Shown: positions 1 to 32,539 of the stretch, in pieces
How the letters are laid out: the number at the start of each line of letters is the position of its first letter
How positions within the stretch are numbered: the first letter of the stretch is position 1
NCBI GenBank assembly: GCA_902765305.1
Contig: CACWZI010000043.1
Coordinates: forward strand, 1-32,539
Direction of reading: 5' to 3'
Source: an uncultured Eubacteriales bacterium
GTDB taxonomy: Bacteria; Bacillota; Clostridia; Christensenellales; Aristaeellaceae
Length of the DNA: 32,539 nucleotides
Position numbers and translations under genes: made by a program
Notes under the pieces: generated by a model
Told to the model about the DNA's origin: nothing
The model's database searches: none
What the model saw: only the letters and a program-made list of their open reading frames with translations

Positions 1-2
1 GC

Positions 3-524
3 CCCGCCTATTCGAACATGGACGCCGCCATCGAGGCCACGACGGAGCGGGGCTGCTGCGAACCTGCGCAGGTGTTGATGAAGCCGGAGAGCGAGGAAGC
101 GCGGGCGAACCGACGCTCCGGCAATCCCAACGCTCGCGCCACCGCGGAGGCCGCCTTTGAAAATCCCGGCGCGGAGCGCGCGAAGGCGCTGCTGGATTCC
201 CAGGCCGAGGCCGCAAAGGCCGAGCGGCTGGCGGAGGCCAGGTTCCGCGAGGTCCAGACCGCGCCCTCTGCCAGCCCCGACGGCGCGGAGGCGATACTGT
301 TCAAGTCCCCCACCTGCCCGAACTGCAAGGCGGCCATGGCGCTGCTGGATCGGGCCGGCGTGAAGTACGCGGCGGTGAACGCGGCGGATGTGCGCGACCT
401 GACGGCGAAGTACGGCGTCAAACAGGCCCCGACGCTGGTGGTGCCCACTGGGGAAGGCTTTGAAAAGTACAGGGGCGTGTCGGACATCAAGGGATGGCTG
501 ATGAGCGAGCATGTGGTGAAATAA
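3..524 (+). CDS. C-terminal part of a redox enzyme with a thioredoxin-like tail (5' end outside window)
   Basis: The frame is open from the left edge, so only the last ~174 codons are seen. The final ~75 residues form a thioredoxin/glutaredoxin-like domain: a beta strand, then the SPTCPNCKAAMALL segment with a CxxC redox pair, and later a cis-proline-like KQAPTLVV. Before it lies an Ala/Glu-rich helical stretch containing NPNARATAEAAFENPG and AERAKALLDS. That stretch resembles the small-subunit tail of [FeFe]-hydrogenases (pattern NPxxxxLYxxFLxxPxxxKAHxLL). Many clostridial class III ribonucleotide reductases (NrdD) also carry a similar glutaredoxin-like tail, so the parent could be either. 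The thioredoxin-like domain is well supported; the identity of the parent enzyme is a guess from short patterns. It is GC-rich like most of the window. Confidence 0.6.
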   Translation, partial: PAYSNMDAAIEATTERGCCEPAQVLMKPESEEARANRRSGNPNARATAEAAFENPGAERAKALLDSQAEAAKAERLAEARFREVQTAPSASPDGAEAILFKSPTCPNCKAAMALLDRAGVKYAAVNAADVRDLTAKYGVKQAPTLVVPTGEGFEKYRGVSDIKGWLMSEHVVK

Positions 525-786
525 AAAAGATTGATAACTACGAAAGAGAAGGACGATTCTTTTATCTTGTGTATTCGCTTGATGAAACATGCAAGCAGTC
601 CAAAATGAGAGATTGGAGAATATACGAGACGAAAGAATCGCCTTTCTAATTGTCTATAAAGTGGAATCATCGGTTCAAAACTGTGCCATAGCTTTGAGAA
701 TATTGCGGCAAAATTGCGCCTTTATTTCGTGGTGCTGTTTTTTGAACTGGTGTATAATTCTGATGACAGGAAAGGAGGTGATATTT
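525..786. other. AT-rich intergenic stretch upstream of the orphan gene
   Basis: This spacer is clearly AT-richer than the flanking GC-rich genes. It holds a 9-bp inverted repeat (CGATTCTTT at 554-562, AAAGAATCG at 632-640), a possible -10 box TATAAT at 753-758 without a good -35, and the strong ribosome site GGAGGTG at 774-780 that serves the next gene. No gene is supported inside it. Confidence 0.5.
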
Positions 787-1110
787 ATGCAGCGTACAAG
801 ATTGGAGTTCCTCATAGAATACTTGAAACAAAAGAATTGTTTGACAGAGCCGGAAAGCGATATAGTTAAGACTTGGGATACGTTCAACTCCTGGCCCTTT
901 GATGTCAATGCAGCAGAACAAAAGATATTCAGCAATAACGCGAAGTATCCGGATATGTACTGGTCAATCATGGTTACAGAAGCCTTTACTCCAAGACCGT
1001 ATTTTTTATCTACAAAAGATTTTTTAAAAAACTATTTATATAAACAACTTCTTTGGATGGCTCTGAAGGTTTCATATGATGCGATAGTTAATGGAAGGCT
1101 GTTTGCTTGA
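787..1110 (+). CDS. Hypothetical protein, 107 residues, AT-rich orphan
   Basis: I do not recognise this protein. The start is chosen because ATG 787 sits 6 bases after a near-perfect ribosome site (AAAGGAGGTG); the open frame extends upstream but that part has no start signal. The product is soluble-looking, rich in aromatic residues (several Trp, Tyr and Phe), with no signal peptide, membrane segment or obvious motif. Its first third (LEFLIEYLKQ) looks helical. Codon use is markedly AT-rich (AAA, AAT, ATA, TTA), unlike the neighbouring GC-rich genes. It lies just upstream of a repeat block and a restriction-modification operon, so acquisition by transfer is likely. A role in defence is possible only by position. 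Confidence 0.65.
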   Translation: MQRTRLEFLIEYLKQKNCLTEPESDIVKTWDTFNSWPFDVNAAEQKIFSNNAKYPDMYWSIMVTEAFTPRPYFLSTKDFLKNYLYKQLLWMALKVSYDAIVNGRLFA

Positions 1111-1120
1111 TGAACCCCTG

Positions 1121-1150
1121 TGCAGATGTCCTCGCGGGCATCTGCATTTT
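1121..1150 (+). terminator. Hairpin after the orphan gene
   Basis: An 8-bp perfect stem (TGCAGATG at 1121-1128, CATCTGCA at 1139-1146) with a 10-base loop is followed by TTTT. It lies 10 bases past the stop codon of the orphan gene, so an intrinsic terminator is the simplest reading, though the T run is short. Confidence 0.5.
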
Positions 1151-1202
1151 CAATTGAAAGGCAAGAAGGTATATGGTATAATGGGGCTGTTCAGTCAGGC
1201 AT

Positions 1203-1256
1203 ATTCTGATTTATCGAGGAGACGAGGAAACAGGGAGCAGGGAACAGGAATGGCGG
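1203..1256 (+). repeat. Partial copy of the TTCTGATTTGTCG dispersed element (left end)
   Basis: This stretch begins with TTCTGATTTATCG, continues with GAGGAGACGAGG, then degenerate 7-base repeats of the GGGAACA type, and ends in AATGGCGG. The same order of blocks is found at 10440-10500. No matching right end was found downstream, so the copy appears truncated or interrupted by the GC-rich repeat that follows. Near its far side, the bases around 1409-1424 match, in inverted orientation, the block around 10539-10555 inside the full element. Confidence 0.7.
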
Positions 1257-1269
1257 TGCCGATCCAAAG

Positions 1270-1393
1270 CCTTCCCCAGCAACCGAAGGGAGCGGTTCAG
1301 GGGAAGGTGGCCCGCGAAGCGGGTCGGATGAGGTCGGTTTCCCTGCGGTATCGATGGTTTGTGCGCGTCCCTTCAAGAGAGCGACCTCATCCG
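1270..1393. repeat. Composite inverted-repeat block of the CCTTCCCC / GGATGAGG type
   Basis: Three nested or adjacent hairpins occur in non-coding DNA: CCTTCCCC 1270-1277 with GGGGAAGG 1300-1307, enclosing AACCG 1281-1285 with CGGTT 1293-1297; CCCGC GAA GCGGG at about 1311-1323; and a 12-bp perfect pair CGGATGAGGTCG 1325-1336 with CGACCTCATCCG 1382-1393. Repeats of this style are, from memory, common between genes in gut Firmicutes. Open frames across the block look like noise. Confidence 0.6.
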
Positions 1394-1631
1394 TCTTTCG
1401 GCGACGCGCAGCTAGTCCTTTAGGGTAAAAACGCAAGCGTTTTCACCGAAATCCACCTTCCGCCCAAGGGCATGGCTGCGCACACCCTGAACCGGCAGCT
1501 TCGCTGCCTGGGGAAGACTTTTGGGCTGGCGCTTCTCGCCGCCATATCGGTACTTGCCTGCAATTGAACAGTGATTGTACTATTAACCATTTTTAGTGGC
1601 TGATACCAAAGAGATATGGAGCGTGCGCAGA
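1394..1631. other. Non-coding remnant before the methyltransferase gene
   Basis: It contains a short hairpin AAAACGC AA GCGTTTT (1428-1443) and a GC-rich stretch with no convincing gene. The composition falls sharply to AT-rich just before the methyltransferase. I see no clear promoter with both boxes; TACTAT at about 1579-1584 could be a weak -10. Confidence 0.4.
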
Positions 1632-3191
1632 ATGCCGACGTTGAATTGGATTGGGAAGGACAAGGTTGTCAATCATCATTTGGATGTGCCGTTCCGGGTG
1701 CTGGAGGAGCAGTATACCTATGGCGACAACGCGGACGGGAATATGATCATCCACGGGGACAACCTGGACGCGCTGAAGGCGCTGCTGCCCCGGTTCGAGG
1801 GACGGGTGAAGTGCATCTATATCGATCCACCCTACAACACCGGCAACGAGGGCTGGGTGTACAACGACAACGTCAACGATCCAAAGATTCGCAAGTGGCT
1901 GGGCGAGGTCGTCGGTCGTGAGGGTGAAGACCTGTCCCGCCACGACAAGTGGCTATGCATGATGTACCCCCGGCTGAAACTGCTTTACAAGCTTTTGGCA
2001 GAAAATGGCGCTATATTCATCAGTATAGATGGGAATGAGTATACGAACTTAAAGGCCATCTGTGATGAAGTGTTCGGAATAAGCCATTATGTTGATACCA
2101 TTGTATGGCAGAAACGCACATCGCCAGATGCAAGGAAAATCTTTAGTACAGGTCACGAATATGTACTTGTATATAGTAAGTCCTTAGACGCTGATGCGGT
2201 ATTTCGTTATCTTCCATTAGATGAAAACGACATGGCTTCATATACAAATCCGGATAACGATCCCAGAGGGCCATGGATCTCATCACCGTTCACAGCTCCT
2301 GGTTTTCGTCCAAACCAAATGTATGCGATAATTACGCCCAGTGGAAAGACAATGCTTCCACCAAAGGGGCGGTGCTGGTGCAATATAGAGGAAGTATATC
2401 AGCAGCTTCTTTCTGAAGGCCGGATGTGGTTTGGTGCTGATGGCAATGGAGTGCCACGCAGAAAAACATATCTCTGTGAACGCGCAGGGAAAGGTATTTG
2501 GACGTGGTGGACAAACGCGGAGGTTGGATATACACAAGAAGCTACCCAGGAAACAGCACAGATTCTGGGGAAAGCGGTATTTGATTATCCCAAACCTGTT
2601 CGACTGATTCAACGTATTATCCAGATGGCTGCCGATCCTGATTCAATAGTACTTGATTCTTTTGCGGGGTCAGGTACTACTGCGCATGCAGTATTGTCGC
2701 TGAATAAGAAGGATGGAGGACACCGAAGGATTATTCTGGTTGAATTAGGAGACTACGCCGAGAACATCACCGCCGAGCGCGTGCGCCGCGTCATTACCGG
2801 CTACGGCGAGGGCAAGAAGGCCGTGGAGGGCACGGGCGGCGGGTTCAGCTTCTATGAACTCGGCGCGCCGTTGATGATCGACGGCAACCTGAACCCCGAC
2901 GTGCCGGAGGCGCGCATCCGGGAATATGTGTACTACACCGAGACCAGGCTTCCGATGCCGCCGGCGTCGGAGAGTGAGCCCCACCTGCTGGGCGTACACA
3001 ACCGGGCGGCGTACTACTTCTACTACCTGTCCGACGCCGTGACGACGCTGAACGAGGCGTTCCTGCGCACGATCCGCACGGAGGCCGACAGCTACATGAT
3101 CTATGCGGATATCAACGCCCTGGACGAGGCGACGATGAAGCGGCACCACATCACCTTCAAGAAGATTCCCCGCGATATCACGCTGCTGTAA
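1632..3191 (+). CDS. mod: Type III restriction-modification system DNA methyltransferase (Mod)
   Basis: This is an adenine-specific DNA methyltransferase that transfers methyl from S-adenosylmethionine and gives the type III complex its target specificity. Starting from ATG 1632, which opens with MPTLNWIGKDKVVNHH as is usual for this family, the catalytic motif DPPYNTG lies at residues 65-71 and the SAM-binding motif FAGSGTT at 344-350. This is the beta-class order, with the target-recognition region between them. An in-frame GTG at 1596 would add 12 residues but has no ribosome site. The stop is 12 bases before res, so the two are co-transcribed. The stretch from about 1975 to 2745 (residues ~115-372) is much more AT-rich than both ends, as if the specificity segment had been exchanged by recombination. 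Confidence 0.93.
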   Translation: MPTLNWIGKDKVVNHHLDVPFRVLEEQYTYGDNADGNMIIHGDNLDALKALLPRFEGRVKCIYIDPPYNTGNEGWVYNDNVNDPKIRKWLGEVVGREGEDLSRHDKWLCMMYPRLKLLYKLLAENGAIFISIDGNEYTNLKAICDEVFGISHYVDTIVWQKRTSPDARKIFSTGHEYVLVYSKSLDADAVFRYLPLDENDMASYTNPDNDPRGPWISSPFTAPGFRPNQMYAIITPSGKTMLPPKGRCWCNIEEVYQQLLSEGRMWFGADGNGVPRRKTYLCERAGKGIWTWWTNAEVGYTQEATQETAQILGKAVFDYPKPVRLIQRIIQMAADPDSIVLDSFAGSGTTAHAVLSLNKKDGGHRRIILVELGDYAENITAERVRRVITGYGEGKKAVEGTGGGFSFYELGAPLMIDGNLNPDVPEARIREYVYYTETRLPMPPASESEPHLLGVHNRAAYYFYYLSDAVTTLNEAFLRTIRTEADSYMIYADINALDEATMKRHHITFKKIPRDITLL

Positions 3192-3203
3192 GGAGGCCGC
3201 ACC

Positions 3204-5801
3204 ATGATTCTGAAAAACTATCAAAAGCGTGTGCTGGACGATCTCAGCGGCTATCTCGCGGCGCTGGAAAAGACGAAAAACCTGAAAGAGGCGTTCCGGC
3301 AGCATTGGGCAGAGCGCGGCGTCGCCATCGGCTTTCACGGGATGCAGCCCTACAACAATCTGCTGCCGGGCGTGCCCCACGTCTGCCTGAAGGTGCCCAC
3401 CGGTGGCGGCAAGACGCTGCTGGGCTGCGCCTCGCTGCGGCGCATTTTCGATTCCATGGGCATCACCAAGACCAAGGCCGTGGTGTGGCTGGTGCCGTCC
3501 ACCTCCATACTGGATCAGACGGCCCGGGCGCTGTCCTCCGTGGAGCATCCCTACCGGCAATGGCTGGACTATGACTTCGGCAGCCGCGTGGAGATCTACA
3601 ATTCCGAACAGGCCAAGAACGGTCAGAACCTGACGCCTTCCACCGTGCGGGAGCAGCTCTCCGTGTTCGTAATGGGCTATGATTCCCTGCGCATCAAGAA
3701 AAAGGAGGGGCGAAAGGCCTATCAGGAAAACGGCGCGCTGGCGCAGTTCGTGCCCCACTTCACCCAGCCGGACGCGCTGCTGCCGGACGTGGACGAATCC
3801 GCGTTGATTCAGGTGCTGGGGCAGATGAACCCGGTGGTGGTCGTGGACGAGAGCCACAACGCCACCAGTGAGCTGAGCGTGGAGATGCTGAAGAACCTCA
3901 ACCCGTCGTTTGTGCTCGATCTGACCGCCACGCCGCGGCAGAACAGCAATATCATCTCCATCGTGGACGCGCGGGAGATGAAGCGGGAGAACATGGTCAA
4001 GCTGCCGGTGATCGTGTACAACCGGCACACCAAGCAGGACGTCCTGACCGACGCCATCCAGCTGCGCGGCAGCATCGAACGGCAGGCCAAGGCGGCGGAG
4101 GCCAACGGCGGGCAGTATATCCGGCCCATCGTGCTGTTCCAGGCCCAGCCCAAGGGCAAGGAATCCAGCGCCACCTTTGAAAAGCTGAAGGCGGCGCTGA
4201 TCGACATGGGCATTCCGAAGGAAGAAATCGCCATCAAGACTTCCGAGGTCAACGAGCTGAAGCACGTGGAGCTCATGTCCCGGACGTGCCCCATTCGATA
4301 TATCATCACTGTCAACGCGCTGAAGGAGGGCTGGGACTGCCCGTTCGCGTACATACTGGCGACGCTGGCCAACCGCACGTCCCAGGTGGACGTGGAGCAG
4401 ATCGTCGGGCGCATACTGCGCCTGCCCTACACGGAAAAGCACGGCCAGCCGCTGCTGAACATGTCCTACGTGCTGACCTGTTCCAATGATTTCAGCGCTA
4501 CCGTGCAGAACGTGATCAAGGGCCTGAACCGCGCCGGTTTCAGCGATAAGGAGTTCCGCGTTGGTTCCGAAGCGGAGCCTGAACCGGAGAAGCCGGAGGA
4601 GACGCCGGCCCAGCAGAGCATTGACGACATTCAGACCGGGCCGGAGGAGGAGTTCCTGGACTTCGATTTCGCCGCTGCCAGGCAGCGTTTGGAGGAATCC
4701 GCCGGGGATGTGATGTCGCCAGCGGTTCAGGACATGACCCAGACGGCAGAGCAGACCGGCGCGGCCTTTGAGGCCGAGATGAACGACCTGGACGATCTTC
4801 CGTTGATGGGAGGCGGTGAAATGCGCAGGCATATCCAGATGCAGGCGGAGTTTGCGGAGGAGGCGCAGGCGCTGCGATTGCCCATGTTCGTGGAGCAGAT
4901 CGAGGCCTCGCTGTTTTCAGAGGCGAAGAAGCGGCCAGTGGCGTCGCAGGCGCTGATCGACGGCTTCACGCTGGCGGACAAGGATACGCAGATCAACTTC
5001 AATATGAGCCAGGGCGACGTGGCGAAGGTGGATGTGGACAGCGACGAGCGTCCGAGGCGCATTGCGCTGAGCGAGCGCGAAGCACGGCAGTTCAAGACCT
5101 ATATGGAGAGCATTCCCTCCGAGAAGCGGAAAGACGCCTGCGTCAACATCATCCACGGCCAGCTGAACCGGCTGGACTGCGTGGGCTCCGGGGATTTGAA
5201 GCGGTATATTCAGCGCGTCGTTGATCAGATGAACGCGGACCAGCTCGCGGAGATGGAGGGCGCCATCCAGGCATACGCCCACAAGATCAAGGACAAGATC
5301 GAAGCGTTGATGGCGGAGTACAAGGAAAAGCGCTTTTACGACATGATCAACACCAAGGAGATCACCTGCGAACCGTATTTCAAATTCACGAAGGTGATTT
5401 CGCCCGTGGAGACCATGCCGCCGGTCAGCAAATCGCTGTATACAGACGAGGCTTCCGTGAACGGGCTGGAGGAGAAGACCATCCTCGCCGTTGCCGGTCT
5501 GGAAAACGTGAAGTGGTGGCACCGGAACATCGAGCGTCAGGGCTTTTACCTGAACGGTTTTATCAACCATTATCCCGATTTCATCGTGATGACGAAGAAA
5601 GGAAATATCGTCTTGATCGAAACCAAGGGCGACGACCGCGACAACAGCGACAGCCGCGCCAAGCTGGCCCTGGGCAAGAAGTGGGAAGCCCTCGCCGGCC
5701 CAAACCGCTATTCGTATTTTATGGTGTTCGATGAGAGGAATACAGGGCTGGACGGGGCCATGACCGTGGCGGAGCTTATAGGGATAATCAAGAAATTGTG
5801 A
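3204..5801 (+). CDS. res: Type III restriction enzyme, Res subunit (helicase-nuclease)
   Basis: This is the ATP-dependent translocating and cleaving subunit that works with Mod. At 865 residues it is of ordinary length for type III Res. Visible motifs are Walker A PTGGGKT at 65-71, the DEAD/DEAH-type Walker B VVVDESHN with D215-E216-S217-H218, a superfamily-2 motif VI QIVGRILRLP from residue 399, and a C-terminal PD-(D/E)xK nuclease with PD at 791-792 and ETKG at 806-809. A long acidic, Glu/Pro-rich linker at ~450-520 separates helicase and nuclease parts. The ribosome site AAGGAGG lies 8 bases before ATG 3204. No internal stop or frameshift is seen, so the system looks intact. Its GC-rich codon use matches the outer parts of mod, not mod's AT-rich centre. 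Confidence 0.94.
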   Translation: MILKNYQKRVLDDLSGYLAALEKTKNLKEAFRQHWAERGVAIGFHGMQPYNNLLPGVPHVCLKVPTGGGKTLLGCASLRRIFDSMGITKTKAVVWLVPSTSILDQTARALSSVEHPYRQWLDYDFGSRVEIYNSEQAKNGQNLTPSTVREQLSVFVMGYDSLRIKKKEGRKAYQENGALAQFVPHFTQPDALLPDVDESALIQVLGQMNPVVVVDESHNATSELSVEMLKNLNPSFVLDLTATPRQNSNIISIVDAREMKRENMVKLPVIVYNRHTKQDVLTDAIQLRGSIERQAKAAEANGGQYIRPIVLFQAQPKGKESSATFEKLKAALIDMGIPKEEIAIKTSEVNELKHVELMSRTCPIRYIITVNALKEGWDCPFAYILATLANRTSQVDVEQIVGRILRLPYTEKHGQPLLNMSYVLTCSNDFSATVQNVIKGLNRAGFSDKEFRVGSEAEPEPEKPEETPAQQSIDDIQTGPEEEFLDFDFAAARQRLEESAGDVMSPAVQDMTQTAEQTGAAFEAEMNDLDDLPLMGGGEMRRHIQMQAEFAEEAQALRLPMFVEQIEASLFSEAKKRPVASQALIDGFTLADKDTQINFNMSQGDVAKVDVDSDERPRRIALSEREARQFKTYMESIPSEKRKDACVNIIHGQLNRLDCVGSGDLKRYIQRVVDQMNADQLAEMEGAIQAYAHKIKDKIEALMAEYKEKRFYDMINTKEITCEPYFKFTKVISPVETMPPVSKSLYTDEASVNGLEEKTILAVAGLENVKWWHRNIERQGFYLNGFINHYPDFIVMTKKGNIVLIETKGDDRDNSDSRAKLALGKKWEALAGPNRYSYFMVFDERNTGLDGAMTVAELIGIIKKL

Positions 5802-5824
5802 AAAAGAAGAAAGAGGTAATACCA

Positions 5825-6742
5825 ATGTACGACATCATCATCATCGGCGGCGGCCCGGCGGGCATGACGGCGGCGCTGTACGCCCAGCGCAATGGCAAGA
5901 AGGCGCTGGTCATCGAGCGGAGCGGCTTCGGGGGGCAGATCACCCATTCCCCGAAGGTGGAGAACTACCCCGGCACGCTGCAAATGAGCGGCAATGAGTT
6001 TGCGGACAAAATGCTGGACCAGATATTGGCCCAGGGGGCCGAGATCGAGCTGGAGAACGCGGTGGCCGTGGAGGACCTGGGGGAAACAAAGGTCGTGCGC
6101 ACCGAGGAGGGCGGCGCCTTCGAGGGCAGGGCCGTGGTGATCGCCACCGGCGTCAGGCACCGCATGCTGGGTTTGCCGGGGGAGGACGCGCTGGTGGGCG
6201 AGGGCATCTCGTTCTGCGCGGTGTGCGACGGCGACTTCTACAGCGGCCAGCGGGTGTGCGTGGCCGGGGGCGGCAACTCGGCGCTCCAGGAGGCCGTGCT
6301 GCTCTCGGAAAAGTGCAGCGAGGTCGTCATCCTCCAGGACCTGCCCGCCCTGACCGGCGAGCAGAAGCTCCGGGACGCGCTGGCGGCGAAGGGCAACGTC
6401 CGTGTCGTTTGCGACACGAAGATCGACGCCCTGGTCACCGGGGACGGTGCGCTGCGGGGCGTGGCAATCGAGAGCCGGACCACCGGGGAAAAGCGGGTCG
6501 TCGACTGCGACGGGCTGTTCGTGGCCATCGGCCTGATCCCCGAGAACGGGCCCTTCGAGGCGTTGGCCGAGCTGAACGACTGGGGCTACTTCGCCTCCGG
6601 GGAGGACTGCCTGACCCGCACCCCCGGCGTCTACGTGGCGGGGGACTGCCGCGGCAAGGGCGTGCGCCAGCTGACCACCGCCGTGGCCGACGGGGCCACC
6701 GCCGCGCTGGCCGCCTGCCGCTATATCGACACGGAGCTGTGA
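5825..6742 (+). CDS. trxB: Thioredoxin reductase (FAD/NAD(P)H-dependent)
   Basis: It reduces thioredoxin-type proteins with NAD(P)H through FAD and a redox disulfide. The 305-residue product has the N-terminal FAD dinucleotide motif GGGPAGMTAALYA (from residue 8), the active CAVCDGDF pair C131/C134, a second nucleotide-binding GGGNSALQEA, and the C-terminal FAD contact GVYVAGDCRGKG followed by RQLTTAVADGA. Length and order match the low-molecular-weight TrxB family. ATG 5825 is preferred over an in-frame GTG at 5798 because AGAGG lies at normal distance before it and the family begins at MYDIIIIGGG. It follows res by 23 bases on the same strand and may be read through, but its function is housekeeping. 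Confidence 0.96.
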   Translation: MYDIIIIGGGPAGMTAALYAQRNGKKALVIERSGFGGQITHSPKVENYPGTLQMSGNEFADKMLDQILAQGAEIELENAVAVEDLGETKVVRTEEGGAFEGRAVVIATGVRHRMLGLPGEDALVGEGISFCAVCDGDFYSGQRVCVAGGGNSALQEAVLLSEKCSEVVILQDLPALTGEQKLRDALAAKGNVRVVCDTKIDALVTGDGALRGVAIESRTTGEKRVVDCDGLFVAIGLIPENGPFEALAELNDWGYFASGEDCLTRTPGVYVAGDCRGKGVRQLTTAVADGATAALAACRYIDTEL

Positions 6743-6750
6743 GGAACGGA

Positions 6751-6789
6751 AAAAAACTGATTTGTCGCCCCGCGACAAATCAGTTTTTT
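6751..6789. terminator. Bidirectional hairpin terminator (short form of the dispersed element)
   Basis: An 18-bp perfect inverted repeat (arms 6751-6768 and 6772-6789) with a 3-base loop CCC has an A run on one side and a T run on the other. It therefore serves both trxB (plus) and the convergent HPr-like gene (minus). The core CTGATTTGTCG / CGACAAATCAG is the same as in the dispersed elements at 10440, 13260, 29416 and 32442. Confidence 0.85.
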
Positions 6790-7017
6790 CTACCCCGAAT
6801 ACGCCTCAAGCTTTTCCAGCAGATCCCCGGCCTGGTTGGAATAGATTTCCACGGAGACCGGCTTTGTCAGGTCCAGGCTGTAGATGCCGAGTATGGATTT
6901 GGCGTCGGTGACCGCGCGGCCCTGGCGAAGGGCGATGGTGAACGGATAGCTGTTGACCAGGTTGGCAAAGCTCTGGATCTGGGCGGTATCCCTCAGATAG
7001 ATATCAAGGGTATGCAA
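6790..7017 (-). CDS. HPr-family protein without the active-site histidine
   Basis: This 75-residue protein resembles the phosphocarrier HPr of the sugar phosphotransferase system. The second half carries the conserved regulatory region DAKSILGIYSLDL, where the Ser corresponds to Ser46 of HPr. The usual His15 loop (GIHARPA) is missing: the matching stretch is TAQIQSFANLV, with no histidine. It is therefore unlikely to pass phosphate from enzyme I. Like Crh of Bacillus, it could act as a regulatory partner if the Ser is phosphorylated, but many Clostridia carry this HPr-like family without known function. The start is TTG 7017, 8 bases after a perfect GGGAGG (7031-7026). A longer frame upstream lacks a start signal. 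Confidence 0.8.
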   Translation of the reverse strand: MHTLDIYLRDTAQIQSFANLVNSYPFTIALRQGRAVTDAKSILGIYSLDLTKPVSVEIYSNQAGDLLEKLEAYSG

Positions 7018-7111
7018 CGGCGACACCTCCCTTTGCGCTGGGAACGGTCTTTTGCAGTCGGTTGGGGGATGAAAATCGGTATACGGGTTAAATACTAAGG
7101 TGATATGATCT

Positions 7112-7140
7112 ATTATAGCACGTCCGGGCGGGAAATGCAA
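7112..7140 (-). promoter_or_regulatory. Sigma-A promoter of the HPr-like gene
   Basis: On the minus strand the -35 box TTGCAT (7140-7135) and the -10 box TATAAT (7117-7112) are separated by 17 bases. It leaves an untranslated leader of roughly 85-90 bases before the TTG start. Confidence 0.8.
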
Positions 7141-7248
7141 GGATTTTCCGAACATTCGGTAAATTTTTCGTCACCCCAAGCCCCCCGGCGGACGCTCGGC
7201 GCGATGCGGACAATTTTGTTCAAATAATGATATTTCACACAACCGGTC

Positions 7249-7277
7249 TTGACAGTTCACGGCAAATCTCTTATACT
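7249..7277 (+). promoter_or_regulatory. Strong sigma-A promoter of rpmH
   Basis: TTGACA (7249-7254), a 17-base spacer and TATACT (7272-7277) form a near-consensus promoter. Transcription would begin near 7284. Confidence 0.88.
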
Positions 7278-7301
7278 GTTAAGGCTGTTACTTTGGCATT
7301 G

Positions 7302-7354
7302 TTCGCCGACAAGGCGCTGCCCGTGATCTGGAGACGGGCGGGCCCGGGGGCGAA
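7302..7354 (+). promoter_or_regulatory. Structured leader of the rpmH transcript
   Basis: Between the promoter and rpmH, TTCGCC (7302-7307) can pair with GGCGAA (7349-7354) and encloses an inner hairpin GCCCGT (7319-7324) / ACGGGC (7334-7339). This GC-rich fold may set mRNA stability or allow control by L34. The pairing is seen; any function is inference. Confidence 0.4.
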
Positions 7355-7386
7355 TGCGACATAATAATTTGTAAGGAGTGTTCCAA

Positions 7387-7524
7387 ATGTCTGTCCGTAC
7401 TTATCAGCCCAAGAAGCGTCAGAGAAGCAAGGTTCATGGTTTCCGCGCGCGCATGAAGACCCGCGCCGGCCGCAACGTACTGAAGGCCCGTCGCGCCCGC
7501 GGCCGCAAGGTTCTGTCCGCATAA
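7387..7524 (+). CDS. rpmH: Ribosomal protein bL34
   Basis: This is a 45-residue, highly basic component of the large ribosomal subunit. The sequence shows the L34 signature: [19 protein letters not shown], then [21 protein letters not shown] at the end. The start ATG follows AAGGAGTG at normal distance. It is the first gene of a conserved block with rnpA, yidD, yidC and jag, driven by the strong promoter at 7249. In most bacteria this block sits next to dnaA and the replication origin, but here the gene upstream is an HPr-like protein and then trxB. Confidence 0.98.
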
Positions 7525-7532
7525 CAGCGCGT

Positions 7533-7907
7533 ATGACCCAAATGCGCGGGGGCGCGCGGGGCAGCGAGTCCTTCGGGCGCCAGTACCGGTTGGGCAGCAA
7601 CCGGAATTACCGCTATGTGTACCGCAGGGGCAAGGCCTGGCCCTCCCGCAACCTGGTGCTGATCCACCTGAGGGGGCGGGACCTGAAGATCGGCTTTTCG
7701 GTTTCGGGGAAGGTGGGCAACGCCGTGACCCGCAATCGCGTCCGCCGCTGCCTGCGCGAAGACGTGCGCCGCATGCGCACGCGCATGAAATGCGGCAGGT
7801 ATGTGTTCATTGCCCGGGCGTCGATCGTGGGGGAGCCCCACGCGGCTCTCACGCGGGAGCTGGAAAAGCTGCTCGAACGCGCCAAGCTGCTGAAGGAGGC
7901 GCCCTGA
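7533..7907 (+). CDS. rnpA: Ribonuclease P protein component
   Basis: This is the basic protein cofactor of RNase P, which trims the 5' leader of tRNA precursors together with the catalytic RNA. The 124-residue product has the family core: GSNRNYRYVYRRGKAW near the N-terminus, the strand RDLKIGFSVSGKVGNAV, and the RNA-binding RNR motif TRNRVRRCLRE. It begins 8 bases after the rpmH stop and lacks a strong ribosome site, so it is probably translated by coupling. The first ~15 residues are not conserved in the family, so the true start could be slightly downstream. Confidence 0.96.
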   Translation: MTQMRGGARGSESFGRQYRLGSNRNYRYVYRRGKAWPSRNLVLIHLRGRDLKIGFSVSGKVGNAVTRNRVRRCLREDVRRMRTRMKCGRYVFIARASIVGEPHAALTRELEKLLERAKLLKEAP

Positions 7908-7991
7908 AGGCGTCGATCGCCTGGGAAGCGCCCACTGGACATTGTCGCGGGATGGGGCCGGTCGGCCTTGGCCCGGCATAGGAGGAGACCC

Positions 7992-8222
7992 ATGCGCCGC
8001 TTGCGCTGTGTGCCGAAGCGGGTTCTGCTTTGGCTGATTCGCTTTTACCGGGCGAGCCTGTCGCCCCTGCACCCGGCGTGCTGCCGGTTTACGCCGACCT
8101 GTTCGCAATACGCGATGGAGGCCGTTGAAAAATACGGCGCTGCCAAAGGGGGATATCTGGCCCTGCGCCGGATATTGCGCTGCCATCCGTTTCACGAGGG
8201 CGGATACGACCCCGTGCCCTGA
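7992..8222 (+). CDS. yidD: Membrane protein insertion efficiency factor YidD
   Basis: This small membrane-associated protein helps YidC-dependent insertion of membrane proteins. The 76-residue product shows the family pattern: a basic start, the amphipathic [14 protein letters not shown], the cysteine-containing [12 protein letters not shown], and [15 protein letters not shown] followed by GGYDPVP at the end. ATG 7992 is chosen because GGAGGAG (7981-7987) lies directly before it. An in-frame ATG at 7968 has no such site. It lies between rnpA and yidC, as is usual. Confidence 0.95.
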
Positions 8223-8235
8223 CGGTCATCCGGGA

Positions 8236-8274
8236 AAATGCTCCGCAGCCAACCAGATGCGCGGCGGGGCATTT
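8236..8274 (+). terminator. Hairpin between yidD and yidC (possible attenuator)
   Basis: AAATGCTCCGC (8236-8246) pairs with GCGGGGCATTT (8264-8274) through 11 bp including one G-T pair, with a 17-base loop. There is no T run, so partial termination or mRNA processing is more likely than a full stop. yidC follows with its own strong ribosome site. Confidence 0.4.
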
Positions 8275-8344
8275 CTGTGAATTGACCGAATGGGTCGGGC
8301 CGTCTGTCGGGGGGGAGCATCATCATCATTTTGGAGGTTAGACA

Positions 8345-9361
8345 ATGACAGCCTTTTTTGTCAATCTGTTGACCTGGATCAACAACCTGGTGGGGAACTA
8401 CGGCTGGTCGATCGTCGTGTTCACACTGCTGATCCGCCTGGTTCTGCTGCCCCTGGACATCAAGAGCAAGAAGAGCATGCGCGCCATGACCAAGATTCAG
8501 CCCAAGGTCCAGGCGCTTCAGAAGAAGTACGCCAACGACAAGGAAAAGCTGAACCAGAAGACCATGGAGCTGTATCGCAAGGAGCACGTCAGCCCCACCG
8601 CGGGCTGCCTGCCCATGCTGATCTCTCTGCCGATCCTGTGGATCATGTTCTCGGCCATGCGCACGCTGGGCAACGAATACACGATCCAGATGCTGCTGAA
8701 CATGAAGGAAACCGGCAAGTCGCTGGAGATCGCCGACCTGAGGTCGATGGGCTACAGCTGGCTGTGGATCAAGAACGTGTTCCAGCCCGATTCCTTCTTC
8801 GCCACCATACTGCCCGCGGTGGGCAGCAACCTGCGCATGATCCAGCCGGTGAACGGCTCGGCCATACTGACGGCGGAGAACATCAACGCGGCGCTGGAGT
8901 TCCTGAGGTCCAGCGAGTATTCCGCGATGGCCTCCAACCTGATCCCGGCCAGCGCCTTTACCGTGCAGAACATCAATTTCCTCTTCATCAACACCACGCT
9001 GACGATTCCCAATTCCATCGCCAATCTGTTCCAGTACGGCAACGGCCTGTTCATACTGCCCCTGCTGGCAGGCGGCAGCCAATTCTTCATGACCAAGATC
9101 ATGAACGGCAAGCAGACCCAGGAGCAGAAGGAACTGCAGGCAGCCCAGCAGGCTGACCAGACCAACCCGATGAACAGCCCGGTCATGAAGTGGTTCTTCC
9201 CGCTGTTCTCGGTGTGGATCTGCGCCACGTCCAACGCCGCGTTCTCCATCTACTGGATGGCGGCCAACGTGATCCAGATCGTGCAGCAGCTGGCTGTGAA
9301 CTATTGGTTTGAGCGCCAGGACGCCAAGGCCGCCGCGCTCGAGCCGAATACCGACGAATGA
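8345..9361 (+). CDS. yidC: Membrane protein insertase YidC/Oxa1
   Basis: It inserts and folds membrane proteins, alone or with SecYEG. The 338-residue product opens with a membrane segment at ~20-38 carrying the groove arginine (R31, in LLIRLVLLPL). A charged cytoplasmic hairpin follows at ~42-80 (KKSMRAM to ELYRKE), then a segment at ~88-105 after the typical GCLPMLISLP. An external stretch of about 125 residues comes next, then further membrane segments at ~225-248 and ~282-315. The external insertion between the second and third segments is long for a Gram-positive YidC. There is no lipobox at the N-terminus. The ribosome site TTGGAGG stands before ATG 8345. Confidence 0.95.
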   Translation: MTAFFVNLLTWINNLVGNYGWSIVVFTLLIRLVLLPLDIKSKKSMRAMTKIQPKVQALQKKYANDKEKLNQKTMELYRKEHVSPTAGCLPMLISLPILWIMFSAMRTLGNEYTIQMLLNMKETGKSLEIADLRSMGYSWLWIKNVFQPDSFFATILPAVGSNLRMIQPVNGSAILTAENINAALEFLRSSEYSAMASNLIPASAFTVQNINFLFINTTLTIPNSIANLFQYGNGLFILPLLAGGSQFFMTKIMNGKQTQEQKELQAAQQADQTNPMNSPVMKWFFPLFSVWICATSNAAFSIYWMAANVIQIVQQLAVNYWFERQDAKAAALEPNTDE

Positions 9362-9392
9362 AACACAATATCAGTTAAGGAGGCAATGTGCC

Positions 9393-10379
9393 TTGAGATC
9401 CATTGAAGCCAGTGGCAAGACGGTAAAGGACGCCATCAGGAACGGCCTGGCCGAGCTGGGATGCGATTCTGACGACGTCGATATTCAGGTAATAGAAATG
9501 GGCAGCCCCGGGCTCTTCGGCATGTTCGGAAAGCCCGCCAAGGTCCGCCTGACGGTGAAGGCCGACGATCCGGCGCTGGAGATCGAGATGCCGGTGCTGT
9601 CGCTGGACGCCGTCGGCGGCCGCAAACCCAGGCAGGAAAAGCGCAAGCAGGAAAAGCGCAAGCAGGAAAAGCCCGCCCCGAAGGTCGAAAAGCCGGTGGA
9701 GAAGGCCGCGGAGAAGATCGTTGAGAAGGCCGCGCCCGCCGTTGAGGAGGCGGCCTCCGAGGAAGAGGAGGCCCCGAAGAAGAGCCGCAACCGCAGGCGT
9801 CGCCGCGGCGGCGGAAGGAACGCCGAGAGCGCGGAGGGCGTGGAGAACGCCGCCGCCGAAGGCCAGGACGCCCCGGCGCCCACCCCCATCATCGAGCACG
9901 AGCCCTTCGTGCCCACCCCCCTGGAGGCACAGTCCGACGAGGCGAAGAAGGCCAGCGCCTTCCTGTCCGGCCTGACCGAGCGCATGGGCGTACCCGTGGC
10001 GATCGAGCTGCAGGAGACCGACGAGCAGCTGCGCATGCAGATGACCGGCGAGGGCATGAGCCTGCTGATCGGCCGCCGGGGCGAGACCCTGGACGCGCTG
10101 CAGTACCTGACCAGCCTGAACATCAACCGGGGCCGCGAGGAATACCTGCGCGTCTCCATCGACACCGAGAACTACCGCGCCAAGCGCGAGGAGGCCCTGC
10201 GCAAGCTGGCCATCCGCATGGCGGGCCGGGCCAAGAAGAGCGGCCGCCGCGTGGCGCTGGAGCCCATGAACCCCTACGAGCGCCGCATCCTGCACTCCGC
10301 GCTGCAGGACGATCCGGACGTCACCACCCATTCCGAGGGCGAAGAGCCCTACCGCAGGGTGATCATCACGCTGAAGTGA
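9393..10379 (+). CDS. khpB: RNA-binding protein Jag/KhpB (Jag-N, KH and R3H domains)
   Basis: This cytoplasmic RNA-binding protein is linked to cell elongation and division in Gram-positive bacteria. The start is TTG 9393, nine bases after AGGAGG; an upstream open frame overlapping yidC lacks a start signal. Domains in order: Jag-N at ~1-52 (RSIEASGKTVKDAI to GMFGKPAKVRL); a low-complexity linker at ~70-175 with three copies of KRKQE and Glu/Ala runs; a KH domain at ~185-255 with the loop GRRG at 227-230; and R3H at ~255-325 (ALRKLAIRMAGRA to RRVIITLK). At 328 residues it is longer than many Jag proteins because of the linker. It ends the rpmH block and is followed by a strong terminator. Confidence 0.95.
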   Translation: MRSIEASGKTVKDAIRNGLAELGCDSDDVDIQVIEMGSPGLFGMFGKPAKVRLTVKADDPALEIEMPVLSLDAVGGRKPRQEKRKQEKRKQEKPAPKVEKPVEKAAEKIVEKAAPAVEEAASEEEEAPKKSRNRRRRRGGGRNAESAEGVENAAAEGQDAPAPTPIIEHEPFVPTPLEAQSDEAKKASAFLSGLTERMGVPVAIELQETDEQLRMQMTGEGMSLLIGRRGETLDALQYLTSLNINRGREEYLRVSIDTENYRAKREEALRKLAIRMAGRAKKSGRRVALEPMNPYERRILHSALQDDPDVTTHSEGEEPYRRVIITLK

Positions 10380-10390
10380 GCGCGGCGATG

Positions 10391-10425
10391 CAAAAGCCCC
10401 GAGGCAACAGGCCTCGGGGCTTTTG
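10391..10425 (+). terminator. Intrinsic terminator of the rpmH-jag operon
   Basis: A 15-bp perfect inverted repeat (10391-10405 and 10411-10425) with loop AACAG ends in TTTTG and begins 11 bases after the khpB stop. It is GC-rich in the core with A and T tails, so it could act in both directions. Confidence 0.9.
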
Positions 10426-10439
10426 AGTGGGAGAACGGA

Positions 10440-10658
10440 AAATTCTGATTTGTCGGGGAGACGAGGGAACAGGGAACAGGGAACAGGGAACAGGAATGGC
10501 GGCTGCCGCGAACATTTCGATAACGTACGAGTTGTAGCGGCCCTAAAGGACTAACTTCATGTTTCTGGCTGCAACATTCCGTGCGCGGCTTTTCCTGTTC
10601 CCTGTTCCCTTTGTACTACCCTCTGCTTTTCCACCAACAGCTCGATAAATCAGAATTT
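10440..10658. repeat. Full-length MITE-like dispersed element
   Basis: This 219-base element is bounded by 16-base terminal inverted repeats, AAATTCTGATTTGTCG (10440-10455) and CGATAAATCAGAATTT (10643-10658), with one mismatch. Just inside the left end lie about four tandem 7-base units (GGGAACA) ending in AATGGCGG. Inside the right end are their mirror units (TGTTCCC) and a 30-base conserved block before the terminal repeat. The right half (about 10575-10658) is repeated in reverse orientation at 32442-32539. It encodes no protein and sits between the khpB terminator and the ABC transporter promoter. Confidence 0.8.
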
Positions 10659-10751
10659 GTCACCCCCTTCCTAAAATACTGCATAAGTAATCTCAAACAA
10701 GCATATTTATACATAAACTGCGTATATTGCGTTAATTGTCGTGAATATGGC

Positions 10752-10780
10752 TTGCATTTTGACGCATAGAGATGTATAAT
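10752..10780 (+). promoter_or_regulatory. Promoter of the amino-acid ABC transporter
   Basis: TTGCAT (10752-10757), 17 bases and TATAAT (10775-10780) precede the binding-protein gene. About 45 bases upstream an AT-rich imperfect palindrome (GCATATTTATACAT at 10701-10714) loosely recalls an arginine-repressor box on the other strand. That operator idea is weak. Confidence 0.75.
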
Positions 10781-10830
10781 CGGGGCGATTCAAACGGAGA
10801 TCACTCCGCGATAAAATGGAGGTACATACA

Positions 10831-11589
10831 ATGAAGAAGCTCATCGCACTGGTCATCGTCGCAATGCTCGCGCTGTCCGCTTTCGCCGCGCTGGCCGAGA
10901 ACGGCACGCTGACCCTGGCCACCAACGTCAATTTCCCGCCCTATGAGTTCTATGACGACGAGACCGGCGAGCCCACCGGCATCGACATCGAGATCGCCAA
11001 GGCCATCTGCGAGAAGATCGGCTACCAGCTGGAGGTCGTCGACATCGACTTCGGCGCGATCATCCCCGCGCTGGCCGCCCATTCCTACGACTTCTCCGCC
11101 GCCGGCATGACCGTCACCGAGGAGCGAAAGCAGAGCGTGCAGTTCACCGACACCTATGCCACCGGCATCCAGGCCGTCATCGTGCCTGGCGATACCGAGG
11201 CCGAGGACATCTACGCCCTGATCGAGGCCAAGGGCGGCCACATCGCCATCGGCGTGCAGGAATCCACCACCGGCGACATCTACATCTCCGACGAGTTCGA
11301 GACCGCCGGCACCGCCGACGTGCAGCGCTTCAAGAACGGCGCCGACGCCGTGCTGGCGCTGACCAGCGGCCAGGTGGACTGCGTGGTCATCGACAACGAG
11401 CCCGCCAAGGCCTTCGTGGCCAAGAACGAGGGCCTGAAGCTGCTGGCCTCCGCCTACACCGAGGAGGATTACGCCATGGCCTTCCCGCTGGATTCCGAGA
11501 TCTACGAGACCTTCAATGCCGCGCTCAAGGAGCTGATGGCGGACGGCACCCTGAAGAGCATCGTCGACAAGTTCATCCCCGCGGAATAA
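10831..11589 (+). CDS. Polar amino-acid ABC transporter, substrate-binding protein
   Basis: This extracytoplasmic receptor of family 3 delivers a polar amino acid (glutamine, cystine, arginine and similar are possible) to the permease encoded next. The 252-residue product has a signal peptide with a likely cleavage after ALA (residue 22). The mature part begins TLATNVNFPPYEFYD and contains GIDIEIAKAICEKIG and DFSAAGMTVTEERKQSVQFTDTY, both typical of the family. There is no cysteine at the cleavage site, so it is not predicted to be a lipoprotein, which is unusual for a Gram-positive binding protein. ATG 10831 follows GGAGG; ATG 10816 is rejected because it would precede the signal peptide without a ribosome site. 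The substrate cannot be told from sequence alone. Confidence 0.92.
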   Translation: MKKLIALVIVAMLALSAFAALAENGTLTLATNVNFPPYEFYDDETGEPTGIDIEIAKAICEKIGYQLEVVDIDFGAIIPALAAHSYDFSAAGMTVTEERKQSVQFTDTYATGIQAVIVPGDTEAEDIYALIEAKGGHIAIGVQESTTGDIYISDEFETAGTADVQRFKNGADAVLALTSGQVDCVVIDNEPAKAFVAKNEGLKLLASAYTEEDYAMAFPLDSEIYETFNAALKELMADGTLKSIVDKFIPAE

Positions 11590-11609
11590 TCGCCACAGAA
11601 GCATCCATC

Positions 11610-11641
11610 GCAAACAGGGAGGCGTTCGCCGCCCTGTTTGC
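11610..11641 (+). terminator. Hairpin between binding-protein and permease genes
   Basis: GCAAACAGGG (11610-11619) pairs with CCCTGTTTGC (11632-11641). Inside, GGCG pairs with CGCC across an A-G mismatch, closing a tiny loop. Without a T run it is likely a partial terminator or RNA-stabilising structure that lets the binding protein be made in excess over the membrane parts. Confidence 0.55.
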
Positions 11642-11667
11642 GCATGTGAAACGATCATGGGGAAAAT

Positions 11668-11743
11668 GATCCTTCGACTCCGCTCAGGATGACACACGGT
11701 TTACTGTCATTCTGAGCGGAGGCGAAGCCGCAGCTGAAGGATC
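11668..11743. repeat. Inverted repeat of the TCATTCTGAGCG type
   Basis: The left arm (11668-11694, GATCCTTCGACTCCGC then TCAGGATGACA) and the right arm (11705-11743, TGTCATTCTGAGCGGAGGCG then AAGCCGCAGCTGAAGGATC) are imperfect inverted copies. The right arm carries about 12 extra bases. From memory, such repeats are widespread between genes in many bacteria. It splits the ABC operon and creates a spurious upstream extension of the permease frame. Confidence 0.7.
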
Positions 11744-11798
11744 TGTGACCCTTGATACCACCGTAAACCCCAGTGCAACGAAAGAGGGGGAAGGAAAA

Positions 11799-12527
11799 TT
11801 GCAGGCATGGTTTGAAAAGATAAAGGCGGAATTCGACCTGAACTTCATACAGGGCAGGCGCTGGAAATTCCTGGTGGACGGCCTGGGCAACACGCTGAAG
11901 ATCACGCTGCTGGCGCTGGCCATCGGCCTGGTGATCGGCATGGCCATCGCCGCCGTGCGCTCCACCTACGACAAGACCGCCGAGGGGGCGCGGCCCACCT
12001 TTGGCAGGAAGCTGCTGGGCTTCTTCAACGGCTTCTGCAAGGTATACCTGACGGTGCTGCGCGGCACGCCCGTGGTGGTGCAGCTGATGATATTCGCCTT
12101 CGTCATATTCAGCTCCGTGCGCAACAAGCTGGTGGTGGCGGGGTTGGCCTTCGGCCTGAACTCCGGCGCGTATGTGGCGGAGATCATCCGCGGCGGCATC
12201 ATGGCCATCGACAACGGCCAGTTCGAGGCCGGGCGCAGCCTGGGCTTCAACTACCTGCAGACGATGCAGCACATCATCATCCCCCAGGTGTTCAAGAACG
12301 TGCTGCCCTCGCTGATGAACGAGTTCATCGCCCTGCTGAAGGAGACCTCCGTCGCCGGCTACGTGGCGGTGATGGACCTGACCAAGGCCGGCGACACCAT
12401 CCGCGGGCGCACCTATTCGCCCTTCATGCCGCTGATCGCCGTGGCGCTGATCTACCTGGCGCTGGTGATGTTCCTGACCTGGGTCGTGGGCCGCGTGGAA
12501 AGGAGGCTGAGGAACAGTGACCACTGA
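11799..12527 (+). CDS. Polar amino-acid ABC transporter, permease
   Basis: This inner-membrane subunit forms the translocation path for the amino acid. The product has 242 residues from TTG 11799, which follows GGGGGAAGGA at normal distance; a GTG at 11745 lies inside a dispersed repeat and is rejected. The His/Glu/Gln/Arg/Opine-type permease signature is clear: [17 protein letters not shown], then [16 protein letters not shown], the cytoplasmic EAA loop [15 protein letters not shown] followed by [18 protein letters not shown], and a final helix. Around five membrane segments are visible. A charged tail of ~25 residues precedes the first segment. It overlaps the ATPase gene by 11 bases, so these two are translationally coupled. 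Confidence 0.94.
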
Positions 12528-13257
12528 CGTGCTGATTCGCGTGGAGAACCTGGAAAAGAAGTTCGGCGAGAGCATCCACGCCCTCAACGGCGTGAACGCC
12601 GAGATCAAGCGGGGCGAGGTGGTGGTGGTCATCGGGCCCTCCGGCTCCGGCAAGTCCACCTTCCTGCGCTGCCTGAACCTGCTGGAGCTGCCCACCAGCG
12701 GCACCATCACCTTCGAGGGCGTGGACATCACCGACCCCAAGGTGAACATCAACCGCCACCGCCAGAAGATGGGCATGGTGTTCCAGCACTTCAACCTGTT
12801 CCCAAACATGACGGTGCTGAAGAACATGACCGTCGCCCCGGTGACGCTGCGCAAGAAGACGAAGGAAGCCGCCGAGGCCATGGCCAAGCAGCTGCTGGAG
12901 CGGGTGGGGCTGCTGGACCGGGCCGAGGCCTATCCGGGCCAGCTCTCCGGCGGCCAGAAGCAGCGCATCGCCATCGTCCGGGCCCTGTGCATGGAGCCGG
13001 ACGTGATGCTGTTCGACGAGCCCACCTCCGCCCTGGACCCCGAGATGGTGGGCGAGGTGCTGGACGTGATGAAGCAGCTGGCCCGGGAGGGCATGACCAT
13101 GGTGGTGGTCACCCACGAGATGGGCTTCGCCCGTGAGGTGGGGGACCGGGTGATCTTCATGGACGGCGGCCGCATCATCGAGGAGGGCACGCCCCAGAAG
13201 ATGTTCGAGCACCCCGAAAACGCGAGGCTGCAGGAGTTTTTGGGGAAGATACTGTGA
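12517..13257 (+). CDS. Polar amino-acid ABC transporter, ATP-binding protein
   Basis: This cytoplasmic ATPase powers the importer. The 246-residue sequence has Walker A GPSGSGKS (40-47), a Q-loop at MVFQHFNLF (88-96), the ABC signature LSGGQKQR (143-150), Walker B VMLFDE (163-168), the D-loop SALDPE and the switch histidine in [10 protein letters not shown]. It matches the GlnQ/HisP type. The start is GTG 12517, ten bases after AGGAGG and inside the end of the permease gene. A hairpin that belongs to the dispersed element family follows immediately and probably ends the operon. Confidence 0.96.
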
Positions 13258-13259
13258 AC

Positions 13260-13290
13260 TTCTGATTTGTCGCGGGGCGATAAATCAGAA
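13260..13290. terminator. Hairpin of the dispersed element (short form)
   Basis: TTCTGATTTGTCGC (13260-13273) and GCGATAAATCAGAA (13277-13290) pair with one mismatch around loop GGG and are followed by TTTG. It sits 3 bases after the ATPase stop and probably terminates the ABC operon. It is a solo copy of the ends of the 219-base element at 10440. Confidence 0.75.
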
Positions 13291-13306
13291 TTTGAAAGGA
13301 TCTGCC

Positions 13307-13987
13307 ATGCGCTACAGGGCCGTACTCTTCGACGTGGACGACACGCTGCTGGACTTCCAGGCCGGCAATCGCAACGCGGTGAACCAGCTGATGGACGAGC
13401 TGGGCTATTTCGATCCGGACCGCTATGACCAGTACGAGGCCATCAACCTGAAGTGCTGGCGGGCGCTGGAGGCGGGGCTGCTGACCCAGAACCAGCTGAA
13501 GCTGGCCCGGTTCGTGCGCTTCTTTGACCGCTACCCGGTGCCCGGGGATCCGAAGTGGGCGGCGGAGCGGTTCGTGACCCTGCTGGGGCAGCAGAGCATA
13601 TTGCTGCCCAACGCCCTCGAGACCGTCGCCCGGATCGCTGAAAAGCTGCCGGTGGCCATCGTGACCAACGGCATCACCGCCATACAGCGCAGCCGTCTGG
13701 CTCTGTCGCCGCTGAAGGACCATGTGACGGAGGTGATCATCTCCGAGGAGGTGGGCGTCTCCAAGCCCCGCCCCGGCATCTTTGAAATCGCCCTCGACCG
13801 CCTGGGCGTGAAGGCGGGGGAGGCGCTGATGGTGGGCGACGGCGTCAACAGCGACATCCGCGGCGCGAACAACGCCTTCATCGACGCCTGCTGGGTCAAC
13901 CCGGAGGGGAAGACGCTGCCCGAGGGGCTCCACGCGGAATATGAGATCACGGATATAAGGCAGTGCGTGGATATTGCGCTGGGGTAG
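13307..13987 (+). CDS. HAD-family hydrolase, YjjG-like nucleotidase
   Basis: This is a cytoplasmic phosphatase of the haloacid dehalogenase superfamily. The 226-residue product starts at ATG 13307 (AAAGGA before it). Motif I is FDVDDTLLDF with nucleophile D9 and D11; motif II is IVTNGITAIQ; motif III lysine is in VSKPRPGIFEIAL; motif IV is VGDGVNSDIRGA. The helical cap lies at ~18-85. The combination resembles the YjjG group, which acts on pyrimidine nucleoside monophosphates and helps remove unusual nucleotides, but substrates in this superfamily are hard to predict. It stands alone between two hairpins. Confidence 0.9.
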   Translation: MRYRAVLFDVDDTLLDFQAGNRNAVNQLMDELGYFDPDRYDQYEAINLKCWRALEAGLLTQNQLKLARFVRFFDRYPVPGDPKWAAERFVTLLGQQSILLPNALETVARIAEKLPVAIVTNGITAIQRSRLALSPLKDHVTEVIISEEVGVSKPRPGIFEIALDRLGVKAGEALMVGDGVNSDIRGANNAFIDACWVNPEGKTLPEGLHAEYEITDIRQCVDIALG

Positions 13988-13994
13988 CAAAGTG

Positions 13995-14053
13995 GAATGA
14001 GGGGACGGTTCCTTTTTCCAATAGAGATGGAAAAAGGAACCGTCCCCTCATTC
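13995..14053. terminator. 25-bp perfect inverted repeat, bidirectional terminator
   Basis: Arms 13995-14019 (GAATGAGGGGACGG then TTCCTTTTTCC) and 14029-14053 pair perfectly around a 9-base loop. It lies between the convergent HAD gene and the RNHCP gene, touching the latter's stop codon. Repeats with the GGGACGGTTCC core are, from memory, frequent between genes of Clostridia. Confidence 0.8.
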
Positions 14054-14478
14054 TATTCCATTCGCCCGTCCCCGCCCATCAGGCGCGCCATCTCCTCGAT
14101 GCGCTCCAGCGGGAAGGGCGGCTGGGTCAGCGGCCCCATGGCGATGGACATCAGCTTCATGGGGTTGTCGTCCGCCGCCACGCGGTTGGCGCTGATCTTG
14201 CCACAGCGGCTGCAGCGGTGGAGAATCGCCCACTCGCCGCCCCGCTTCACCCACACCGCGATGGGTTCCATGCGCCCGCCGCAGTCGGCGGCCCTGTCGC
14301 CGGGCGCGTCGTCCACGTGCAGGCTGGTCAGGCAGTTGGGGCAGTGGTTCCTGTGGCGGGTGCCCGCGCCTTCCGGCGTCACCAGCCGCCCGCAGTGGCG
14401 GCAGGTGAAGGGCTCGTCACAGGGATGGTTTTTGTAGTAGCCCTTCTCAAAGGTCCTTCTCTTGTTTTCCCGGTTCAC
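14053..14478 (-). CDS. RNHCP-domain zinc-ribbon protein
   Basis: This is a 141-residue basic protein of the RNHCP family, named for its RNHCP motif. The function is not known; the paired cysteines suggest a metal-bound ribbon. Visible are CRHCGRLV, the motif RNHCPNCLTSLHVD, an acidic-to-glycine turn with C in DRAADCGGRMEPIAVWVK, and a third pair HRCSRCGKIS. The end is a short amphipathic region. GTG 14478 is chosen because GGAGGG lies 6 bases before it. Its first four bases overlap the stop of the preceding CD3324-type gene (GTGA), so translation is coupled. The two genes form one operon behind the leader at 15.0-15.1 kb. Confidence 0.88.
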   Translation of the reverse strand: MNRENKRRTFEKGYYKNHPCDEPFTCRHCGRLVTPEGAGTRHRNHCPNCLTSLHVDDAPGDRAADCGGRMEPIAVWVKRGGEWAILHRCSRCGKISANRVAADDNPMKLMSIAMGPLTQPPFPLERIEEMARLMGGDGRME

Positions 14479-14777
14479 TGGATTCCCTCCTTGTCCGCGT
14501 CGGATTCGGAGGGCGCGCCGTCCCGCAGGATGCGCTGGATGCTCTTTTCGGACAGGTAATATCGTTCCGCCAGCTCGCCCACGCTGCGCCCTGCCCGGCG
14601 TTCGAGCCGGATGCGGGCGTCGCGCTCCCTCAGCCGGGCCCGGGCGCCGCTGAGGGAACCCCAACCGCTGCGCCTGTCGTCCCGCCGGGGGATGTACAAA
14701 AGCCGGCCCTCGGCATACTCCTGCACGCGCCGCAGCAAGTCCTGCGGAAGGATTTCGTCCGCCTTGATATAGCCCAT
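14475..14777 (-). CDS. CD3324-family putative DNA-binding protein
   Basis: This 100-residue protein matches the clostridial CD3324 family by pattern: MGYIKADEILPQDLLRRVQEY, then GRLLYIPRR, a WG followed by charged residues, and a C-terminal helix-turn-helix (ELAERYYLSEKSIQRIL). The last part resembles Mor-type regulators, so it is probably a small transcription factor; its targets are unknown. ATG 14777 has CAGGAGGG just before it. It is first in the operon with the RNHCP gene. Upstream lie two inverted pairs of GTAAACG, which could be its own operators; that is inference. Confidence 0.85.
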   Translation of the reverse strand: MGYIKADEILPQDLLRRVQEYAEGRLLYIPRRDDRRSGWGSLSGARARLRERDARIRLERRAGRSVGELAERYYLSEKSIQRILRDGAPSESDADKEGIQ

Positions 14778-14801
14778 GTTGGCCCTCCTGTTGTGTTTAT
14801 C

Positions 14802-14837
14802 GTAAACGTCAAAACGAATTTCGCTTTGAACGTTTAC
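14802..14837. promoter_or_regulatory. GTAAACG inverted pair A
   Basis: GTAAACG at 14802-14808 faces CGTTTAC at 14831-14837, 25 bases upstream of the CD3324-type start codon. The bases between also pair loosely. It is a candidate operator or RNA stem in the leader. Confidence 0.5.
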
Positions 14838-14906
14838 GCCGCGCCGGGCGCGTGCCGCGAAGCGGCTGATTTCCATTCGCGCCCGTTCGCATCCGCCGGA
14901 GGCGGC

Positions 14907-14943
14907 TATAGTAAACGGCAAAAAATTATTGCCGTTTACTATA
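14907..14943. promoter_or_regulatory. GTAAACGG inverted pair B (15-bp perfect palindrome)
   Basis: TATAGTAAACGGCAA (14907-14921) and TTGCCGTTTACTATA (14929-14943) pair perfectly across a 7-base AT loop. It repeats the GTAAACG half-site of pair A about 100 bases away. It could be an operator with DNA looping between the pairs, or a transcript hairpin. Confidence 0.6.
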
Positions 14944-14951
14944 ACACGAGG

Positions 14952-14992
14952 AAAGCGACGGCTATATGGTGTTTGGATTCACATAGCCATCG
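14952..14992 (-). terminator. Leader hairpin after the mini-ORF
   Basis: On the minus strand, GCGATGGCTAT pairs with ATAGCCGTCGC (11 bp, one G-T pair) and is followed by TTTCC. It starts right at the stop of the 10-codon ORF. Its loop contains GTGAATCC, the same 8 bases as one half of the palindrome at 15049. A terminator or attenuator role is likely but not shown. Confidence 0.5.
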
Positions 14993-15025
14993 CTATGCTT
15001 CCGCGGCCTCTTTCGTCTTCTTCAT
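14993..15025 (-). CDS. Ten-codon leader ORF ([10 protein letters not shown])
   Basis: ATG 15025 lies 5-6 bases after a perfect AGGAGGACAA ribosome site and reads ten codons to [14 protein letters not shown] promoter and palindrome lie directly upstream and a hairpin directly downstream, so the mini-ORF appears deliberately expressed. It is Lys/Glu/Ala-rich with no hydrophobic part, so it does not look like a membrane toxin. It may be a leader peptide for the CD3324/RNHCP operon, or the remaining start of a deleted gene. Confidence 0.5.
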   Translation of the reverse strand: MKKTKEAAEA

Positions 15026-15048
15026 CAAATTTGTCCTCCTTGTGTATT

Positions 15049-15065
15049 GTGAATCCCGGATTCAC
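15049..15065. promoter_or_regulatory. 17-bp operator-like palindrome at the leader start site
   Basis: GTGAATCC-C-GGATTCAC is a perfect palindrome with a single central base. It lies 6 bases beyond the minus-strand -10 box, covering the expected start of transcription, which is a classic repressor position. One half (GGATTCAC) recurs at 14975-14982. Confidence 0.65.
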
Positions 15066-15071
15066 GGGTCT

Positions 15072-15100
15072 ATCATAGCACGGCAACGGCGCGCTGGCAA
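15072..15100 (-). promoter_or_regulatory. Promoter of the mini-ORF / CD3324 leader
   Basis: On the minus strand, TTGCCA (15100-15095), 17 bases and TATGAT (15077-15072) form a good sigma-A promoter. Transcription would begin near 15065, inside the palindrome. Confidence 0.7.
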
Positions 15101-15142
15101 CCTCGAAAATGGGTTTAGGGGTTTATGAGCAAAAGGTTCTAT

Positions 15143-16249
15143 TCAGTCCCACGGGAACCGGTACTTGCCCTCCAGGCCGCACTCCGCGCGCAGCTGGTTC
15201 AGCTCGGCCTGCACCGAGTCGTTGATGGGCACGCCGTCCCTGCGGGCCAGGCGGATCTCGTATTCCTTCTCGCCGGCGGTCCAGATGCGCTCGGCGCCGG
15301 GCATCCTGCGGCTGGCGCGGATCTCGCGGAGGATGTCGCCGGCCTTCTTGCGGCAGGCGGCCTCGCCCATGAAGTGGTCGGTGTCGATGGCGATGAAGAA
15401 GTGGCCCAGCCGGGGGGAACACTTTTCGCCGTTCTCGTCCACGCCGTTGAGCTGCTTGCCGTAGTAGCCGTCGGACAGCGCGGCGGACAGGAATTCCACG
15501 AACAGCGCGAAGCCGTAGCCCTTGTAGCCGCCCAGCAGCTCGCCGATGCCGCCCACGGTCACCAGCGCGGCGGAGTTCTCTCGGATGCGCTTCAGCGCCG
15601 CGCCGGCGTCCCCGGTGACAGGTTCGCCGTCCTCGCCGATCACGGTGCCCGGCACCACGTCGTGGCCGATGCGCGCGTAGTATTCAAACTTGCCGTTCTG
15701 GGTGATGGAGGTGGCGCAGTCGAAGTTGAAGTCGAAGGGCTCGTCGGTGGGCACGCCCAGCGTGAAGGGGTTGGTGCCGAACATGCCCTCGGTGCCCCAG
15801 GTGGGCGCCACGGAGGGGCGGGCGTTGGTGCCGGTCATGCCGATGCAGCCGGCCTTCGTGGCCATCGAGGTGTAATAGCCGGCGATGCCGTAGTGGCAGC
15901 TGTTGCGGGCTACCACCATGCCCATGCCGTAGGCCTTGGCCTTCTCAATGGCCATCGTCATGCACCTGTGGCCGATCACCTGGCCCATGCCGTCGTGGCC
16001 GTCCACCACCGCGGTGGTGGGGGTCTGCTTGATGATCTCGAAGTGCGTCACGGGCTTCTGTACGCCGGACTTGATGCGGTCCAGGTAGATGGGCTTGAAG
16101 CGATTGCAGCCGTGGGATTCGATGCCCCGGCGGTCGCTCTCCAGCAGCACGTCGCAGCATATGGCCGCGTCGGCCTCGGGAACGCCGTATTTGACGAACA
16201 CCTCGGTGACGAAGGCCGCTATGGTGGACCAATCGACGGTTTGAATCAC
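15143..16249 (-). CDS. Ldh-family NAD(P)-dependent 2-hydroxyacid dehydrogenase
   Basis: This cytoplasmic oxidoreductase belongs to the malate/L-lactate dehydrogenase 2 family (Ldh, ComC, AllD relatives), which oxidises 2-hydroxyacids such as malate, lactate, sulfolactate or ureidoglycolate with NAD(P). The 368-residue length is usual. Family marks include DRRGIESHGCNRF near the N-terminus, DGHDGMGQVIGHRCM, ARNSCHYGIAGYYT with the conserved catalytic-region His, TWGTEGMFGTNPF, and GGYKGYGFALFVEFLS in the C-terminal part. The start is GTG 16249 with AAAGGAGG before it. It is transcribed alone from the promoter at 16317. The substrate cannot be assigned. Confidence 0.9.
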   Translation of the reverse strand: MIQTVDWSTIAAFVTEVFVKYGVPEADAAICCDVLLESDRRGIESHGCNRFKPIYLDRIKSGVQKPVTHFEIIKQTPTTAVVDGHDGMGQVIGHRCMTMAIEKAKAYGMGMVVARNSCHYGIAGYYTSMATKAGCIGMTGTNARPSVAPTWGTEGMFGTNPFTLGVPTDEPFDFNFDCATSITQNGKFEYYARIGHDVVPGTVIGEDGEPVTGDAGAALKRIRENSAALVTVGGIGELLGGYKGYGFALFVEFLSAALSDGYYGKQLNGVDENGEKCSPRLGHFFIAIDTDHFMGEAACRKKAGDILREIRASRRMPGAERIWTAGEKEYEIRLARRDGVPINDSVQAELNQLRAECGLEGKYRFPWD

Positions 16250-16316
16250 GGTGATTGCCTCCTTTGTGGGTTGATCCCGCTTGGTCGGGGCGCGGGGACG
16301 CGCCGCCTTTCAATCC

Positions 16317-16345
16317 AGTATAGCATACAAGGTCCAATTGATCAA
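16317..16345 (-). promoter_or_regulatory. Promoter of the Ldh-family gene
   Basis: On the minus strand, TTGATC (16345-16340), a 17-base spacer and TATACT (16322-16317) precede GTG 16249 by about 65 bases. Confidence 0.75.
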
Positions 16346-16399
16346 TGCCATTTTCCCGGAACGGGAGCGACGCCATGAAAATATGAAAGCGTCACACAT

Positions 16400-16730
16400 C
16401 TGAAATAATTATGCAATAAATGAACAGAAAAGCAATGATTATCGCGGGGTTAACCCCGGCAATCCGTCCTGCAAAACCCGTAAATATGACGTGAAATTGA
16501 TGCTAAAACCGGCAATTGGCTATAAATTAGCCCTCAATGGGGTGAAAATGCGACTTAAAAAGACCGAAGTCTGTGGATAAAAAATATGCAGGAGGGGCCC
16601 GGATGTGGAAAACCCCCGGAAAACCCGATAAAATCGCGGTTTTGTCCCCCATTTCTGTGGATAACTGTGTGGAAAATGTGGATTTCTGCATAAGGCATGC
16701 AGTGAATATACACAGGTGGATATGCAGTTT
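16400..16730 (+). other. DnaA-box cluster, candidate replication origin
   Basis: This ~400-base gap contains perfect DnaA boxes TGTGGATAA at 16572-16580 and 16656-16664, near-boxes TGTGGAAAA at 16604-16612 and 16668-16676, TGTGGATTT at 16677-16685, and GGTGGATAT at 16715-16723, all in one orientation. Three of them lie almost end to end. To the left is AT-rich DNA (about 16398-16445) that could unwind, and a 12-bp palindrome GGGGTTAACCCC (16446-16457). This is the architecture of a bacterial origin, but dnaA and dnaN are not in the window. Confidence 0.6.
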
Positions 16731-16759
16731 ATGTCCGGTGGTGTAACAAATTCGATTGC

Positions 16760-18097
16760 CTACCCGATCATTATTCTTTCTTCCGGATATTTTGAGACGG
16801 GCCTGGCGCGACTCTGCCTGCGGGCAATGGCTATGGCCAGGGTCAGTGGGCCGACGCGTCCGAGGAACATCATCGGCAGCAGCACGGCGCGGCTGGCGGG
16901 ATGCAGGTTTGGCGTGCCGATGGCGGAGACGCCCACGGTGCCCATGGCGCTGGCGCACTCGAACAGTATGTCCGCCAGGGAGAAGCGCCCGCCCTCGATG
17001 ATCGAAAGGGAGAGCGTGCCGAGCGTCAGCGTCGTCAGAAACAGCGCCACCACGGCCAGTCCCCTTCGCACGGTGTCGGCGGGAATGCGGCGGCGGGCGG
17101 CGTTGACCTCGTTGTCGCCCTTTACGACGCTGAATATCAGGCGTATCACCAAAGCCACGGTGGTGGTTTTCATGCCGCCGCCAGTGGAGGCTGGGGACGC
17201 GCCGACCATCATCAGCAGGCTGCTGAACAGCTTGGAACCGTCCGTCAAGGACGACAGATCGTATGAATTGAAGCCCGCCGTGCGCATGGTGACGGACTGG
17301 AAGAAGGCGTTGAGCGTATCCAGCCTGCCGCGCTCCACCGCCATATAGAAGCCCGTGCCCGCCATCAGCAGCGCCAGCGTGAAGGTGAGTACGATGCGGG
17401 TGTGCAGCGACAGGTTCTTAAAACCCTGCCGGTTGCGCAGCACCTCCAGTATGACGGAGAAGCCCAGTCCGCCGAGGACGATCAGCGCCGCCACGGTCAA
17501 CAGCACCAGGGGATCGGCGGCAAAGCCGGTCAGGCTGGCGAAGTGCCCGAACAGGTCAAAGCCCGCGTTGCAGAAGGCGCTGACCGCGTGGAATACAGCG
17601 AGCCACGATCCGCGGCGAACGCCGTACATCGGGATGAAGCGGATGGCGAGCAGCGCCGCCCCCGCCGCTTCGATGCCCAGCGTCAACAGCAGGTAGAGCC
17701 GCGCCAGGCCGCCGAGGTTGGACAGGGATGTGGCGTTCATGGATTCCCGGATCAGCATTCGGTTCTTTATTGAGATACGCCGTCCCAGTATCACCATGAC
17801 CCTCGTGGCGAACACCATGAAGCCCAATCCGCCCACCTGGATCAGGACCAGCAGCACGGCCTGCCCAAACAGTGAGAAGGTCGTGCCCGTATCCACCGCC
17901 ACAAGACCCGTCACGCATACGGCGGAGGTCGCCGTAAACAGGCTGTCGAAAAAGCCGATGCTGTGTCCGTCCTTCGTCGACGCGGGCATCGCCAGCAGCA
18001 GCGCTCCCAACAGTATGACGCCCAGAAAGCCAAATACCAGCCATTCCTCCGGCCTGGGTTCACGCTTCAGCGCTTTGGGCCTGCGCGGCGCGTTCAC
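16760..18097 (-). CDS. ktrB: Potassium uptake channel subunit, TrkH/KtrB family
   Basis: This integral membrane protein conducts K+ into the cell and is gated by an RCK subunit such as KtrA. The 445-residue product is of KtrB rather than long TrkH size. Four pore-loop segments with the filter glycine are visible: TSAVCVTGLVAVDTG (~57-71), SAFCNAGFDLFG, TMRTAGFNSYD and SAMGTVGVSAIG, alternating with hydrophobic pairs. The start is GTG 18097, after AGGAGG and overlapping the kdpE stop by four bases (GTGA); the longer frame upstream lies antisense-like inside kdpE. It is third in the kdpD-kdpE-ktrB operon, while its likely partner ktrA is divergent. DnaA-box DNA follows. Confidence 0.93.
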   Translation of the reverse strand: MNAPRRPKALKREPRPEEWLVFGFLGVILLGALLLAMPASTKDGHSIGFFDSLFTATSAVCVTGLVAVDTGTTFSLFGQAVLLVLIQVGGLGFMVFATRVMVILGRRISIKNRMLIRESMNATSLSNLGGLARLYLLLTLGIEAAGAALLAIRFIPMYGVRRGSWLAVFHAVSAFCNAGFDLFGHFASLTGFAADPLVLLTVAALIVLGGLGFSVILEVLRNRQGFKNLSLHTRIVLTFTLALLMAGTGFYMAVERGRLDTLNAFFQSVTMRTAGFNSYDLSSLTDGSKLFSSLLMMVGASPASTGGGMKTTTVALVIRLIFSVVKGDNEVNAARRRIPADTVRRGLAVVALFLTTLTLGTLSLSIIEGGRFSLADILFECASAMGTVGVSAIGTPNLHPASRAVLLPMMFLGRVGPLTLAIAIARRQSRARPVSKYPEERIMIG

Positions 18098-18813
18098 GGC
18101 GCGTCCTCCTGCCGGCCATCCTGCTTGAGCATGCGATAGCCAATGCCGATGTGGGTCTGGATATAGGGCTGTTCGCCGCCCGTTTGCAGCTTCTTGCGCA
18201 GCGTCGCCATAAACACCCGAAGGGAGCCGACGTCCGAGGCGGTATAGCTGCCCCAGATCTCCTTCAGGATGTAGTTGTGGGTCAGCACCTTGCCGGTATT
18301 GCGCGCCAGCAGGCACAGCAGCCGGTACTCGATGGGCGTCAGGTGGATCTCCTGATCCGCGATGTACGCGCAGCCGGCGGCATAGTCGATGCGCAGGATG
18401 CCGTTTTCGTACACGGCGCTCTCGCTGCCCGCCGAGGCCTCCGCGTTTACCCGGCGAAGCGCCACCCGAAGCCGCGCCAGCAGCTCGTCCACGGAGAAGG
18501 GCTTGGTCAGGTAGTCGTCCGCGCCGGCGTCCAGCGCCTCCACCTTGTCGGCGTCCTCGCTGCGGGCGGAGATGACGATGACGGGCATGCCTGTCCAGGT
18601 TCGCACCTTGCGGATGATGTCCACGCCCTCCATGTCCGGCAGCCCCAGGTCCAGCAGCATCACGGCGGGCTGCTGGGTCGAGGCTTCGATCAGCGCCTCC
18701 GCGCCGTTTCGGGCCAGATGGTAGCGGTAGCCCTGGGTGTCCAGCGCCACCGCCATCAGGCTGCGCACCGCCGCGTCGTCCTCCACCACCAGTATCAACG
18801 GTTTATTGTTCAT
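18094..18813 (-). CDS. kdpE: Response regulator, KdpE-like (OmpR family)
   Basis: This cytoplasmic transcription regulator is phosphorylated by the adjacent KdpD-like kinase. The 239-residue product has a receiver domain at ~5-118 with the acidic pocket at VVEDD (E11/D12), phospho-acceptor D55 in LLDLGLPD, and K104 in YLTKPFS. A winged-helix DNA-binding domain at ~135-230 includes EIHLTPIEYRLLCLLARN and a final hairpin near YIQTHIGIGYRM. ATG 18813 lies inside the kdpD end (11-base overlap) with GGAGG upstream. It overlaps ktrB by four bases. Here the likely target is the Ktr system rather than kdpFABC, which is absent. Confidence 0.94.
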   Translation of the reverse strand: MNNKPLILVVEDDAAVRSLMAVALDTQGYRYHLARNGAEALIEASTQQPAVMLLDLGLPDMEGVDIIRKVRTWTGMPVIVISARSEDADKVEALDAGADDYLTKPFSVDELLARLRVALRRVNAEASAGSESAVYENGILRIDYAAGCAYIADQEIHLTPIEYRLLCLLARNTGKVLTHNYILKEIWGSYTASDVGSLRVFMATLRKKLQTGGEQPYIQTHIGIGYRMLKQDGRQEDAP

Positions 18814-20752
18814 AGCCTTCGACCTCCACGATTGGAAGGGTAAACCAGAATTTTGCGCCGTGGGGCCTGACGTTTTCCACGCCGATTTCGCCCCCGTGGG
18901 CCTGCACGATGCTCTTGCAAAGCGCCAGCCCCAGCCCGATGCCCCGGCGGCTGTCCGGGGAGCGCTTCACGCCGGTGTAAAACATGTCGAACACCCGGCT
19001 CTCGTCGCCGGGCGGCACGCCCTGCCCGTCGTCCGCCACCCAGATCAGCGCCATGCCATCCTTCCGCCGGATGCCGACGGTGATCCGCGCGCCTTCGGGC
19101 GTATACTTCACCGCGTTGTTCAGAAGGTTCACCAGCACCTGCACGATCAGCCCCGCGTCCATGCGGGCCAGCAGCATCTCCTCCGGCAGGTCCGCTGCGA
19201 TGTGCCGCCGGGCCGCGTCACGGTCGATGTGCCGCAGGGCTTCCTCCACCGTATCCGCCACCAGCTCGGTCTGCAGGTTCAGCTTCATGGCGCCGTTTTC
19301 GGTGCGGGTGATGGTGAGCAGGTTCTCCACCAGGCCGTTCAGCCAGATGGCGTCGTCATAGATGGAGGTGTAAAGCCGCTTGAGGCTTTCATCGCCCAGC
19401 TGCCCCTGGTTCTCCACCAGGATGGCCGCGTTGCCGGAGATGCTGGTCAGGGGCGTGCGCAGGTCGTGGGAGATGGAGCGCAGCAGGTTGGCCCGCAGCG
19501 ATTCCTGGCGGGCGTTTTCCTCGATGCGCTGCTTCTCTCGGGTCATGTGATCCTTCTCCACCGCCAGGGCGCACTCGTCCAGTATGGAAATCATCAGGTT
19601 CTTGCGAAACTCGTCGATGGGCGGGGCGTTGTCGGCGCGTATGCCGATGACCGCCCACACCGTCCGTTCGCTGCGCACGGCCATGTACAGGCACCTGGCC
19701 TCCGGGAACACGCGGGTCGTGCGTCCGGCGTGCTTGCCGTTCTGGCGCACCCACTGCGCGGCCTTGCGCTCCGCCTCCAGGTCGATTCCCCCGAATCCGC
19801 CGTCCTGCTCGATGGCGCAGAGCGTGGGCGCGTCGAGGTCCGAATCATAGCACAGCACGCTGTGCTCCAGCAACCGGCACAGCTGCTGCTGGACGACCTC
19901 CAGGATCGCCCGCTTTTCGTCCGCCTTTTGCAACAGCTGGCTGGTGGTCAGCAATACCTCCGTCTGGTAGGCCTTGTTTGCCGTCTGGATGGACTGGGCC
20001 TTGATGCGGCTGGTCAGCGAGCTGGACAGGAGCGCCGCCGTGAACATCACCGCGAAGGTGGCGAAGTAATCCGGGCTGGAGCGCAGCGAATAGTAGGGCT
20101 CGGTGAAGAAGAAGTTGAACACCAGCACCGAGAAGAACGAGGACAGCAGGCTGTAGATCGGGCCCGTGGTGACGAGGGCCACCGCCAGCACGCCGAGAAT
20201 GTAGATCAGCACCACGTTGGTGATGGCCAGCCCGATGGCCGTGAACAGGAAGCCCACGCCGGTGCAGATCGCCAGGATCAGCGCCGCCCTGGCCAGGTCG
20301 ACGGTGGAGAAGCGCCCCTTTCGGAAGAACCGGCGAAGCTGAAGCGGTTCGGCGTCGACGGTCAGCTGGTTCGGCACGATGATGATCTCCACGTTCGGGG
20401 CCAGCTCGTTGAGCCGCGACATCAGCGTCTCCTTCGGCGCGAACAGGCGCTTGTGCTCCGGGCTCTTGCCCAACACGATCTTTGTGATCCCGCTGACCCG
20501 CGCATACTCGGCAATGGCCGTGGCGGGGTCGTCGCCGTAGATCGTGGTCAGCAGCGCGCCGTGGCGCTCCGCAAGGGACAGGTGGTCGTGCACCGCCCGG
20601 GCACGGGCTTCGTCGTAAAGCTCCGTGTCCTCCACGTAGAGCGCGATCAGCTCCGCGTCCATCGCGCCTGCGAGCGCCGCCGCGCGGCGAATCACGTCCG
20701 CGTTGGTGGGCGAAGCGGAAACGCACACCAATATCCGCTCGTGTTCCGACAT
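18803..20752 (-). CDS. kdpD: Sensor histidine kinase, KdpD-like, lacking the N-terminal KdpD domain
   Basis: This membrane kinase senses potassium or osmotic state in related systems. The 649 residues are shorter than full KdpD (~890): the N-terminal Walker-A KdpD domain (~200 residues) is absent, and the protein begins with the USP-like domain (RILVCVSASPTNADVI, residues ~6-127). Next come four close membrane segments at ~152-245 (DUF4118), a GAF-like region at ~270-400, the HisKA helix with phospho-acceptor H429 in SISHDLRTPL, and the ATPase with NLLNNAVKYTPEG, VADDGQGVPP and GIGLGLALCKSIV. ATG 20752 follows GGGGGAGG. Truncated KdpD forms are known in other bacteria. Start position and lack of upstream homologous frame suggest this is natural, not a broken gene. 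Confidence 0.93.
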   Translation of the reverse strand: MSEHERILVCVSASPTNADVIRRAAALAGAMDAELIALYVEDTELYDEARARAVHDHLSLAERHGALLTTIYGDDPATAIAEYARVSGITKIVLGKSPEHKRLFAPKETLMSRLNELAPNVEIIIVPNQLTVDAEPLQLRRFFRKGRFSTVDLARAALILAICTGVGFLFTAIGLAITNVVLIYILGVLAVALVTTGPIYSLLSSFFSVLVFNFFFTEPYYSLRSSPDYFATFAVMFTAALLSSSLTSRIKAQSIQTANKAYQTEVLLTTSQLLQKADEKRAILEVVQQQLCRLLEHSVLCYDSDLDAPTLCAIEQDGGFGGIDLEAERKAAQWVRQNGKHAGRTTRVFPEARCLYMAVRSERTVWAVIGIRADNAPPIDEFRKNLMISILDECALAVEKDHMTREKQRIEENARQESLRANLLRSISHDLRTPLTSISGNAAILVENQGQLGDESLKRLYTSIYDDAIWLNGLVENLLTITRTENGAMKLNLQTELVADTVEEALRHIDRDAARRHIAADLPEEMLLARMDAGLIVQVLVNLLNNAVKYTPEGARITVGIRRKDGMALIWVADDGQGVPPGDESRVFDMFYTGVKRSPDSRRGIGLGLALCKSIVQAHGGEIGVENVRPHGAKFWFTLPIVEVEGYEQ

Positions 20753-20785
20753 GCGCCTCCCCCTCAGTTTACCGTTATTTCACGT

Positions 20786-20791
20786 ATTATA
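20786..20791 (-). promoter_or_regulatory. -10 box of the kdpD-kdpE-ktrB operon
   Basis: On the minus strand TATAAT (20791-20786) lies 34 bases before the kdpD start. No good -35 box is found 17 bases upstream (CTTCCC), which suits an activator-dependent promoter. Confidence 0.55.
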
Positions 20792-20828
20792 TCACATATT
20801 CCATAAAAGGGAAGATAAAAAAACAGGC

Positions 20829-20899
20829 GACGCATTAAGGCGGCATAAAGACAAAGCGCGCTTTATGCCGTCTTAATGCGTCATATACAGCCTTAATGG
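20829..20899. promoter_or_regulatory. Repeated half-sites between kdpD and ktrA (candidate KdpE operator)
   Basis: A 22-bp inverted repeat with one mismatch spans 20829-20850 and 20861-20882. Within each arm there are two direct half-sites 11 bases apart: GCATTAAG 20832-20839 and GCATAAAG 20843-20850, then CTTTATGC 20861-20868 and CTTAATGC 20872-20879. A fifth (CTTAATGG, 20892-20899) sits next to the ktrA promoter. An 11-base spacing of direct repeats is the usual layout for OmpR-family regulators. Confidence 0.6.
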
Positions 20900-20919
20900 C
20901 GTGTTCATGGCCCGGATGA

Positions 20920-20925
20920 TACAAT
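20920..20925 (+). promoter_or_regulatory. -10 box of ktrA
   Basis: TACAAT (20920-20925) lies 31 bases before ATG 20956, with no recognisable -35 box at 17 bases. The last half-site (20892-20899) covers where an activator would touch polymerase. Confidence 0.5.
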
Positions 20926-20955
20926 AACCTCCATAAAAACTACGGGAGGCATTCC

Positions 20956-21603
20956 ATGAAGAACATACTGTTGATCGGCCTGGGCCGGTTCGGACGCCAC
21001 ATGGCCCAAAAGCTTCACGACCTGAACCACCAGGTGCTCGCCATCGACAAGGACGAACGCCGGGTGCAGGACGCCATGGCCTACGTCACGAACGCCGAGA
21101 TCGGCGACGCCACCGACCCCACGCTGATCGACGCGCTCGGGGTGGAGGAGTTCGACCTGTGCGTCGTCACCATGGGCCACGATCTGCAGGCTTCGCTGGA
21201 AATCACTTCGCTTTTGAAAAAGCGGGGCGCGCCCTTCGTGCTGGCGCGCGTCGCCCGCGACGCACACGCCCAGTTTCTGCTTGCCTGTGGCGCGGACGAG
21301 GTGATCTATCCCGAAAAGCAGACGGCCATCTGGGCCGCCGTGCGCTACAGCGGCAATCACATCTTCGATTTCATTCGCCTCTCGCCGGAATACGCGATCT
21401 ACGAAACCGGGATTCCCGACAGCTGGATCGGGCACACCGTGGTCGACCTGGCAGTTCGTCAGAAATACCGCCTGAACATACTCGCCATCCGCAGAAATGG
21501 CCAGGTGATGCCGATGCCGGGCCCTTCCCATCAGTTTTGCCGGGATGAGCGCATCATCCTGTTGGGCGAAGAGAAGGACGTGCAGAAGTTCCTGCGGTTC
21601 TGA
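20956..21603 (+). CDS. ktrA: Potassium uptake regulator subunit, TrkA/KtrA family (RCK domain)
   Basis: This cytoplasmic RCK ring subunit gates the KtrB channel in response to ATP/ADP or NAD(H) and often c-di-AMP. The 215-residue product has one RCK-N domain with GLGRFG at 8-13 and the ribose-binding acid D31 in LAIDKDE, followed by IGDATDP. The RCK-C domain at ~140-215 (GHTVVDLAVRQKY to IILLGEEKDVQKFL) would bind the regulatory ligand. A single RCK-N/C pair matches KtrA, not the doubled TrkA. The start follows ACGGGAGG. It is divergent from the ktrB operon, sharing the 200-base control region. Confidence 0.95.
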   Translation: MKNILLIGLGRFGRHMAQKLHDLNHQVLAIDKDERRVQDAMAYVTNAEIGDATDPTLIDALGVEEFDLCVVTMGHDLQASLEITSLLKKRGAPFVLARVARDAHAQFLLACGADEVIYPEKQTAIWAAVRYSGNHIFDFIRLSPEYAIYETGIPDSWIGHTVVDLAVRQKYRLNILAIRRNGQVMPMPGPSHQFCRDERIILLGEEKDVQKFLRF

Positions 21604-21624
21604 CGCAAAAGGAGGCCCCCGCAC

Positions 21625-21744
21625 ATGACAGACATCCTGTTGGCGCTTGCCTTTGGAATATCCATTTTGATCGGCTTTTGGATGGTGTCGCGACTGGACC
21701 GTTTCTGGGATAAGCGGAAAGGCGGCGGCAAAGACATAAAATGA
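21625..21744 (+). CDS. Small single-pass membrane protein, 39 residues
   Basis: This short gene starts at ATG 21625 behind AAAGGAGG (21609-21615), 21 bases after ktrA. The product has a hydrophobic helix at ~4-21 (ILLALAFGISILIGFWMV) followed by a basic tail (SRLDRFWDKRKGGGKDIK). The topology would place the positive tail in the cytoplasm. Its position after ktrA and its strong ribosome site suggest that it is a real accessory peptide of the potassium system, in the manner of KdpF for KdpFABC. I do not recognise it by sequence; that role is inference. Confidence 0.7.
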   Translation: MTDILLALAFGISILIGFWMVSRLDRFWDKRKGGGKDIK

Positions 21745-21811
21745 CTTTAATTCGACTTTGGTATTTATATAATTCGTAAATATATCAGAAGTGTAGAGAT
21801 ATTATGTATAA

Positions 21812-21840
21812 TCGGGAGATTTATTGCCTCCCGAGTTTTT
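21812..21840 (+). terminator. Intrinsic terminator of the ktrA transcript
   Basis: TCGGGAG (21812-21818) pairs with CTCCCGA (21828-21834) around a 9-base loop and is followed by GTTTTT. It closes the AT-rich gap after the small membrane protein gene. Confidence 0.75.
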
Positions 21841-21847
21841 GGGGTGC

Positions 21848-21853
21848 TATAAT
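21848..21853 (+). promoter_or_regulatory. -10 box upstream of the secreted SH3-like gene
   Basis: TATAAT (21848-21853) in an AT-rich context lies 40 bases before ATG 21894. The -35 region would overlap the terminator stem and is not consensus. A second AT-rich -10-like sequence (21855-21862) is close by. Confidence 0.4.
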
Positions 21854-21893
21854 TATATTATAACAATCGCATACGGCAGGGAGGAAACCACAA

Positions 21894-22355
21894 ATGAAGA
21901 AGATCATTGTTACTGTACTGGCTGTTTCACTGCTTCTGGCCATGTTCTGCGCCCAGGCGCTGGCCAGCCATGGCGACATCACCGTCAGGGCGGCGAAGCT
22001 CTACGCGGATTCCGCAATGACGGAATATGTGGGCACGATTCCGGCCTACACCGCGCTGGTCGTGCGCGCCAACGAATCCTATACCGACGTCTATTACAAC
22101 GGCAAAGTGTACTACACGAAGGGCTCCAACCTGCTGAACAAGTCCGGGCTGGGCGATTACCTCGCCACTTTGGGCAAGGGCACGAAGGTCTATCAGCGCG
22201 CCGACAGCAGCGCCAACAGCTATACGCTGAAGAAGAGCGGCCCGGTGCAGATCTGCGCGGTCAAGGGCGATTGGGCGCTGGTTCAGACCCTGGGCGAGCG
22301 CGGGCTGTACGCCTTCGTCAAAATTGATAAGCTGAAGAACATCACCAGGTTCTGA
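21894..22355 (+). CDS. Secreted SH3-like protein
   Basis: This 153-residue protein has a clear signal peptide (MKKIIVTVLAVSLLLAMFCA, cleavage probably after ALA at ~24). The mature part is two short SH3-like beta units. The first runs from ITVRAAKLYADSAMTEYVG to YNGKVYYTKGSNLL (residues ~29-76), and the second from YQRADSSANSYTLKKSGPV to GERGLYAFVKIDKL. Such modules usually bind cell wall or act as spacers, but no enzyme is attached. GGGAGG stands before ATG 21894. It resembles the N-terminal modules of the products at 24187 and 26077, so the genes are probably old paralogues. A hairpin at 22366-22416 follows. Confidence 0.75.
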   Translation: MKKIIVTVLAVSLLLAMFCAQALASHGDITVRAAKLYADSAMTEYVGTIPAYTALVVRANESYTDVYYNGKVYYTKGSNLLNKSGLGDYLATLGKGTKVYQRADSSANSYTLKKSGPVQICAVKGDWALVQTLGERGLYAFVKIDKLKNITRF

Positions 22356-22365
22356 CGGGACCAAA

Positions 22366-22416
22366 TGCGCGAAAGAGGGGAGCGCTCCGGGAAGGGGCGC
22401 TTCCCTCTTTCGCGCA
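22366..22416 (+). terminator. Long hairpin after the SH3-like gene
   Basis: A 20-base arm (22366-22385) pairs with 22397-22416 with one G-T pair, 11 bases past the stop codon. The CTCTTTCGCGCA end lacks a T run, but the length and position suit a terminator. Confidence 0.65.
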
Positions 22417-22497
22417 CATGAAGTTTGTCGACATTGAAGCCAAGGCGTAAAATAATTAATACAATTGCAAAGCCGATACCAATCGACAGGGTCTTGT

Positions 22498-22505
22498 GAT
22501 ATAAT
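22498..22505 (+). promoter_or_regulatory. Extended -10 promoter upstream of the triple-repeat protein
   Basis: TGATATAAT gives a consensus -10 with the TGn extension, 40 bases before ATG 22545. The -35 region (TACCAA at 17 bases) is poor, as is common for extended -10 promoters. Confidence 0.6.
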
Positions 22506-22544
22506 GTATCCGGAGTGATATCCCCTGGAAAGGAGCGAAAGCAG

Positions 22545-24149
22545 ATGAGAACAAAGCTGTTTTGCCTGGCGCTGTGCCTGGCGCTGGCGCTGTCGGCGCT
22601 TCCCTTCGCCCTGGGCGAGGCGGAGGCAGCGGGGCAGATGCGCAGGCTGCGCCTGGGCAGTTCGATTTACACCATTGAGATCGACGGGAGCTTCCAGTAC
22701 GGGCCGGTGACGGAGGCGGACGCGGCGGACGGTCAGGTGGCCTACCTGTACAGCGACGCGCTGGCCGTGGATTTTGACATCTACCAGCTGGGCGTGGCCG
22801 GCGGACAGCTGCCGCTGGCGGAATACGTGGCCGAGGAGGCCGCCGCCAGAGGCGACGCCGACGGGATCGTGACGGACGGCGAGATCAACGGCATCCCGGT
22901 GGGTTGGTATTATCGGGTGGAGACCTGGAACGACGTGGACCATCGGACCGTCACCTACGTGCTGGACGACGGCGAGGGCTTCGTCGAAGTCGTGTTCTGG
23001 CTGGACGGCGAGGACGCCGATGCCGAGGCCCGGGGCATGATCGACACCCTGGCCGTGGACAACCTGGCCCCGGTGCGGCTGGGCACCTCGCCCTATTACC
23101 TGTTCTGCAGTGCCAGCTTCCGCGAGGGCGGCATGACCAGCGCGGACGTGGCCGAGGGCCAGGTGGCCTACTGGCTCAGCGACGAGACGCTGCTGGACTT
23201 CGACGTCTACCAGCGCAGCAAGGAAGGCCTGCCGCAGCGGCTTGCAGACTACGTGGCCGGGGAGGCCGCCACGTACCACGCCGACGCGGTTGAAGCGGAG
23301 GCGGAGGTCAACGGCATCCCGGTGGGCTGGTACCGCACTGTGGAAAGCTGGGAGGGCGAGGACTACGAGACCCTCACCTGCGTGCTGGACGCCGGCGACG
23401 ATTACGTCGTGATCGTGTTCTGGCTGGACGGCCTGACCGCCGAGGCGGAGGCCGACGCGATCCTCCATTCCCTCTGGCGGGACGACGCGCCCGAGGCGGA
23501 CGAAACGGCGCAGGCGGAAGGCGCGGCGCAGGCCGCCACCCGGACGTTGCGGCTGGGCAGCTCGCCGTTTACCCTCACGGTGCCCGCGGGCTTTGTGGAG
23601 GGCGAGATGACCCAGGAGGACATCGAGGACGACCAGGTGGCCTACTGGTACAGCAACGACACCCTGCTGGACTTCGACGTCTACCAGTTCAGCAAGGACG
23701 GCTATCCCGACGCGCTGGCCGTCTTCGTGGAGGACGAGATCAGCGGCTACAACGAGGTCTCGGACCTGGTGAAGGACGGCGAGGTCAACGGCATTCCCGC
23801 CGCCCGGTATCGCACCGTCGAGGAATACCAGGACGTGGCGTTCAACACCCTCACCTACATACTGGACGGCGGGAACGAATACGTCGAGGTGGTCTTCTGG
23901 CTGGACGGCGATACCGCCGACGCCGAGGCCGACGCCATCATCCGCACCCTGAAGCGGGACGACGGCGACGCGCCCATCGACGGGGAGGGCGCGGTGCTGG
24001 TGGAAGCGGAGGAGGAGATATCCACCGCCCGGCGCACCAGCGCGGAGGCCCCCGAGGCGGAGGCCGGGGAAGCGCTGATGGAAGAGGCTTACGCGCCGGG
24101 AGACGGTTCCGACGCGATCGACGCCGGGACGGACGAGGCCGGCGAATGA
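22545..24149 (+). CDS. Secreted protein with three tandem ~135-residue repeats
   Basis: I do not recognise the domain. The 534-residue protein has a signal peptide (to ~25-29) and three homologous repeats at about 35-171, 178-310 and 336-469. Each begins RLGSS or RLGTS, then runs through DxQVAYWxS, LLDFDVYQ, EVNGIPVGWY, RTVExW, TYVLDxG and EVVFWLDG, ending with AEADAI. The second and third repeats are closest to each other. A 65-residue acidic, Ala-rich tail follows without a membrane anchor or LPXTG motif. The strict conservation of NGIP and FWLDG in each copy suggests a folded binding module. ATG 22545 is chosen because AAAGGAG precedes it and the signal peptide starts there. It is the second gene of the surface island. 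Confidence 0.75.
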   Translation: MRTKLFCLALCLALALSALPFALGEAEAAGQMRRLRLGSSIYTIEIDGSFQYGPVTEADAADGQVAYLYSDALAVDFDIYQLGVAGGQLPLAEYVAEEAAARGDADGIVTDGEINGIPVGWYYRVETWNDVDHRTVTYVLDDGEGFVEVVFWLDGEDADAEARGMIDTLAVDNLAPVRLGTSPYYLFCSASFREGGMTSADVAEGQVAYWLSDETLLDFDVYQRSKEGLPQRLADYVAGEAATYHADAVEAEAEVNGIPVGWYRTVESWEGEDYETLTCVLDAGDDYVVIVFWLDGLTAEAEADAILHSLWRDDAPEADETAQAEGAAQAATRTLRLGSSPFTLTVPAGFVEGEMTQEDIEDDQVAYWYSNDTLLDFDVYQFSKDGYPDALAVFVEDEISGYNEVSDLVKDGEVNGIPAARYRTVEEYQDVAFNTLTYILDGGNEYVEVVFWLDGDTADAEADAIIRTLKRDDGDAPIDGEGAVLVEAEEEISTARRTSAEAPEAEAGEALMEEAYAPGDGSDAIDAGTDEAGE

Positions 24150-24186
24150 CGGCTTGTTGGGAACGACCGCACAGGAGGAGAGAGAC

Positions 24187-25956
24187 ATGAAGAAGACCGT
24201 GTTGATGCTCGTCGCCGTCGCGCTGCTGGCGGCGCTGGGCGCGTGTGCTTTGGCTGCGGGCTGGACCGAGTACGTCAACAGGGACGGCGCGAAGGTCTAT
24301 GCCGATTACGACACCGATTCCAAGGTCATCGCCACCCTCAACAAGGGCGACAAGGTGACCGTGCTGGACGTGGTGGACATGTGGGGCAAGTGGAACGAGG
24401 TCTCCATCAAGGTGAAGGGCAAGAAGAAGACCGGGTTCATGCTCAGCAAGTACCTGGACGAGAATCCCCCCTGCACCCACAAGTGGGGCAAGTGGAAGGT
24501 CGTCCGCGAGGCCACCTGCCAGAAGACGGGCCTGCGCCAGCGCAAGTGCACCAAGTGCGGCGCGGTGGAGGAGGGTACGCTGCCCAAGACCGAGCATATC
24601 TACGGCAGGTGGAAGGTGACCAGGGAGCCCACCTGCACCAAGGAGGGACAGCGGACCCGCACCTGTACCGTGTGCGGCCACAAGCAGACCCAGACCATCG
24701 AAAAGGAGCCCCACGAGTGGGGCAAGTGGAACGTCACGAAGGAGCCCACCTGCACGGCCAAGGGCCGCCGCACCCGCAAGTGCAAGGTCTGCGGCCGCAA
24801 GGAGGAGCAGGTGCTGGACAAGCTGCCCCACGACTTTGGTTCGTGGAAGGTGGAGAAGAAAGCCACCTGCACCGCCAAGGGCCTGCGCAGCCGCACCTGC
24901 CGGGACTGCAAATACAAAGAGGAGCAGTCCGTGGCCATGCTGCCCCACGACTACCGCTGGGAGATCGTCACAGAGGCCACCGATCATTCCGCCGGCACCC
25001 GTCGGCAGGTGTGCAAGGTGTGCGGCCATGCCGAGCGCACGGTGTCCTACGATCCCGAAGGCACGCTGCGCCGCGGCGCGAAGGGCAGCGCCGTGCGCGA
25101 GGTCCAGCAGCTGCTGGCGGATCAGGGCTACCTGACCTCCAAGGGCGTGGACGGCATCTTCGGCGGCGGCATGGAGCGGGCCGTCATGCAGTTCCAGATG
25201 GATCAGAACCTCAATCCCGACGGCGTGGCCTGGCCCCAGACCATCCAGCGCCTGAACCACGACTTCGGGCCCTGGACCGTCACCGTCCCGCTGAAGCGCG
25301 ACGCCGACGGCGCGCGTGAGCGCGTGTGCAGCGACTGCGGCTATAAGCAGCTTGAGACCATCGACGCCGGCGCCATTCATACCCGGAGCCGGGGCGAGAA
25401 CGTGCGCACCGTCCAGAAGCTGCTGGGCGACATGGGCTACAACCCCGGCGCCTACGACGGCATCTACGGCGCGAAGCTGGACATCGCCTACGCGGCCTTC
25501 GCCGCCGACCACGGCGTGGATTTCCAGCCCGGCACCGTGTGGCCTGCCCAGGTGGACGCGCTGGTCAACGGCTGGATGGCCGAACAGGGCGCGGAGCGCT
25601 GGCAGGGCGCTTGCGGCGCGGGCGCGCCGGTGAACCTGGTGCTGACCGTCACCCCCGCCAAGGGCGCGGATGCCGGCGACGGCCTGGTGACCTACGATTG
25701 GCACCTGGTAAACCTGGGCAGCCAGTCCTGCACATTTGAGGCGCTGCGGCTCAGCTACGGCGACGAACCGGATTTCCGCCGGGATACCCTGACCGTGGTC
25801 GTCGACGGCGTGCAGCTGAAGCCCGACGGCAAGAGCAGCGCTTCCGGCAGCTTCACCGTGGCTTCCGATTGGGGCGCGGGCAGCCTGAACTTCTGCGCCC
25901 TGGCCGAGGTGGAGCGGAGCGGCGACCTGTACGACAGCAACGTGGTGAAATACTGA
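24187..25956 (+). CDS. Secreted protein with SH3, 39-residue cysteine repeats and peptidoglycan-binding domains
   Basis: This 589-residue protein starts with a signal peptide (MKKTVLMLVAVALLAALGA, cleavage ~23). The domains in order are: an SH3-like module at ~25-90 (WTEYVNRDGAKVYADYDTD); 39-residue repeats starting at H98, H137, H176, H215 and H254; two peptidoglycan-binding type 1 domains at ~296-355 (GSAVREVQQLLADQGYL) and ~400-462 (NVRTVQKLLGDMGYNPG); and an Ig-like end. Each of the first four repeats has one Cys after WKV-x-ATC and a CxxC about ten residues on; the fifth, and a sixth at H358 between the two binding domains, keep only the CxxC. It likely sits on the wall and may bind metal or form disulfides. 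No enzyme part is seen. Confidence 0.82.
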   Translation: MKKTVLMLVAVALLAALGACALAAGWTEYVNRDGAKVYADYDTDSKVIATLNKGDKVTVLDVVDMWGKWNEVSIKVKGKKKTGFMLSKYLDENPPCTHKWGKWKVVREATCQKTGLRQRKCTKCGAVEEGTLPKTEHIYGRWKVTREPTCTKEGQRTRTCTVCGHKQTQTIEKEPHEWGKWNVTKEPTCTAKGRRTRKCKVCGRKEEQVLDKLPHDFGSWKVEKKATCTAKGLRSRTCRDCKYKEEQSVAMLPHDYRWEIVTEATDHSAGTRRQVCKVCGHAERTVSYDPEGTLRRGAKGSAVREVQQLLADQGYLTSKGVDGIFGGGMERAVMQFQMDQNLNPDGVAWPQTIQRLNHDFGPWTVTVPLKRDADGARERVCSDCGYKQLETIDAGAIHTRSRGENVRTVQKLLGDMGYNPGAYDGIYGAKLDIAYAAFAADHGVDFQPGTVWPAQVDALVNGWMAEQGAERWQGACGAGAPVNLVLTVTPAKGADAGDGLVTYDWHLVNLGSQSCTFEALRLSYGDEPDFRRDTLTVVVDGVQLKPDGKSSASGSFTVASDWGAGSLNFCALAEVERSGDLYDSNVVKY

Positions 25957-25996
25957 ACCGGGCGGCAAGTTCATCCTTATACGTGGGCGAAAGGGC

Positions 25997-26020
25997 AGCG
26001 GCGGCCCTGAGGCCGCCGCT
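25997..26020 (+). terminator. GC-rich hairpin between surface genes
   Basis: AGCGGCGGCC (25997-26006) and GGCCGCCGCT (26011-26020) pair perfectly around CTGA in the 117-base gap after the cysteine-repeat gene. There is no T run, so it may slow rather than stop transcription. Confidence 0.45.
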
Positions 26021-26076
26021 ACAGCCCCGCGCCGAGGATCGAACAGACGACCGGCAAACCCTTTCGGAGGTAAATG

Positions 26077-27312
26077 ATGATGATAAAGAGAATCGTGACG
26101 GTCATGCTGGCTGTCGCGCTGCTGGCGGCCCTGGCGCTGCCGGCGGTGGCGGACGCCTTTACGCTGTATGTCACCAAGGACGGCGTGAAGGTGTACGCGA
26201 AGAAGGACACCGGCGCCAAGGTGTACAGGCGGCTGTCCAAGGGTGAGAAGCTGCTGATCGAGAAGAAGAGCGGCAATTGGTATGCCATACTGGTGCAGGA
26301 CCCCTCCGGCGACGGCCAGACCCTGGGCTGGGTCCAGGCCAAGTACCTGAGCACCACCAAGCCCTCCAAGGAGAAGAAAAAGAAGGCCACAAAGGCCCCG
26401 AGGGCCACGGTGTCGCCCCAGAAGGAGATCAATCGACTGCTGGACACCATGCGGGACGTGACGCCCTACGACGCCCAGGTGGTCACGAAGACCGAACGGG
26501 GCACCGTGGCGCTGCGCCGCCAGCCCTCCACGGCCGGCCAGCAGATACTGAGCCTGATGAACGGTTCGCCGCTGAGGGTGCTGGCCGAGGGCGAGGGCTG
26601 GTTCCAGGTTTCCGACCCGGCCAGCGGCCATACCGGCTACATGTCCAGCAAATACATCGTCAGGTCCACCGAGGTGGCCGACGACGGGGATGAGGACGGG
26701 TATGCGGAGGACCTGGACGCGACGGCGGAGGCCGACGAAGCGGTGCGCGACGGGGGCCGCACGGTGGCGCCCATCGCCGTTGAGGTGGACGTGAACCACC
26801 TGCCCGACGGGGAATATCCCGTGGCCTTTGACCGGGGCGACGTGGCCCGCCTGGCCTCCGGCACCTACATGAACGCCGTGCACGTCTGCGCTGTGGAGGT
26901 GTACGAAGCCGACGACATCGAGGGCCTGGCCGAAGGGGACAGCATCTTGGTCGCGGGTTCGGCCATTCCCGTTTCGACGGTGATCTCGGACGGCAGCCTG
27001 GTGCAGATCAACGGCGGCACAGGCGCGGAGGACGGCTGTGACTTCATCCGGACGGCGGACGGCAACTGGCGCGTGAATGGCTTCGACGACCTGCCCACCT
27101 ATACCGAGCTGGGCGTGACCACGCTGGTGGTGGACGAATCGGCGGTGTTCACCGACGCATCCGACATCGACAGCGACCCCGTCACCGCGCCTTACGACGG
27201 CATCGTCGAGGCCATGCAGGGCGCGGCCTTCGACGGCTTCTACGCCGACAACACCACCGTGACGGTCCGTTCGGGCCGGGTGACGCGCATCGACCGGGTG
27301 TTTGTGCCGTAA
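26077..27312 (+). CDS. Secreted protein with two SH3-like domains
   Basis: This ~411-residue protein has a signal peptide (cleavage after ADA at ~26), an SH3-like module at ~28-92 (FTLYVTKDGVKVYAKKDTG to LGWVQAKYLS), a Lys-rich linker, a second SH3-like module at ~135-200 (GTVALRRQPSTAGQQIL to TGYMSSKYIV), and a long acidic region. A C-terminal half of ~200 residues (VEVDVNHLPDGEYPVAFDRG, DSILVAGSAIPVSTV, TLVVDESAVFTDAS) resembles no family I can name. Three ATGs follow each other; 26074 is only 3 bases after GGAGG, so 26077 or 26080 is the likelier start. The N-terminus is closely similar to that of the product at 24187. Confidence 0.78.
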   Translation: MMIKRIVTVMLAVALLAALALPAVADAFTLYVTKDGVKVYAKKDTGAKVYRRLSKGEKLLIEKKSGNWYAILVQDPSGDGQTLGWVQAKYLSTTKPSKEKKKKATKAPRATVSPQKEINRLLDTMRDVTPYDAQVVTKTERGTVALRRQPSTAGQQILSLMNGSPLRVLAEGEGWFQVSDPASGHTGYMSSKYIVRSTEVADDGDEDGYAEDLDATAEADEAVRDGGRTVAPIAVEVDVNHLPDGEYPVAFDRGDVARLASGTYMNAVHVCAVEVYEADDIEGLAEGDSILVAGSAIPVSTVISDGSLVQINGGTGAEDGCDFIRTADGNWRVNGFDDLPTYTELGVTTLVVDESAVFTDASDIDSDPVTAPYDGIVEAMQGAAFDGFYADNTTVTVRSGRVTRIDRVFVP

Positions 27313-27350
27313 ACGCGTCAAGGAAATACATTCTAATTGGCATTATGGTC

Positions 27351-27380
27351 TTGACGCCCAGGCCTGTTACGGGTTAAAAT
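27351..27380 (+). promoter_or_regulatory. Promoter of the coiled-coil protein gene
   Basis: TTGACG (27351-27356), 18 bases and TAAAAT (27375-27380) stand about 35 bases before ATG 27416. Confidence 0.65.
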
Positions 27381-27415
27381 ATACTTAATAGCATATTTGC
27401 AAAGGAGGACAAACC

Positions 27416-28144
27416 ATGTTCGGAAGCAAGAAGATACAGGAGCTGGAAGACAAGGTTCGCGAGCTTACGGAGAGCCTGAGCCGGCAGCAGTCCGAGAACG
27501 CCAGCCTGACCCAGCAGCTGGACACCGCCAGCAGCCGCATCCGCGAGATGGAGGCCCAGCTGAAGGACTTCGACCTGGAACGGGCCAGGGAGGAGGCCAA
27601 GGCTTCCCGGGCCGAGTTCGAGGGCCTGAAGGACCTCTACACCCGCAAGAACCGCGAGTTCGACGAGTACAAGGAGGAAGAAGAGCAGCGGTTTGCCCGC
27701 GACCAGGCGCTGCAGCGGCACAACCTCGAAAACGAGATCCGCGACAACCGCCAGGCCAACCAGGATTACGTCACCAGCACGGTCAAGACCTTTGGCGAGA
27801 GCTACAACTATTATCTTGGCCAGATCAAGGTGCTGCTGGACGCCCTGGGCAACGTGGCCACCCGCACCGGCGAGACGCTGTTCGCCGGCGGCAACGCCGA
27901 CCTGCGCGCCAGCTTTGGCCATCAGATGCGCGACCTGCTGAAATCCGGCGTGGACGCCTTCAATGACGAGGAGGAGGAGCTGGTGGTCGAGGCCGAGGAC
28001 GTTCCCGAGGTGGCCGAGGAGGCCGCGGAGCCTGCTCCCGAGGCCGCCGAAGAAGTCGGGGAAGCCGCTGGGGATGCCGCCGAAGAGCCCCTTGAGCCCC
28101 TGGAGGAAACCAGGGTCCTGGACGAAGAGGCCGACGTGATGTAA
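27416..28144 (+). CDS. Coiled-coil protein with acidic tail, function unknown
   Basis: I do not recognise the family. The 242-residue protein has no signal peptide and is mostly helical. A heptad-rich coiled coil occupies ~5-120 (KIQELEDKVRELTESLSRQQ onward, many Leu/Glu/Arg). A less charged, conserved-looking block lies at ~115-180 (NYYLGQIKVLLDALGNVATR, then ASFGHQMRDLLKSGVD). The last ~60 residues are almost only Glu, Ala, Pro and Val. It could be a cytoplasmic scaffold or septum-associated protein because it sits inside a cell-surface cluster, but that is position only. The start is supported by AAAGGAGG 8-10 bases before ATG. It has its own promoter. Confidence 0.75.
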   Translation: MFGSKKIQELEDKVRELTESLSRQQSENASLTQQLDTASSRIREMEAQLKDFDLERAREEAKASRAEFEGLKDLYTRKNREFDEYKEEEEQRFARDQALQRHNLENEIRDNRQANQDYVTSTVKTFGESYNYYLGQIKVLLDALGNVATRTGETLFAGGNADLRASFGHQMRDLLKSGVDAFNDEEEELVVEAEDVPEVAEEAAEPAPEAAEEVGEAAGDAAEEPLEPLEETRVLDEEADVM

Positions 28145-28182
28145 ACGACCTGAGATACCAGTAAACGCTTTGGAGAACACAC

Positions 28183-29379
28183 ATGAGACATCATTTACGC
28201 TTGCCGGCGGCGGCGCTGGGCCTTGCGGTCCTGCTGCTGCTGCCGGCAGGGTCCGCCGGCGAAGTGGCGGATGATAAAGGGGCGGCTGGCAGCGAAGCGC
28301 TCGTCATCGAGGCGGATACGGACGCCGTATTCGATCCCTCGGACCTGGGCGGGCTCGGCGCGCTGGACCTGGGCGACCTCGTGAATGACCTGGAGGTGCC
28401 GACACCGGCGCCCACGAAGACGCCCAAGCCCACGAAGACCCCGAAGCCCACGAAGACGCCGGCGCCCCCGTGGCTCACCTCCCGCCACTACCCGAAGGAC
28501 AAGATCAACTTTGAAGACGAGATCTGGGACATACTGACCGGCAAGTGGGGCCTCAAGGACTTCCAGGCCGCGGGCCTGATGAGCAGCATACAGGCCGAGA
28601 GCAGCTTCTGTCCCTACAACGTGCAGGGCATGGGCGGCTCGGACGACCGGGGCGCGTACCTCTACGACGCCGGGGACAGCGTGGGCTTCGGCCTGTGCCA
28701 GTGGACGTCCTCGGGCCGAAAGGCCAACCTCCAGGGCTTTGCCGCCTCCCGTGGCAGCGCGGACCTGGTGTGGGATTTCGACACCCAGATGGCCTTTATG
28801 CGTGAGGAGCTGGACATGAAGGTCCTCCGGGCCACGAAGACGCTCTACGAGGCCGCGGAGTGGACCGTGATGCGCTACGAGCGCCCCAACCAGCGCTATG
28901 CCAATTCCTGGCCCGGCACCCGCTACGAGAAGGGCCGCGCGATCTACAAGCGCCACACCGGCAAGGCCTACGGGGAGCCGGCGCTGGAATTCTCGGTGAA
29001 GTACGGCAAAAACGACGCCCTGGCAGCCGGCGCGCTGGCGCTGGACGCCGAGGCCATGGGCAGCCTGACGGTCAAAAGCAACTACTACTGGCGGCTGACC
29101 CAGGTGGACGCCGACGAAATCGACGAAGCGTCGTGGCTGGCGGTGAAGGGCCCGTCCTTCTACTATCCCACCTTGACGGAGGACTGCGTCTGCGGCTACG
29201 CCGGCGAGAAGGCGCTGGCGCTGTCCGTCGCCCGGCCCCTGGAGCCGGGGAAGGACTACCGCGCGACGCTGCGCTTTGAAATCTACCGGGGCAAGCGCGA
29301 GGTCCGGACGGTGAAGATTACGGTGACCGGGCCGGAGGCGGAGGCGACGGAGGAACAGAATACGGAGGAGGCGCATTGA
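28183..29379 (+). CDS. Secreted muramidase with phage-tail-lysozyme domain
   Basis: This is a probable peptidoglycan hydrolase. The 398 residues open with a signal peptide (LGLAVLLLLPAGSAG), then an acidic region, and a linker of repeated PTKTPK units at ~77-93. The phage_lysozyme2 domain at ~107-255 contains GLMSSIQAESSFCPYNVQG with likely catalytic E139, then VGFGLCQWTSSGRKANL and SWPGTRYEKGRAIYKR. A C-terminal beta module of ~140 residues follows. No phage genes are nearby, so it belongs to the cell's own wall-remodelling set. The start has GGAG before it. A hairpin overlapping its stop codon terminates the gene. Confidence 0.85.
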   Translation: MRHHLRLPAAALGLAVLLLLPAGSAGEVADDKGAAGSEALVIEADTDAVFDPSDLGGLGALDLGDLVNDLEVPTPAPTKTPKPTKTPKPTKTPAPPWLTSRHYPKDKINFEDEIWDILTGKWGLKDFQAAGLMSSIQAESSFCPYNVQGMGGSDDRGAYLYDAGDSVGFGLCQWTSSGRKANLQGFAASRGSADLVWDFDTQMAFMREELDMKVLRATKTLYEAAEWTVMRYERPNQRYANSWPGTRYEKGRAIYKRHTGKAYGEPALEFSVKYGKNDALAAGALALDAEAMGSLTVKSNYYWRLTQVDADEIDEASWLAVKGPSFYYPTLTEDCVCGYAGEKALALSVARPLEPGKDYRATLRFEIYRGKREVRTVKITVTGPEAEATEEQNTEEAH

Positions 29380-29398
29380 TCCAGCGCCTCCTTCATTT
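29367..29398 (+). terminator. Terminator overlapping the muramidase stop codon
   Basis: GGAGGCGC (29367-29374) pairs with GCGCCTCC (29384-29391) around a 9-base loop that contains the TGA stop, followed by TTCATTTT. Confidence 0.75.
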
Positions 29399-29415
29399 TG
29401 ATAAGACAGTATGAT

Positions 29416-29456
29416 AAATTCTGATTTGTCGAGCTGTGCTCGATGAATCAGAATTT
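29416..29456. repeat. Short palindromic form of the dispersed element
   Basis: AAATTCTGATTTGTCGAGC (29416-29434) and GCTCGATGAATCAGAATTT (29438-29456) pair over 17 of 19 positions around TGT. It lacks the ~190-base interior of the copy at 10440 but includes the GAGC/GCTC bases that also neighbour the right end there. It lies between two genes that already have their own signals. Confidence 0.75.
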
Positions 29457-29482
29457 ACCCCGCCTGTATCAAAAAAGAATGA

Positions 29483-29511
29483 TTGTACAACACCCCCACA
29501 CATGCTATAAT
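29483..29511 (+). promoter_or_regulatory. Promoter of trpB
   Basis: TTGTAC (29483-29488), 17 bases and TATAAT (29506-29511) form a good promoter about 60 bases before the TTG start. No T-box, trp attenuator or leader peptide is visible in the short leader. Confidence 0.8.
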
Positions 29512-29570
29512 AAATACAGTGATAATATCAGGGAATCATCCACTCAAATACCGAAAGGGGATCGTCTGCT

Positions 29571-30824
29571 TTGAACAAGTACAGAGATTTCGACAACTAC
29601 CTGAAGGAGTATCCGTCCACGGACGGGTATTTCGGGAAATACGGCGGCAACTACCTGGAGGACCCTGAGCTGATCAAGGCCTTCAACGAGTACGCCGAGG
29701 CCTACCACACCATCGCCCAGTCGGCCCAGTTCATCGCCGAGCTGCGGCGCATCCGCAGGGATTTCCAGGGCAGGCCCACGCCGGTCTACCACTGCCAGAA
29801 CCTCTCGAACCTGCTGGGGCGGACGCAGATCTACCTCAAGCGCGAGGACCTGAACCACACCGGGGCCCACAAGCTGAACCACTGCATGGGCGAGGGCTTG
29901 CTGGCCAAGTACATGGGCAAGAAGAAGCTGATCGCCGAGACCGGCGCGGGCCAGCACGGCGTGGCCCTGGCCACCGCGGCGGCCTACTTCGGCATGGAAT
30001 GCGACATCTACATGGGCGAGGTGGACATCGCCAAGCAGGCCCCCAACGTCACCCGCATGAAGCTGCTGGGCGCGAACGTGATCCCGGTCAGCTTCGGGCT
30101 GAAGACGCTGAAGGAGGCCGTGGACGCCGCGTTCATGGCCTACGCGAAGGAATATAAGGACGCGGTGTACTGCATCGGCACCGCCGCCGGCCCCCATCCC
30201 TTCCCGCTGATGGTGCGGGACTTCCAGTTCTGCATCGGCGAGGAGGCCCGGGCGCAGTTCACGGACATGACCGGACACCTGCCGGACCAGGTAGTGGCCT
30301 GCGTGGGCGGCGGCTCCAACTCCATCGGCATGTTCACGCCCTTCCTGGCCGACCCTGTGGAGCTGGTGGGCGTGGAGCCCCTGGGCCGCGGGCCCGAGCT
30401 GGGCGACCACGCGGCGTCCATCACCTACGGCACCGAGGGCATCATGCACGGCTTCAAGAGCATCATGCTCGCCGATGCCGACGGCAACCCGGCCCCGGTC
30501 TATTCCAACGCCAGCGGCCTGGACTATCCCGCCGCCGGCCCGGAGCACGCGCTGCTGCACGACATGGACCGCATCAAATACGTCACCGTGGACGACGACG
30601 CGGCCATCGAGGCGCTGTTCCTGCTCAGCCGCCACGAGGGCATCATCCCCGCCATCGAGAGTTCCCACGCACTGGCCTACGCCATCCGGGTGGCGCGCCG
30701 TGGCCTGACCGGCTCGATCCTGGTGAACCTCTCCGGCCGCGGCGACAAGGACCTGGACTTCGTCGTGGAAAACTACGGCTACGGCCCGGAGTTTTTGGAG
30801 AAGATGGGGAAGCGGAGGCGGTAA
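29571..30824 (+). CDS. trpB: Tryptophan synthase beta subunit (orphan)
   Basis: This PLP enzyme joins indole and serine to tryptophan. The 417 residues carry the PLP lysine K101 in HTGAHKLNH, the catalytic Glu in [10 protein letters not shown], the phosphate loop VGGGSNSIG, and the pyridine-contact serine in [10 protein letters not shown]. Sequence variants such as [12 protein letters not shown] and [12 protein letters not shown] differ from the classical TrpB (LNNVLGQALLAK, ERQALNV). No trpA or other trp gene is near, so it could salvage indole or act on another nucleophile. The start is TTG 29571; the upstream site GAAAGGGG is about 12 bases away and weak. It is followed 27 bases later by an aldolase gene on the same strand. 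Confidence 0.94.
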
Positions 30825-30851
30825 ATTCTGAAATTCAAGGAGGAAACCATC

Positions 30852-31703
30852 ATGTCCCTGGTCAACGCAATCGACCTGGTGCGTCAGGCGGACGCGAGGG
30901 GGGCGGCGGTGCTCTCGTTCGTGTGTATCGACTACAACGAGGCCCGGGCCGTCATAAGCGCCGCGGAGCAAACCGGCAAGCCGGCCATCATCATGCTGCT
31001 GCCGGAGTATGTGACAAAGTACAGCCTGAACGGCTTCGGCGAGTTCGCGGCGATGGTGCGCTTCATGGCCGAACACACCGACGCCCGCATCGGCCTGCAC
31101 CTGGACCACAGCTACGACGAGGCCGAGGTTCGCTGGGCCATCGAGTGTGGCTTCACCTCGGTCATGTTCGACGCCTCCCGGGACGACCTGGAGACCAACA
31201 TCCGCCGCACCCGGGCGGTGGTCGATTACGCCCACGCCCGGGGGGTGGCGGTGGAATCGGAGCTGGGCAGCGTGGGCCTGGCCAGCGAGCGCTGGGGCGA
31301 GCGGACCGACCTGTTCACCAAGCCCGACGCGGCGGCGCTGTTCTGCCGGGAAACGGGCGTGGATTCCCTGGCCGTCGCCATCGGCAACGCCCACGGCGAC
31401 TACCTGCAGACCCCCAGACTGGACCTTGGACGTCTGGATGCGATCGACGCCGCCACCGACACGCCCCTGGTGCTGCACGGCGGCAGCGGCATCCCCGAGG
31501 ACCAGCTGGTCGAGGCCTTCCGCCGGGGCATCAACAAGTTCAACTACGGCACCGACGTCAAGCGCTGCTACATCCGGGCGATCCGCGACTACATGGCGAA
31601 GCACGACCCGCCCGAGAGCCTGGACGTGCTGGGCATTCCCGCCGCCGCACAGGCGGCCATGACCGAACTCATCGCACGGAAGCTGTCGCTGTCGCGCCTG
31701 TAG
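30852..31703 (+). CDS. Class II (zinc) aldolase, fructose/tagatose-bisphosphate type
   Basis: This metal-dependent enzyme cleaves sugar bisphosphates to dihydroxyacetone phosphate and an aldehyde. The 283 residues show the class II motifs: HLDHSYDE with catalytic D85 and zinc-binding H86, DASRDD after the next strand, VESELGSVG with E137 region, AIGNAHGDY with zinc H181, and LHGGSGIPE with zinc H209, then KFNYGTDVKRCY. It is nearest in style to the GatY/KbaY/Fba short forms. It has a perfect site AAGGAGG before ATG 30852. It is probably co-transcribed with trpB, an unexpected partner. Whether the substrate is fructose- or tagatose-bisphosphate or something else cannot be told. Confidence 0.9.
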   Translation: MSLVNAIDLVRQADARGAAVLSFVCIDYNEARAVISAAEQTGKPAIIMLLPEYVTKYSLNGFGEFAAMVRFMAEHTDARIGLHLDHSYDEAEVRWAIECGFTSVMFDASRDDLETNIRRTRAVVDYAHARGVAVESELGSVGLASERWGERTDLFTKPDAAALFCRETGVDSLAVAIGNAHGDYLQTPRLDLGRLDAIDAATDTPLVLHGGSGIPEDQLVEAFRRGINKFNYGTDVKRCYIRAIRDYMAKHDPPESLDVLGIPAAAQAAMTELIARKLSLSRL

Positions 31704-31808
31704 AAAAATAATTTTGTTCACATCTCCTTTAGCTTTGCATTAGGTTCCCATGGGATAATGCAACCGTCCCAAGGAAAGGGACGAAATAAAGCAAGGAGAT
31801 GAATTGCA
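31704..31808. other. Gap before the Gly-rich secreted protein gene
   Basis: The stretch has GATAAT at 31755-31760 as a candidate -10 without a -35 at normal distance, and the ribosome site AAGGAGAT just before ATG 31809. No terminator for the aldolase gene is obvious. Confidence 0.4.
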
Positions 31809-32375
31809 ATGAAGCATTATCTGAGTGGTATTGTGATCGCGCTGTCCCTGGCGCTGGTGTTGGTGTTGGGCGTGGTGGCCCTGGCGGAGAACGAGCCGCA
31901 GGCCCCCGAGCTGCCCGCGGCGGGCGACCTGCAGACCCCGGCCGAGGCCCCTGAGGCCGCGCCGGCCACCGACGACGCCCAGGCGACCCAGGACAACACC
32001 GCCCTCCAGGCGGCCCTTGAGGCCTACCGGGCGGCCAAGGATTCTACCCGTGAGCAGGCGCTGCAGGACGAGCTGGACGGCTACGTGGCCGCCGGCAAGC
32101 TGACCCAGGAACAGGCCGACCTGATCATGAAGTACTACAAGGAGCGCCAGTCCCTGCGCAACGGCACCTGCCCCGGCTGCGGCTACCAGTTCCAGAACGG
32201 CATGAACGGCAAGGGCGGCCGCGGCGGCAAGGGCGGTCGCATGAACGGCGGCTTTGGCGGCAAGGGCGGCCGTGGCGGCTTCGGCGGCCAGATGGTCCCC
32301 GGCACCCCCGACGGCATGTCCGCCCAGGGCGAGACGCCGGCCGCGCCCCAGATGAGCGGCGACGAGGGCATCTGA
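31809..32375 (+). CDS. Secreted Gly/Lys/Arg-rich protein of unknown function
   Basis: This 188-residue protein has a signal peptide (MKHYLSGIVIALSLALVLVL, cleavage likely after ALA at ~26). Three parts follow: an acidic Ala/Pro/Glu-rich stretch (~28-66); a helical segment at ~66-116 (AALEAYRAAKDSTREQALQ and GKLTQEQADLIMKYYKERQ); and a short CPGCGY knuckle at ~120-125 followed by a Gly-rich tail with repeated GKGGRGG and FGG units. The helical part with KLTQEQADLI resembles short pieces of secreted clostridial proteins whose role is not known. CAAGGAGAT precedes the ATG. It may be a wall-associated or nucleic-acid-binding secreted protein, but nothing shows this directly. Confidence 0.72.
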   Translation: MKHYLSGIVIALSLALVLVLGVVALAENEPQAPELPAAGDLQTPAEAPEAAPATDDAQATQDNTALQAALEAYRAAKDSTREQALQDELDGYVAAGKLTQEQADLIMKYYKERQSLRNGTCPGCGYQFQNGMNGKGGRGGKGGRMNGGFGGKGGRGGFGGQMVPGTPDGMSAQGETPAAPQMSGDEGI

Positions 32376-32396
32376 TCGGAACGGTGTACACGGAAC

Positions 32397-32422
32397 GGTG
32401 GAAACCCGAAAGGGTTTCCACC
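32397..32422 (+). terminator. Hairpin with GAAA loop after the Gly-rich gene
   Basis: GGTGGAAACCC (32397-32407) and GGGTTTCCACC (32412-32422) pair perfectly around GAAA, 22 bases past the stop codon. It is a stable tetraloop hairpin, without a T run. Confidence 0.6.
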
Positions 32423-32441
32423 GGTTCTGTGCGTGGATGGC

Positions 32442-32539
32442 AAATTCTGATTTGTCGAGCTGTTGGTGGAAAAGCAGAGGGTAGTACAAAGGGAACAGGG
32501 AACAGTCAACAGGGAACAGGAAAAGCCGCGCACGGAATG
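32442..32539 (-). repeat. Second full-type copy of the dispersed element, cut by the window end
   Basis: It begins AAATTCTGATTTGTCG and then gives, in reverse orientation, the right half of the element at 10440-10658 (bases ~10575-10658). The same 30-base block, 7-base GGGAACA units and a GCCGCGCACGGAATG end are present. It carries one extra unit with TCAACA inside the tandem part, so the short repeats vary in number between copies. Confidence 0.8.

Follow-up and report, generated by a model that had tools for sequence, protein, structure and literature searches.

A conserved DnaA-box cluster outside the replication origin, probably a relocated relative of the tsaD-side cluster of Bacillota

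The non-coding gap near 16.5 kb of the window, which is the whole of contig C43 (32,539 bases), one of 177 in a 3.88-Mb draft genome, holds a conserved block of DNA with five co-oriented predicted DnaA boxes, the last three of which lie head-to-tail at a 12- and 9-bp pitch. As judged from the sequences, the block occurs as one strong copy per genome, does not sit at the GC-skew minimum in relatives, and appears to have been kept while both flanking genes were replaced. We consider it probable that the element is a non-origin DnaA-box cluster, which descends from an old Bacillota cluster located 3´ of tsaD, became parted from tsaD in this genus, and would hold DnaA and tune initiation. The gene also appears below under its older name, gcp.

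Five 9-mers with a TGTGGA core fall within 114 bp (16572–16685), all on the + strand, and two of them are perfect. Box 1 (TGTGGATAA, 16572–16580) is followed 32 bp further on by box 2 (TGTGGAAAA, 16604–16612). Box 3 (TGTGGATAA, 16656–16664) opens the head-to-tail triple, which continues with box 4 (TGTGGAAAA, 16668–16676) 12 bp past box 3 and box 5 (TGTGGATTT, 16677–16685) 9 bp past box 4. In alignment A1 (21 sequences, 74% mean column identity), TGTGGA is invariant in boxes 1 and 4, GTGGATAAC in box 3 and TGTGGATT in box 5, while in box 2 two G and the final AA are invariant and the other core positions vary. Every one of the 21 rows has the triple TGTGGATAACNNTGTGGANNNTGTGGATT with spacings of 12 and 9 bp, except for the first base in one row. 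The earlier note had counted six 9-mers; the five core-bearing ones, including the nearly adjacent trio at 16656–16685, form a real cluster, whereas the sixth, probably GGTGGATAT at 16716, lacks the core and is weak.

The clustering is well above chance. Four exact TTWTCCACA words occur in the 511-bp intergenic stretch versus 0.034 expected, and none of 5000 dinucleotide shuffles of this stretch gives four (the shuffle maximum is 2). Over the whole window the excess is smaller, with eight boxes at ≤1 mismatch versus 3.16 expected and 1 of 100 shuffles giving eight. Exact TTWTCCACA pairs on the same strand and ≤30 bp apart occur at only two loci in the 3.88-Mb draft, upstream of dnaA and in the window cluster. 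The surroundings are AT-rich, with a GC content of 43% in 16313–16780 versus 62% over the window. An AT-rich stretch and a 12-bp palindrome had been noted beside the boxes, and both are present; the palindrome (GGGGTTAACCCC at 16446) nevertheless falls outside the conserved element, and its sequence is not kept in the aligned relatives.

The conserved element spans 16481–16736 on the + strand (approximately 255 bp), as matched by R1, a sequence-only model built from 21 copies. A 521-base query gave matches in 27 of the 28 genus genomes, with the own genome counted, and R1 found one strong place in 27 of 28, with an additional, much weaker match in four genomes. The sole exception is G153 (96% complete), in which neither the query nor the model gave a match. 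R1 also matches 213 of 300 family genomes at E ≤ 0.01, many of them weakly, and these weak matches may rest on the DnaA boxes alone. Conservation in A1 extends to invariant columns outside the boxes: TGAC and GTCACA-like words upstream, AGACC..AGTCT over box 1, and TATACA words downstream. The first of the upstream words is a conserved TGAC at 16487–16490 (+ strand; columns 8–11 invariant). A hyphenated palindrome (AGACCGAAGTCT, 16561–16572), which overlaps the start of box 1, is largely conserved, and downstream of the triple lies the motif TGAATATACA (16703–16712, + strand; often TGTATATACA in relatives), in which the TG, TAT and CA columns are invariant and which may be a site for a second protein. 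The extra upstream and downstream motifs probably bind a partner or shape the complex, which is a guess.

A long conserved intergenic block with changing neighbours could also be a structured non-coding RNA gene. Rfam, however, returned no match at the gathering score and only two sub-threshold matches in the stretch, neither of which lies on the boxes, and no consensus RNA fold is supported (−2.5 kcal/mol, with 1 of 15 pairs changed on both sides). On these two results an RNA gene was rejected, and we regard it as next to impossible.

In the window, the left neighbour of the element is an Ldh2-type malate/L-lactate dehydrogenase gene (15143–16249, − strand; Pfam PF02615, E = 3e-112), which starts approximately 320 bp from the first box. 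The right neighbour is a TrkH/KtrB-type cation transporter gene (16760–18316, − strand; PF02386), the 3´ end of which faces the element. It belongs to a potassium-uptake block (16760–21603) of TrkH, a response regulator, a DUF4118 (KdpD-like) sensor kinase with a Usp domain, and TrkA, which separates the element from u21824 (21824–22327, + strand), an uncharacterized 167-aa gene without a Pfam hit that follows the element in many members of the genus. Elsewhere in the window, a DNA methylase gene (PF01555) followed by a gene for a ResIII-type protein (PF04851) at 1596–5801 looks like a type III restriction-modification pair. At 24154–29379, a series of genes encodes proteins with SH3, peptidoglycan-binding and phage-tail-lysozyme domains, and these diverge between sister genomes (about 63–84% identity in L058, L059 and L061).

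The earlier note had asked whether the cluster stays between ktrB and ldh in related genomes. Among the 21 genus loci compared, Ldh2 lies on the left of the element in 5, and TrkH is found in the window only. The note had also described yidC-jag as near the cluster. Of the 26 genus genomes in which yidC was matched, four (G000, G155, G163 and G170) have yidC on the same contig as the element and 22 have it on another; because the contigs are draft, a split of this kind shows no adjacency rather than distance. The closeness of yidC-jag to the element therefore looks local.

The flanks change within the genus in agreement with the dnaA tree. In 4 of the 21 genus loci (G151, G152, G154 and G158), rluD-holin is on the left and rhaB-mrnC on the right, and the three of these present in the tree are early branches (support 88/83 and 94/90). 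Another twelve carry deoC on the right, and in 11 of them rluD-holin was found on the other side. The five loci with Ldh2 on the left form one clade (100/99), and u21824 is on the right in three of them. The order of the neighbour swaps is a reading of this tree, not proof, because some forks are open.

Outside the genus, the element lies between tsaD (with prfB further left) and either cwlD or rhaB-mrnC-rlmB-sigH-tuf. Among 19 such family loci, tsaD is within 3.5 kb on the left in 8 and no such tsaD is found in 11; the nearest probe on the right is cwlD, rhaB or mrnC in 13, and G025 has both tsaD on the left and a right neighbour of this kind. Five of the 19 have no probe gene within 3.5 kb on either side, where the flanks were checked with a fixed set of probe proteins, beyond which a neighbour would go unseen. 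A scan of 82 loci found tsaD on the left in 12, cwlD on the right in 11, dnaA in 5 and mnmE in 3, with many loci lacking any probe, and dnaA or dnaN was matched in 6 of a set of 30 loci.

The same flanks bear on the possibility that the element is a DnaA-controlled promoter, at which bound DnaA would switch an adjacent gene in step with the replication state. Many genomes have a co-directional gene match (deoC, rhaB, cwlD or mrnC) that begins about 100–400 bp from the element centre, and PMC4447404 places some B. subtilis DnaA sites upstream of genes, for example sda/yqeG. However, the downstream gene varies between clades while the element stays, and in the window the right neighbour presents its 3´ end and the left gene starts as far away as stated above. 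The same paper locates the B. subtilis cluster between two 3´ ends. We regard promoter control as unlikely.

The tsaD gene of the own genome (L322) is on contig C123 and has no box within 700 bp downstream, so that the cluster does not occupy the position immediately 3´ of tsaD here. Because this tsaD lies elsewhere without boxes, while tsaD-side copies occur in the family and the phylum, we describe the window cluster as a relocated relative rather than as the cluster at tsaD. A relocated relative of the gcp/tsaD cluster is the simplest account of what the window holds.

Across the phylum, the link with tsaD was examined in 149 evenly drawn genomes, in all of which tsaD was placed. The exact triple TGTGGANAANNNTGTGGANNNTGTGGA occurs at 24 sites in 22 of these genomes, and its reversed control at none in the listed genomes. 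Eighteen of the 24 triples share the strand of the tsaD match and lie 93–491 bp beyond its 3´ end. The other six, the window included, do not fall within 500 bp of tsaD, with one at 1.6 kb (G466) and five on other contigs. The single exact triple of G469 is on a contig other than that of tsaD. On inspection of the 24 loci, the boxes are what recurs. A genome of the same class, G389, holds TGTGGAAAAC..TGTGGAAG.TGTGGA triples at three separate places (L299, L320 and L321), none on the tsaD contig and one just past an mnmE match. Two MAGs, from Oscillospiraceae and Intestinimonas (L121 and L139), have a triple box approximately 150 bp from the start of an mnmE match, which recalls the B. subtilis trmE/jag DnaA site (PMC4447404).

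The DNA around tsaD was examined at 70 of the 149 loci, which comprise the 30 best matches and 40 loci chosen by hand from further down the list, with exact-triple genomes excluded from the 40. At least two 9-mer boxes are present within 700 bp downstream of tsaD in 34 loci, upstream in none and inside the gene in two; at least three TGTGGA cores are present downstream in 35, upstream in none and inside the gene in four. The upstream control is mostly coding DNA, a weakness of which the shuffles of the downstream DNA are free: 200 dinucleotide shuffles give 0.005 loci on average and one at most. Of the 116 downstream boxes, 108 are co-oriented with tsaD, and the window element, with co-oriented boxes and a triple at the 12/9-bp pitch, has the pattern of the tsaD-linked copies in the sample. 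The remaining 36 loci have fewer than two 9-mer boxes downstream; because about half of the 70 loci lack the cluster, it is widespread but far from universal. In Alicyclobacillus sp. ALC3, tsaD lies 510 bp to the left of the cluster, and a phylum search centred on the Alicyclobacillus genome gave 32 of 199, which are largely the same genomes again and not independent.

The earlier note had read the window cluster as a candidate replication origin parted from dnaA by rearrangement, and a second origin would be a related reading. Clustered co-oriented DnaA boxes do adjoin AT-rich DNA in the window. Origin genes also do get separated in the family, because dnaA and dnaN are approximately 46 kb apart in the relative G025, and one of the 21 genus loci (L072) shows an origin-like skew, negative on the left and positive on the right, over 10 kb on each side. 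The whole 78-kb contig of L072, however, is skew-positive in all four segments. The window has a net positive GC skew on either side of the element (+0.047 and +0.030), although a few 1-kb bins are negative, and it lacks a minimum at 16.5 kb. In the sister species G146, where the element is at 321 kb of a 400-kb contig, 36 of 40 10-kb bins are negative, including all bins near the element. When skew is oriented by the element, 17 of the 21 genus loci, some with short flanks, are positive to the left as well as to the right.

The 3.97-Mb contig of G025, of the same family, allows a longer view. Skew, sampled along the contig, changes sign from negative to positive near 62 kb, beside dnaN (63.6–64.7 kb), and changes back between 2.04 and 2.22 Mb, while the element ortholog lies at 2.834 Mb, mid-arm, with one sign around it. 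The flip is approximately 1.2 Mb from the ortholog if the contig ends adjoin. This ortholog is a weak sequence match (25 bits) and was identified mainly by synteny (tsaD on the left and cwlD on the right). On the same contig (C3), dnaA (L258) lies near 16 kb and dnaN (L279) near 64 kb, and it is dnaN rather than dnaA that the skew flip accompanies. At approximately 191.3 kb, C3 carries another dense cluster of DnaA boxes (L239), in both orientations and away from dnaA, dnaN and the element.

In the own genome, dnaA is absent from the window, as the earlier note had said; it is on contig C11, where dnaN and mnmE come next and the skew changes locally. The dnaA-dnaN spacer contains five TGTGGA cores, a run (TAGTAGAAGTAG) of four DnaA-trio units, and a 25-bp stretch with 24 A/T. 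Trio units in spacers and elements were counted by the DnaA-trio rule: a run of four is found in none of the 21 elements and a run of three in one, while the dnaA-dnaN spacers have a run of at least three in 15 of 21 and of four in 2 of 21. In 15 of 21 genus genomes the cumulative skew of the dnaA locus reaches its minimum inside dnaN, and in 6 it does so outside dnaN; dnaA is on a contig other than that of the element in all 26 genus genomes in which both were found. On the 102-kb dnaA contig of G108, the skew is weak, and the dnaA-dnaN minimum is only a local one because at a larger scale the lowest point lies closer to 57 kb than to dnaA, which is at 26 kb.

At the window element we thus found no skew minimum, no trio run with an AT-rich unwinding stretch, and neither dnaA nor dnaN as a neighbour. 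Skew in relatives and the position of dnaA-dnaN place the element outside the replication origin, with the own draft profiled at the window and the dnaA region. The origin reading was rejected on skew, on the dnaA-dnaN position and on the absent trio run, and we hold it to be very improbable. What the earlier note had named as counting against an origin, a skew minimum and a better cluster beside dnaA elsewhere, is largely what we see, because the own dnaA-dnaN cluster lies elsewhere and the flip in G025 is at dnaN. The evidence favours the other option that the note had raised, a DnaA-titrating or DnaA-regulated site. The element shares TGTGGATAA boxes in non-coding DNA with the oriC of Bacillota but differs from it in having no trio run of four, no skew switch and no dnaA/dnaN neighbour.

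Okumura et al. reportedly removed, in 2012, six DnaA-box clusters of B. subtilis that lie outside oriC. According to PMC5295017 and PMC13220808, removal of the six leads to early initiation; these reviews treat the six as one group and differ on its weight. One of the strong B. subtilis DnaA sites, with many boxes, is placed by PMC4447404 in a non-coding gap 3´ of gcp, away from oriC. The likeness to this gcp/ydiF site is the same position relative to tsaD in many genomes here, Alicyclobacillus sp. ALC3 included; the genus element differs in lying off tsaD and in its extra conserved motifs, and DnaA binding is shown in B. subtilis only. The link is drawn from position and box content as given in that paper. 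Like the group of six, the window element is a DnaA-box cluster outside oriC, but the removal effect is known for all six together, while the function in this clade is a prediction. Unlike B. subtilis with its group of six, the window draft genome has, outside dnaA, no second locus with close exact TTWTCCACA pairs.

In E. coli, datA, DARS1 and DARS2 are non-coding DnaA-box loci off oriC that tune initiation, as summarized in PMC5295017. PMC13220808 adds that datA needs IHF and promotes hydrolysis, that the DARS loci promote exchange, and that B. subtilis is without IHF and these loci. The window element might be a Gram-positive analogue, in which the complex, together with a partner protein at the TGAC/GTCACA and TATACA motifs, would actively hydrolyse or exchange the nucleotide bound to DnaA. 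The approximately 255 bp of conservation is more than the boxes would need, non-box columns are invariant and the box pitch is fixed; moreover, the B. subtilis counterpart discriminates ATP- from ADP-DnaA, according to PMC4447404. Against this, a regulator of DnaA-ATP conversion had not been identified in B. subtilis according to PMC5295017, and it is the boxes that recur at the phylum triple loci. The five window boxes all point one way, which differs from the E. coli loci, and no homology to them is claimed. A nucleotide-converting analogue seems to us improbable.

Holding of DnaA is the likeliest function, because the neighbours change while the element stays, with binding predicted from the boxes. 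DnaA would bind the array cooperatively and be held there, with the ATP form preferred as at the gcp/ydiF site of B. subtilis. Since the site lies away from oriC, its replication would alter how many holding places there are and, with them, the pool of free DnaA. The altered pool would then delay or pace initiation at the dnaA-dnaN origin. By binding a partner or by shaping the complex, the TGAC/GTCACA and TATACA motifs could contribute, which again is a guess. One finding counts against titration: according to PMC13220808, a ten-fold overproduction of DnaA caused no over-initiation in wild-type B. subtilis.

A full-text literature search, which covered titles, abstract openings and a few passages, found no report that the tsaD-side boxes are conserved, and this may be partly known. 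DnaA boxes mark the gcp/tsaD position in about half of the 70 phylum tsaD loci; they keep a single polarity, and the pitch of the triple is often fixed. Conservation at the tsaD side, together with a genus copy that was kept through several neighbour changes, points to one cluster under its own selection. More tentatively, the tsaD-linked cluster could be an ancient, Bacillota-wide replication-control element of this kind, a Gram-positive counterpart in role of datA/DARS, which in this clade may have become a self-standing module with second-protein sites that acts anywhere on the chromosome arm, always in one orientation relative to the fork. The long-standing question whether chromosomal sites that hold DnaA set the pace of initiation in Gram-positive bacteria can now be tested directly on one element of approximately 250 bp.
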